From contig NW_024468520.1 in the NCBI RefSeq assembly GCF_001632365.1, forward strand, positions 36,271 through 100,270: a DNA stretch of 64,000 nucleotides, read 5' to 3'. The translations under genes and the position numbers were made by a program. This document shows, piece after piece, positions 1 to 64,000 of the stretch (the stretch's first letter is position 1; each line of letters begins with the position of its first letter). A model generated the notes under the pieces. That model saw only the letters and a program-made list of their open reading frames with translations. It was not told where the DNA came from and made no database searches. This stretch comes from Laetiporus sulphureus 93-53. Lineage: Eukaryota; Basidiomycota; Agaricomycetes; Polyporales; Laetiporaceae.

Positions 1-228
1 ACCTCACTGCTACATCGTCTACTAGGCTTGACCACACTATAAACCCTGCTAATAGTCTGCCTGACTATTGGAGACGTTAGGTATATTTGGTATCTAAGTC
101 TCTGTCCACGTTGTGGACTAGTACGTGTGAGAAAGCACACGTGGTTTCGAACGTTCTAGCAGGAAATGCTTCATAACACTCGCTTTCCTATGTGTCTACA
201 GCCCTCATAAATGTTTACCTCAGACAAT
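1..228. other. gene-free stretch at window edge
   Basis: No coding region is supported. Two short inverted repeats lie close together: CCAC-gtt-GTGG near 107-117, and ACGTGTG (123-129) with CACACGT (136-142). The stretch borders an old LTR and may be degraded retroelement sequence, but it does not resemble the leader of the full-length element further on. Confidence 0.4.
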
Positions 229-664
229 ATCAGGAACTCCTGGATCTGCTCTCGCCTAACCCGTCAGGGCTCTCTGGTCTGAGTAGAGGAGTAAAGACCA
301 ACTCGAAACTGAGGGGTAGGCCTCAGCTCGAGTCAGTATATATGCAAGTGGGGTAAGACCCCTGGTACTGGGTGTAGGACCCTGTGTACCCTAGATTTGT
401 ACTAATACATCATTATGGCATGCTATGGTGTGCTCAGGCCTAGTGGAGTCCATCTAAGTCTAGGAGTGTCTATGGAGTCCAGGCCTATGATGTCACTATG
501 ACATAGGGTCACGTGACTGATACATGTCTGAGGGATGTCTGAGTGGTGTGGGTGTCCTATGGTATACACGTGAAGGCGTAGTGATACATTCTATATATGG
601 TATATGGGTGGATAAATAATGGTCCGTGGGCACTTGAGACTTGTGGCACGGACAAACCATGACA
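229..664 (-). mobile_element. diverged solo LTR of the Ty3/gypsy family
   Basis: About 435 bp align along their whole length with the 446-bp LTRs at 31390 and 40546, with many substitutions, mostly transitions. The right end (accATGACA) is clear. The left TG end is blurred, homology starting around tcaggaactcctgg. The TATA motif (337-344) and the 11-nt AACTCGAAACT motif (300-310) that I read as the transcription start are both kept, with the same 27-nt spacing as in the young copy. No internal element sequence or polypurine tract follows position 664, so it reads as a solo LTR, much older than the full element. No target duplication was recognised. Confidence 0.85.
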
Positions 665-1447
665 CCCCGCGGACACCACCGAACGTGGATGAGGGAATGG
701 TATCGTTCATGCATATCACGTCGGAGCAGGATGATGAAGCAGGCGTGGATACAGGTGTTGGGGGAGGGTCCTGGATGAGTAGACTGTGGAGTCGGGTGAG
801 GGCGGGGATGGGGATAGAGGTTGGTGAGGGTGAGAAGAGGAGGGAGTCTGGGATGATTAAGAGGGAGAAGAGTAGCCGGTGATTGAGGGGGGAGTGCGGT
901 GCAGGCGATGGCTTGAGAAGGCTCTGCATTCAACTGGGTGCTTTATCGTTTGGTTTGTTTTCAATTGGTCAGATGGAATAGAAAGAAGGAAGGCATATGG
1001 ACTGGAACTCGCACTGTACACTACGCATTGTCATGTCTTTGTTCTTGTGTCATTATGCATCATAATTGTTGGTCATCATTGTTAGTTGGAACATATTTGT
1101 ACCTGTCGCCTTTCATGGCTATGTCTAAAATCTTCTCGTATGGACTATATGTTGAATTCAACTTGTGTATTCGTACCTGTTGCATGTTCCTCTTGTTGAC
1201 CAAGCAGATGAATCTGGTGATCTGTTCCAAAACTTTGCACGTATCAGCCACCAGATTGAGTTGTGTGACTGAATGGTCTGACATAGCGTGTGCAAGTACG
1301 CTGCTGAGATAACAGTTCACACTGAGCACTGTAACAGTCTCGAACATGCATCGTGTTGTACTGCCTCTGTCGAGCGCACATTTATATATCAGGACTTGAG
1401 CTTTGGAACCAAATAACCCATCACATCGGAACTATCCGCAGCTCACC
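665..1447. other. gene-free stretch
   Basis: Only short unrelated open frames on both strands; none shows family motifs or splice-supported extension. It probably holds the decayed upstream region of the pseudogene that follows. Confidence 0.4.
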
Positions 1448-3046
1448 ATGCCAATCATCGCACCGCACGACATCTATGCCAAAGAATTATTTCAATGCAG
1501 ATACGGGTTGCCTCTGTGGTTTCCCAAGCCTGGCAGATTGGGTGAAGTCCTTATCGGGGATGTCGGGTTCCTACAGGGTGGTGCATTCATCCATCTGTTC
1601 AATGCCGCTCGTCCAGCCGATGATGAAGTCAACAAGGTCTATGGCGTACCGGACGATTTTGAGCAGTTCATTCTCGTGAAATGGGATATAAATGAGTGCA
1701 CAAATGCGATCAATGCTGGTCCGGTGTGCAGCAAGAGTGCCACCACCGCAAAGGTCGATGCTGAGGTCAGCATGTGAGTAGTACCGTGATGGAGATCATT
1801 GAGATAGTATCTGACGTTCACACTAAACTATATTCCCTATATCACAGTGGGCAGGTGGGAGCTTCATTTCATTCCAGCTGCGTAGATTGTCAGGGAGCAT
1901 TCTTGCTTCTAAAGGAATCCATGAATCAGCAGCAGCTCTTTCGGAGCAAAAGTCTATTTGTATACTTGCTGCGTAACATGCCACGCTGGCATGTGTTTGC
2001 TCGAGATGTGTGTGACATGGTCCTCGTGGAAGAAGACATTCTCTTTGTTTCTCGGTGGGTCAAGACAACCGAGTAGGCTCTGGGAGTGCTCACAATGGGC
2101 CAACATTCAATCAAACTTAGGTTTGCTGCAGAAGCGACAGTAGGCACCTCATTTTCATTCTCCCATGCTGAAGATACTGCTATACTTGGAGGTGTGGGCT
2201 GACACTCATCAAGGATGCATCCAGTCCGAGGACAGAGCAAGCAGAACAGCGGAAGGCCTCATGGCACAAGCGGCGCAAACAGAAGCAACCCGATGCGCGA
2301 GTAGACGACTCGAAAAAACACCAGTCACTGAAGCAGGATCAGTGCATCTTTTTGCACTACCATAAATTGAAATCCTGTTTGATGTTCCTTCCAAGGCAAC
2401 TGAAGGTGGCTGCAGTGCCCAACAAGCCAGGAGATGATCCTGAGAATGGTGATTCAAATGCCGCTGTGTTGGCAAATCAAGATGCAATGACTGGCACAAG
2501 CAATGATGAACAATTCAAAGTAGAACAGATTCCAGGCATTGACGAGGTACGTTGAGGAAGTTCTTTTGCCGCAAAAACCTTGGCTAAATATTGTATAAAA
2601 GCCATATGAGCCAGCACAGCTACTATTGACCACATTTTGGAGGTATGGGTGTTTTCATTCTCTTCATGCATATCTATAATACAGTTGGGCTGGTGTAGCA
2701 TTCAGATGCAGATGTTGCAATTGTGAACGATGAGGAAGTGTTTGCTATCATGCAGGTAAGTTGATGCTGCTTCTCTGTAAGATGATGCTGAATTGAATGA
2801 CTGCTACAATGATATGAAGAACACACCGTATGTTGACATTAAGGATGTTTTGCGTCACTGTCCACTTGCTATATCTATGCATGCAAACAGCAGTAGGTGA
2901 TTTGACTGATTCTCAGAATGATTGCTCACCATCAGTCAGTTGGAACTATTGAAGTGAAAGCTGCTATTGGGTCTTCAGAGTCAGACATGACACCTAGGGT
3001 GTCAAGTGGCTCTCAAAAAACTGCAATCTCAAAGACTTTGACATGA
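1448..3046 (+). pseudogene. broken agaricomycete protein-family gene (function unknown)
   Basis: The starting ATG at 1448 opens a segment with the pattern PLWFPKPG..GEVLIGDVGFL..GAFIHLFNA, which I recognise as the N-terminal part of a very common agaricomycete family of unknown function. The next exon (from about 1850) carries the VYLLRNMPRWHVFA..VLVEEDILFVSRWVKTTE segment. There an in-frame TAG (2074-2076) stands where the family has Trp and the same frame continues open after it. Around 2170-2210 the reading frame must change to reach the QDQCIFLHYHKLK segment (about 2330-2380), so a frameshift is likely as well. Later exons keep HSDADVAIVNDEEVFAIM (about 2698-2755) and a Ser/Thr-rich C terminus ending in TGA at 3044-3046. 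The function of the family is not known to me. The order of all parts is kept, so the decay is by point changes, not by rearrangement. Confidence 0.7.
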
Positions 3047-3587
3047 GGTGATATTCTTCGCACTGATCATATGATAAGAAAAATGTTAAGTTCTTTTTCT
3101 GCTGATCATAATAGGTTCAAAAGGCACGAGAAAAAATAAGTGAGAATCCACGCAGGATCGCCGGGTGTTCGGTAAGCAGAATACAGTCATACATATGGTA
3201 TCCACATGCCAGACAATGACTGACATTAGTGAAGGACAAGGGAGTCAAAGTGATCCCTATAAAAGATGAGGGGATGTGAATTATGCCCAGTCTGATGCTT
3301 GAATTGTGATGCTCTTTGTGACAGTTCTGGCCACCTTTCACTGAAACCATGGATGTCTCTGCTGTATTAGTCTTTGAAGAGATATCTTACAGTCAGCTAC
3401 ACTTTCAGATGGCATAGGCTTGCCCAAATCAAAAGCTTGGGTCCTTCGCAGAGTTCAAGTTTAGCTTGGGCTCCATAAATAACGTCCAGACTTTATGAAA
3501 GGAGTTTTAACCATGAGCGTACTGAACAAGCAGCGGGCGCACATTCACAGACTTGCCAAATGTGGCATGGATGCTGTCCAGTGATAT
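3047..3587. other. gene-free stretch
   Basis: No supported gene. It lies between the pseudogene and the left end of the large DNA transposon. Only short unrelated frames are seen. Confidence 0.4.
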
Positions 3588-3790
3588 TTGCGGGGCCTGG
3601 GGAAAGTGCCACCACACGCGCTTAGTGCTGCTTTGTGCACACCTCATGCATGCCTCATGCGTGCTTAGTGCCACCTTGTGCATGCCTCATGCATGTCTCA
3701 CGCGTGCTCAGTTTCTATGCATGCCTCGCTCAACTGCCACTTCATACCACTTCACTGCCGCCATCCTACCACTTCGCTGCTGACCTCTTA
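3588..3790. repeat. left inverted arm of the large transposon
   Basis: Degenerate short repeats containing CGCGCTTAGTGCTGC, GTGCACACCTCATGC and GCGTGCTTAGTGCCACC. This is the inverted counterpart of the arm at 12388-12480. Open frames over it (His/Cys/Met-rich) are products of the repeat and not genes. Confidence 0.6.
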
Positions 3791-4302
3791 AAGAGTCTGA
3801 TGCAACCTGTGCTGATGACCACGGTGACTCAAGCCTGGGACGCCAGGTCATCTTACAGAGGTTCTAGTGTATCCTCACTTCTGTCCTACCTGCCCTGCCA
3901 CTGCCAGCCTCTTTAATGTCTGATCAATGTATATCGCATTAAATTCTGTTTATACTCACAGTAAGGACTCTGTAAATGTTAGAAGAGTACCCACACATGA
4001 GTAAGTCACCTCACATCGTGGTGATTCATTTTTCTCCTTCAACATGTCATGCTTGCTTTGGAGCATTAGTCCCTCAGTTCTTCGGCCTGGGCTTGGGCCA
4101 ATTTTTGGGCTGCTCAACAGCTTCAACCATAGGAACACATTCAGAATCACTAAAGTCCAGCCCGCACTACAGGAATGCTCCACATGTGAGCACACATTCT
4201 CCTTGACAATTTATAGTAGATGCCACGACTCACCACCAGCTCTTCCTCAGTACTTTCATAATCATGATGGAACCAGTGTAAAGGCAAGTCTTGATATGGA
4301 TC

Positions 4303-7300
4303 TCAATCATCTTGATGCAAACCGCTGTCGAGACCCCATTGATAGTATCCAGCTGGTCCAGCGACCGCTAACTTCTCAAACATGTGCATTTTGAGACTGG
4401 AGATGCACTCACGGTCAACATCCACATGATCTCGTGGGTCCGGGGTGCCGTTCATTTGAAATCTCCATGCTCGGTCGAGTTCAGCATCATGCATAAACTC
4501 TGGCAAGTGCCTCGCAAGTATAACCAATGTGAAGGCATGACACAGTGGGTAGCGACTGAGCCATTGGTGATCTTCATTCTGTGCGCTGCTCACATGGGTG
4601 GCGAACCAATGCGAAATGTGAGCCTGATCTTGAACACTGAGATCACCCACAAAGAACTCATTCGGTGGCTTCATCAAGGCCGTCTCTTTGCATTTTTCAC
4701 AGGAGTCCTGCATAAGCTTCAAGAGGTGGTTGACCACCGGATATTCCATGCATCATTCATTAATGCTGCCCGATTTCTCCTCTTTGCAGTTCTTCCAGTC
4801 CAGCTGGTCATCAATGAGCAGATGATGTAAAGAGCTGAGATGTGGATGCAAGATGCTGTCAATCTCGTTCGTGTGAGGGTAGGCTCGATAGTTGAACAAG
4901 ATGTCTTCATCAGTCTCTAGCGTAGATGCGTGTACCCACTTCCCAAGCTATACAGAACATCAGGATGAGTTATTGTTGATCATTTGACAAGTTAGCGCTA
5001 TGCACTCTGATCTGATGACGGCGCATTCTATCATGCCATAGCTCATCAATAAGGCAATTGTCCGCGATTCGCACCATTGAATCTGGTGCAGGCTCTCAGA
5101 ACTGACACGCTCGCCACCAAACGACATGCCATGTCCCGTCATCATAGCATGTGATCAAGTGCACTGGATACCAGAACTTGTCATGCAGAGCGAGGGCACC
5201 TTGGCCCATCCTGTTAAGTAGTGTCCAAAATTCAGCACAGGTTCTAATTGAGCTGAAGACATCACACTTACCTGAGCCGTTTTGGCAGTGGTATGATTTT
5301 TTGCTTGGCATGCCTTCCTCGACCCCAACATCACCTGACTTGCTCTACCATAGGTGCCAAACCTGTCAGTGAGCAAAATGCGCAGATGAATGCTGCCTTT
5401 GGAGTGAGACGATCCATTGTTGCCCATGGTTGGCAGAGAATGTGAGACCAGTTTGAACATAGGTCACACTGTATCACATCTTGCCTATCAGCGAGTTGAA
5501 GTCCGTTTGAACCCTTGGCTCCGCAGTGACAATGAAAATCAAATTCAGTTTTTGATAGCTCCGTAGCAGCATCAGAGTCAGAATTATGTGACATGTGCTT
5601 CAGATCATCGCAGGCTGACTTCGTCGATGATGGTTGTCCCTTTTTGCTTGATGTGCATGCCCGTTTTGCTGAGGAGCCTGTTACATCAATAGATTCTCGT
5701 CTTCTTTTCCCGCTATGTGAGATGGCAAGTTGAGAGATAATCGGGGTGATTTTTGCTTCTTGCATGGAATGTTCTAAGCACATCTCAGATGAGTCGGTGA
5801 GTTATCAGTGATGTCTACTTTGATATGGTATGTCTGGTAGTACATACCTGATACATCTTCAGACACGCTTCGTGTCACAGTGTTGTAGTCAACAAATCAT
5901 CGATTATGAGGATTAGAAAGCCAGAAGCGGTCTTTGTCCTTTAATTGATGCATATTGCTGCCCGTCAGCTCGCAACATGGTAGCTTCTCAAACCCAGTCT
6001 CGGAGATCTGAAGCGAGTGCTTCACTTTTAGGTTATTGACGAGAGTCTCCTGTATGAACTGTTGAGCTTTCATGCCACCCCGCAGATGATATATAACTGC
6101 ATGGGTAGTGAAGCCTGATGGGAGAGAGGCTATATGAGAACCAGCCAAGTGAGAACTGATCTTGCTTCCATATGAATGACGTGTCAGCCCTCCAAAGGTC
6201 ATGCTGTCATAGTCGACCACTGCCTTGGTGTTATGTGGGACAAATCGTGTGCCAAAGTGACTCTTGCTGGGGCTATAGAGAATACGACTGACGATATCAT
6301 AGACAGCATCATTTTCGCACTTTGACAGAGGCTTGAGATGTGCTGGAAAGGACCATTTGCCATCAATACCCTGAGAATCAACCTCAACCATGAGCATCAC
6401 TGGTAATGACATGCACATTCAGAGCTCCTTCGCAAAACCTGAGCACAAGGCATCTCCTTTCACAGATCACCAGCATTGTTCAAGATTGGCAAATGCTGTT
6501 GGTGCAATCAAATGATGAAGCCACTTCTGCACATTGCCCTGGAAGCGTTCAAAGTCAGCAGCTGCCAGCTGAAAGAAGAAGTGCTGTTCGGGGTGGCTTG
6601 AAATCTGATAATGATCACCTGAGCCTAAGCATTGTCAGAGATAAATGAATTGACCGCAGAAGTAAGCTTCAGCCTTTCGATCAAGTTCTCTTTTACTTGC
6701 ATCTGAGATGAGTGCAGACAGCCAGACCTGTAAATGAAGAATCACATGTTGAATGGTGTCAATGAAGCATAGCCTGAGAACATACGAAGGCAGCTTCAAA
6801 TCTATTTCCTGGACGGATAATGTTCGCATTCCGTAACATGGTTTGAAATCCATTCCAAAGGCAGTTCAGGAACTCAGAGTAATCTTCTGCACTGCCATCG
6901 CCTTGCTTGGTATGCCGTTGATCTATTGCATCATAAAGATGCCAAAGAAGACTATCCTTGTGCTTCTGAGTGAATTGGCTTGTGAAGTCACTATAGTCAT
7001 GCTCTGAAACTTGGTAGACAATGTCCAATGACACGTCAAGCCAACACGAGTTTGCACACCACTGAAAGCTTTGCTGCACCAGTGAGTAACGAGTTTCACG
7101 CCTGGTACCTTTTGCTTTGGCAGCAAGTGACTTGAGTTTGGCTCTCTTCTTCTTCAACAGCAGGTGAGCATTGTCTGGTGCACGTCCATCATTTGCTTTC
7201 CTTCGGTTGTGACCAGGGATGTGAGATTTTTTGGTCCTTCCAATGCGAGCTGTGGTCTTTTTCCATGGTTCGGGATGGCCGTAATGTGTGAGAACTCCAT

Positions 7301-9870
7301 CTATTCATGCATAAATGTATGAAACTGATGACAGAGATAAGCATGATGGACTTACTGCTGCCACCTGCAATCTGGCGTTCAAAGTAGATGACGAATTGGC
7401 GGATGGCTTTTAGGCCAGGTAGCATTTGATGTCTCTTTCCAACTGCCTGATATATCTTGTAGTGCATCCCTTCCTCTGCATTTGTTGTATCAGGTAAATG
7501 ATCCCAGAGCTGACCGTCCATCTTGCGATATGCTGGAAAAAGCATCGATGCATGTTCTTCACAAAGCCACCAGTTGAACCACACCTTGATATGAGGGAAA
7601 TCGGACAAAAGCTTGTGCGCAGTTATATGGAAGGCTTCAGCATCATCAGCATTCAATAGCTGTGTCATATACTTGCAAAATAGATGAGATTTATTCTCAG
7701 GAACCACGCCACCGATCCATCCAACATGTGCGATTGATGTGCGAAATGTTGCGCACACCCGTGCAAGTGTTTGCTTGCTGCTTCCAAAAGTTCATGTTCA
7801 CTGTGTTTGTCCTCTGACTGGGATTGCCAGAAGCATACAAATGCAGCAACAAATCCATCACGTTCAGCTTCACTAAAATCAATGACCTGATATAGCATGC
7901 ACAGTCAAATTCGCAGACAGGTTTCAGGACTGTAGTAAACTCACCCCGCTAAACAACTCGTCTGTAAGCACAATGCCACGTCTTTTGGCCTCCTCTGCAA
8001 TGCTCTTGAAAAGTGCATAAAAGTGGTGCTTGAAGTGCTCGCTAGAGCGCCCATTCACATATGACAGAATTCCGGGAACCCAGCGATTAAGGAGAGGGCT
8101 ATAGCCAGACGTGATTATAAGAACAGCGTTGCGGTCCTCCCAGAAGCCATGAGCAGCATCAGATACAAGACCATTCAGGCCATCATCGAGAATGCAATCC
8201 TTCACAATCTGTGCCAACAGCATTGTGCTTTGCATGCAGATTACTGTCACAGAGCCGAATGTCTTGTGAATTATAAATCTCAGATTGTTCTCCTCGAATT
8301 CAGCAAACCCAGCAATTAACTCGTCACCGCCTTTCGCAATGGTAGAAGTGAGCTTCTGTTGCTCCTTCTTGACTCTATCAATATTGAGAAGCACCGAGGA
8401 GATGTCCGCTACAGAGTGACCAGGCCCAATCAAGGTAGGAACCCCTACAATGAGTCGCAACGGTCCAACGGAGGGGTGCTGATCAACGATCTAGGCAAAC
8501 TCGGCTTCTTGATCTCTCGTGAGGTGCAACAGATGGGTCAGAGGCACATGTGTATGCTCATGATGATGTTCAACATACAGCCTGTGCTTGTATTTCCAAA
8601 GTGTCATTGACGCATGACAGCGTAGATGGTGAAGCTTGGAACCGCATTTGCATGGCATAGCAAGTTGATGCTCCAACGCAGTCTTGCATGTCACTGGGTG
8701 CACGACAATGGAACATTCGGGATTGCTGCACTTGATAGCACCTAAGCAGTGGCGATAGAACTGCTTCCCATCCTCCCATCTGTCAGCCTCGCTGTTGCCC
8801 TTCTTCGATCCATGATTCTGGAATGCCCAATGTATCATAGCATCCTTAGTCTCTGCAGCCTCTGCATTTGTGAAATGCCACTTAACTATGCCATTTGGCC
8901 AGCCATCCCATGCTGTAGTCATTGACCCATCCACTGAGCCCTTCTGTGACCCTGCATTTTGATCTGCTTCCGAGTGCCGAGTGCCATCTAATGTGATCAC
9001 AGCTGCAGATGCATTGTTCTGTGAGTGTTCCACGGATGCATCAATTGTGGATTCCTTCTGTGACATTTGCAATCCCTTGGCATTGTCGGAAGGATGACGT
9101 GTGGAGGTGATATGAATCGATGAAGAAGCCGCTACTCTAGCAGTGTGCGCAAGTCTTGACTTCGGAGAAATGTCACCCTTGAGACAGGAGGAACTGAACG
9201 CTTGCGTGTCTTCTGCAGTCTTCAAGTTGTGTTTGTTTTGTCTCGCTAGCATGTCAGTCATCAATCTGGTCGGTTGCCATGGTGTTTTTCTTTCGAAGAA
9301 GTTTATGATCTTGGTATCATGCCCACGTTCTAGCTTTAGCTCACTGACAGCAGATCTGGAGTGCAGCTGTGCTTGCGACGAATGTGGAACTGCATCGACA
9401 TGAACATGCTGTGACTTTACAGGATCTGACAAGGAAGAACTTGTATTGATAAAGGGGTCTGATGCTGCACTTGATGGCCCAGAGGGCAAGGCATGACCGT
9501 CACGTAGTACATATCCAGCGATAACTCCTATGTATGATGATCAGATACTGGCTGGATCGTGAACGAGATCAGCACATACCTGCAGAATTGAACACGGGTA
9601 TCAACCCAGGTAGAGGTTGCGAGATTTGTGAGAGTGCAGATGTCAGTCCAGAGTGCTGGTCAGGGACATCCTGGGGTCGTTTTGAGTGATCTTGCAGGCG
9701 CGTCCTGAAGTAACGTAAGACATGTTGGATGAAACCCTGCAGATGATGTTATGAGCTAGAAAAAGATGAAGAAGGAATGGAGACAAACCAGAATCATCCC
9801 CCCCACCTTCTCCTGCAGTTCGACCGCTAGAAACTCAGTGGTGTAATGAATGATATCAGAAGTGTCTGCA
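4303..9870 (-). pseudogene. decayed transposase gene: GCM/WRKY-like zinc domain, DDE core, USP-like protease, PHD finger
   Basis: Reading from 9870 downwards, exons joined by GT..AG introns encode in order: an N-terminal low-complexity region; a Cys/His region (CSNPEC...CKCGSKLHHLRC...HHHEH, about 8750-8550) of WRKY-GCM1 type; a DDE-type core with GLVSDAAHGFW and LNRWVPGILSYVNG (about 8200-8050); a TTNAEE..H segment (about 7475) likely giving the last acidic residue; and a USP/C19-like protease with FQWCANSCWLD (about 7060) and a YDSMTFGG...AVIYHLRGG segment (about 6210-6070). After that come a PHD-like finger (CHCGAKG..CDLCSNWSH..C..CAFC, about 5540-5350), FWYPVHL..GTWHVVWWR (about 5190-5110) and a C-terminal region to about 4303. 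Stops interrupt otherwise continuous frames at 8491-8493, 6635-6637, 6467-6469 and 6419-6421, and a 1-nt shift is needed near 7750. The domain order resembles large agaricomycete transposon proteins. Superfamily (MULE-like) is inferred. Confidence 0.7.
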
Positions 9871-10019
9871 AAAAGCAGACTCCGGAAAAATGAGCATAGG
9901 ACTTTTGATGTGGATACCGCTAATAGATCACAGCTGCAACCATAGTAGAGACAGAAATAATATGATGAAGCAGGGGGGGAGCGTTGACATCGCACTAGGT
10001 GCAATCGGTTGCGCTGCCG

Positions 10020-10102
10020 CTTCTTGTGCCGCCACGCATGCTTAGTGCCGCCTCACGCGCACTTACTGCCACCTCATGCCCGCTTTAGTGAACGCTTCGT
10101 GC
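10020..10102. repeat. left part of a split 33-bp repeat array
   Basis: Contains GCCGCCTCACGCGC and a nearly complete 33-bp unit (about 10067-10098, CCTCATGCCCGCTTTAGTG). It continues at 11819 on the other side of the nested element. Joining the two sides while removing one copy of TCGTGC restores an unbroken repeat register. Confidence 0.75.
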
Positions 10103-10182
10103 TATGCTGTTCAAAGTGTACTTTTATTCTTAACGCGTTATCTTAACTCGTTTCGGACTTAATGCGTGCGTTGACCTTAACA
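10103..10182 (+). repeat. left terminal inverted repeat of the nested element
   Basis: Starts TATGCTGTTCAAA and contains the sub-repeat TTAACTCGTTTCGGACTTAA, repeated imperfectly just inside (cttaacacgtttaggactta). It pairs with 11740-11818. Confidence 0.8.
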
Positions 10183-10528
10183 CGTTTAGGACTTAACAAT
10201 TTATTCACATCAGGAAAGTTCAAATACCGCCCTTTAGAGCTTTTTTCCATCCATGAAAGGTACTATGTATATCCGAAAAGCGTGGGGATCTCCGGGTTTT
10301 GCGCTGATTGTAATCCTTTCTGGCACTTTCTGGTGCCTTTTCCATGAACGAGTTGAAATTTTGTCTAAGGATATTAAGTAAAAGACACAATGGCAGCAAA
10401 ACTGCTGTCGAGTGAGTGCGAAGCAAGAAAGCCAGATATGAACATCGTACTGAAGATCGACTTGAATGTCGACAGTGACAAAGAACAAGACACTGCCTGG
10501 CAGCAACAAATTTGTTATGCCCATGCCA

Positions 10529-10790
10529 TCGACACCTCCCACAGTCACACTGAAGGCAAAGATGCCAGAACCCCCAGTCCATTCGATGCTTATTCTTACT
10601 TTACAGATCCATGGACCATGGGATAGCAGGAACTTCATGTACAGGTTGAGCTCTTGATGTAGGAACTGTTGTACATGCTCTCTGATAGGCTTGCAATAGC
10701 AATCGATCATACTATTCAATCATCTGACGGAAACCTACATGATAAAATTGCCATGGCTCAAGCAACAAGTACACATGATGTGGGCAGCTG
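10529..10790 (+). repeat. direct repeat inside the nested element, copy 1
   Basis: Matches 11106-11330. Shared landmarks are gacacctccca, ccccagtccattcga, cttattcttactt, gatccatgg, ttgtacatgctct and gccatggctcaagca. The second copy is shorter and diverged. Confidence 0.75.
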
Positions 10791-11105
10791 GAGAGGCTGC
10801 TGAGATGCTCAAGGATGCTCCATCTGCTGATTCAAAAAAGGCAAGAAGAAAATGGTTGTGAAAGAGGGTGCGGCCAATCATTATTATACTACATAAATGA
10901 GTCAAGACATATCTTCAGAGGACAATGAGCATCCAGAGCACGGCGACAGTGATGACCATAATGATGCGCACGAGGTGTTTATGAAGGAAGGAGTCGATGG
11001 TACAGACGACGAGCTCATTGGACATGGTCTGCATTTGCTGAGTCCGCCTGCCGCTGGATGGAAGGCTAATAGTACGTTGCAGTGCCTAGTCTACAGTAAA
11101 TATTG

Positions 11106-11330
11106 ACACCTCCCATGCAAGGCGGAGGCGCCGGTACTCCCCAGTCCATTCGACGCTTATTCTTACTTTGAAGATCCATGGGATAGCAGAAACTTCACGT
11201 ACAAGTTAGCTCGTTGCGTGGGAAAGATTGTACATGCTCTGTGATAGATCCACGAAATCAATCAATCGTATTATTGAATCCTGACAGAGACTTACATGAA
11301 TAAGATGCCATGGCTCAAGCATCGAATACG
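11106..11330 (+). repeat. direct repeat inside the nested element, copy 2
   Basis: Second copy of the 10529-10790 segment, with small deletions and substitutions. No gene is supported in either copy. A short acidic open frame (10897-11106) lies between them. Confidence 0.75.
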
Positions 11331-11739
11331 CCGGCCTCGAGAGTGTAACTTGCCACAGTATTTCAACATTGAATGGATACATGGATGCTGCCCGTGGAGA
11401 CGTGAACCTAGTCATCGACGTACGCGAGGCGCAAGGAGTAGGCGGTCAACCAGATTGAGACCGGCATGGAGAATGGGCTTGAGAGGTGGGATTGACGTCG
11501 AGGTGTGCAGAGGGAAGAATGATGTACTGATATTGGTTCTGGAGTCCGCGGCAGTGTCACGGAAAGCATGAGCCAGGGTGCGGGCTGTCACACTTGGAAG
11601 TCGCGCCGCACCTCCGTCTCTACCTCGTTCAGCATAATCAGCCCGTGAAAACGCGTTTTGCATGACAACAAACCATGATGTTGTGAACTCCGTGTTGCAG
11701 ATGAACTTGGGAGGCACCCACGACGGCGGAATTCACTAG

Positions 11740-11818
11740 TTGGTGGCAGACGATCCGGCAGTAACGTGCGTTAGGTCCAAAACAAGTTAAGGAATAAAAG
11801 TACAATTTGAACAGCATA
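11740..11818 (-). repeat. right terminal inverted repeat of the nested element
   Basis: Its reverse complement matches the left arm, including TGTACTTTTATTC, TTGTTTTGGAC and a GGACCTAACGCACGTTACTG extension. The left arm has about 12 extra bases (taacgcgttatc). Confidence 0.8.
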
Positions 11819-11820
11819 TC

Positions 11821-11941
11821 GTGCCGCCTCATGCCCGCTTTAGTGAACGCTTCATGCCGCCTCACGCCCGCTTTAGTGAACGCTTCGTGCCGCCTCACGC
11901 CCGCTTCGATGAACGCTTCGTGCCACCTTGGTGAACGCTTC
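11821..11941. repeat. 33-bp tandem repeat array, right part
   Basis: Three full 33-bp units (11821, 11854, 11887) and a partial fourth, unit core GCCGCCTCACGCCCGCTTTAG followed by TGAACGCTTC. An open frame on the minus strand encodes an 11-residue repeat (RRHEAFTKAGV) but has no other support. It belongs to the sub-terminal repeat system of the large transposon and was split by the nested element. Confidence 0.85.
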
Positions 11942-12387
11942 ATGCCGCTTCAGTGCACCACCAATGCCGCCAGGACTTGGCCATCATCGACCACACTGAC
12001 ACCCATCCTAGCTTGAACCCGGTTAGCAAATCATCCTAAGAATTCAGACTCGAAATGCAAGTGCTCAATGAAGCCATACAGTATACCTGATGCACAGGAG
12101 GCAGAAGAGCATGTAGATGATATGTTCACAATGCCTACAGACAGCATTTTCGAACACCTAGAGTAGACTAAGAACTCACCAAGACTGCCACCTTCATGAT
12201 GTCATTAGTGCAGTCCAAGGCAGAGGTAGTGGGTAGAATCAGGCAAGTCTGATGTAGTTATTATGCATGTATTGACACCGTAGAATACATGATGTTGCCA
12301 CAGGAATGCAAGACTGAGTCTTTGCACGTCTGCTCTGGGCTTCTGAATGCGCGTACTTAGCAATGGGCAGTCGCACGAGATTAAAGC
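11942..12387. other. gene-free transposon interior
   Basis: No supported gene. Short frames only, between the repeat array and the right arm of the large transposon. Confidence 0.4.
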
Positions 12388-12480
12388 GCACACAAGGCGG
12401 TACTAAGCGCGCGTGAGGCGTACACAAAGCGGCACTAAGCGCGCACGAAGCGGCATTTTTCCCGGGCCCATATTTGCGGG
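12388..12480. repeat. right inverted arm of the large transposon
   Basis: Reverse complement reads gggcccgggaaaaatgcc, CGCGCTTAGTGCCGC, TTTGTGTACGCCTCACGCGC, homologous to the left arm. Its outer end lies about 100 bp upstream of the NAR1 start codon. Confidence 0.6.
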
Positions 12481-12580
12481 GCATTTGTCAGACTGAGGGA
12501 AACGATTGCTCTCTCCCCTCATTCAGCGTCGCGTTGTTTCTGCGCAATAGACTCTCCCTCTATTCGCAGACTACCACAAG

Positions 12581-14622
12581 ATGACATTTTCTGGAGCCTT
12601 GGTACGTTGCAGGCATCGTGGTTGAAAGGAAGGTGGTGCCAACTGTGCGCTGTCCGCAGACGTTGACGGACCTGAATGACTTCATCACGCCGTCCCAAGC
12701 GTGTATCAAGCCGGTTGAGCAGACAAACAAGGTCGAGGCGAAGGACTCTGGCGCTGCTTCGGTGAATGCGATGTACTCTCGTGCTAATGCTGGTCTGACT
12801 CTTTCTATCTGCAGACCCAGATTCAGGTTGACTCGAGTGGATCGTACTATGAGGTCGCGACAAATGGTGCTACCAAGGAAAAGAAGCTCGAGACAGCCCA
12901 GATCAGCCTCAACGACTGCCTTGCATGTAGGTGCGAGCACATTCCACGTCGAATGCTGTGCATTGCTCAACAGTCACTGTCAGCGGCTGCATCACCTCCG
13001 CTGAATCCGTTCTGATCACTATGCAGTCCCACACCGAGGTGCTCAACTTCCTCGCGAACAATCCCTACCACACGCTCCCCGCGCACCGCATCCCCGTTCT
13101 GTCCATCGCGCCGCAAAGCCTCGCGTCTCTCGCAGCGTCCCTTTCCTCGAGTAGCGCGCACCTCGTCGACCTTGGCCGCATCCTCCGCCGCGTGCAGACG
13201 TTCTGTACGCAGGCGCTCGGTTTCGCACATGTATTTGACACGACGTTCGCGCGGCATCTCGCGCTGTTGGAGCACGCGGCCGAGTTTGCGGAGCGAAGGC
13301 GTGGTGAGGGCAAGCTGCCGATGCTCGCGAGCGCGTGCCCCGGCTGGATATGCTATGCGGAGAAGACCCACCCTGAGATGTTGCCGTTCATTAGCGCAAC
13401 CAAGAGCCCGCAGCAGGTCATGGGCACACTCGTGAAAGAGTGGATGGCTCGCCGGTGGTGCAAGCGGTGCGTGTCCGACGTTGCGTTCTTTCGCGCTGAC
13501 TCATTCGCTAACGGCGTGAACGATAGTCCGGACCAGATATACCACGTCACGGTGATGCCGTGCTACGACAAGAAGCTTGAGGCGTCACGGCAGGACTTTT
13601 ACAACGAGCAGTACGTGACACGCGATGTCGACTGCGTGCTCACGACCGGCGAGCTCGAACAGCTCATGCGCGAGAAGCAGTGGGATCTCTCGCTGCCCGT
13701 CGTTGACGAGTCCGCGCGGCCATCATTTGGCAGCGAAGACGGGAGCGCTATCGACTTACCCGAGCTGCTCGTACATCCTGGGTCGAGCTCTGGATCCTAT
13801 CTGCAGTCATTGATCTCGATGTGCGCCGATGCATCTCTAGGAAACTCCGAGCCCTCCTCGTACGAACACACGGTGAGAATTGTGCGCTCGGCAGACTACG
13901 AGGAGAACATATTAGCACATAGGGACTCCGGCAAAGCGATGTTCAAGGGCGCGAAGTGTTATGGATTCCGGAACCTACAGAACGTCGTGCGGAAGATCGG
14001 ACGCGATGCGGGCGTGCAGGTCGGGCGCGGCGCAGCGGGTCGAATGGCGGGCGTGCGTGCGCGGGGCCGGGTGCGTAAGTTCGGAGCGGCTGTGAATGGA
14101 GATGCAGGCGCTGAGGTGGCGAACGGGTACGACTACGTCGAGGTAATGGCATGCCCAGGCGGGTGCGTCAATGGTGGTGGTCAGCTGCGCCCGAGTGCTG
14201 CCGCACTGGCACAAGCGCAGAATGTGGATGCGGAGGGGTACCAGCGCGATTGGGCTGAGAGCGGGGTGCGCGTCGATGGGGATGCGAGTCTGCCCGGATC
14301 GGATGGGAAGTGGGGGAGCAAGGGGTGGACGAAGCGGGTTGAGGAGGCGTACTGGCATGCGCTGCCCACGCCCCCACCGTCGCCGCCGGTTGATGCGGCT
14401 GACAAGGTGCCTGCCTTTGGTGACTGGGAGGCGGCGAGGAGGGCAGCAGCGGACCGTGTTGCCCTCCGCGTGCTGTCCGATCTGTGTCGCCCGACGTGCG
14501 GAATACCACAGAGCTGGTCGACTCGCCTGGACGACGAGGCTGAGGCTCGTAGACGGAAGCTCTTCCGGACTCAGTACCGAGCAGTAGAGAGCGAAGTGGT
14601 TGGCCTCGCAGTAAAATGGTAG
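12581..14622 (+). CDS. NAR1: cytosolic Fe-S cluster assembly factor NAR1
   Basis: NAR1 is a hydrogenase-like protein of the cytosolic iron-sulfur assembly (CIA) pathway, carrying two Fe-S clusters and linking early scaffold and late targeting factors. Four exons fit in phase: 12581-12601, 12660-12761, 12815-12930, 12984-14622 (625 aa). The start gives MTFSGALTLTDLNDF, typical for the family. N-terminal cluster ligands are visible (SQACIKP; CLACSGC made by joining exons 3 and 4). The hydrogenase-like C-terminal cluster ligands are ACPGWICYAEK, MPCYDKK and ACPGGCVNGGGQ. The extreme C terminus ends in Trp (AVKW), as known for NAR1 and several CIA clients. The region between the LMREKQWDL segment and the last cysteines is longer than in yeast. 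The promoter space is tiny because a transposon end lies about 100 bp upstream. Identification is firm. Confidence 0.95.
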
Positions 14623-14872
14623 ATGTGTGAGCCTATGTATATATTGTATATTGAGTTGCAAATACAGGCTGGTGATATATTATAGTATGCCAACAGGAGG
14701 ACGATTATTACAGGCACATACAGGGATTGCGATGGATAGGGTGCTGAAAATGATGGTGAATGGACAGCAAGGATACAGCAGCGATAAGAGTGATGATGCG
14801 ATGGGGCGGCGAGAGTGGATGCGAATAATACGCAATAATAAAGTAGAGGTGGACCAGGAACGGGGATGCGCG
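14623..14872. other. short intergenic region (convergent genes)
   Basis: Space between the ends of NAR1 and the small Cys-rich gene, AT-rich after the NAR1 stop (tatgtatatattgtatattg). No other feature was recognised. Confidence 0.5.
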
Positions 14873-15333
14873 CTATCGACCACCATTTTGGCCCTTGTAC
14901 CAGGGTTTGCACTCTGGGCAAAAGCCTGGGCGAATGCCGAGGACAGTTTCGGATAAGTCGGGACCGTAAAACTGTTCTGAAGGTGAGCGCTCCGGGAGGT
15001 TCGCAAGTGATATGCGCTCACCTTTTCGCAGGTGCACTCGCGGCAGGGGTTGCGATGCGCCTTCGAGTGGATGCAGTACGGGTTACCGCAGTCTATCTTG
15101 GCCTTTTTGTTCTCCTGGGGGGGATGTCAGTGTGCAATGCGTTGTGGTAGACAGTAGTCACTCACGATAATGTAGTGCTGGAAGAGAGAAGAACATGACG
15201 TCAGTAGAGAAGGGGGGCATACCAGACGCGCAGCGTACCCCACATCCGTACTTGTATCCTTCGCTGGAAGAGACGCTGAGCAATAGGGTCGAAACGGGAA
15301 TGGTCGAGGCACGTACGTGTGAAGGTTGCACAT
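14873..15333 (-). CDS. small Cys-rich protein (fungal family, function unknown)
   Basis: The ATG (15331-15333) opens MCNLHT. The conserved part is an exon giving KKAKIDCGNPYCIHSKAHRNPC..C (about 15100-15030). It is joined across a short intron (acceptor CTTCAGAACAG) to FYGPDLSETVLGI..GFCPECKPW and a stop at 14873-14875. The pattern C-x4-C-x5-H-x3-C plus a final CPxC matches a family of small (about 80-120 aa) fungal proteins I have seen but cannot name; zinc binding is only an inference. The first part is uncertain: one reading runs without an intron, another splices to give SSSEGYKYGCGVRC but then loses phase. The C-terminal two exons are the reliable part. Confidence 0.45.
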
Positions 15334-16095
15334 TGCCGTAAACGAAGCAGACGCAATCGGACGTCTATAACGAAGCCAGGGGAAGGTGGCGAAGAGGATA
15401 GAAAAGCGAGAGAGGGCGAGGCTGGGGAACGCGGACGGGAGAGGACAGAGAGGATCAGTGGCAGCCAAGGAGGGGATGGGGAATGTTCATACAGAGGAGG
15501 AGAGTGCTTTATAGAGACGGCGACGCGGGTGGCGGAGCGTCAAGGAAATTCTGGTGAGAGGCGCGCGGCAGTCACAAGACGGCTAGAGGAGTGTGCTGAT
15601 CCGGATATCGATAACAATCAATAATAGCGTTGTCGACGGCGAGGCGATGCGAGGACGGAGTCGATGGATGCGACGGATGCACGATAACTCGCAGCGACGA
15701 GCGCAGACAGCGAGCTGAATATTCTCCCGCCGCCACAAGCCACCGCTCAGCCAGTCCCATCGGCCGTATCACGAGCGACGCCGCGCTCCCAGACGCAGTG
15801 CCGACACCTCCCACCGCAACGTGCCCATCGCGCGGGTGGCACGATGCCTGCGTCTTTCGTACCACCGGGTGGCGACCGCGATCCGATGCGCAGAACAATG
15901 GTGCGAGCGAGCAGAGTGCTGTAGGCGAGTGGCTCGGTGGCGTCTGCTGCCATTCAGTCGGAGCTTGGGGCCGCATGCCTGACGGTTGCCGCGGAGATCA
16001 AATCCGCGTGGAAAGCAAAAATAACCGGATTCGGCTACAGGACACGGTCAGTGACGGCGACGGTCACACTCACCGCGGCGCCTCGCTGCACCCAC
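15334..16095. promoter_or_regulatory. divergent promoter region
   Basis: About 760 bp between two divergently transcribed genes (the small Cys-rich gene and TLG2). No TATA box or known operator was recognised. A long open frame over it (15630-16241) has no family signature and overlaps the first TLG2 exon, so I do not call it a gene. Confidence 0.4.
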
Positions 16096-17646
16096 ATGTC
16101 TGCACGCTCCTCCTCCTCGTCCCCGACGACCCGCTCCCGCACCCTCCTCTTCATCTCCTACCGCGACTCGCGCGCCGGTTCCTCTCGCCGCCGCCGCTCA
16201 CGTTTCTCTCATACCTACGACGATGCCACCCACGACACTGACGGCGACGAACACGCACACCTCATCTCTCATGACCCCGCACACATCGTCATAGACGCAG
16301 AGTTGCCGCCACGCTGGTGAGTCTTGTCGGGTCATCTGTTTACCGTCCTTGCTTCTCTCGCGCTAATCGATCGCTAGGGTCGACATCGCCGACCAAGTGG
16401 AGGAGATACTCGCCGGCGTGCAGGCTAAAAGTATGTTTGTATATCCCTTCCTTGATCCCAGGCGGCCCAACCCTGACTCAGCTGCTCATTCTTGCCAGTC
16501 GCCACGCTCGACAGGCTGCATGCGAAACACGTCCTCCCCGGGTTCTCGGACCGGTCTGCAGAGGAGCGGGACATCGAGGCAGCGACTACGGACATTACAA
16601 AGGTGAGCTCCGCGTCCATCAATACAGCTCTCCGCCCCGTGCTCACCTTGTGTCCCACGCTAGGACTTCCGCCAGTGCCATGGACTCATTCAACGGATAG
16701 AAGCCACGCCAGCGCACGCTTTCCCTCCTTCCCAATCCGGCCGGTCAGCACAAGAATTGGCAGCGAAGAACGTGCAGCGTGGTCTTGCAGCTAAGGTGCA
16801 GGAGCTCAGCGCATCCTTCCGGAAGAAACAGCGGGTGTATTTGGAGAGTCCGTCGTTCCGTCGCGCATCATTACATTGCATTGCTCAATGCTGTATACAA
16901 CAGAGCTTCAGGGCCATGCGATAAAGAATCAGGATCTGCTCATCGCGTCGGGTTCCATCTCTTCAAGAGGCACGGAAGGACTGTCAGCTGTGGACGAGGA
17001 CGTGGAGGCTGCCGCGGCGGTTAGTACCCTGCTCCCATGCATGCCGATGTGATTGGACTAACGCGGGCCTGCTGATCGCTTGGGTCCCCTTCTAGTCGCG
17101 TAGTCGTGCGGCCATGGCGCAAGACGTGATGGTGGAGGACGTTGATCTGCGGACACGAGATCACGAGCTCACGCAGATCGCGCGTTCAATTGCATCACTT
17201 GCGGAGCTGTTCAAGGACCTTTCGGTGATGGTGATTGATCAGGGGACACTGCTGGACAGCATTGAATACAACATTGAGCAGACGGCGGTACAGATGGAGG
17301 AAGCAGTGAAGGAGCTGAATGTGGCCACGAGGTACGTGTGTGCTAGATCTACTTTGGCATGTTCTTCCGGCGAGGAAGGCGCATACTGACTCCGTGTGGG
17401 GCACCTGCTTCTGCCAGGTACCAGAAGAACACGGGTCGGAGGGCGTGCATCTTCCTGCTCCTGCTGATCATCTTTGGACTCATTCTCGTGCTGATCTTCA
17501 AGCCTCGTCGACGTTCTTCATCTGTGCCATCGCCCGGGCCATCGTCGGTATCGAGCGAAGTTCCTTCGGCTGCCGTGGACGTGCTGCTCCACACCATCGA
17601 CGCGAGTTCGACTTCGCGAATGCTTCGGCGGCATCCATTCAGATGA
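16096..17646 (+). CDS. TLG2: syntaxin of the late Golgi/endosome (Tlg2, syntaxin-16 type)
   Basis: This is a Qa-SNARE acting in fusion of endosome-derived vesicles with the trans-Golgi. Seven exons join in phase: 16096-16316, 16378-16430, 16499-16602, 16664-16847, 16904-17019, 17096-17331, 17418-17646. The N-terminal part is Ser/Arg-rich (SYRDSRAGSSRRRRS), followed by WVDIADQVEEI, typical of Tlg2. A helical Habc-like region (LDRLHAKHVLPGF; RGLAAKVQELSASFRKKQ) comes next. The SNARE motif runs in exon 6 (ELTQIARSIASLAELFKDLS..VIDQGTLLDSIEYNIEQ), with the central Gln as expected. Exon 7 encodes the membrane anchor IFLLLLIIFGLILVLIF, followed by an unusually long tail of about 45 Ser-rich residues after the anchor, which would face the lumen. 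Function is by family. Confidence 0.93.
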
Positions 17647-18151
17647 TACCCCACTTTTTTCGCGACGTCACATACGGTTGGCTATTTGGGTATGATAATG
17701 TAGGACACTTCGATTATGTTTATTACGTGAAGCTTACAGCTTTGTAATGTTATGGCGCGTCACCCGCGCATGTGGGCTCGGTGGTGTAGCGCGTCGCTGA
17801 GCGGCGTCGGAGCATGGTCCTACCGATGTCCGTCGCTGGATGCTGTTGTGAGGCCAGTCGGCGTCTACTACTACACCCATAATTGGCGGACAAGGATGCG
17901 GGGGACAAGAGAGACGCGTCGCATAAATGAAGGCACGGTCACGTGGCCCCGTCAATTACCACTACCCTAATTGATCAAGATCGCCCGCCCTCTTTTCCTT
18001 CTCTGCTCTCGACCCTCATCTTCTGCTTCTCCAGGCTGGTCGGGCAGATATCATCATCATCCATACGACGTTCTGCATCGTCATCAGCGGCTTTGCTAAA
18101 TTATTGCCTTTGCAGCGCGCTTGACACGCTGATACTGTCTTTACTCACTAC
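17647..18151. promoter_or_regulatory. intergenic region upstream of the channel gene
   Basis: About 500 bp between the TLG2 stop and the channel start, holding the TLG2 terminator and channel promoter. It contains pyrimidine-rich stretches (ctcttttccttctctgctctcg) shortly before the channel start, common in basidiomycete promoters. No specific site was recognised. Confidence 0.4.
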
Positions 18152-21100
18152 ATGTCCAATGTGCGATTCTCGCAGCCGCCCGTCAACGAATGCCATGACT
18201 ATGAGCCCCTCGCGCCACCCTCGCCTCCTGAGTCGAGCGTGAACACGCTATCCTACCCGCTCCTGCCCTCGCACGTACGCGAGCAGCGCGAGTCCCGCCC
18301 CCGTTCTTGGAGCGGCCAATCCGAGAGCCAGCAGCCGGTGAACCATGAGCCGAAGCTACGCGACGACGGAGAGTATGATCCCGAGCGGGGGCCCCCGCCG
18401 ATGCATCACCGCAACGAGACAGTGGACAGCGGGTTCAGCAGTGGGAGGAGGAGCAGCAGCTGGGACTGGCTTGGCGGGATAAGAAGGCTCGAGCACTCGG
18501 TTAACGATTTTGACACCCGCCGCGCCAGCCAGGCGCATTTGGCGTTCGCGGAGGGCGACGTGCCAAAGAACACGGTGCGTGCACGGTCTGCTGCGATGAT
18601 ATCATTCATATTCGATGTCGAGATCTCACGGTGGTGTTGCGTAGTTCTTTAAGTTTTATAACTACCTGCTTAATGTGTCCGCCATAACTCGCTGGACGAT
18701 TTATATCATCCCTGTGCTCGGCCTAATTTGGATCCCGGGTATTTTGTCTTTCACTGCATACCCAGATGCCACGGTAAGTGCTTTTAGCGTGTCATGCGTA
18801 CGTGGATATTAACTTATCAGCAGATTTGGGGAGTGAGGCTGCTGTGGTGGAGTGTCTGGCTATCTGTCGTTTGGTGTAGTGAGTCTTTGCTCACGTTCGT
18901 CTTCGTATGCTCTCATGAAATTTCTACATAATTAGGCTGGTGGGGCTCTAGGGTTTTTTCGTAAGTCGAGAGCATAGCACTGTCTCAACTGATGCTAATG
19001 ATCGTAAAGTATGGTCCTCCCTCATATCGCCCGCTTTACGGTCGGAGTAGTGGCTGTCGGAACACACCGCTATATCGAGTGGCTCGACCCCCTTCAGAGG
19101 TCAGTCACAAGATGTTCATTCATTTCATCCCTCATGACCAGTGCCATGCAGATATGTCACGCTGTTCTCGTGGACTCTTATTGTCTGGATCACTTTCCAG
19201 CCGCTGATTAATACACGACGGGAGGCCGATATCAGTACAGACAGCAAGACAGCGCTTTCGACCGCCGCGAAAATCCTGTTCGCATTTTTTGAATGCGCGA
19301 TTATTTTGCTTGCGGAGAAGGTTGCCATCCAGTATATAGCTACCAGATTCCATGAGCGGTCATATGCCGGTACGCTTCCTACACATTCGGCTATTTGCGT
19401 TGAACTCATGATATCCACAGAGCGCGTAGCGGAGCACAAGTTCGCCATGCGGGTGCTGGCCAACCTGTACAGGCATTCCCGTGATATGCCGTGGCGCTTG
19501 GACACGTTGCAAGGCAACCCCGCAGATGCAGCTCATGCGAAGAAGCCGAGGCGGCTTCTGAAGAAGGCTTTACAGGGTGTTCGATTTGCTGCTACGACGA
19601 CTACTACCGCTCTAGGCAATGTTGCTTCTGAGATTGCTGGAAGGTGAGACGAGCCTGCAGTAGATGTTTCTATTTCCTGCTGATAGTGACCGACAGTTCT
19701 GTCCTGCAACCTAATTCGCCTCAAGCGGTCGTGAGAACGGTTTTAGAATCAGCTAATAAGTCCAGGATGGTTCGTGACGCCTTCAAGCGCGCGTGAACAC
19801 ATTGTGTTAATTTATATGTGTCGATCTACAGCTCGCACGGCGACTCTTCTATTCGTTCGCAAAGCCAGGGTCGAAAGCCATGACGGTAGATGACATTGAG
19901 CCGTTTTTCCCCACGCAGGAGGACGCAGATGCAGCATTTGCGCTTTTAGACAAGGATATGAACGGCGACGCGACGAAAGAGGAGATTGAGATCGCCTGCA
20001 TGTGTGTTGGCATTTGTTTAACGATATCAAGACGAATGCTGACGGCAATGAAGGGACTGTCACCGCGAGCTGCTGTCCATTGAGCATTCGATGCGCGATT
20101 TGGACAGCGCGGTCGGACGTCTGGATAATATTCTCATGATCGTGTATTTGTTTGCGGTCATTCTGATCATAGCGGTGGCTTTGGTGAGTACCCGTGCCAA
20201 GTCCTAACCTCCGTTCAGTCTGATCAACGATCATATGCAGGAAGCGCAATTGCTGACACTTGCGACTACCGCCGGGACCTTCATCCTGAGTACGCCTGCT
20301 GCGGTTGTGTTTAAGCACTTGTTTGGCTCACGTTTGCATTCTATGAACTGCAGGTCTGAGCTGGCTCCTAAGTGCGAGTCTCGGTGAGGTGCTCATAAGC
20401 ATCATCTTTCTCTTCGTGAAGCACCCGTACGACGTTGGGGACAGGGTCAAGATCGACACTGAGGAGTATACTGTGAAGGAGATTCGGCTGCTGAGCACAG
20501 TCTTCCTCAATTCGAGTTCGTGCGCGACGCAGGCGCCGCATGCGATCCTGAACACTAAGGTTTGGTCAAATTGCCATCTCCGGGCGTTGAGATGCTGATC
20601 TTGGCGTGGATGGTGCGACTTCCAGTTCATCTTGAATAGGCGCCGGAGTCCTCAGGTACGTGCAGTGTTGCCCGCTTTTTTGCGACAACCTCTGATCATA
20701 CGTGTTGCAGATGTCGGAAGAGTTCCAGTTTGACGTCGTCAGTAATGTGCATTGTAACCTTGTATCGACATTCACGGCGATACGCAGGCTTTCGACACCA
20801 GCTTCGACAAGATAGAGAGATTGCGTGAGCTAATGCTCGCGTTCGTTAAGGCGGAGAGCCGGGACTTCCTGCCGAGCTTCGACGTGATCATAATTGGTGA
20901 ATTTTGATCTATTTCTACTAAGCCTTTACGCGAACTTGTTTCTAGATATCCCAGAGCAGGAGAAGATGACGCTGAGCGCCGATATCAGATACAAAAGTAA
21001 CTGGCAGCATGGTGCTCTCAAAGGTCAGCACCCCCCCAACCCCCCCCCCCCCCCCCCCCCCCCGCCGGGCGGCTCACTTGACACTCTTCTAGCCACCCGG

Positions 21101-21696
21101 CGCAACAAGTGGATCACCGCCCTCAAGACAGCCATGGCGAAGGCGAAGATATGGGGACCAAAGGGCGATCCGGACCCGCCACCGGCCGTCGACAGGGTGA
21201 CGCTCGTGCCCTGGGAGAAGATTGCGGAGGAAGATGAGAAGACGGAAAAAGAGAAGAAAGGGCAGCAGCGGAAAGAGAAGCGCGACTCTGTCACGGTGCA
21301 GGATATGCAAGCGCCTGCGGCGGACTGGAATATGACGGACAAACAAGCGATTATCAGTAAGTGCGTGTCATGCGTGGTTTTGGTCGAGCGCTGACTCGAC
21401 GTGGGGCAGTGGATGATACAGAGAATATCTTTGATGACGCGGGGTCGGCTACGGTCAGCATTCTACTTCCACCTTCTTGTGCATCTCCCCGCCACGATGA
21501 CTGACCGACATGGCAGACCCCCTCGACAGCTGTCAGCAGCAGATCGTCATCCAGAGAGCGCCGACGACGGCAGCAGATGCCAGTGTCGACTACGATGCCC
21601 ACGCCTTCGGCTCTGTCGACCAGTGCAGGGAGCAGCACCGCTGGCGAAGAGATTGAGATGAAGTTGTCGCCTAAGGGTGCACCATCGACGAGATGA
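18152..21696 (+). CDS. EF-hand mechanosensitive ion channel (MscS-like, Msy1/Msy2 type)
   Basis: Fungal MscS-like channels of this kind sit in ER or plasma membrane and release Ca2+ or osmolytes under hypo-osmotic stress. Ten or more exons can be followed. A disordered Ser-rich N terminus from ATG 18152 is followed by membrane segments (TRWTIYIIPVLGLIWIPG; LLWWSVWLSVVWCSWWG; FSWTLIVWITFQPL) and an EF-hand loop (DKDMNGDATKEE, about 19950-19985). Then comes the conserved MscS core with TM (ILMIVYLFAVILIIAVAL; SASLGEVLISIIFLFVKHPYDVGDRV) and the beta domain (IDTEEYTVKEIRLLSTVFL). The Lys/Glu-rich C-terminal tail ends TGA at 21694-21696. The length and order fit the family. One intron (about 21024-21090) contains a run of 24 C. 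The paralogue (Msy1 or Msy2) cannot be assigned by eye. Confidence 0.9.
21040..21063. repeat. homopolymer run of 24 C within an intron
   Basis: C7-AA-C24 between a GTCAGC donor and a CTAG acceptor of the channel gene. Unspliced it would read as a proline run, but splicing removes it. The opposite strand is a run of 24 G. Confidence 0.9.
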
Positions 21697-22009
21697 ATAC
21701 TGACCAGCTGGGATGGTCAGATGAGTTCACTGTGTCTGTGCTGTATCTGTTTTGCACTTTGCCTCCGCATGTAGCTCAGTATGTATGAGTCTCTCAGATC
21801 GGGTCATCAGATATGACTTGTGTTTCATGTATCACTCAACAATCTGTATCGCCAATATATATCGTGTTAGAACGCATATAATCCCAGTACAGCTCGTTTG
21901 TATGTGTCCGAGTTCGATTCTGTTCATCTAGTGTGCTCGACTCTCCGTGCAAGGTTTCATCCGTACTTACTTGTGTTTCTCATCACCTAAAGTAGTCCGT
22001 TCGTGGATA
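21697..22009. other. intergenic region downstream of the channel gene
   Basis: AT-richer 3' region with no supported gene. It ends where the first long direct repeat begins. Confidence 0.4.
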
Positions 22010-23590
22010 GCCTATCTATACGAACTACAAGTATTATTTGCGGCAATGATGTGAATACGAAGTAAGCCTGAGGGCTATGGACGATGTTCAGGCGCATGTT
22101 GGTTTCCCCGACCCGTCGACCAGGCCGGGTACTTATCCCGAGGGCCACGAAAAGGCCTGCGCCAGGACCGAGTTCGACAAGTGCGAGCAACGGCCCTTCC
22201 CTCGAGACCCCCTCCCATCCGCTCCTCGCTCTCCCCCATCCTCTCGACAATTATAAAGCAGCACCACAAAGGAATGAAAAAGAAGAAAATAAAGAAGAAT
22301 AACGGACCTATCGCGGTCCCGCGGATATTGAACACACGACACGCGAGAAGAGACACCCGGCTAGCGAGCACCTCCCCTCCAGACGACGGCGACCAGCGCA
22401 CGCCGCCTACCTCAAGCGCATCGACACCGAGGGGAGTCCCGTTCTTGGTCACTTCAACCCAAGGCGGAGCACTGTAAAAGGATGGTCAGCTGCGGTGACG
22501 ATCTCATAGAAGGGGCTAACCTGATCTTGAGCAAGGACGTGAACCGGCAACCCTAACGGCGCTGCATGGCATGATGAATGGATAGCGTGAGTAGATGGCG
22601 ATGAAATAAAGGGCGTTGCTCACCCAGTGGACGCGAAAAGCCCGCTACCTGCAATTGAAAGGAAGAAACCTGTGAAACAAAAGGGAGAAGAGGAAGGAAG
22701 AGGAAGAAGTGAGGAGAGGGCATTCGCGCGAGCTGGGCGGATTCATATAGGCATGGATTGTTTGTCGGACAAACAAGAGGCTCACTGTCAGCCGCGTTCA
22801 ACCATGGTTTCAGACTCAGATGAGGCTGTCAGCCGCCACAGCCGCGAACGCGTTTGGACCAACAGGTCACGGGACCGCGTCGATCTAGTAGGTTCTTATG
22901 CCTTCCGTAAGTTCCATTCAACATAAGCTATAGGATCTAACACTGGAAAAGACTTGAGCAGACATCGGACTGGACGTTCTTGCAAGAGAACGCAAGGTTT
23001 AAGCGTCAGAAGCACAAGTAACTCGCATGCCCGGCTCTCACCTTGAAGCATTCAAGGGCCCCGACGTTGTTCAACGCGAGACACCCGGAACGTAGGTTTT
23101 TTGCATATTACGGAACCAGTTGTCCATGAGAAGCTCGCCGACTGCCTTGCACTGTTTTGAGACGTGCGAGGTGCGATGATCACCCTCAGTGTTCCGATCA
23201 TGGCCACTAGCATTTTTCTTGCACTCGTACGGTCGGTGGAAAGGACGGAAGATACAGTACCTTAGATATACGACGTACTATAGGTTTGCCTTGAGTAGTA
23301 AGAGGTAACAAAAATAACTTACACATGGGGCGCCACGATGTATAACACTTTCAGCGCCTACATATTGAGGAGCAGCACCCGTCAGCACGAAAATCACGAT
23401 CTCGAAAACTAGCCGCCGGTAGACCATTGTACGCAGTGGGAATATGTTCTGTTACGCCAAGCATGACTTTGGATTGAAATTTCGCTTCCACCCGCTATCA
23501 GCATACCCCAATGCACCGCGATCGCTCGTCGTCGATCTGCGATAATTTAGCCCAGTTCATCCGTCATACGAGACGACAAAATCTTACGCA
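22010..23590 (+). repeat. long direct repeat, copy A (about 1.6 kb)
   Basis: Matches 26600-28360 in the same orientation, from the shared start (cctat..tacgaactacaag) to the shared end (cagttcatccgtcat). The first 0.9 kb is nearly identical; the last 0.7 kb is more diverged and carries indels. Several open frames on both strands are kept in both copies (for example one on the minus strand with TKNGTPL.VDALEVGGVRW), but no start, splice or family evidence ties them into a gene. A minus-strand TATA-like tcatatag/gtatatag lies near the middle. It may be an unclassified repeat family or an old gene duplication. Confidence 0.75.
22758..22776. repeat. perfect 9-1-9 palindrome
   Basis: TTGTTTGTC-G-GACAAACAA. 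It is kept exactly in the other long repeat copy at 27350-27368, so it may be a protein-binding site or a hairpin. Confidence 0.8.
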
Positions 23591-24480
23591 ATCGTCTTGA
23601 CCGGGGGGTTCGTGCTCACAATGATCAAGGTGAGCGAATGTGCGTCGTCGATTGAGGGCTGTGCTGATGGGATGGTTGGCACTGATAGTCGTGCTGTGTG
23701 TGGCGATGTGCTTGAGTTTGAAGACGAGCGGCAGAGGAGGATCGAGCTCACCCTACGCTGATCTAGCAGCTGTGTCGGTCACCGGGGAGGAGAGCATGAG
23801 AGCTCCTTTGAGCATCCGTCAGCCACAGCGAGATTGCTGCCGATCTAGTATTGCCTGATCTTGTCGTGTCGCGACGGTTCGTTGCATGATGCAGCGTCTT
23901 GACGTTATTCATAGATATTGTGGACGTCGTGCACGTACGAGCACGGGAATCCATACCATGGCACGAGATCAAATTCCAGGCCACTTCGCCTTTAGGAGTC
24001 TCTCAGTGGAGACATATCTGATGGATCTGCTGAGTCCGTCTCGGATCACTCGTCGAAGACACGGGCCACTGCGGCTCCCAAATTGGCCCGGTAGAATAAG
24101 CGTTGCCGGCTTCGTCGTGAAGACGACGAAATGGACGGATAGACGTCTTTTGGAGAATTCGGACCAGGATCGCCTGGCCGCTATGGAGGCGTTGAGCGCT
24201 TGATGTATATGGCGTAGGGGATTGTGGAAGAGACCGAAGTGTGCGACGACACTTCGAAGAGCCAGCGAGACGAGGGCAGAAAACTTGGCGGCCCACTTGA
24301 GCGTGTCCTTCATCGTTGCCAGAGTAAAGACAAGACCACGAACGCGAGAAGTATCCGCTGGAGACACAACGGCGCAATGATCAAAAATTCCCGTTTGACG
24401 AAGAATCCCTCACTATGGCGCTGTAGTTCAATATCGCGATGCAGATCAATGCGCCAGTCTAGACGTAAAACGTGGGATAC
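23591..24480. other. region without a supported gene
   Basis: Between repeat copy A and the F-box gene stop. An open frame at 23886-24203 (+) and one at 23969-24367 (-) overlap and have no recognisable motif. A possible short exon pair near 23600-23760 (donor GTGAGC, hydrophobic VVLCVAMCLSL) is too weak to call. Confidence 0.35.
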
Positions 24481-25948
24481 TCACCGGAAGATACCTCGCT
24501 CGGTCAGTCGTGGGAATAAAGGTGCAAAGATTTGCTTCCACTGCTCCTTGGCTGCTGTAACTGTGGCATCGCGATCTTTGGAGAATGTAAAATTGGGTAT
24601 AAGTGCAAACTCCACCTTGCTCAGCATCCTGAATGAATTAGATGAAAGATAATTGTCTATCTCTTCTTGGTGAGTGGACTCGTAAATACTGAGCATGTTC
24701 TTCAATTCCTCCTTCAGTTTATTGATTCCGGGTATTGGTGCAAGCCAGCGAAACTCTATCATAACTTCTCGAAGCTGACCCGACTTGATTGAAAGTAAGA
24801 CTCGACACAATGTGTCGAGGCCAAAGTCTTGTGAAATATCAATATGGGTTAGCCATAGTCTTTGCAGTGAGTTATTGTGATCGAAGGATAGCACCGAATC
24901 TGGAGAGACTCTGGTTAGCAGAAATGCTTACATGAAATCAGAGTGCACACCTGCAGCAGACATTTTTACATCTGTCCATTGTTCTACATCCCCAAGCCTA
25001 AGATCCAATCGCATTTCCGACAGTGAGCCAGATGCAGCATTCAACAAGTGCTGGCATCTCCATTTGTACTGTAATTCAGCCACATTGACTGGGCCACTGA
25101 TGATGAGTTTCTGCAAACGACTCGAGATGCAAGGATGAGCAAGGAAGTCGATGAGTTTCTCATATCCCAGTGGGATCTGCGCGAGCGACAAGGACCTGAT
25201 GTTGACGCGATTGTGATATAAACCAAATGTATCGCGGTGGAAGTGGTCATGTGTGAACGTCAGATCTTCCAAGTCAAGCCGGACCAGGTGTGGCAGGGCG
25301 CAAACGAGGCGCCCAAAGACGGTGATCGAGGGGAATGTGACACCGATGAGATCGAGGCGAGTGACGGAGAAGCCGGAGAGATGCAGGAAGACATCTCTGT
25401 GCATCATCCACGGCTCCCACTTTGAATTCCATATTCTGAGCCACTCGAGCCGGGGCAGCTTGCGAGCAAGCAGGATCGCCGCTATCGACAGTGCTGACAG
25501 GTCCATATAGCTTATTATGTTCATATCGTGCGTGCGGTTCGACAGCTCGGGCATCTGCTTCAGCATCTTCGCATAGGCCTTCACACCCTTAACACTCCTG
25601 ATCTCGATCTGCCTGTGCAAGTGGAAGCGAATGGGATGGTACCACGCTCGGCAGACGAGGCTGCACTTCCTCAAAGTGTTCTGGTCGTCCCACAGATGGT
25701 TGATCGCGTTCTCCCACACCTCGATTGGAAGTTGCGGCAGAGTTCTCGTGGCCACTGGTTCCATTTTGGACGAGCCAGTCTCGTCTGCCTTGCCCTCGCC
25801 CTTGGTCTAACGCAACACAGCACTTAAATGGTCGAGAACGCGTGCACGGAGCTTTCCCACTCACCGTTGGCTCAAGCCTTTGCACTTGGAGCACCTCGTC
25901 CCCTGTAGTTATCGTGAAGTGTTTCAGGTCCTGTTCAGAGGACGCCAT
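24481..25948 (-). CDS. F-box protein with leucine-rich C-terminal half
   Basis: F-box proteins recruit targets to SCF ubiquitin ligases through Skp1. Three exons join in phase: 25948-25865 (28 aa), then 25800 down to an AG|AT join near 24950, then to the stop at 24481-24483. The F-box is LPQLPIEVWENAINHLWDD..LRKCSLVCRAWYHPIRFHL. After it come irregular Leu-rich strands (LPRLEWLRIW, VTRLDLIGV, LVRLDLEDL, IRSLSLAQI, LQKLIISG, LQRLWLTHI), as in agaricomycete F-box/LRR proteins. It appears intact, about 445 aa. It sits between two direct copies of a long repeat. It differs clearly from the duplicated F-box genes at 41-47 kb. Confidence 0.88.
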
Positions 25949-26599
25949 AGCGTTCGTGTCGAGTGGTGGGAGATAGTACTTGAGGTTAAGGCTCATCAAA
26001 CGTTTAAACCCCGCTGTGGCTGATGTGGCTATTGCTTTGGCATGAACGGGTCATTCTCTCGTATCACACAAAATGCTCAGATAGTTTCTCTCGAATCTCT
26101 CAACATGACTGTACACCGCCTGGCCTCTGCAGCCATACAGCTTTCCTGACGCAAGCCTCTTGTCCAAGCAGTGGGTCTAGGAAATCCTGGTGCGGCAAGG
26201 GTGTTAGCCAGCAGGCACCTTCCTGTCTCATGGGCGCAAGGGAGTGAGAGGCTGGTGGGGCCACAAACGACTGGGGCCTATGGTACTACAGGTGCGTGTT
26301 TATATATCTTTTCCGCCCTTCCGTACTCGCCCGCTCCGTTTCCAGGTACCGCCCTGCGACACGTTTCAGCCGTCGCTTGGCGCTTGTCCCTCCCGACGCG
26401 TTGAGCGCGTTTCACCAGAAGTGCCGTCGGTCGGCCACTTCCAACAGTGGGCATATGTACAATGCTATCCACCGCATATCAACCGTGGTGAGTTCCATGT
26501 GCGTCATTCCATGCCATCCCAGTGCAATTAATTAGGTAAATCTTTGCATAGGGATCTTTCAAGATGCATCGATGAGGCCTGAAACTTCATGGCCCAATG
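25949..26599. promoter_or_regulatory. upstream region of the F-box gene
   Basis: About 650 bp between the F-box start codon and repeat copy B. No supported gene; several overlapping short frames around 26170-26530 are shadows of each other. Confidence 0.35.
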
Positions 26600-28360
26600 A
26601 CCTATATGTACGAACTACAAGTATTATTTGCATCAATTATGCGAATACTAAGTAAGTGCTATGGTTCAGGCGCATGTTGGTTTCCCCGACCCGTCAACCA
26701 GGTCGGGTACTTATCCCGAGGGCCACGAAAAGGCCTGCACCAGGACCGAGCTCGACAAGTGCGAGCAACGGCCCTTCCCTCGAGACCTCCTCCCATCCGC
26801 TCCCCGCTCTCCCCATCCTCTCGACAATTACAATGCAGCATCACAAAGAAATAGGAACGAAACGAAGAAAAATGAAGAAAATAAAAAAGAAGAACGGACC
26901 TATCGCGGTCCCGCAGATATTGAACCCACGACACGCGAGAAGAGACACCCGGCTAGCGAGCACCTCCCCTCCAGACGACGGCGACCAGCGCACACCGCCC
27001 ACCTCAAGCGCATCGACACTGAGGGGAGTCCCGTTCTTGGTCACTTCAACCCAAGGCGGAGCACTGTAAAAGGATAATCAGCTGCGGTGACGATCTCATA
27101 GAAGGGGCTAACCTGATCTTGAGCAAGGACGTGAACCGGCAACCCTAACGGCGCTGCATGGCATGATGAATGGATAGCGTGAGTAGATGGCGATGAAATA
27201 AAGGGCGTTGCTCACCCAGTGGACGCGAAAAGCCCGCTACCTGCAATTGAAAGGAAGAAACCTGTGAAACAAAAGGGAGAAGAGGAAGGAAGAGGAAGAA
27301 GTGAGGAGAGGGCATTCGCGCGAGCTGGGCGGATGTATATAGGCATGGATTGTTTGTCGGACAAACAAGAGGCTCACTGTCAGCCGCGTTCAACCATGGT
27401 TTCAGACTCAGATGACGCTGTCAGCCGCCACAGCCGCGAACGCGTTTGGACCAACAGGTCACGGGACCGCGTCGATCTAGTAGGTCGATTCTTATGCCTT
27501 CTGGCATTTAACATAAGCTGTAGAATGTAAGACTGCAAAGGACCTGGAAGCTGACATCAGACTAGACGTTCTCGCAAGAGACCATGAGTTTTAAGTGTCC
27601 GAAATGTTGGAATCTGGGTGCGGAGCACAGATGCGAGAGGCCCCAGTGCGACCTGCGCCACCGGCGTGGGAGAGTAGTAGCGCGCGTGTATATAATAGGG
27701 CGCGGCTACAATGGGACGGGCCATCGGTTTGGCCCCGTACCTAGTGGAGCCATAGAGAGCGGGTGACTCCCGAACTCCTGGCCGGGAAAGTCAACACGAA
27801 ACACAAGTAACTCGCGTGCCTGGCTCTCACCTTGCTGCGTTCGAGGGCCCCGACTTTGTTCAACGCGAGGCACCCGGAACATAGGTTTTTGCAGGTTACT
27901 GAAACAATTGTTCATGACAAACTCGCCGATTGCCTTGCACTGTTCTAGATGTGCGACGTGCACTGACCACCCTTCTTCCGATCATGGCCACTAGGGTTTG
28001 TTTCACTCATACAGTCAGTGGAAAGGACAGAAGATATAGTAACTTAGATATACGTACTATAGGGTTCGCCATGAGCAGCAAGAGGTAACAAGAACAACTT
28101 ATACACGGGGCGACATGACACATAACACTTTCAGTGCCTACATATGAGGAGTGCGAGCAGCACGTCAGCACGAAACTTATGAGCTCGAAAACTAGCAGCT
28201 GGTAGACTTTATGCGGAAATATGCTCTGTCACGCCGAGCATGACTTTGGATTGAAACTCGACTTCCGCCCGCTATCAGTGTACCTCAATGCACCGCGATT
28301 GCTCGCCGTCGATTTGCGACAGTTTAGTCCAGTTCATCCGTCATGTGAGATGACAAAAAT
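26600..28360 (+). repeat. long direct repeat, copy B (about 1.75 kb)
   Basis: Second copy of the 22010-23590 repeat, slightly longer because of extra bases in the second half (about 27580-27780). It carries the same 19-bp palindrome (27350-27368). It ends about 35 bp before the stop codon of the MFS gene. Confidence 0.75.
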
Positions 28361-28394
28361 CACACACTCTATTCATATATCATGGTCACTCACA

Positions 28395-30220
28395 TCATAG
28401 TTGAAAGGTCCAAGAAGGATGCTCATCACCCAAAAGCAGGCGACTATCTTCCTCCTCCGTAAACTCGTCAGATTCCCGCAACTTCTCCTTCTCTACATTT
28501 CGTCTGGCCAGAACGAGCCAATTGAGTGATGCGGCGACGATGACGAGGCACAAGTACCCGATGGCGAATCCATGGCCTAGGTAGAATCGTGGGCCGTAGC
28601 GGTACAGTTGCGTGCCGACAATGGCGCCCAAACCCTGCGTGGATGAGAACGCAAATGAAGATCCTACTTTTCGCGAGAGAGCATAGAACGTACATTTCCT
28701 ACACTGATCTGCAGTGCACACGCAACCGCACGCTTCAGCTGACCGGACACATTGTTCGCAGGCCAGGATAGTGTGATGGCCGTGGCCGGATATATCCCGC
28801 CTGCGCACAGTATGGTTGCGAAGTACTGCACTCCGCTCTTCGAGGACGTGATGAGGATGATGTATCCAACTATCGCAAGCACTGCGCCGCCAATGATGAA
28901 CGGTGCACGACGATTGATCAGATGTGAACCCCAGGCTGTAGAGAATGTGAGGACCGTCGCGACGAAGTACGGGGGTACAGTTAAAAGTTGGGCTTGGGCG
29001 GCTGTATACCCAAGATCGTTGATGATCGTCGGCTGAATTGCATTGCAAGAACGATATTAACGGCCAATTACAGCCACATGAATTCGACGAGCTTACCAAG
29101 AACAAGGACAGAGTGTACAAAGGAAGGGAGCATCCTACGAAGCAGAAACAATACAGCCAAACAGCGACGTCTTCGAAAGCCTTCCTCACATGGCGCCATG
29201 CAAAGATTTCCCCGCTCAACGCATCGTTGTCGTTGCGTAAGCGGCTATGGAGTAATTCTTTTTCTTCCGGACTTAAGAACGATACTGTATCCGGGTAATT
29301 GTGGACAAAGGCGTGGGACAAGACTGCCAGTACAATGGTGAACAGACCCTGTATAATGAATGAGATGGCATGAACATTCTAAAGGATGTACCCCATCCAC
29401 CTCAATGATGAAAATCCAAGACCAGCCAGATTTGTGGCCGATGCCGTTCATTTTGCCGATAGCGTAGGCAAGGACACCGCCAAACGCGCCTTACGACGAC
29501 TCAGCGCTGAGTTTATTATTAATATAATCTATTGCTTACCTGCAAGACTTGCAGCACTGAAGAAAATAGAGATACGGAAATGCTGCTCCTTCCTCTTATA
29601 CCAGCAGGAGAGATAGTACACGACGCCGGGAAAGAGTCCAGCTTCTGTGGCACCGAGGAAAAAGCGCTTGAACATAGCTCAGTCAGGCGCTCTTGGAACC
29701 CGAAGAAAATCAGCAAGCTCACCACAGCCAGAAGGCCGCCATAATTGTGGACAAGTCCCATAAGGGTAGAAACAATGCCCCAGACTACCATTAAGGTCGG
29801 CAGCCACATCCTCGGAGTTAGGCGCTTAAGGACAATGTTGCTCGGTATCTCAAATAACACGTAGCCGAGAAAGTACTGCCAATGCAGCGCATCAGCATGC
29901 ATGATGGAGAGAAGAACGGTCGACGTCACCAGGGTAAGAGCGTTCAAATAATCCGCTTGTGTCATCTTGAGGTCGGTCACCAGGCCATCGAGTTTGGCAT
30001 TGCCAATGTTCGATCGGTCGAGAAAGGACAACAAGTAGAGCATAGTGAGCGCCGGGAGAAGATGCAGGTCCAGCTTCCTGAGGAGCCGTCGTTCTCTGGC
30101 GGCTACACTTTCCTCGATAGACACCGTTTCAGAGTCGGACCGCCGTTTCTCATCGATGATCGAAGAGCCTGCCCGAGAGATGTGGCCAGGCTTGACGAGC
30201 TCTTTGGCAACGGTAGCCAT
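28395..30220 (-). CDS. MFS transporter, allantoate-permease (Dal5, anion:cation symporter) type
   Basis: Plasma-membrane carriers of this group import organic anions such as allantoate, nicotinate or other carboxylates. ATG at 30218-30220 opens a soluble N terminus followed by LLPALTMLYLLSFLDRSNIGNAKLDGL, the typical TM1 signature of the family. Further exons give FEIPSNIVLKRLTPRMWLP, GWSWIFIIEG (with the known Ile-Glu-Gly motif), FVHNYPDTVSFLSPEE, LPTIINDLGYTAAQAQLLTVPPY, NNVSGQLKRAVACALQISVGN and a final TM near IGYLCLVIVAASLNWLVL. The acidic tail ends at 28395. All order and motifs of the 12-TM family are present and no stop was seen after splicing. The substrate cannot be told. Confidence 0.88.
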
Positions 30221-31384
30221 GACGAAATCGACTGGCAGCGGCAGTCGTTGCTCGGCGACCCGAGGGTAAGGAGGACGAGACGGAGGCCATAAAGTCGCAT
30301 CTGCTCAGAAGCACCACCACGGGATCAATGCAATTCAAGCGGCATATGGCGCAAAGTGGACATGAGTAATGCGAGGACAAGCGTGAAGCGTGAAGAAGCA
30401 GCGACATGAGAACGAGCCAGCACGGAAGAGCAATCACCGATTGCGTGACCAGCATGATGCAAAGAGTGATAGAGCCTCCGTATCCCCGGGCCTGTCAGTA
30501 CATCAATGTGGCATCCAGAAAGCACTAATTCTTGTGCTGTACCCGTCTGAAGGTCATTCAAAGAGTGACTTCTTCACCAACGCGCCTTTCCAGACTTTCT
30601 GCTGAACTGCACGCATGTCAACAGTTGTTCACATTGATGAGGTGCCAAGGACTGTTTCATTGAATCATTCGGACAGCATTCGTAATTCAGGCAATTGAGC
30701 CCATTACGAAAACCGACATTCGCCTGCATCCACTCGGGATGTGACTTAACTCGGTAGTACATCTTTCGCGCACAGATGTTATTAGCTGAGGGAATGCGTT
30801 CCGATGGATGTAGAGACGTGCACGAATACCTGCGAACACCGAATCGATCGTCCAATAGCCTTGTCGCTCACGTTTAGTTTCGTGCGAAGCACATGATGTT
30901 GAGGTCTTCGTAGATTACGAAAGAAGCTGCCAGGTGAGAGCAATTTGCTAGCCCGCGCTATAACTAGTTTTGTACACGAGCGCGACGGTATTCGAATGCG
31001 AGAGAAGTTAACGCGGTAGACGCCCATTAGCCTTGACCTGCTCTCGATGAACAGCTCGTCGCACCGCTCTTCGCGCACACATGCTACCTTTTCTCTTCTG
31101 ACTGACCCAAGCTCCTCTACAACCGACAACCTCTCTCCATCTGTCCTCCTACTTTCGCTCTGCCCACCCCACACCTCACAGTGCTCCCGCTACAGAGCAC
31201 GCTTCAAAGTCTGTCGCTCAGACATTATTCACCCATCCACTTCCTCCCCCCTTTCCTGCTCCTGCCACCTCGACTCTCCTCATAGAACATTGCCATCGCG
31301 AACTCAACTTCACCAACAACGTCACGTCAGAAACGTGGTAAGAAGATACCTTCGCTCGAAGAATTAAATGCGTCGGATTTGATG
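30221..31384. other. 5' flank of F-box unit 1, no gene
   Basis: From about 31041 on, this region is homologous to 44721-45606 of unit 2 and includes the pyrimidine-rich stretch before the F-box start. Unit 1 lacks roughly 520 bp present in unit 2 (about 44915-45430). The part before 31041 carries no supported gene. Confidence 0.5.
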
Positions 31385-31389
31385 AAGAT
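31385..31389. repeat. target site duplication (left)
   Basis: AAGAT, repeated at 40992-40996. The paralogous empty site at 45604-45608 has a single AAGAT. Confidence 0.95.
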
Positions 31390-31835
31390 TGTGAAGGATC
31401 TCAGGAACTCCTGGGTCCGCTCTCGCCTATCCCGTCAGGGATCTCTAGCTCAAGTGGAGGAGTAAAGACCAACTCGAAACTGAGGGGTAGGCCTCAGCTC
31501 GAGCGGGTATATATACAAGAGGGGCCAGACCCCTGGTACCGGGTGTAAGATCCTGCGTACCCTAGGTTGGTAATAATACATCATTATGGCGTGCTATGGC
31601 GTGCTCAGGCCTAGTGGAGTCCGTCTAAGTATAGGAGTGTCTATGGAGTCCAGACCTACGATGTCACTATGACGTAGGGTCACGTGACTGGTACATGTCC
31701 GAGGGATGTCCGAGTGGCGTGGGTATACTAAGATATACACGTGGAAGCGTAGTGGTACATACTATATAGGGTAACTAGGTGGATAAATAATGGTCCGTGG
31801 GCGCTTGAGACTTGTGGCGCGGAAAAACCGTGACA
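31390..31835 (-). repeat. 3' LTR of the Ty3/gypsy element
   Basis: 446 bp, TGTGAAGG..CCGTGACA on the + strand, with no difference seen from the other LTR. The start-site motif AACTCGAAACT lies at 31471-31481. Confidence 0.97.
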
Positions 31836-31850
31836 GTACCCCCCCTCCAG
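31836..31850 (-). other. polypurine tract
   Basis: On the sense strand CTGGAGGGGGGGTAC stands immediately before the 3' LTR, as expected for the plus-strand primer of reverse transcription. Confidence 0.85.
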
Positions 31851-31878
31851 GCTGAAGTGTCCTCACGAGGCTTGAGTT

Positions 31879-34800
31879 CTAGTCGTAGATGCGCGGGTGT
31901 ACGGCTTGTAGGTTCCATTTGGTTTTGGGTATTGGTGTCCGAGTACGCTCCGGGTCATATGTGGTATAAGTGGAGACGTCCTCTTCCCTCACCGGGGTAT
32001 CCTTGAAACGCATACGTTGCCAGGGTATTTGTGCATCGTCGAGATAATAGTAGCCGTGAGTGCGCTCCGGGCACTGGACCTTTCCTTCTTCTACTATCCA
32101 CTGGGCGTTAATTGGGTATACAAATAGATGGTTGCGCGACTTGGGAGTTCCGACGAATAAGACCGTATGGACGTAGTGGTCTGGATTCGCCAGCCATATG
32201 CAAACGATGTCGAACTTCTCGGGCAGCCCTATTTCTAGGCCAATCGGGGTATCGAGGGGTACGTGGAGTACGACATGGGCTTGGAACTTGCGTTTGTACC
32301 ATCGTATCATTTTGTGATCCCAGTAGATCTTTTCCTTCCACTCGTCTTTCTCCTCTTCCGTCATCTTTCCTCCTTTACTGTCCGGTTCATCGTCGCTTTC
32401 TTCGTCTTCTTGAGCGCGGATCCTTTGACCACCGGGTATAGTGAGGAGATTAGGCGGTCTGGGCGCCTTGGGATGTAGCTTATGGAAGTTATTAAGCAGT
32501 AGGATGTAATCCTTTGCTATTGTAGAGCGTGGTATCCAAGTGTTCTCGGTGTCGTCCTTTCCCTTCCATTTGACCAGGTATAATAGTCCAGTTTTGGACT
32601 TTTTACTGTCAAGGATTTGGCTAATGGTAGGGGGTTCGCCCTCCGGAACGGGTATAGTAGTATCGTCTTTTTGTACACTAAATTGCGCGGGGTGATAGGG
32701 TATTAATAGGGACTCGTGGAAGACGGGGTGTATATGACGCCAAGCGGGCGGTAGCTTGAGTCTGAATGCCGACTTCCCGACCTTCTCTACTATGCTAAAT
32801 GGTCCGTAACGTTTATCGTCCAGCTTCTTGCTTGGTCGAGTAGTAGTAATATTAGTTCCTTCTAATAGTACCAGATCGCCCTTGGTATAGGCCGCATGGT
32901 CCGGGTATTTGCCATCGTGGTACTTTTTCATTATACCTTTTGCTTTGGTAAGATGATTAGTTGCGTCCTTGGAAAGTTCCTCCATCTCTTTCATCCATTC
33001 TTCGGCTGATTGATTGCGGGGTTCCTTCCTGGTTTCGACTCCCGTATAGGGATGGTATCCATGTGTAAGGTAGAATGGGGTATAGCCGGTGCTTGCTTGT
33101 CTATGGTTTCGGTATGCGAACATAGCGAGGGGTATCTTGGAAGGCCAGTCATCTTGTCTATAGGAAGTATATATCCTCAAGTAGGTCTCTATTTCCTGGT
33201 TCATTCGTTCCGTCTGCCCATCCGTCTGAGGGTGGTAGGCAGTGGAAGGATTTCCCTGGACGCCCAACTGTTGGTATACATCCTTAGTAAACGAGGATAC
33301 GAACTGTGGTCCCCTGTCGGACCATATCCTTTCCGCTAGTCCGTGTGCCGACATTACATGTTTAATATACAAGTCCGCATAGTCCTTCGAGTTGATCGAC
33401 TCCGTGCAGGGTATGGCGATGAAGTCTTTTGACTTCAGGTCTACAAATACAAGGATGGAGTCGTACTCGTCTACAGTAGGTAGTTTTACAATAAGGTCCG
33501 TGGAGATGTACTGCCAGTTATGATCTGGAACTGGGTTTGGCTCTAATGGTGCTGATCGGTGTTGGCGGTTAGGTTTGGCCTTTTGACAGGTCCCACAACC
33601 TTTCACATACGCCGTAACATCCTTGATCATTTCTGGCCACCAGTACGATCGCTTGATTAGTTCCATGGTCCTTTCTATTCCTGGGTGTCCCATGAACGCG
33701 GCATCGTGGTGGGACTGTATTACTTTGCCGATTATTTCTTGGTTATTTGGGATTATGAGAATTTCACCCCCCCTCCAGAGTGTGCCGTCCTCGGCTGACT
33801 CGAGCTCCTTTTGAGGCAAAGTTTTCCATAGTAAATATTCGGAAGAATGTGTGGCGCAGAGATCGCGAATAGCGTCCGTCCCTACAACTTTGGTATTCCT
33901 GAACAACTCGGCAGGTAATACGACCTGATTGTCCAAGTGATCCATACCATCGTCATAGTCTGGTCGTCGGCTAAGCGCATCTGCTGCACTGTTTTTCTTG
34001 CCTGGGATATGATGGAGTTCGAAATCGTATTCAGCGAGGAAAGACATCCACCGTGCTTGGCGGGGGTTGATCTTCTGTGGTTTCCTAAAGTACGTTAGAT
34101 TAAGGTGATCAGTGAAGATCTGTACAGTATGCTTGGCGTGTATTAAGTAGTGTCGCCATTCTTCTAGACAATCTACAATAGCGAGAAGTTCTCTATCGTA
34201 CACCTGATAGTTCTTCTCGGCGTCCTTGAATGACCTACTGTAATAGGATACTGGTACCCAAAGATTATCTTGCTTCTGCATAAGAACTGCCCCGAGGGCG
34301 AATTGCGAAGCATCTACTTCTACCATAAACGGGTCCTCGTCCGTAGGTATGTGTACAATTGGGGCCGACGTAAGGAGGTCCTTGAGACCTTGGAAGGCAC
34401 TTCTTGCGGTGTCCGTCCATTCCCATTCTCGGTTGCCCGTAAGGTCCGAAAGAGGCTTGGCCAAGGAGCCGAAGCCCTTCACAAATCGTCTATAATAATT
34501 ACAAAATCCGAGGAACTGCTGAACGTCCTTCTTGGACCTGGGTTCTGGCCATTCTGCAATGCCAGCCACCTTTGCAGGATCCATGCGAAGTTTCCCATGG
34601 CCAATGATGTGACCTAGGTACTCCGTTTCTTCGACATGAAACTCGCATTTCTCAGGTTTACACGTCAGCTTGTGTTCCCGGAGTATTCTGAGTACTTGTT
34701 TTACAACCTGGCGATGCTCCTTCATGTCCTTGGTGAATATTAAGATATCGTCCAGGTATACCATAACTTTCCCAGTGAGGATCAGATCGTGGAAGATATC

Positions 34801-37209
34801 ATTCATCATCATTTGGAACGTTGATGGTGAATTAGTGAGTCCGAAGAACATCACTAGAGGTTCGAATAGACCTCGGTTCGTGACGAACGCGGCCTTTTCC
34901 TCATCCCCTTCCTTGATCCGTATGTTATTATAGCCCCACCGGATGTCGAGCTTAGAGTAGTACCGGGCCCCCTTAAGCCGGTCGAATAAGTCATTGATTA
35001 AAGGGAGCGGGTATTTATTTTTCTTTGTAACTTCATTGAGCCGTCTATAGTCCTGAACCGGCCTTAATTTGCCATCCTTTTTCTTGACAAAGAAGAAGGG
35101 GGCGCCCCAGGGGGATTTAGACTGTCGTATGCGACCAGTCTTGAGGTTTTCTTCAAGGAATATATCCAGAGCTTCCTGTTCTTTTACGCTCATTGGATAT
35201 ACCTTTCCGCAGAAAGGTTTCGCGCCGTCTACTAGTTCTATGGCGTGATCCCATACTCTGCATTCAGGAAGCTGGTCGAATTCAGCTTCCTCGAAGACTT
35301 CCTTATAATCCCAGTATTCCTCTGGAACAACCTCTTGCATGCTCTTGGCTTTGGTACTTTTGCCTTGAGCGATGGCTAGGTCGGTGGCCTTGGTGGCTCG
35401 TATATGTTCGTATTCGGAAAACTGCTTCCGAATGTAGTCGCTGTCCAATGCCAGCACCTTATCTCCGTCCTCCAACTTAAGCTCCTCGCAGTTACAACGC
35501 GTGAAGCGAAGCGTGCGTTTAGCCCAGTCGATATCAGGGTTGTGATCTTCCAACCAATCGAACCCGAGGAACATGTCGTGGTCCGAAAGGGTAGTCACAT
35601 TGAATGATCGGCGCTCTCTATGGCCTTGGATAACTATGTCTAATAATACATAATGGGTCATATCGCCGTCACGGTTGGGGGTCCCATCTGCGTTGAATAC
35701 GCGGAGTGGTCGATCGAACGGTATCTTAGGTATCTGGAACTTAGATACGAATTGTTCGTCGATGCAACACCCGGTGCAACCCGAATCTAGAAGGGCTTTG
35801 GCGGGTATATTCCTATCCCCAACTTCTATTGTTACTGGTATATCGATCTGGCGATGTCGTCGTACTGCTCGGACGTTGAATTGTCCACGCAGTTTAGTAC
35901 CGGTCGATCCGAAGCCAGCAGTCCCTCTTGCTGTTTCTGCTATTTCCGTCACGACTTCGGTAATCGGGGTATCGTTTCGTTCCAAGATTAGCTGGGCGAC
36001 TCGGTCCCCATACTCAATCTGGAACGGGGTATCAAGGGTATTTATTAGGAGTATTTTGACTCGTCCAACATAGTCAGAGTCTATTACTCCGGCCCCTACA
36101 TCTATTCCATGTTTTACAGCCAGGCCTGAGCGCGGAGCGATGCGTCCGTAGCATCCGCTGGGTATCATCAACTTCAGGCCGGTATCTACAAGGAGACGGG
36201 AGTGACCGGGAATGACCACTTCCTCCGCTGAGTGCAGATCGTACCCTGCTGCGCCTTCTGTTTGGCGGGTTGGTACGATGGCTTGCAGGTGGTCTAGAAA
36301 TACACGCAAAGTGGTTTTCTGTGTCTTCTTCTTCGGTGTACGCTTTGCCGATGTTGAAGCTTCCACTTGCAGACTGTCCGTGTTCTGAACTGAAGAAATG
36401 TTAGAAATTGAGCTATTCACGGAATTAAGCACCGATGCTTTTTGATCCGGCCGAGCTCGATCAGGCACCGCTAAGGTCCCGTCATCCCGAGACCCCGTTT
36501 TCGCTCTTACTACTGTTACATTAGAGTGGGCACCACTACTTGTACCCATATTGTCCGACGTAGTGCTACTAGTACAATTGAGAGAGGAAAGAATAGAAAA
36601 ACGAGATCCGCTAGGGTGTGGTGGTGTGCTGTCATCTGCGTCAGGGGTACTGAATTTTCCCTTTCCTGAGCTTAGACCCTCCTGCCCACATCCCTCCAGG
36701 GTGTTTTCAGGTACGGCTTGATGGCGCTTCTCAGGCTTCGCCTCCACCACCATCAGCTCGACTCTCCCTGGGGACCCACCTTTTGGTGACCCGTCTAAAC
36801 CATGGCCCTTCTCAGGTCTCGCGACCTCCGTGACCATGGAATGGCCGTTAATGGTCAGGGGTGACCCATGTAAACCAGGGCGCTTCTCAGGCTTTTGGGC
36901 CTCCACCACCGAGGAATGCACGTTACTGGTCAAGGAAAATGAAATGTCCGGATCGAGTCGTGAGTCCTGCAAGACTTGCGTACTTAAGCCTTGCCGAATT
37001 GAAAACCCGCCTGGTTGAGCAGAGCGGGGTTGGCCGCAATGGCCGCCTTGAATGCTCGTACGGCCTCGGTTTCTTCTACCGTACTGGCCCGAGCTGCAGG
37101 CTGGGCATCCTTTTTGCGCCAGCACTGCGCCTTTCCATCGTAATAATGGGTGTGCCATATATCCGTGCACGACCCCTTCTCCGACCTTTCCTTCCCGCAG
37201 GTACCACAC
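31879..37209 (-). CDS. pol: Pol polyprotein: dUTPase, protease, RT, RNase H, integrase, chromodomain
   Basis: Residue numbers count from 37209. A linker (1-300) is followed by a complete trimeric dUTPase (about 302-438): AAGYDL, PRSGLAVKHG, GVIDSDYVG, GDRVAQLI, RGTAGFGSTG. Protease has LLDSGCTG (about 473-480). Reverse transcriptase has YLDDILIF (818-825). RNase H has VEVDASQFALGAVL (about 963-976). Integrase has the HHCC finger (HHDAAFMGHPG..CGTC, 1167-1208) and catalytic Asp1238, Asp1298 and Glu1334. A GPF/linker region and a chromodomain (YLVKWKGKDDTENTWIP, about 1544-1560) follow, then about 190 extra residues of unknown role. There is no ATG near the start of the frame; the first codon at 37209 is GTG. 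The frame overlaps gag and is probably entered by a -1 frameshift at 37002-37008. Fully open. Confidence 0.96.
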   Translation of the reverse strand: MWYLREGKVGEGVVHGYMAHPLLRWKGAVLAQKGCPACSSGQYGRRNRGRTSIQGGHCGQPRSAQPGGFSIRQGLSTQVLQDSRLDPDISFSLTSNVHSSVVEAQKPEKRPGLHGSPLTINGHSMVTEVARPEKGHGLDGSPKGGSPGRVELMVVEAKPEKRHQAVPENTLEGCGQEGLSSGKGKFSTPDADDSTPPHPSGSRFSILSSLNCTSSTTSDNMGTSSGAHSNVTVVRAKTGSRDDGTLAVPDRARPDQKASVLNSVNSSISNISSVQNTDSLQVEASTSAKRTPKKKTQKTTLRVFLDHLQAIVPTRQTEGAAGYDLHSAEEVVIPGHSRLLVDTGLKLMIPSGCYGRIAPRSGLAVKHGIDVGAGVIDSDYVGRVKILLINTLDTPFQIEYGDRVAQLILERNDTPITEVVTEIAETARGTAGFGSTGTKLRGQFNVRAVRRHRQIDIPVTIEVGDRNIPAKALLDSGCTGCCIDEQFVSKFQIPKIPFDRPLRVFNADGTPNRDGDMTHYVLLDIVIQGHRERRSFNVTTLSDHDMFLGFDWLEDHNPDIDWAKRTLRFTRCNCEELKLEDGDKVLALDSDYIRKQFSEYEHIRATKATDLAIAQGKSTKAKSMQEVVPEEYWDYKEVFEEAEFDQLPECRVWDHAIELVDGAKPFCGKVYPMSVKEQEALDIFLEENLKTGRIRQSKSPWGAPFFFVKKKDGKLRPVQDYRRLNEVTKKNKYPLPLINDLFDRLKGARYYSKLDIRWGYNNIRIKEGDEEKAAFVTNRGLFEPLVMFFGLTNSPSTFQMMMNDIFHDLILTGKVMVYLDDILIFTKDMKEHRQVVKQVLRILREHKLTCKPEKCEFHVEETEYLGHIIGHGKLRMDPAKVAGIAEWPEPRSKKDVQQFLGFCNYYRRFVKGFGSLAKPLSDLTGNREWEWTDTARSAFQGLKDLLTSAPIVHIPTDEDPFMVEVDASQFALGAVLMQKQDNLWVPVSYYSRSFKDAEKNYQVYDRELLAIVDCLEEWRHYLIHAKHTVQIFTDHLNLTYFRKPQKINPRQARWMSFLAEYDFELHHIPGKKNSAADALSRRPDYDDGMDHLDNQVVLPAELFRNTKVVGTDAIRDLCATHSSEYLLWKTLPQKELESAEDGTLWRGGEILIIPNNQEIIGKVIQSHHDAAFMGHPGIERTMELIKRSYWWPEMIKDVTAYVKGCGTCQKAKPNRQHRSAPLEPNPVPDHNWQYISTDLIVKLPTVDEYDSILVFVDLKSKDFIAIPCTESINSKDYADLYIKHVMSAHGLAERIWSDRGPQFVSSFTKDVYQQLGVQGNPSTAYHPQTDGQTERMNQEIETYLRIYTSYRQDDWPSKIPLAMFAYRNHRQASTGYTPFYLTHGYHPYTGVETRKEPRNQSAEEWMKEMEELSKDATNHLTKAKGIMKKYHDGKYPDHAAYTKGDLVLLEGTNITTTRPSKKLDDKRYGPFSIVEKVGKSAFRLKLPPAWRHIHPVFHESLLIPYHPAQFSVQKDDTTIPVPEGEPPTISQILDSKKSKTGLLYLVKWKGKDDTENTWIPRSTIAKDYILLLNNFHKLHPKAPRPPNLLTIPGGQRIRAQEDEESDDEPDSKGGKMTEEEKDEWKEKIYWDHKMIRWYKRKFQAHVVLHVPLDTPIGLEIGLPEKFDIVCIWLANPDHYVHTVLFVGTPKSRNHLFVYPINAQWIVEEGKVQCPERTHGYYYLDDAQIPWQRMRFKDTPVREEDVSTYTTYDPERTRTPIPKTKWNLQAVHPRIYD

Positions 37210-38114
37210 TTCCGGTGCTTGTCGCGTTCGTTTTCGACGCCTACCGTTTCCTTGTGCGGTACCGCTTTTCCTGCCTCATCGATGTTTCTGATGGGCGCCC
37301 TTCCTGTTGTCCTAACCGCATTTGCCGTTACCGTTGTTGAACCTTCCTCCTGGTGGACTTGTCGGGTTCTGGAGTCCTTGGCTTTCCCCTTGCCCTTTCG
37401 GTCCTCGAAGGTGGATGCCCACTGTTGCTGCTGTTGAAGGTCCAGCCGGGCTGCAACCTGTTTCCACAGGCTGTAGCTGTTGACGTCCCGGCTGATTCCT
37501 TCGGACGACCAGACTCTGTCACAGAGCTCCTTCCGCATGGCCGTCCTAAGCAGTTGGAGCAACAGTTGCTCATCCTTGTACCCCGAGACCTTGACCCAAT
37601 GTTCCCATTCGGCTTCGAACTCTTCCCAAGGCTTGTATCTTTGCTGCATGGATCGCAGCATTCGTTGACCCTCCAGCTCCGGGTTCGCAGGGTAGTACAT
37701 CTTCTTGAAGTCTGCGATGAAGTCCTGGAGCGTGGCGTAGACCGGGGGTCCTCCCATCATCCTTTCCAACAGGGAGGCTTTCCAATGATCTATTTGGGGT
37801 CCACGAATGTAAGACATGGCCCAGCGAATCTTACTTTGTTCATCCTCGAATTCGCTGGGCTTCATGACGATGTAGTTCATTACATCGACGAGCCATGCCT
37901 TTGCCTTTGCCTTGGTGCCATCGAATGGCTCCGGGAGATTGACCTTTGGTCCTCGGAACGACTTTCTGTGTACCTCGTCCGAGGATGCTGGTGGCGGGGC
38001 TGCGGAGCGACGGTCCCGATCTGGTGGTGGGACCGGCCACTCTGGGGGGAATGCGAATAGTGCCCCTGCCAGCTCGTCATCTTCATCTCCCTTGTATGAG
38101 TGCGCCGGGGACAT
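36984..38114 (-). CDS. gag: Gag (capsid-like) protein
   Basis: From ATG 38112-38114 the frame encodes 376 aa: a Pro/Asp-rich start, then the retrotransposon-gag region (LPEPFDGTKAKAKAWLVDVMNY; MSYIRGPQIDHWKASLL; LEGQRMLRSMQQRYKPWEEFEAEW). After it come a basic stretch (RKGKGKAKDSRTR) and an odd Cys/His cluster (CGTCGKERSEKGSC..H.H..C) in place of the usual CCHC knuckle. The same frame is open further upstream to the TGA at 38280-38282, so part of the protein could also be made by readthrough from the preceding ORF. Stop at 36984-36986, six codons after a slippery heptamer that leads into pol. Confidence 0.9.
   Translation of the reverse strand: MSPAHSYKGDEDDELAGALFAFPPEWPVPPPDRDRRSAAPPPASSDEVHRKSFRGPKVNLPEPFDGTKAKAKAWLVDVMNYIVMKPSEFEDEQSKIRWAMSYIRGPQIDHWKASLLERMMGGPPVYATLQDFIADFKKMYYPANPELEGQRMLRSMQQRYKPWEEFEAEWEHWVKVSGYKDEQLLLQLLRTAMRKELCDRVWSSEGISRDVNSYSLWKQVAARLDLQQQQQWASTFEDRKGKGKAKDSRTRQVHQEEGSTTVTANAVRTTGRAPIRNIDEAGKAVPHKETVGVENERDKHRKCGTCGKERSEKGSCTDIWHTHYYDGKAQCWRKKDAQPAARASTVEETEAVRAFKAAIAANPALLNQAGFQFGKA
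37002..37008 (-). promoter_or_regulatory. -1 ribosomal frameshift site (gag to pol)
   Basis: The sense strand reads G GGT TTT in the gag frame (GCG GGT TTT CAA), a canonical X XXY YYZ heptamer with X = G and Y = T. A -1 slip leads exactly into the open pol frame (..GFSIRQGL) before the gag stop 16 nt later. pol has no ATG of its own near its start, which agrees. Downstream pairing is weak by eye (GCAA/TTGC), so the stimulatory element is unknown. Confidence 0.75.
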
Positions 38115-38279
38115 TGGGGGCGTCTGCACCCTAGAGGGCGGCTGCTCAGGGTTTGCCTGGTGTGCCGGTTTGAGCCCACTAGGGCCGGCGGTTCCGCCGA
38201 CTCCTTTTACCCAATCCCGAATATCCTGCTGCCCGGGATCCTGTCTGCGCTTGCCCTTGTCGACCGGTTTTTTGGGTGG

Positions 38280-39110
38280 TCAAATAGGGGAAGACGGTGG
38301 TGGACGCGTCATGGCTTCCAGGAGGTGGATTCGGGTTTCTTGGGTCTTGTTGATGCCTTCTAGACCCGTTACCCTTTCCTCGCTGGATTTGAGTGCTTTC
38401 TTGAAGGCTTCCAGTTCCGTTGTTAGCTTGTGGATCTGGTTGCCGCGCTCTGTTCGTGAAGCCTCGTTTTCGTCCACCTGCCTCATGAGACGGTCTCGGG
38501 TTGCTTCGGCCGCTAGGCGTCCTTCCCGTGCTTCTGCTACCTCTCTTCGTGCGACGTCGAGTCGACTACGTAGTCGATTGTAGTCATTTTGGAGGTGCTG
38601 GTAAGCACGCCTCATATCGGTCGGCTGGGTCCAAAATCCTGGGACATCCTCGTTTGGTGGGGGGAGACCGGGTCGTGCCAGATAATAGCTTTGTCTGTTA
38701 TCCGGAAATCTGTATCGTTCGTACCCTGGTGGGGTTCCTGATGCATGACTCGACCAGACATAGTCTTGTCCCCTTGCAGCCCCTCCGTGCCTTGCTACCA
38801 CATCTACTGGTTGCGTTCGATATCGCTGCCTGTCTTCTACAGAGTGTTCGCGGGCATGGATATCGTATTCCCACTGATGGAAACGTCTCCCTGTCCTTGA
38901 TTCTTCGGGGTATAGGGCGGCGAATTCTTCTACCAGCCTTGCTGAGGGTCCCCTTCTCGTGGGGAGTGCTTCCAGCATTGCTGGCGTCATGAAGTATCGT
39001 GGTGTGGGGGCGAGGATGTCAGTATTGTTGAATGAGGATGGGGTGGGTGCCCTGGGATCCAGATTTTCGGGGTTTAAATGTCCTTCTACGGAATGCTCGG
39101 ATTGGGCCAT
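38280..39110 (-). CDS. coiled-coil ORF upstream of gag, same frame
   Basis: 276 aa from ATG 39108-39110. The N-terminal half is rich in Pro, Arg and Tyr (PTPRYFMTPAMLEALP). The C-terminal half (from about residue 165) is a strong coiled coil (YQHLQNDYNRLRSRLDVARRE..LTTELEAFKKALKSSEERVTGLEGI). It ends at a TGA (38280-38282, followed by C) and the gag frame continues open in phase directly after it. It may be an N-terminal Gag extension reached by readthrough, an independent protein, or a Gag frame broken by a mutation. Confidence 0.75.
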   Translation of the reverse strand: MAQSEHSVEGHLNPENLDPRAPTPSSFNNTDILAPTPRYFMTPAMLEALPTRRGPSARLVEEFAALYPEESRTGRRFHQWEYDIHAREHSVEDRQRYRTQPVDVVARHGGAARGQDYVWSSHASGTPPGYERYRFPDNRQSYYLARPGLPPPNEDVPGFWTQPTDMRRAYQHLQNDYNRLRSRLDVARREVAEAREGRLAAEATRDRLMRQVDENEASRTERGNQIHKLTTELEAFKKALKSSEERVTGLEGINKTQETRIHLLEAMTRPPPSSPI

Positions 39111-39149
39111 TTTCGGTGTTGGTACCTGGTCGGGGTTTTGGCGACCTGT

Positions 39150-39557
39150 TCAGAAAGGTTCTTCTTCGTCGTCGGAGGAAATACCGTACTCTTCGTCGAA
39201 CAGGAGATGATACAGTTCCTGGTCGTCTTCTACTGGTGGAGGCTGCCTGGGAGCTTCCCTGACTATGCGATGTGGCTGGTATTCGAGCCTTTCGTAGTAG
39301 TCGATGACGACTTGGTAACGGTAGAGGATGAAACGGGATTGGGCGACGTGTGGTTGGTAGATGAAGTCCGCCCGGAAGATGACGCTGATGTGTTCGTATA
39401 CTTGATCCCACTCTACCGGTCCTGGAGATACGGTGTATATGGATGTGTATCCTTCCAACGAGAACCTTTGCATTCGATGTTGTAACCTGCTCGCGAACTT
39501 GTCGAGCTGTTCTTCACCAGGGCCTTGTAATGACCCAGACGCAGCTTTAGAGTCCTG
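39150..39557 (-). CDS. first gag-region ORF of the element
   Basis: ATG at 39471-39473 opens 107 aa ending DDEEEPF at TGA 39150-39152. The frame is open upstream to about 39557 (EEQLDKFASRLQHR), where a TAGCAG looks like a splice acceptor, so a 5' exon may exist. It is in the same frame as the next ORF, separated by one TGA and 13 sense codons before the next ATG. No domain was recognised. Acidic C terminus. Confidence 0.55.
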   Translation of the reverse strand, partial: QDSKAASGSLQGPGEEQLDKFASRLQHRMQRFSLEGYTSIYTVSPGPVEWDQVYEHISVIFRADFIYQPHVAQSRFILYRYQVVIDYYERLEYQPHRIVREAPRQPPPVEDDQELYHLLFDEEYGISSDDEEEPF

Positions 39558-40533
39558 CTACTCCTAGTAGGTCTAGTTACTACGGAGTCCTGAATGGTGC
39601 AGTTCGCAGTCGCAGAGGGGTCTTTGTGGTCTTTGATTATTTCACCACCAGTGTCCAACTACCTCTGAAGGGATGTAACCTTGGTCCACCTGCCGTTCCA
39701 GCAGAGCTTTCCGAGAGTTCGTCCCACACCAAACGACTATTTGTCTACGTATGTATTGGTAACTAAACCCCTAAGTAAGCCAGAACTGCGCAGGGGTTGA
39801 ATACGCGTCTGGTGCCGCTTTAGCACTGAGCAAGTAGGTTTATTCCCTCGCTACTCGAGGTTATGCAGGTCTCGCCGAAGCGGTCCAGAAGTGTTGCTGA
39901 TTTACAGCTTCAGAGCCTTTTCAAAGGTGACTCGTTCCTCCCGCAAGTTCTCCCTTGTCTGCGGTTGTTACGTCTGCTACCCCTAGACCTGGTGGCTAGG
40001 ATGGCGACGTTAGAGGATAAATCCTCCGTATAGCACGGCAACTAGGCCGAGGATAGTTTTTATGGACTAGCAGCCCCACGCTTCAAGGTCACGCCTCTAC
40101 GGGGTCTATGGGCCTGACAGTAGCCAGACCAGACAGGGTCCCCGACGGATTAGACAATGATAGTGGTACCCTTTTAAGGAGTACTGCGTCCCTTGCTCCT
40201 AGTGGTGCTGACGTCAACAGGCACTCCTGGCCCTTCTTGACAGCCCTAATGCAGTTTTAACCACTAGGTTTCAACTGGCAAGTCCCCTTACGCCTGGGGT
40301 CGCGGCAAGATTTGGGACTGTAGTATGTCGCCCACTTTCGCAGGAGGCTGGTTTAGGGCCTATGTATCCTGACTGACAGTCCGCGTATTCGCTTTACCGA
40401 AGAGGTTCAGCAGGGCGCAGCTAAGCCCGAGGAATGTGGGAAGAAGCCCTGACTGGGCACGATGAGGATGAAGTTTGATCGACAGAGGTATGCAATCTGA
40501 GGCGTCGACCGGTGCCCGCAGATTTAAGAGAGT
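39558..40533 (-). other. 5' leader of the Ty3/gypsy element
   Basis: About 975 bp with no open frame of note, between PBS and the first ORF. It is rich in short palindromic C/G-rich segments. It probably carries packaging and translation signals; a 5' intron is possible (see the acceptor-like TAGCAG at its end). Confidence 0.6.
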
Positions 40534-40544
40534 AGTTTCGAGTT
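40534..40544 (-). other. primer binding site for self-priming (Tf1 type)
   Basis: On the sense strand AACTCGAAACT lies one base after the 5' LTR. It is the exact reverse complement of AGTTTCGAGTT at 40627-40637 inside the LTR, the predicted first 11 nt of the transcript. There is no TGG expected for a tRNA primer. An 11-nt self-primer is what is known for Tf1/sushi-like elements. Confidence 0.85.
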
Positions 40545-40545
40545 A

Positions 40546-40991
40546 TGTGAAGGATCTCAGGAACTCCTGGGTCCGCTCTCGCCTATCCCGTCAGGGATCT
40601 CTAGCTCAAGTGGAGGAGTAAAGACCAACTCGAAACTGAGGGGTAGGCCTCAGCTCGAGCGGGTATATATACAAGAGGGGCCAGACCCCTGGTACCGGGT
40701 GTAAGATCCTGCGTACCCTAGGTTGGTAATAATACATCATTATGGCGTGCTATGGCGTGCTCAGGCCTAGTGGAGTCCGTCTAAGTATAGGAGTGTCTAT
40801 GGAGTCCAGACCTACGATGTCACTATGACGTAGGGTCACGTGACTGGTACATGTCCGAGGGATGTCCGAGTGGCGTGGGTATACTAAGATATACACGTGG
40901 AAGCGTAGTGGTACATACTATATAGGGTAACTAGGTGGATAAATAATGGTCCGTGGGCGCTTGAGACTTGTGGCGCGGAAAAACCGTGACA
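40546..40991 (-). repeat. 5' LTR of the Ty3/gypsy element
   Basis: 446 bp. Predicted parts on the sense strand are U3 40991-40638 and R/U5 40637-40546. No difference from the 3' LTR was seen. Confidence 0.97.
40637..40671 (-). promoter_or_regulatory. LTR core promoter (TATA box and transcription start)
   Basis: TATATATA (40664-40671) precedes the predicted start (40637, AGTTTCGAGTT) by 27-34 nt on the sense strand. The spacing is the same in the old solo LTR (337-344 to 310). The start position is independently predicted by the self-primer match. Confidence 0.8.
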
Positions 40992-40996
40992 AAGAT
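40992..40996. repeat. target site duplication (right)
   Basis: AAGAT, pair of 31385-31389. It overlaps the first bases of the F-box start codon context (AAG ATG). Confidence 0.95.
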
Positions 40997-42759
40997 GCAG
41001 TCTTCCAAGCTTGAGCAAAGTGACCCTCGTCAACGGTGCGTCCCTGCCCGCCCCGATCATATCATTTATACATACTGATCGCGACCTCATTGTATACAGC
41101 GCACGTGAGGTCAGTAACCTTTGCTCCCAGTCTAGCCCAACAAACTGATATAACAGCATGTAGCTCAAGCATCTTGAAGGGCTGATCAAGGTAGCCGAGA
41201 CTGCTGCGGTTCAAGCTGAGCGGTGCAACCGCAATGCCCGCGTCGCGATCAACCGTCTTCCTCCTGAAGTGTTCCGGGAGATATTCGTGACGACCTGCAC
41301 CGTCAAGCTGGCTCGATACAGATCTACATACTACACATGGGGAGCAACTACCACCGTCTGGAACCCAACTTGGATTGAAAAGGGCAGAGCAGTCAGTCTA
41401 ATGCTCGTCTGTTATCGTTGGAAAGATATCGCCTTGGGGATCCGGGAGTTCTGGAATGGCGTTGAAACATATTGGGAGCCTAAAGATCATATCTTGCTGG
41501 AAAGGTCCGGCCGAGGCCCACTCAAGGTTCTGGCTTGCTGCAAATTGCGACCTTCTTCTGCTGTTGCACATGCTCTCCAAAATGTGGAGCATTCATCCCG
41601 AATCCAAGAATTGTACTGGATACGGCCCTCAGCACGTGAGAACCTTCGAATGCCAGCGCCCTCGCTCAGGTCTCTCGCGTTGCAGGGGGACTTGAGCGTC
41701 AGGGTGCCAGATGGATCGTTCAAACTCTTCAACAATCACACGCCATGTCTGGAGCGCCTGTCACTGACATATATGCATTGGCTGCCCAGCAATGTGTTCG
41801 CCAAATTGACATTCTTGGCTCTCGGCCATTGCAATGTACCCAAAGCTCCCATCAATCTACGCAGCTTGCTTTCTGGAACACCAAACCTAGTCGATCTTAT
41901 CCTGCGAAGTGTAGCTGACCGTGACAACCCACACCACCAAGAGCAAATTGAGGCTGCAGATACGAAGCCTGTGTCGCTCGCTCGGTTGCGCCGGTTGCTG
42001 ATCGAATATATGTGGGCCGATGTCATCGATTATGTCTTCCGGGATGCTCAGCTAAACGAAGACGTGTCCGTCTCAATCTTATGCGAGAAAAAGTGCGATG
42101 ATGATCAGCGACTTTTAGAGTTAGTGTCCACTTGGTCATTGAATGCCCTAAAGCAACCCAAAGAATTGCATTTCCAGCCGCACGTCGCTATCGTCACTGG
42201 AGCCTCTTCTGGTCTCCGTTTTGAGTTCTGGGAGAGCATGACCCTCGAGGATTGGACCAAATTCAAGTGGCTATGGATGCTACCCCTTTCCAGCATCTCA
42301 CACCTGTGCATGTTGGAGTGGGACGCATGCGGGGTTCCCAGTCTTGAAGGTGTCCGCAGCCTTCTCAGGCAGATGACCGCGCTTCAGACACTGTCCGTCA
42401 ATATTGAGGTCCTGACGAAGATCGTCGATGCACTCACGCTCTTCCGAGACCCAATCGACCGGCCTCTCTGTTCCACACTGACGACGCTACGTATCACCAT
42501 CGTGGATGATAGTGATTGCGACATCATCCTGGCCTCGATCCTCCCGCATCGTGCGCAACTTGCGATCAAGCATCTTTATATTGGGTTGATCGATCCTCAA
42601 AGTGAACACTGGAGTCCTCATCAAGCTGTGGAGGACGAATTGCATGGCAAATTCGAGTCGGTGAATTTCGAGATGCTGTTGTATGATAACGCATACAACA
42701 TTACTCTGCCGCCGGTTTGTATTGAGGAGGCGCATGCTTTGTGGCCGCCCTGGCTTTAG
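40995..42759 (+). CDS. F-box protein, tandem copy 1 (promoter displaced by the retroelement)
   Basis: Model: exon 1 40995-41035 (MQSSKLEQSDPRQ..), a 10-nt micro-exon 41100-41109 (CGCACGTGAG), exon 3 41164-42759; together 548 aa in phase. The F-box is INRLPPEVFREIFVTTC..SLMLVCYRWKDIALGIREFW. The remainder is Leu-rich (SLRSLALQGDL, LERLSLTYM, LTFLALGHC, LVDLILRSV, LRRLLIEYM, LQTLSVNIEVL), as usual for agaricomycete F-box proteins of about 500 aa. Exon 3 has no stop. The Ty3/gypsy element lies immediately before the start codon, so the coding part is whole but its own promoter is 9.6 kb away. An in-frame ATG just left of the insertion (31382-31384) could have been the older start. Target protein unknown. 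Confidence 0.85.
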
Positions 42760-44620
42760 GTGTTGTGTGGACGAGAGATGGCGTGGATTTCAGTGAGACC
42801 AAATGTATGCTCATGTCAAAATTCTAGTCTCGGTCGCTCAGTACTCAATGCTCATTACCAGTTTTCCTGATGCTCATGAAGCGGGCATGTATTAGAGGAG
42901 GAAAAATCCGTATTTTATGCTACAGCAGATGTCAACCCTTGTGAATGCAAATGCAAGCTTTAGACTGAGATGTCATGACTACGTCCTAACCCGATTCACA
43001 GTAACATATACTCAGTCACTGTCCACGCATGATGCCGCCTGTGGCATCTGCAGTAGCTGAGATGTGGTTCGCGGCGTCTGATTCAGTCATGCAGGTAACT
43101 GATGCGCCAGACTTGTTCAGGCTGGAGCTGCAGTAGAGCTGCAGCTCTGAAGGACGTATGCACCGCTCCCGCAACTGTGCCAAATTGCCATTGGTGTAGG
43201 CGTCGTCGCGCTCTCAGACAGAGAAGATATGCATCAAAATGCCGGTTGCGGGCCAGTGAAATGTCACGATGCATTCGATTATCAGTAAGTGTTCTCCTCA
43301 ACCAATCGGTCACTTACACTTGCATCTATTTGCACACAGACGAAGTCATTTTAATCTGCTCCCAACATGCTCCCACGTTCGAAGCATCTGTCCTTGGCTC
43401 CTGCGAGAGCACTATCATATACTCTCAAATGTCCAGCTCGCAACGTATGGCGACCGACGACTGCAGCTCCCAAGCCAAAGCGCATGGCAGGCACACTGAC
43501 TTTGAGGTCAGCACGCGATGATCAGGTTCTTTTTCGCTTTCCGATGACCGTTCTCGCCTTCACATCATCCCCCACAGGACCCAGCCCACCCTTTTGGACT
43601 CGTGCGGTCACTACACGCGCTGGTGCTAAACCGTGTGGATTGCATGTTGACTTTGAGCCCTGTCAACGGATATCTTCAGCGTGATCAGAATGGCCGTCAG
43701 CGCTCCCAACAGCACACGGTTCTTCAATCATCCATATCGAGCACTGGTTCTCGCGTAGCACGCCAGACAGAGACGAATGCTCCGGCTAGTTGAAGGTTTT
43801 CTCCGCTGAAACTTCCAACCACGCAGCCCTTTCGATCACCATCAAGTTCGCTCATCTGGGCTGAAGCATGCGGCAGCCCTTGCGGGGGTCAACCCACCAT
43901 CATTGGGCACGCACCGCACTTATGTCTTTGCGGACATCGCTGAAATGTTCAGACTGGTTCTCGCAGATGACAATCCCGACCTTCTCTGGACTGGATACGA
44001 TGATCGACCTTGTGAGACGCACGCTTGTCTGGATGCGCGCATGCAGTCTTGCCCGACTGTCCCCCCTGACAACTGGAATAAACCCCTTATAAACGAACTT
44101 ATCCCGATGTGGTATATCCCACACGCGCGAAGTGTATATAACGAAACTAATCGCATGGACGCACCGTTTGTAAGTTACCGTCGGAAGTCCCTCGCTCGTC
44201 GCTGACGCCGTTTCTCTGAGCAGACGCGCATCGTGGGCCTGCCCTGTTGAGTTGCGCGCGCTGAAGCTCTGCCCGAGTTCTGGCCATAAGCCAGCTTCCC
44301 ACAACACTCGCTTGTTGCTTACATTGGTGGAGGTAGGATCGGACCAGTGCATGCTCGTGGCCTCGCCTTACGTCGCCGGTGAGACGCGGCCAAGATACCT
44401 GGATATGAAAAGAGATGGAGGCTAAGGGATACAGTAGCGCAGAGAGAATGAAATGATTGAACGATACTTGAGCTTGAGAGCTCGGCGTGCACCGCGCACC
44501 ACTCACTTCACGAGAGCCCCACGGAGTCCGTCATTCGCAGCATATGTGTACGCTGCGCATTCTGGTGAGTAGTAGTGGCGGTACAGCGCAGACGCTATAG
44601 CTAGATCATCGACCCACAAA
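42760..44620. other. 3' flank of F-box unit 1, no supported gene
   Basis: Homologous to about 47399-49410 of unit 2 throughout. Open frames (for example 43367-43684, 43903-44205 with MFRLVLADDNPDLLWTGYDD) are not kept intact in the second copy: the matching segment near 49015-49130 is shifted in frame. I therefore do not call a gene, though an ancestral one is possible. Confidence 0.45.
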
Positions 44621-45606
44621 CGTTCATCTTCGGAGCCTTCACTCGCGCCCGTGTGGTCACAAGTCCAGACGCGAGCAGACAGGGTCTGCGGCGAGCACGA
44701 CCATAGCAGGAGCGCTCTTGCCCTCGATGAACACCTCGTCACGCCACGCTTCGTGCAAACATGCTGGCCTTTCTCTTCTGACCAACCCAAGCTCCTCAGC
44801 TGCAACCGAAACCCTACTTTGGCTCTGCCCACCCAATGTCCCACAGTGCGAACTCCCGTATGTCCCACACGCCGACAGGTTCGCTACCAGTACTCCCCAT
44901 ACAGACTCTCATGCTTCAAAGTGTGTCGCATGCAGAGCGAATGTAGTGCGGACAACGAGCTCACGTACGTAAAGTCGAGAACTACGACACCCAAGGACGT
45001 CCACCCGGCAGGCTTGCTGCAGCATCGCCGACCGTGTGCCCATGCGCCCACTACGCAGGCGGCAGAACCCCTTCTTGTACGCTCGCTCGATGTCTCAAGT
45101 GATACGGCCGCAATTACGGTGTAGGTTGCACGACGGCGGCCAGCTAGGGAAAAGGATGGCGGCGCTGAGGGGGTGCATGCCAGTGGATGCACGAGCGTGC
45201 CGGCACCTCATACTTGTGCGTTCATTCTGTATCGTGAACGGCATGACTCATGTCTGCCACACATGATGAATATGTAGCAACCGATGTCCACATGTGGACG
45301 CGAGCATCCGCGTCGCTGACTTGCCACAGTGGCCAACCCCACCATCTGTGGCTGTGGCCGTGGCCACACGATATTTAACCGTAGCCACAACGTGACATCT
45401 GGGCCATGTTGCATGCATATATATATCTCCAGTCACTCAGACACTCTCCGCCCGTCCACTTCTGCTTCCCTTGCCTGCTCCTGCCACCTCGGCTCTCCTC
45501 ATAGAACATTGCCATCGCAAAGTCAAATTCACCGACAGCGTCAGGTCAGAAACGTGGTAAGAAGATACCTTCGCTCGAAGAATTGAACGCATCGGACTTG
45601 GTGAAG
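44621..45606. other. 5' flank of F-box unit 2
   Basis: Start of the second tandem unit: its first bases (gttcatcttcggagcc) recur at about 49410 as the unit end. It includes about 520 bp (44915-45430) not found in unit 1. No supported gene. Confidence 0.5.
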
Positions 45607-47398
45607 ATGCAGTCTGCCAAGCTCGAGCAAAAGGACACTTCCCAACGGTGCATCCCTGCCTGCCCCGATTATATCATTATACATACTGACCGCGATCTCA
45701 TTGTACACAGCGCACCTGAGGTCAGTAACCTTTGCTCCCAGTTCAGCTCAACAAACTCAACAAACTCATGTAACGGCATATGCTCAAGCGTCTTGAAGGG
45801 CTGATCAAGGCGGCCGAGATCGCTGCGGTTCAAGCTGAGCGGCGTGACCGGAATGCCTGTGTCACGATCAATCGTCTTCCCGCTGAACTGCTCCGGGAGA
45901 TATTCGTGACGACCTGCACCGTCAAGCTGGCTGAATACAGATGGACACGCTATCAATGCAACAACATAACGATCGTATGGAACCCGACTTGGGTTCAAAA
46001 AGACAGAGCAGTCCATCTCATGCTTGTCTGCTGCCATTGGAAAGAGGTTGCCTTGGGGATCCGGGAGCTCTGGAACACCATTGAGACATATTGGCATCAC
46101 AAAGACCAGGTCTTGCTGGAAAGGTCCGGTCGAGGCCCACTCAAGGTGCTGGCTTGCCGCGAATTGGAACCTTCTTCTGCTGTTGCACACGCTCTCCAAA
46201 ATGTGGAGCATTCATCCCGAATCCAAGAGTTATACTGGATGTGGTCCTCAGCACGTGAGAACCTTCGAATGCCAGCGCCCCTCGCTCAGGTCTCTCGCGT
46301 TGCAGGGGGACTTGAGCTTCGGGTTGCCAGATGGGTCAATCAAACTCTTCAACAATCACACCCCATGTCTGGAGCGCCTGTCACTGTCAAATGTGCATTG
46401 GCTGCCCAGCAATGCATTCGCCAAATTGACATTCTTGGCTCTCGACTGTTGCAACGTACCCAAAGCTCCCATCAAATTACGCAGCTTGCTTTCTGGAACA
46501 CCAAACCTAGTCGATCTTATCCTGCGAGGTGTAGCCGACGATGACAACCCACACCACCAAGAGGACATTGAGGCTGTGGAAACGAAGCCTGTGTCACTCG
46601 CTCGGTTGCGCTGGTTGCTGATCGCATTGTGGGCCGATGTCATTGATTATGTCTTCCGGGATGCTCAGCTAAACGAAGACGTGTCTGTCTCAATCAAATG
46701 CGGAAAAAGGTGCAATGATAATCAGCGAGTTTTAGAGTTGGTGTCCACTTGGTCATTGAATGCCCTGAAGCAACCCAAAGAACTGCATTAGGACCTCAAT
46801 TTTCCAGCCGAACGTCGCCATCGTCACTGGAGCCTCTTCTGGTCTCCGTTTTGAGCTCGGAGAAAGCATGACCCTCGAAGATTGGACCACACTCGATTGG
46901 CCACGGATCCTTCCCCTTTCTAGCATCTCTCGTCTGTGCACGTTTGAGCGGGATGCATGCAGGCTGCCCGATCTTGAATGTGTCTGCAACCTTCTTAGGC
47001 AGATGACCGCGCTTCAGACACTCTCCGTCAACATTGAGGGCCTGACAAAGATCGTCGATGCACTCACACTCTTCCGAGAGCCAACCGACCCGCCCGTCTG
47101 CCCCGCACTGACGACGCTTCGAATCGCCATCCTGGATGATAGTGATTGTGACATCATCCTGGACTCGGTCCTCCCGTACCATGCGCAGCTTGGCGTAAAA
47201 CGGCTTCATGTCGGGCTGCTCGATGTCGATGATGATCCAAGTGAACACTGGAGACCTCATCAAGCTGTGAAGGACCAACTGCATGGCAAATTCGAGTCGG
47301 TGAATTTCGAGACGCTGTTGTATGAAAATGCATACAACATTACTTTGCCGCTGGTTTGTGTTGAGGAGGCGCATGCTTTGTGGCCGCCCTGGCTTTAG
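45607..47398 (+). pseudogene. F-box gene, tandem copy 2, broken
   Basis: Close copy of 40995-42759. It keeps the start context (GTGAAGATGCAG), the 10-nt micro-exon counterpart (CGCACCTGAG) and the F-box (INRLPAELLREIFVTTC). Breaks: the acceptor before CTCAAG is lost (catATG in place of gTAG); one extra C at about 46278-46281 (GCGCCCCTCG against GCGCCCTCG) shifts the frame; and about 13 inserted bases with a TAG at about 46788-46800 shift it again. The C-terminal part (46868-47398) is open in a third frame to the same end (WPPWL). Shortened products may still be made, so pseudogene is an inference. Confidence 0.85.
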
Positions 47399-50118
47399 GT
47401 GTTGTGTGGACGAGACATGACGTGGATTGCAGTGAGACCAAATGTGTGCTCATGTCTGGGTTCTCGTTTCGGTCACTCAAGTACTCATCGCTCATCGCTC
47501 GTTACCAGTTATACCGGTGCTTACAGAGAGTGGGCATGTATTAGGGAGGGAGAAGTACGTATTTTATGCTACAACCGATGTCATCCTTTGTCAATGCGAA
47601 TGCAAGCTTTGGACTGAGATACCGTGAATGTCGTGACTACGTCCTACTAACCCAGTTCACAGCGACGTGCACTCAGCCGCTGTCCATGCATGATGCCGTC
47701 CGTGACATTCGTGGCTGAGATGTGCCTGCCTCGCGATGTCTGATTCAGTCATGCAGGTCACTGACATGCCGGACTTGTCCAGACTGGGGCTGCACTTCTG
47801 GGGGACATACGCATCATCCATGCACTGGGCGAACTCACCGTTCATACATGCCTCTTCGTTATCTGTAGGATGTATTCCATCAGTATGTTCGTGTGAATAA
47901 GCTAATTGAATGGCGGCAGCTCATCAGTGAAGCTCGAGCTCTTCTTGAGCGAGGTGAACTCGGCATCCTGCTACTGCATTTGCTGTGCGACGGTTCAGGA
48001 GGAGGAAATTGCTGCTGCTTACCGCAGACATAGTGCTTGCACGCACACTCATCGTTGCAGCTGAGGACATAGTAGCCGAAGATGATGCGACCGCCATGGG
48101 CGACGACGTGCTTGAAGGGTTGTTGTCCATATTACGCCACCCATCGCGCACGGTAGCTGGGATCCAGCTCTCCACGTCCGACTCAGTCAAGCAGGTGATC
48201 GACATTCTGGTGTTGTTCGTGAGCGAAAGTGCATGACAATTTGGGCCAGAGCTGCAGCTTAGGAGAACATGCATCTTGCCATACAAGATGCAGGCGTTCT
48301 CGCCCTCTACAAAGAGGTATGCTTAACATACCGGCTGCGGGCTAGTGAAGTGCCGCGGTGCACTCGACCGTTCCTGAGTGTTCTGCTCAATCAACTTTCG
48401 GTCACTTGTACTCGCATCTATTTGCAGACGGATGCGCTCGCTCCAATCTACTCCCCAACACGCTACCTCGCTCGAAGAATTTGCATTCAGCTCCTGTGAG
48501 AGCACCATACCATCACACGCTCTCGAGTCTCCAGCTCGCGACGTATGGCGATCGACGCCTGCATTCCCCAGCCCGACGCGCGCCGGTACCCTAGCGAGGT
48601 CGACTCGCAATGACGCAGTACGCACCATACCTTTCTCGCTTTCCGATGACCATTCTCGCCTTCACACCCTCCCCACAGGACCGAGCCCACATCCTCTGGA
48701 CTCGTGCGGTCATTAGACGCACCCGTGCTGGACCGTACGCATCGCATGTCCACTTTGGAGTGGTATCGACAGATATCTTCAGCATGTATCCGTCAGAATC
48801 ATTCCATCATATATATCAGGCACTCGTTCTCCTGTGGCACGCCACGTAGACACGAATGCGCCGGCTCCTTGAAGGTTTCTTCCACTGAAAACTTCCAGTC
48901 CCGCCGCCCATTCGATCACTACCTTCGCTCACCTGAAGCGCGCAGCAGCTCTTGCGGGAGGTCAACACGCAGTCACCCGGTGCGTACCCCACATCTTTGC
49001 GGACAACACTGACATGTTCAGACTGGTTCTCGCATATATGACCCCGACCTTCTCTGGACCGGATACGACGGTCGACCCTGCGAGACGCACGCTTGTCTGG
49101 ATGTGCCCATGCAGTGTTGGCCGACTGTCCCCATATGAGAAAGGGCATAAACCTGTTCCGTAAAGTGCACGAGTGCTACCAGGTGGAAGAACTCATCCCG
49201 ACGTGATATGTCCCACACGCGCGAACTACACATCACGAAACCAATCGCATGGACGTCCCGTCTGTAAGTCAGAATCCGAGGGACGTCCCTCGCTCGTCGC
49301 TGATGCCATTCCCCGAGCAGACGCATCGTGGGCCTGCCCTGTTGGGTCGCGTTAGCGTACGTTGAGTGTGAATATTCACAGGATGGCCACGCTCGTTCAA
49401 TGTTCAGCGTTCATCTTCGGAGCCCTCACTCGCGCCCATATAGTCGCAAGTCCGGGACGCAAGCAGACAACATATAATGACTCTCGGCTGGTGAGGTAAA
49501 TCGTCGAATGAAAATCCAGATATCAAGCAAGCAAACTTCGCAAGGAAAGCCCAAATAACTTCCAAGCGGGCCCCGAGAGTCAGCTCGAAAATGAGATGCA
49601 TGAGAGGAGTTAGCAGTAGCAAAATAAAGTATATTTTTGATGCCGGCTCGCGTGGCGATTGAGTACGCCGCCACAGCGACAGCCACGCGCAACGTCCAAC
49701 AGCATGCAATGCAGCATCTAATCTTGTCGCGCCCACTGTCCTTGATCAGAGAATAAGCTGTTCTCAACTCGTCAAATATTGTTTGTAGCCGCTCGCTCTT
49801 GCTTGAGGAAGTACTACGATCGTTTCATCGCATCTACGTGGATGCATCGAGCGCTCTCGTTGTACTCTTAACTCTTGACGGGAACCTACCGACTCGTTCT
49901 ACGTTTACTTGTGTCCTTCCACTGTCTGGGGCTTTCTATATTTTGAGGCTTTGGAATTGTGCGGCATCGCTGTGTGAGACAGCCTCACCTCCGAAAGCAC
50001 AGCAAGTTTTCCCCTGTGCGCTGCTTCCAGGTCCTCCACACTCCGCCTACCGCAGCTCACCGCAGCTCTCGCTATATCTTGCATTTTTTGACGTCGACCT
50101 ACTCCATGATCCACGGCA
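47399..50118. other. 3' flank of F-box unit 2 and promoter of the transporter, no supported gene
   Basis: Up to about 49480 it is homologous to the 3' flank of unit 1. The rest is the upstream region of the amino-acid transporter. A minus-strand frame at 49404-49767 has a hydrophobic stretch (ILLLLTPLMHLIF) but no family signature. Nothing else was recognised. Confidence 0.4.
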
Positions 50119-52239
50119 ATGCTTGGTAGAGCCAAACAGCGTGATCGCGACCAGGATGGCTCTGCTTCGCAGCCATTGCTCAGTCGCTCTGAGGACATAT
50201 CGCCGCGTCACTCAGACGAAGTGCTATTCTCGGTAGAGGATGAGGACGATTTAGACGAATCCTCTGCCCTCAGCATCCCGGACTCTCCAGAGAGCAGGCC
50301 TGGACACGTCCGCTTCCAGGAGGACGTCCAGGTGATTGGCCCACCACTCAGGTCGACATTTGAGAGTCGCGAAGCCGGTGCGTGAGTCGGTTCACTTTAT
50401 GTCAAGATGCAAAGAAAGACCTGAACTGTCTCAGAATTTGAACTAGATACCGACGACCTTGACAATGAGACTGTCGCACAGCTTGAGTCAACCCCGCAAT
50501 CGAGGTCTTCGCGTTCAAGACGGCTGCGCGATCAGTCTACGCCGTTGCTAGTAGGCTTGCTCGACTCGGCCTCGGCGCGGAGAAGTAGCGATGGTGCGTT
50601 ACAGCTGCAACGAAGAGATGGAAGTGCAGAGGAGGAGGACGAAGAGGACGTTGACTTGGAGGCTCTGGCGGCGAAGCGGCTTGAGGGCGGTGGGATGCTT
50701 GACTCTGTCGCAAATATGGCCAACTCCATCCTAGGCGCAGGTAATTCAATGCCATTGACATTGGTCTGATTCTGAACGTATTATTTCCAGGCATTATTGG
50801 TATATCTCATTTAGCAACATTTAACCGAACATGTCACTGAAGCCTGCGTTCCTTTCAGGTCTACCATATGCCATGCGTCAAGCTGGGTTTGTCTCCGGCA
50901 TCATCCTGCTCGTAATACTATGTGGGGTGACGGACTGGACAATCCGTCTGATCGTGGTGAACGCGAAGCTAAGCGGACGCAATTCCTACATCGAGATCAT
51001 GCATCATTGCTTTGGCCCAAGCGGGCGGGCAGCAGTATCATTCTTCCAATTTGCATTCGCGTTCGGCGGTATGTGTGCGTTCGGCATCATCATCGGTGAG
51101 TGCCCATCCTCTAAGATCTCGTTACCCACCAAGTAATCCGTGCAGGCGACACCATACCGCACGTCATTCGCTTACTATTCCCCAAGCTCGAGACGATACC
51201 CGTGCTCTCTCTCCTAACAAAACGCCAGTTTGTGATCGCACTCTGTACTATATGCATCTCCTATCCCCTCTCACTATACCGCTCGATCGACAAGCTCGCG
51301 CGCGCTTCCATCCTCGCTCTCCTCGGCATGCTCATCATCGTTGCATCGGTACTCGCCGAGGGGCCCCGAGTCCCGGCTGAGCTCAAGGGCGACCCTTCCG
51401 CCCGGTTCACGGTGATCGAGCCTGGCGTGTTCCGCGCGATCGGCGTGATTAGCTTCGCGTTCGTGTGCCACCACAATTCGCTGCTTATTTATGGAAGCCT
51501 GCGGACGCCAACGCTGGACCGCTTCGCGAAGGTGACGCATTTATCGACCGCGCTCTCGCTAGTCGCATGCTGCACGCTTGCTATCTCTGCCTATCTTGTG
51601 TTCACCGACAAGACGCAAGGCAACATCTTGAATAACTTTGCGGGGGTAAGCTGTCTATGTTACTGCGTCTTCAAGGACGTCACTGAGCACGTATATCAAC
51701 AGGACGATACGGTCATCAATGTGGCCCGATTCTGCTTCGGGCTGAACATGTTCACCACTCTTCCGCTGGAGCTCTTCGTATGTAGAGAGGTAAGTGAACA
51801 GCCTCAATCAGCATCCTCATTGCTCAAATTGTGAGCGCAGGTCATCGAGCAGTATTTTTTCTCACACGAGCCGTTCAACATGCAACGGCATGTCTTCTTC
51901 ACTTCAGTCATCCTTTGCTCCTCCATGATCAGTACGTCTTATTTATCTCCAACGCGTTCTTTTTCTGAACCTCGCTTGTCTTTCCCAGTTGCCCTGATTA
52001 CCTGTGACCTCGGCGTCATGCTCGAAATCACCGGCGGCGCCTCCGCCACCGCGCTCGCCTTCATTTTCCCTGCCGCATGCTACCTGCGCCTCGCTGACCT
52101 CGGCCCAGCATGGTACTCCCGTGGGAAGCTGCCTGCCATCGCATGCGTCGTGTTCGGTGTGGTCATCATGGCCATCTCGCTTTTCTCCGCGCTACAAAAG
52201 GTCTGGACACCCGAAGGAAATGCGCGAATATGTGCATAA
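50119..52239 (+). CDS. vacuolar amino-acid transporter (AVT family, SLC38-like)
   Basis: AVT carriers move neutral amino acids across the vacuolar membrane. ATG 50119 opens a long acidic, Ser-rich cytosolic N terminus (about 190 aa). The hallmark GGMLDSVANMANSILGAGIIGLPYAMRQAG is made by joining exons near 50690-50890. Further TM segments: SGIILLVILCGVTDWTIRLIVV, FQFAFAFGGMCAFGIIIG, FVIALCTICISYPLSLY, ILALLGMLIIVASVL, VISFAFVCHHNSLLIY, ALSLVACCTLAISAYLVF, FTTLPLELFVCRE, LITCDLGVMLEITGG and ACVVFGVVIMAISLFSAL. About eight short introns. The end at 52239 is in phase. This matches the Avt2/Avt5-7 branch best by feel; the exact paralogue is not decided. Confidence 0.9.
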
Positions 52240-52476
52240 CATCAGGTACATACATTATGTCGCTGTGGTGCATCGCATACTAGCATTCGATGATCAGTAA
52301 CGGTGCGAAAGGGGTGAGCACGGAGGTTCGGAGGGGATTGCATATGTAACCTGATCGGACTAGACTCGTGCATGGACTCCACTGCTTCTGGTAACCCTGG
52401 AGGAAATTTGTGGGGGAAATCCTCGTAAAGTTTAGACCTAATAATCGTGCGCTATGATGTCCTTGGCTCTGCCCGG
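52240..52476. terminator. convergent 3' region
   Basis: 237 bp between the transporter and ERG8 stops, on opposite strands. It must hold both polyadenylation sites. No specific signal was recognised. Confidence 0.4.
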
Positions 52477-54411
52477 TCACCACGGAGCGTCAATAAGTGC
52501 ACTTAGCCCCGAGACCTGTGCTGCATCCTCAAGCCGCAAACCTTTCGCGGCACTCTCGGATGCCGAGAGCGGGGACACGTCGAGCGACTTGTAGTTTGCC
52601 CATACGCCCTCGACCCTGCTGGAGGGTAGCTCCTGGGGTGGGCAATTGGTCGGGTCGAGAACGAGTAGCCAGATCGCATCATATCCGCCCGCTGCAATGA
52701 AAAGCAAAAACAGTCAGCCGCGCAATAAGACGCTAGTGTAATTAACGCGCACCTCCTGGCACTCCACCGCCGATGACGCCTGCACCTGAAACGCATGCAT
52801 CGAGCAGCTCCGTCTGCTCTTTCGGCTCTATCGGCACGCCTGACAGCTCGCCCATCTCTCGCATTTTTGCGCGGATGTCCTTTCCGTGCATGCCTGTGAG
52901 TAACTGGACGATCTATCAGGTACATTGCACACACCTCCGTTAGCTGGTGCGCCTCCGCGAACACATCCATGATCTTTTGATTGGCGTCGGAGACAGTGGG
53001 ATTGAAAGCGAGCCACTAGAAACGAGATTGTAAATGCATGCACCTCCTCACCATCATCTGGTGCGCGTACCTGCATTGTCTGCAGAGTTGAGAGGTATTT
53101 GACCGCTTTCGCGTACGCCTTCGCATCACGCGCCTGCATCCCGGACAACTTGAGCAGGGTCTGGCTCAGCGCACAGTTCAAAATGTTGAGCGAATCCCAG
53201 AGCGACTTCGCTGCATGCCACAAGGTGTCAGAATCGCACAACGTTATATGGATCATGCCGAGGACGAACCTTCTGTGCTATTCTCCCTGCGCCATTCCAG
53301 AACCTTGCCCACCAGCGAGGGCGTATCGCTCCCCGCGTCTACATCAGCCAACATGAGCCTCGTGAGAGGCGGGAGTTTGAACGGCTCTATGCGGTAGTTC
53401 CATGCCTTGTTTGACGGCAACATCACAGGCAGGAGGGGCTGTGATGACTGCGGTGCAGGCAAGTCGCCGGTCAGAATCAGATAGGCACTCGTAGACCGCA
53501 GAGCGCGGGACTCACGGCATCATCGCCCATGAGCGGCTGGAGCACCACGGGGTCGAAGCGGGTGTAGAGCTGGCTGCCGAACACCGCGGCGGACACGTCG
53601 AAACCACTGCCAATCTTCCCCTGTGCGAGGCAGTGCACATACTGCGCAAGGTTGTGCACGAGTCGGCGCCCGTCAGTTGCGGACTCGACGGCAGTGTCAA
53701 AGGAATCCCGCGGGATGACGCCGAGATGGATGAGCAGGCTGGAGACAAGCGAGGTGATGAGCGCCGCGGAGGAGCCAAGACCGGTTTTGTGCACCTCCGG
53801 GAGGCGCACGCCGGTGGAGCTGAACGGAGGTAGCTGGGCGAGAGATGCAAGGGTGGAAGGGAGGTTCCTGGACGTTAGCTGATGGAGGTATACGCGTCAG
53901 CAGCAGACTCGAGACTTGAGACATGGCCTAGCTACCTGTGCTCTTTGAGAGTAGAAATCATTATCGCCGACAATTGTGATGTCGAGGCCGTAGGAAAGAG
54001 CATTCTGCAAAGCACCCGCACCGCGGGCCTCGAGCGCGAGCACAAGCGTGCGTTCAAGAGCAAGGCGCACAAACTTGTTGTTCGTCGACGGAGTCGACGC
54101 GCTAGAGAGCGTCAGTCAGGTCTTATGCACACATCTCGAGATGATGCTCACTTGTCGTGCTCGATGCGGACGGCGTTGTGGTCAAAGTGAACGGAGTAGA
54201 CCCAAGTCGCGTCCACGAACTGGGGCGATCGCACGCGGATCTGAATCGGGCGATTGGCCTGTGCTCGAGCGACGGTGGCGGCCTCGCATCTGACGGCGGT
54301 ATAGAAACGTGCGCTGGTCGAGACGACGACGCCCGAGTATGCAGGGTCGAGGACTAGGTAGCCTCCTGCGAGAAGGACCTTACCGGGGGCGGATACGACG
54401 GTGGTGGCCAT
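52477..54411 (-). CDS. ERG8: phosphomevalonate kinase
   Basis: A GHMP-family kinase making diphosphomevalonate in the mevalonate route to ergosterol and other isoprenoids. ATG 54409-54411 gives MATTVVSAPGKVLLAGGYLVLDPAYSG, the standard N terminus. The ATP-binding motif KTGLGSSAALITSLVSSLL is at about 53790-53730. The GSGFDVSAAVFGSQLYTRF segment follows at about 53610-53560. C-terminal exons carry LMLADVDAGSDTPSLVGKVLEWR and GAGVIGGGVPGAGGYDAIWLLV, ending at TCA 52477-52479. Six or more short introns separate these parts. All expected motifs are present. Confidence 0.94.
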
Positions 54412-54837
54412 GGAGGACGAAAGAGACGAAGCAGGCCTGAAAGCGGAAGGCGAGTGCTGCTCAATTTATTACGTTCGTGTTACGATAAATACGAGGCGCT
54501 GCCGAGAGTGACTTAGCGCTGCAGCTGTGGACAAGGCGGCGGAGACAGAACCTCCTTTGGCACAGAAATCGAACGTGCGATGGCGCCGACTGATCTCATT
54601 ATTATCTCGCGACAACGTCGGACACTGCAGACGCGGACAATCGGACTCTTCCGCCAGTACGTATATTATCCTTCATCGCCTATCCAATCTTCCCTGCGGT
54701 ACTATTGCAACCGCACCGCCCCCCAGTCCAGCCACCTTCACAGCGAAGACAATGACCACATCGGCACTCCCTCCCTCCCGATCTCCCAAGCGTAAGCATC
54801 GAAGCCTCGTCACCGGACGCTGTGCCCACATCTGTCG
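54412..54837. promoter_or_regulatory. ERG8 promoter and HEM15 3' region
   Basis: About 425 bp between the ferrochelatase stop and the ERG8 start, both genes running on the minus strand. No binding site was recognised. An open frame on the other strand (54527-54841) overlaps the ferrochelatase end and is not supported. Confidence 0.4.
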
Positions 54838-56297
54838 CTAGCGCCCCCCACGCGCGAACCATGCCTTCTGCTGCCCGCACGTAGCGTTCGTGCACCCGGG
54901 GCATCGTAGCCCCATCTGCACGCTCGTGTATCCCGCCCGTCCTACCCCCACGTCCGCCAGGTGTGCAGCAGCGAGGTCTGCCAGCGCCCTGATGAACACC
55001 GGTGATTCGTTCAGCGATTCCGCCCGGTGCACCTCGATGCCGTGCTATGTACAGCGCCCATCAGCATCCATCATGCCATGTCAGACTAGCGTCCCGCGAC
55101 AGCTCCTCACCTCCTGTGCTTCTTTTGTGTACTCCAGATCGAGCTCGTACAGGGTCTCGATGTGGTCACTCGTGAATGCGATCGGCACTAAGACCACCTG
55201 CTTATGTCCGAGCCTCGCGAGACCCTCTAGTGCCTTGCCGGTTTGCATCCCTAGCCACGCCGAGGGCCCTACCTGCGACTGCCACACCAGCCGGTAAGGG
55301 TGCGAGTGCTTGAGGCGGTCCATCACTGCGGACACGGACGCAGACACCTCCAAGACGTACGGATCCCCGCGGTTTACGACCGACATGGGCAGTGAATGTG
55401 CGGAGAACAATAGCACCGTCTCCGATCGCTTGGACTCGGGGAATTTGGCAAGTGCACGCTCGATATTTTGCGCGACAGCCTGCGCACAGCACAATTGAGG
55501 ATTTCATTCGCGTTGACATTGACACGAACGCACCTCGACAAAACCTGGATGCATTCCCCAGCGATCGATCACGCTCCATTCCACGTCCCCAAACTCGCCT
55601 GCCTTGCCCCTCCTATACAGCTCATTCAGACTGCTGCCCGTCGTACTGCAGCTGTACTGCGGGTACTGCGTGAACGCGACCGCGCGCTTGACACCGTCTG
55701 CCTTCATCTGCCGCGCCGTCTCCTCCGTGAGCGGTTTCGCGTATCGGAACGCGACGTAGTGCTTGTGCGGTGCGGTCGTGGGGCTCAGCTCGTCGAGGAG
55801 TGCGGCCATGCGCTCGCCCTGAATGTTCGTGTAGCGCAGGATGGGAGAGCCCCCGCCGATGTCGGTGTACTGCTGCTCGATCTGCGGTGTGCGTCGCTTG
55901 GCGATGATTGGCGCAAGGATGGACTGGAATGGCAGCGGGATGAGGTCAGCGTCCGAGAAGAGGTTTTTGAGGAAGTCGTGTGTCTCGGAGACCTGAGGAA
56001 TAAGCGTGAAAAGTCATATGTGAGACAAGGCTAGCGGAGAACGTACGGTGGATGGCCCACCCATATTCAGCATGATGACCGCTTCGCGAGATGAAGTTTA
56101 CCTTTTGCAGCAGCTTAGTATAGCTAGCGTCACATACCTGTAGGGCTGAACGATCTTCAACAACGCGAGAGGTAAAGCACTCGAATGCTCTCGTACCTCT
56201 TCCTTGACGGTGGAGTATGGATCAGAGACGCAAGCGAACGCGTGAACGAGCGCGTCGCCGCGCTCGTTCGTCCGATGCGTGCAGCAGCAAACATCAT
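54838..56297 (-). CDS. HEM15: ferrochelatase (mitochondrial)
   Basis: Inserts Fe2+ into protoporphyrin IX in the last step of haem synthesis, at the inner mitochondrial membrane. From ATG 56295-56297 exon 1 reads [20 protein letters not shown], a basic, hydroxylated targeting sequence. It joins a 17-nt exon (about 56159-56143, RSFSPT) and then [12 protein letters not shown] (about 56078-56043). Then come [80 protein letters not shown] (catalytic His) and [13 protein letters not shown]-terminally, after [18 protein letters not shown], the segment [10 protein letters not shown] has the spacing of Cys ligands for a [2Fe-2S] cluster. Stop at 54838-54840. Complete. Confidence 0.93.
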
Positions 56298-56758
56298 TCA
56301 GGCTTTTTGCTGCCTCGGAGAGGTGAAGGATGCCAGTAAAAATACAGTGAGAAACGGAAGGGAAAGAGCTCGGGGTGCTTATGCATTAGTGGTAAGCCGC
56401 GTTGGACGCGTCACGTTGAATCAAGCAGACCCTATTGGTTCGCACATGACGGTTACAATCCTCTATATACAGAGTCGTACGTAGCTATACGTCGTACATC
56501 ACATACACACAGTGAGCTAAACATCAGGTCAAACTCAAGCACGATGCAGTCCGGTGAATGAGTCCGGAGTGCAGGAAGTAGTATACAAGTCCAAGATAAG
56601 ATCAGTGAATGCTGTCAATGACTTATGTCCAGAATGCAAGAAACTCGAAACGGAAGATGCTCGTCAATCAAGCGCCATGAGTTGTCACCGCACATGAAAC
56701 CAACAATATATGTCCTCAAAATCACCAACCATTGTCCCGCCTGACGACCAGAGAACGC
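56298..56758. promoter_or_regulatory. HEM15 promoter region
   Basis: About 460 bp between the ferrochelatase start and the stop of the next gene upstream. It has a catcacatacacac stretch and AT-rich segments; no defined site. Confidence 0.35.
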
Positions 56759-57892
56759 TCATCCGGGCTCGAGACCACGTTTGAACAGCAGTGAATAGGC
56801 CATTGCATGCAACTCCCTCACGTTTTCATTGACGTGGAGCATGATCGGCCGGCCAGCCCGCATCAGCAGCTTCCCTCTCTCTGGCTTTTCGTAATAGCGA
56901 TCGTAGTTAGGGATAGCGCATTCGAACGGTACAACGACCTTCACGACGCGCATCAATAGGCCACGGTTGCCCTTGTAGAAGGACCGCTCGAATTTGAGCA
57001 CCGCCGAGCCTGAGAACATATGTCAGCAAAACACGAAACAGCGAGAGATAATGGACAGCGCGCAAGTTGACTTACCAGAGTATGTGGCGAGATCCCGATA
57101 TTCTAGCCGGTTGTCGCGGAGCGCAGAATGGATTCTGCAAGGGAGGATGACATCGCCGTCATCGACATATATGGGGTTGTAAGGACTTTCGAAGTCCACA
57201 AAGAATGACTCTTTGGTCGTGTGGATGACCTGGAGGTTCATACGTGTCCCGTTACCATACTTCATACCCGCAATCTTTTTCAACAACGTGTCCGAGATGA
57301 GATTGTCTCGTCGCAGCATGTGCTGTAGCATCATGTAGGGCTTGTCCTGGACAATCTTGAGCAGCGGAATCCGCCACTCCATGCCGTTAGGAAACCTGAG
57401 GTCTGAGCCGTAGTCGAACGCTCGCACTTCGGGACTTGGAATGCGACGGAAGCGTACTTCGTGTCTAAGCGGCGGAAGATGCGGGGGGCACCAAAAGTAT
57501 AAAAACCCATGGCAATGATTCGGAAAGGAGAGGTTCTGGCCCACTGTGTCCGGATCTGCTGTATAGCGCACTGTGACATGAGTGGGGGAATTGCTATGCT
57601 CGATCTCTACGAGGCGTTTCTCCGTCGCTGGTCGCCAAACCCGCTTGCCAAGACGCGTTTTAAAAGCTACAAGCGAGGCGCGATCATGGATCCTCGTTGT
57701 TGCGCCAGTCAGATGCAGTAAATCATTTCTATCGAGGCGATTTCGGTCCAGGGAATGTATAACATGCGAGTAGCCCGTCGCGGAGTATAGGTGTGCGGCC
57801 TTGGCCAAGGTCGAAAGCACTCTGTGCTCTGAACTGTTCGGGCCTTGCATGGCATGAGCTGGCGTCCAGGGCTTGCGCGTGCGAGAAGCCAT
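56759..57892 (-). CDS. protein of unknown function
   Basis: ATG 57890-57892 (MASRTRKPWTPAHAMQG) opens one long exon to a GTAAGT donor near 57079. After an intron of about 70 bp (acceptor CTCAG near 57011) the frame goes on (SAVLKFERSFYKGNRGLL) to the stop at 56759-56761. About 350 aa. No signal peptide or membrane segment is obvious. The sequence is rich in aromatic and basic residues, with beta-like stretches (TVRYTADPDTVGQNLSFPNH, HGFLYFWCPPHLPPL, SFFVDFESPYNPIYVDDGDVILP). I do not recognise the family. The presence of one clean in-phase intron and a single long open frame supports a real gene. Confidence 0.7.
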
Positions 57893-59082
57893 GGGCGATG
57901 TGGGTCGAATGAGCAGCGCGACAGATGGTACCATATCAGCGATCGTTCATTGGAGTGCTATGGTGGTTCTAAGTTGGATCAGTGGCCCTCGACCGAGCGT
58001 AGGTTCAAGCAACGAAGTCACGAAGGCGGTGAAGATCGTGTCTTTTATTATATCGCCCGCTCCCCATCATGATCATGATGGCAGATAGAGTTCAAAGGAT
58101 GACAATCGTTGATATCGGACGTCTCCGTATAGCCTATTGCTGAGCGTCGAAATTTATAACAATAAGGCTCTTCAAGGCAATTCGCGCCCCCAAGCTCGGT
58201 GTCAGACTCCTAAATACGATGTGCCTACATGTGCATCACATCGTGCGATCTTCCCTGCAGTTCGACTGAGGCTCAATGCCAATCAAAGAGAGAGTACTCA
58301 CCATATGTGGGTGTACTTGTGGCCAAAGCAAAGCGGCTCGTAGTCCGCCCGTGGACCGGAACTGGCCGATGCGTATAGTACACTGTTGCAAGCCTCTTTG
58401 ACACTCTGCGCGTATTACTGTTGTCTATTAAAGAACGCACGCAAGAATGGATGAGAAGTTGTTTCGTCATCCACCGTCAACAGACTCACTGGCACGAAGG
58501 GCAGCAACGATTCAAAGGGAGCCTCCGCTTCCTTATTCTTCCTGAACGTGCTCAGACCCCACCACTTCCGGACGACATCATCGAGCATCTCGACGGAGGA
58601 GCGTGGCATCCGTTCGCTTCGCAGTCGCGCTCTGATGAACCGCACCTGGCCACGTCGCGGTCGAGAGCAGAATCCCCTCTATCCGAGGTATTCCTCACGA
58701 CGTCCTCGTGCAGTATCGTTCTACAGGTATCAATTCCAATCAAATTATTCGCCTTATAAATTGGATTCATATCTTCGAGCGAGCGAGAATACCAAAGGAC
58801 AGACTTTTGCGACGAAGTAGAGGCGACTACATATAGAAGAAGAAATCATTTGTAGCCCTGGAGTCCTGTTTGGCCCGGCAGGTCTGAGCTCGCTGGGTGG
58901 GACTCAATGGCGGCTGGCTGTGGCCATTTCAATCTGGCGATCAGCCAGTCAAAATTCTGACGTGCAGATGTCCAGTACCGTCGGGCTTCCCGACGACTGA
59001 ATGCTGCGAATACGGTTGGATGCTACTTGCTCTTGCTACCTCTGTCAACTTACTGCCACAAGGCTCTCTTCGGACTACGACA
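57893..59082. promoter_or_regulatory. divergent intergenic region
   Basis: About 1.2 kb between the unknown gene and the lyase gene, transcribed away from each other. Open frames near 58421-58820 overlap on different frames and strands and show no motif. No repeat was recognised. Confidence 0.4.
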
Positions 59083-60399
59083 ATGCTTATGACTGCGCTC
59101 GTGTCCTGTCTGCTCCTCTTGGGTGCCAGGGCTGCCAGCAGCGCGACCTCTGCTGATCCATCCTCCATCGCATCAAAGTACTCGCTTACAACCAGCACAT
59201 CTCTGCCATTTCCGTCTGCGACGCTCGCCTCCTCAGCTGCTCAGTCTTTTATTGCGTCGTCTTGGTCTCTGAGCAAAGGCCACGTCCAAGACGGCGGCTC
59301 TGACCTCGCCTTTGTCGCGGACCCCTTCGCGAACTCATCTGGATCTACTTCGCCCGCGTCTGCCTCCAACGCATCGGTCCTGCAGGTCACATACCCCTCT
59401 GGCAGCTACTCTCATGACACTGGGGGCGCACAGTTCTATACGCTCTGGAACTCCTCCAACGCATCCACCACCTACTTCCACTCCGTGCTGCTCACCTATG
59501 AGGTCGCCTTTGGCTCCGAATTTGACTGGGTCAAGGGCGGCAAGCTTCCCGGGCTTCGCGGCGGACCAGACGTGTACGGCTGCTCCGGCGGCAAGCCCAC
59601 GAATGGCTCGGATTGTTTCAGCGCGCGTGCCATGTGGCGCACGGACGGCGAGGGCGAAGGTGCGCGCTGATATTGACGTATTCATGGCTCATCTGGAGCG
59701 CATATCGTCTCTTGGCAGTGTATGCGTATTTTCTTGAGTCAAAGGATCTCTGTGCCGATTCTAATTTCCTCTGCAATTCTGATGGATACGGCACGAGCGT
59801 CGACCGTGGGTCCTTTGGTTTTGCTGTTGGACAGTAAGCCTGTCTCCTTTGATATTCTCGGTATGCGCTAAACATCTTGTGTCCAAGGTGGAACCGTATC
59901 AGCCTTCTCGTTCGATTAAACGACCCACCGGAGAAGGCGAATGGACAGGTCGCACTATAGTAAGTTTCCCGTTTTAATTTTGTCTCTGGAAGTGCGAAAT
60001 TCCCTTGCAACTCCAGTTACAATGACGTAGAGGCACTCAACGAAGAAAACTTGCAATACCGCAACAGCACGGACATCAACATCGGCGGTCTCTTCTTCTC
60101 GTGAGCCCATCCCGTTGTTCTCTTCGAACCTGTTTCAATTTGCTACAATCCCTGCAGAACGTTCTTCGGAGGTAAGTGAATCAAGGGATATTTGTTTAGC
60201 GACGACTCACATGATTGCAGGCAACGACTCTGCATGGGCTACGCCACGAACGGTACATACCTATTTCCGAAATTTCGAAATGTGGGGCAGCGAGAAAGCG
60301 TCTGTCCTCACAGCCACCTCTGGTTCCTCGGTGTTGAGACCCATACCTGTCATGTTGACACTGTTTGTCACCTTGGGGGTTTCGTATGCCACTTCTTGA
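59083..60399 (+). CDS. secreted polysaccharide lyase family 14-like protein
   Basis: ATG 59083 (MLMTALVSCLLLLGARAASS) gives a clear signal peptide. Then comes a Ser/Thr/Ala-rich stretch and the catalytic-type beta region: VLQVTYPSGSYSHDTGGAQFYT, LTYEVAFGSEFDWVKGGKLPGLRGG, CFSARAMWRTDGEGE, VYAYFLESKDLC, WNRISLLVRLNDP, NIGGLFFSTFFGG, and WATPRTVHTYFRNFEMW. These match the PL14/alginate-lyase-like fold common in agaricomycetes, which depolymerises glucuronan or related uronic-acid polymers. The C terminus is hydrophobic (VLRPIPVMLTLFVTLGVSYAT), which suggests a GPI anchor. Four or more short introns. An upstream in-frame ATG exists but the chosen start gives the clean signal peptide. Substrate is inferred from the family. 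Confidence 0.88.
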
Positions 60400-60670
60400 T
60401 GACATGCATCATAAACATGCCACACTAGCATTTGATTGGATAATAATAGTTGTTGAGAGCATGTTGAGAGCAGATAAAGATTGGATTGACGAGACTCAAA
60501 TATTAATATTTGGGGTGGTTGCACTCCGCGAACGAGTTGATCTGAGTTTAGAATCGGCATCTCTGTTACGTAAGACCGCCTAAGCCGCGTTCAATGGGCG
60601 CTAATGACGCCCGCGCGGCCATAGCATTCGGGCCACACCATCCTCTCTCGCAATTCTCCATTCTCCTGCC
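60400..60670. promoter_or_regulatory. RPB3 promoter
   Basis: 270 bp between the lyase stop and the RPB3 start, with no recognisable site besides AT-rich stretches (caaatattaatatttg, an imperfect palindrome at about 60498-60513). Confidence 0.4.
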
Positions 60671-62279
60671 ATGTCTCAAGATCTCGAGCCCATCGTGCGC
60701 ATTCGCGAGCTGAAGAGGGACCGTGTCAATTTTGTTCTCGAGAATGTTGACCTTGCGTGCGCATAACTTTGCTTTCTTCCTGCGTGGAGTCCTGCATTGC
60801 TTACCGTTCGTATTGGTTAGATTCGCCAACTCCTTTCGCCGTGTCATGATGGCAGACATTCCGACAGTCGGTGAGCATAGCTCAGCAGCATATGCTGTCG
60901 CATGTCCTTGACACGCTCTCGATAGCCATTGACATTGTCGAGGTCGAGACAAACACCTCCGTGCTGCCGGACGAGTTCATCGCACACCGACTCGGCATGG
61001 TCCCACTTAACAGCCATAATTGCGACGAGGGCATGCGATATACACGAGTACGTATCTGTACGGTCTCGTCCTGTCCTGCATGGGTCTCACTATAATGCTA
61101 CTTCCAGGATTGCACATGTCTTGGATGGTGTCAGTTCTGCGCGGTTGAGCTCTCTCTCGACGTCGCATGCAATGAGTCGGTCACCATGGACGTCACGAGT
61201 GCACATCTTGATCTTATAGGGCCACGGCCAGGTGGACAAAATTGGAACGATGAGGCGGATGGAGGAGACGAGCTTGGGAAGCGGGATGCGAATTTCGGGC
61301 TGCCAGTTGGCAAAGGCGCGTATAGTGACACGTCAATCGTGTAATATTAATTGAGGGAGGACCCTCAGATGACCCTACTGCGCCTCCCATTCTCATTTGC
61401 AAACTTCGCAAGGGACAAGCGATCAAGTTGCGTTGTATAGCCAAGAAGGTACGTTGTGACTACCTTTGCGTATCGCAGAATTACGCATATATTCTGCAGG
61501 GCATCGCAAAAGAGCACGCAAAATGGTCGCCCTGCTCTGCAGTGGCATTCGAGTACGATCCTCACAACAAGCTCCGGCACACCACCTACTGGTACGAGAC
61601 AAATGCACGCGCGGAGTGGCCCTTGAGCGAGAACGCAAAGGAGGAGGAGGAGCCGCGGGACGACGAGCCGTATGACTATAACGCGAAGGCGAATCGCTTC
61701 TACCTTGATGTCGAGACGGATGGGAGCTTGGGCCCACAAGAAGTGGTTATGAAGGTACGCTATCTTCATCGCAATTCCTGCTCAGATCTTCATCCCTGTG
61801 CAACTCGTACGTAGGGTCTGCAAGAACTGCAAACAAAACTCGCCAACCTGATTCTCGGCCTCAAGCCCGAACCAGAGATCGACGCCCTCCAAGGTGGGGG
61901 ACTCTCCGTCAACCAACAAGGACCCAACGGAGCCGGCGGCCTAGGTGCCATCCCGCCCGCCCAAACACACTCGGCCGCAGCAGGCTGGTCACAAAGCGGC
62001 GGGTGGGGTGGTAGCCCTGCTGCGCCAGGCGGAGCGTCAGCATGGGGCGGTGCCGCTTCGCCTCGAGCTGCTGGATGGGGGGCAACACCCGCGCAGAGCT
62101 GGAGTAGTCCGGCGGGTGGCAGTGGGGGTGCGAGTGGGGGTGGGGCCACGGGGTGGGGAGGCAGTCCGGCTGCTGGAGGAGGTGCCGGCGCATGGGGTGC
62201 CGGGAGTGGGAGCGGGAGCGGGCCTGCGTCTGGGTGGGGCAGTCCGTCGCCGGCGCAGATGAATGGATGGAACACGTAG
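60671..62279 (+). CDS. RPB3: RNA polymerase II subunit RPB3 with WG/GW-rich tail
   Basis: RPB3 pairs with RPB11 to nucleate Pol II assembly. ATG 60671 starts [28 protein letters not shown], then [44 protein letters not shown], all classic. The zinc ligands are [10 protein letters not shown]. The later parts [22 protein letters not shown] and [18 protein letters not shown] complete the normal fold at [11 protein letters not shown] (about 61880). After this comes an extra tail of about 130 residues made of Gly, Ala, Ser, Pro with nine Trp mostly in WG or GW pairs ([51 protein letters not shown]), ending TAG 62277-62279. About six introns. The core identity is firm; the function of the tail is unknown. 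Confidence 0.95.
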
Positions 62280-62660
62280 ATGTGGTGAAGAGCTGTTCAT
62301 GCCATATGCTGTCCGTTCCTGCTGCGTGTAGTGTCGCATTGCTTTATTGGAATGTTTGGTGGGAGCTAGATTTCTATGCGATCTGACAACGTAAGGCGAT
62401 TTCGGCCTGAAAGTAGTACTACATAAATTAAGCGATGTCCAGTAAGTCCAATCAACACGAGCGATGGTGAACACATAGGATAAGCTGATGGTACAGACTA
62501 CATGAATCCAGATTTGCGCAATCAGAGTGATTATTATCGACAACAAGGGGAGCAACGACCGAGGCATAAAGAAACGGAATGCACGACACCGAATAAAATA
62601 GACGAACGACATGGCCAGCAAGAGGAGGTAAACCGAGATGACAGAACATGCTGCGTGTTA
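62280..62660. terminator. convergent 3' region
   Basis: 380 bp between RPB3 and the RING gene stops, on opposite strands. No gene. AT-rich, no defined signal. Confidence 0.4.
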
Positions 62661-63997
62661 TCATGTCCGCCGAGCACGGTTCTTCTTCTTTCCAGCATCC
62701 TTGGGAATCTCAACCGGACGCTGGCAGATGGGACATCGTCCGGAGACGTCGGTCAGCCAGGGGTCCACACAGGTTTGCTATTCAACGATAGCACAAAGTG
62801 AGCACGATCTGTAAGAGGGGTGCCAATGGGAAAACTCACATGGAAAACGTGTCCGCAACCCAGCAGTCGCAACGGCTGTGGTCCTTCGCCTGCATCATCC
62901 AGCTTGAGATGATCCCTCTCTTCCTGAGACACACGCTCAACTTGCACCTCCTGCCAGGCGTCCCCTCCCAGGAATCCTCCTGGGATCGCGCCCTCAGCCA
63001 GAATATCCGACTCACTTACAGCAGCGCTACGAGGCGCTGGGACCGCGACCGCGACCGCTTCCGCCACGTTCCTCTCCTCGCCCTCATCGATCCTCCTTGG
63101 CTCCTCAAAGTCCATCAAACAGATTGCACATACGGCGCGGTTGCCCTCCAGCCTCACGAATGGGTAATCGCCCGGCTCCCATTTGTCCTCCCAGGCCTGC
63201 TTCTCCGAATCTGTGCCGGCACTAGCGTGTTCTCCAGTACTGCCTCCGCCCTTCTCGTCTAGGCTACCTCCCGTGACTCCGCCCTTGCCCTTGCCCTTCC
63301 GCTTACGCATAAACGTGAAGCGACGCTTCGGCCTCGTGAAGGCATTGGCGGGTTTAGGAGGGTATGAATGTTTCGATGGTGTGATCGGTGTCGGCTTGCT
63401 GGGACCGTCGTCGCTGGATTGGTCTTCTGGTGGAGGCGGGATGTACAGCACGAGAGGGATCTGTTCGACCGCGGACTTGGGCAGCTTATCAACTTGTTGA
63501 GAGCTTTGCAGCGGATGTCGACCCAGACATAGTAGCAGAATGCTCCATAGTAACTAGAGACGTGCGTAAGTGATCGTCCCGTTCAGACTGCTGTGAAAAG
63601 CTTACGTAGATTACAGGACCGAAGACGAAGACAAGCAGACCCAACAGGAAGATTTCCATGATCATGACGTAGAGAATGCACAAGATACCGAATGTCAGCC
63701 ACCATAGATGAGGCGAAGAGTACCTGCAAGTATCGATGCTGGTATATTCGAGAATGTGGGCGGTCAGAAACCATGCTAAGGAAAAGAATGTTGCCAGTAA
63801 GGTTAACCTTTTGGCGCGAGAGAAATACGATCAGATGAGGTCCCCTCCGATACTTTGACAGCGACATACCGGGAATATAACAGTGTGCGTCTGAAGTTAG
63901 CAGGAGGATCAGGATCGAAAGTGGCCGGACTGTTGCCATTGCTTGTATTTGGCCTCAAAGCTGCTGCTGCTGCAGGACGAGCATGCGAAGAAGACAT
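62661..63997 (-). CDS. multi-pass membrane RING-H2 E3 ubiquitin ligase
   Basis: ATG 63995-63997 (MSSSHARPAAAAALRPNTS) lies 3 bp from the window end. Spliced exons give two or more membrane segments (LTLLATFFSLAWFLTAHILEY; LWWLTFGILCILYVMIMEIFLLGLLVFVFGPVIY), then LLWNILLLCLGRHPL, LPKSAVEQIPLVLYIPPPP and a basic region (RPKRRFTFMRKRKGKGK). The RING is split: CAICLMDFEEP, an insertion of roughly 85 residues, then LRLLGCGHVFH. This is joined across an intron to QTCVDPWLTDVSGRCPICQRPV. Stop at 62661-62663 after a Lys/Arg-rich end. The order is that of agaricomycete TM-RING proteins; membrane (ER or endosome) and substrate are unknown. A further upstream exon beyond the window is possible. Confidence 0.88.
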
Positions 63998-64000
63998 TTC

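What the first reader, a model, noticed from the sequence alone, without database searches (positions are those of the whole stretch)
40534..40671. 11-nt self-primer, TATA and start site agree: Tf1-type self-priming in a dUTPase-bearing chromovirus
The 11 nt one base downstream of the 5' LTR (sense AACTCGAAACT) are the exact reverse complement of AGTTTCGAGTT in the LTR, and pairing stops after exactly 11 nt. That LTR motif begins 27 nt after a TATATATA box, where a transcript should start. Two independent signals thus predict the same RNA 5' end. In Tf1 the first 11 nt of the mRNA prime reverse transcription (established knowledge). Combining self-priming with an encoded dUTPase in one element is, as far as I recall, not described.
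Basis: partly seen in the sequence, partly recalled or inferred. Interest (0 to 1): 0.75.

Follow-up and report, generated by a model that had tools for sequence, protein, structure and literature searches.

The report
Self-primed fungal retrotransposons carrying dUTPase
A recently inserted jumping element in a wood-rotting fungus appears to start copying itself into DNA with the first 11 letters of its own RNA, and related families in the same genome that also carry a dUTPase enzyme show their own, different but equally well matched, 11-letter pairs.

Summary
Confirmed and extended. The window holds a 9,602-bp Ty3/gypsy chromovirus (31390-40991, minus strand) with identical 446-bp LTRs, a 5-bp target duplication and a paralogous empty site. 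Its PBS, one base past the 5' LTR, is the exact reverse complement of an 11-mer in the LTR that starts 34 nt after the first T of TATATATA. Of 8,700 internal 11-mers only this one has its complement in the LTR. None of 57 tRNA matches carries it. Both 11-mers are strongly conserved in copies with LTRs up to about 22% diverged. Decisively, four other families in the same genome (very probably Laetiporus sulphureus 93-53) have different 11-mers, each matched to its own PBS, 34-36 nt after a TATA box; D rests on one copy and E on two. Each family has dUTPase-bearing members: N-terminal in Pol here, C-terminal in the others. Tf1-type self-priming is very likely, but RNA 5' end and priming were not observed. 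Both modules are known separately in fungal chromoviruses; my searches found no paper reporting both in one element. This copy's gag-type frame has an in-frame stop absent from four others.

The parts
31390..40991 (-). whole LTR retrotransposon (family A), 9,602 bp
   Evidence: identical LTR pair and 5-bp TSD; paralogous empty site at 45604-45608
40546..40991 (-). 5' LTR, 446 bp, TGTCACGG...TTCACA
31390..31835 (-). 3' LTR, identical to the 5' LTR
40664..40671 (-). TATATATA box, first T 34 nt upstream of the predicted +1 A
   Evidence: columns 0-9% divergent in family copies
40627..40637 (-). self-primer AGTTTCGAGTT; predicted transcript start at 40637 (A of TCAG) and predicted RNase H cut after nt 11
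   Evidence: start and cut are inferred
40545..40545 (-). single T between LTR end and PBS
40534..40544 (-). primer binding site AACTCGAAACT, exact reverse complement of 40637-40627
40520..40637 (-). R-U5-PBS leader; minimum-energy RNA fold closes with the 11-bp primer:PBS helix
   Evidence: -38.9 kcal/mol, z -2.43, 5 of 200 shuffles as good; mean pair probability 0.984 (0.969 when the middle is shuffled)
31836..31848 (-). purine-rich tract next to the 3' LTR (GGAGGGGGGGTAC), probable polypurine tract
   Evidence: role inferred
31879..37275 (-). pol frame: dUTPase, protease, RT, RNase H, integrase, Tf2-1-like SH3, chromodomain
35899..36282 (-). dUTPase domain, N-terminal in Pol
36984..39149 (-). 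gag-type frame (named by position; no Pfam match), interrupted by an in-frame TGA at 38280-38282 in this copy; the upstream part has an ATG at 39110
40992..40996 (.). target site duplication AAGAT (other copy 31385-31389)
45604..45608 (.). AAGAT of the paralogous empty site in the neighbouring 84% duplicate

Best explanation
This is a chromodomain Ty3/gypsy retrotransposon with an N-terminal dUTPase that starts reverse transcription the Tf1 way. Transcription from the LTR TATA box starts at the A of TCAG (40637). The first 11 nt of that RNA fold back onto the PBS next to the 5' LTR, RNase H cuts after nt 11, and the freed 3' end primes minus-strand synthesis into U5. Because plus-strand synthesis would copy the primer when it rebuilds the PBS, the start of R should dictate the PBS in every cycle, which would explain why families drift to different but matched 11-mers. 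Shown: anatomy, complementarity, conservation, co-change between families, near-constant TATA spacing, dUTPase and chromodomain. Inferred: the RNA 5' end, the cut, the priming, the PBS copying, and any dUTPase role in keeping uracil out of the cDNA.
For: (1) Exact 11-nt complementarity right after the LTR, 1 of 8,700 internal 11-mers. (2) Family A, copies found by LTR similarity: R 7 changes against 37.9 expected in 38 copies, PBS 2 against 19.0 in 17 copies; R is the 6th most conserved of 436 LTR 11-nt windows. Of the 17 copies with both parts (rows without the three found through the 11-mer), 13 pair perfectly, 3 have one G-U, 1 has one mismatch. (3) Five families, five 11-mers: 11/11 pairs within a family, 4-10 of 11 between families; 8 of 11 positions vary. 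The pair was read in one copy of D and two of E. (4) In B and C, 30 of 38 scored copies pair perfectly, 5 with one G-U, 3 with one mismatch; L085 shows a matched change on both sides. (5) TATA first T to A is 34 nt in the window copy and in the B, C and D copies, 36 in E; in the B and C pieces it is 34 in 29, 33 in 6 and 35 in 1 of 36 measured. (6) No PBS starts TGG, and none of the 67 exact sites of the family A 11-mer lies in any of 57 tRNA matches. (7) One representative leader of each family was folded and all five close with the 11-bp helix. (8) Chromodomain and Tf2-1-like SH3 domain.
Against: No RNA or strong-stop cDNA data. In B-E the complementarity runs 1-2 nt upstream of the A, so a 12-13 nt primer starting at C or T is possible there. 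The helix forms almost as well with a shuffled U5, so no U5 structure like that of Tf1 was shown. Four of 55 scored copies (17 in A, 38 in B/C) have one non-pairing position. Five of 20 RT regions show no exact pair by the scan, partly through masking. The window copy's gag-type frame is interrupted.
Confidence: 0.88

Rival explanations
1. The R:PBS helix is an RNA structure for packaging, dimerisation or translation, and the real primer is something else that binds nearby.
For: The helix is stable whatever U5 contains; priming itself is unobserved; 40532-40527 next to the PBS is also conserved except 40529.
Against: The helix sits exactly where a primer must sit, its outer edge is sharp at 11 nt in family A, it lies 34 nt behind a TATA box in four families, and I saw no other primer candidate next to the LTR.
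Confidence: 0.07
2. A tRNA or tRNA fragment primes, and the LTR match is coincidence or decoy.
For: Most LTR elements use tRNAs (established knowledge); half-tRNA primers exist (recalled); the tRNA list holds 57 matches and may be incomplete (e.g. intron-containing genes).
Against: No PBS of the five families begins TGG; none of the 67 exact sites of the family A 11-mer lies in a tRNA match; ARAGORN finds no tRNA in the 16 stretches around the other sites; co-change with the LTR in five families would be unexplained. The 11-mers of B-E were not tested against tRNAs.
Confidence: 0.02
3. The reverse-complement pair is a chance or duplication-derived inverted repeat without function.
For: Only one short 11-nt pair if the window is viewed alone.
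Against: Expected 6e-5 by composition; conserved in family A and re-matched in four other families.
Confidence: 0.01

Closest known systems
Tf1/Tf2 of Schizosaccharomyces pombe (Tf1/sushi group)
   Same: Ty3/gypsy element whose PBS is complementary to the first 11 nt of its own RNA (PMC7175516, passages read); a Tf2-1-like SH3 domain is found here
   Different: here a dUTPase in Pol; RNA start, cleavage and U5 structure unproven; RT phylogeny not done
Tj1 of Schizosaccharomyces japonicus
   Same: self-priming proposed from LTR/PBS complementarity (PMC4600332, passages read)
   Different: dUTPase was not looked for in that paper; hosts are far apart
Tcn1 of Cryptococcus neoformans
   Same: basidiomycete Ty3/gypsy element for which self-priming was proposed (PMC7175516, passage read)
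   Different: the review holds no mention of dUTPase; distantly related host
dUTPase chromoviruses of Postia placenta and Phanerochaete chrysosporium (PosPlaTy3-3, -4, -5)
   Same: elements of wood-rotting basidiomycetes with dUTPase at the N-terminus (PosPlaTy3-3) or C-terminus (PosPlaTy3-4) of Pol (PMC2864245, passages read), the two positions also found here
   Different: their priming is not described in the passages read; figures and supplements not seen; sequences not compared here
dUTPase LTR elements of bdelloid rotifers (Juno, Vesta, TelKA)
   Same: dUTPase in the Pol of an LTR retrotransposon (PMC5408684, passages read)
   Different: between PR and RT, no chromodomain

Membership tests
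Tf1-type self-primed LTR retrotransposons | PBS adjacent to the 5' LTR, exact complement of an LTR segment | tested here: met
Tf1-type self-primed LTR retrotransposons | that segment is the very 5' end of the mRNA | not testable with these tools
   only indirect: TATA 34 nt upstream and TCAG context
Tf1-type self-primed LTR retrotransposons | primer length about 11 nt | tested here: met
   complementarity of 11 nt in family A; 11-13 in B-E depending on the start
Tf1-type self-primed LTR retrotransposons | no tRNA-complementary PBS | tested here: met
   no TGG start; 0 of 67 sites of the family A 11-mer in 57 tRNA matches
Tf1-type self-primed LTR retrotransposons | RNase H cleavage between nt 11 and 12 yields the primer | not testable with these tools
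   needs biochemistry
Tf1-type self-primed LTR retrotransposons | RNA structure in U5 needed for priming | tested here: inconclusive
   fold z -2.43 for the leader, but primer pairing hardly depends on U5 sequence
chromoviruses (chromodomain Ty3/gypsy) | chromodomain behind integrase, order PR-RT-RH-IN | tested here: met
Tf1/sushi clade | placement by RT phylogeny | not tested
   only protein names such as 'tf2 155 kda protein type 1-like' among relatives
dUTPase-bearing fungal chromoviruses | dUTPase domain in Pol | tested here: met
   PF00692 E 1.9e-39
PosPlaTy3-3 family proper | sequence relationship to the Postia element | not tested
   no sequence of it was fetched

The most novel reading that the evidence does not exclude
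In this fungus the TATA box, the start site and the self-primer form one inherited unit with near-constant spacing. Since R rewrites the PBS at each cycle, each family drifts to a private 11-nt password, so self-priming elements split into lineages that mostly prime themselves. dUTPase was joined to such self-primed Pols more than once, at opposite ends, making a package for reverse transcription that needs neither a host tRNA nor a dividing, low-uracil host cell.
Probability: 0.25. Interest if true: 0.65.

Novelty: new member of a known kind. Interest (0 to 1): 0.42.

Why it matters
Self-priming was demonstrated in the yeast element Tf1 and has since been implicated elsewhere from sequence (PMC4600332, passage). 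Here one genome supplies five naturally different primer/PBS pairs behind a TATA box at nearly the same distance, which makes the rule 'start of R dictates PBS' testable from RNA ends alone. It also suggests that dUTPase-bearing chromoviruses of wood-rotting fungi may be self-primed in general, a point checkable in Postia and Phanerochaete.

Tried and rejected
tRNA priming (3' end or internal fragment) was tested for family A and rejected. Chance was rejected. A special U5 contribution to the fold was tested and not supported. A first conservation test included eight loci found by the exact 11-mer itself (L063-L068, L074, L076), a biased set; it was repeated without them, and only that result is used for the conservation counts. 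A dUTPase tree (32 rows; locus rows with stops or of 120 aligned residues or fewer were dropped) puts the C-terminal dUTPases of B and C together (99/94) and A with P0002 elsewhere, but 10 of 29 inner branches are open and the deep ones are weak, so separate captures are only suggested. Letters for a wider census of families could not be fetched.

Result of the 20 RT regions L041-L060 (of 150 RT matches listed): 13 show an exact self-primer pair behind a TATA box. L044 shows it only through its 3' LTR, and L047 has R in the 5' LTR with its TATA stretch masked and the whole in the 3' LTR. L048, L050, L052, L056 and L060 show none by the exact scan. Of these five, L048 and L052 read N right after the LTR, L056 has the E-type PBS with one mismatch, and L050 and L060 have a C-type PBS but no matching R in the scan. 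Opposite-strand control of the same scan: hits in 1 of 20 (L042); that region has two oppositely oriented PBS sites, so I read those hits, and 26 extra same-strand ones, as opposed LTRs rather than chance. dUTPase by tblastn: found in 11 of the 15 regions with a pair; not found in L041 (unmasked) nor in L055, L057 and L059 (masked there).

Full report
What is there. The window (contig C11:36271-100270 of a 38.6-Mb, 124-contig assembly) contains an LTR retrotransposon on the minus strand from 40991 to 31390. Its two 446-bp LTRs are identical. AAGAT flanks it on both sides, and a neighbouring 84% duplicate of the flanking host DNA (40992-43132 against 45604-47794; 31213-31389 against 45432-45608) shows the empty site with a single AAGAT at 45604-45608. 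The boundaries are therefore exact and the insertion is young. A dUTPase protein 99% identical to this one is named Laetiporus sulphureus 93-53 and lies on a contig of 552,686 bases, the length of contig C19 here, so the host is very probably that fungus.

Coding. One frame of 1,798 codons (37275->31879) carries dUTPase, protease, RT, RNase H, integrase, a Tf2-1-like SH3 domain and a chromodomain (the integrase core rve lies just under its Pfam cut-off). A frame upstream, which I call gag-type by position only since Pfam finds no family in it, is interrupted in this copy by an in-frame stop at 38280-38282. Among the 22 matches listed, four have one uninterrupted frame of 721-724 codons there.

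The finding. On the minus strand the 5' LTR ends ...TTCACA, then T, then AACTCGAAACT. Its reverse complement AGTTTCGAGTT starts at 40637 within the LTR, 34 nt after the first T of TATATATA. Of the 8,700 11-mers between the LTRs exactly one has its complement in the LTR, and it is this one, one base past the LTR; composition predicts 6e-5 occurrences. The RNA from 40637 through the PBS folds with the 11-bp helix closing the structure (-38.9 kcal/mol, z -2.43, 5 of 200 shuffles as good). The helix does not depend on the U5 sequence.

Family copies. Forty places match the LTR/PBS region. In copies found that way, 38 have an alignable R 11-mer with 7 changes against 37.9 expected from the rest of the LTR; 17 have an alignable PBS with 2 changes against 19.0. 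Of 17 copies with both, 13 pair perfectly, 3 have one G-U, 1 has one mismatch; the four changes in these 17 all fall on the CG dinucleotide of the 11-mer, as expected of old methylated copies (interpretation). Three further copies found through the 11-mer itself (L064, L066, L068), with 78-80% LTR identity, pair perfectly (2) or with one G-U (1). The base just beyond the PBS (40533) differs from the window copy in 45% of 20 copies. The TATA-to-A distance was measured in the window copy only; one search shows a few copies with longer or shorter TATA stretches (L015, L022, L025).

Other families. From 150 RT matches I took 20 regions of 10 kb (several partly masked). Scanning for a TATA box followed after 28-40 nt by an 11-mer whose complement lies 60-800 nt downstream gave the same architecture with different sequences. 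B: AGTCTTATTCT. C: AGATTGTTTCT. D: AGACTTATCTA (one copy, L043). E: AGACTTATTCT (two copies, L057 and L059). The exact complement of each follows an LTR-type end, after TT in B and C where the LTR end is seen in both LTRs; for D and E the LTR end is inferred. TATA first T to A is 34, 34, 34 and 36 nt in these copies. I call them families by their different leaders and 11-mers; no tree was made. All 20 regions are accounted for in Tried and rejected. Within families all 11 bases pair; between families 4-10 do; 8 of 11 positions vary. B and E primers differ by one base, so cross-priming between these two is conceivable. In B and C, 40 pieces were fetched: one had no PBS, one an incomplete R; of 38 scored, 30 perfect, 5 one G-U, 3 one mismatch (L103 among them is badly aligned), and the TATA distance is 34 in 29, 33 in 6, 35 in 1 of 36 measured. 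These PBSs were picked from zero-mismatch rows of a capped list (100 of 377 matches at up to 2 mismatches; 170 in the reversed control), so those pairing counts are optimistic. L085 carries a matched change on both sides. In B and C the complementarity extends 2 nt, in D and E 1 nt, upstream of the A, so the exact start is less certain there.

tRNA rival. No PBS begins TGG. None of the 67 exact sites of the family A 11-mer (27 in the reversed control) lies in the 57 tRNA matches. In the 16 stretches around sites outside the copies, ARAGORN finds no tRNA; nine of those stretches are further LTR or PBS sites of the family by their context, seven look unrelated. The 11-mers of B-E were not tested against tRNAs.

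dUTPase. Pfam dUTPase matches abound in the genome (150 listed). Family A has it before the protease; B, C and D have it about 2.8 kb after the RT start, behind the chromodomain (in D's L043 in two frames). Of the 15 regions with a self-primer pair, 11 show it; L041 does not, and L055, L057 and L059 are masked there. For D, two of four PBS sites, and for E, seven of 25, have both an RT and a dUTPase collinear downstream (E: about 4.5-4.6 kb and 6.9-7.4 kb); absence for the others means little, since lists were partial. So each of the five self-primed families has dUTPase-bearing members. The tree groups B and C dUTPases apart from A but is weakly resolved.

Mechanism. The simplest reading is Tf1-type self-priming. 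Inference: as retroviral plus strands copy part of the tRNA primer to rebuild the PBS (established knowledge, recalled), here the PBS would be rebuilt from the RNA 5' end, so R and PBS would stay matched while families diverge. That fits matched change between families and small, mostly one-sided changes in old copies. What dUTPase adds (low dUTP in resting hyphae) is speculation.

Literature. Passages of PMC2864245 report dUTPase at either end of Pol or between PR and RT in Postia elements, cite Phanerochaete and Tuber, and found no self-priming for a spikemoss element. PMC7175516 passages describe Tf1 self-priming with 11 bases and proposed self-priming of Tcn1. PMC4600332 passages do so for Tj1. 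A passage of PMC5408684 says dUTPase is rare in retrotransposons. PMC2774666 mentions dUTPase in fungal chromoviruses. Searches with both terms (related 15, 16, 20, 35, 53, 54) showed no paper reporting both in one element; of the three papers only PMC2864245 was opened (the other two are about DNA glycosylases by their titles), and most of the other papers listed in these searches were seen as listings only. Novikova and Blinov 2008 was seen only as a citation.

Noticed in passing
window 38280-38282: In-frame TGA in the gag-type frame of this very young copy (identical LTRs); four other copies have an open frame there. It may have been mobilised in trans or broken after insertion.
   Followed up: partly
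window 40992-43132 and 45604-47794: 84% duplicates of host DNA with a weak F-box-like match in one (below the Pfam cut-off); the element sits beside one duplicate and the other preserves the empty site.
   Followed up: yes
window 227-664: An LTR copy of the same family, 88% identical.
   Followed up: partly
window 22011-23581 and 26601-28358: Another repeated stretch, 82-91% identical, not identified.
   Followed up: no
P0121 and P0123: Public records name proteins 99% and 86% identical to the retrotransposon dUTPase as 'dUTP diphosphatase' of Laetiporus sulphureus 93-53; they may be element fragments, not the host enzyme.
   Followed up: no
L048 8636-9037: C-terminal dUTPase of another element groups with metagenome retroelement dUTPases rather than with families B and C (weak support).
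   Followed up: no
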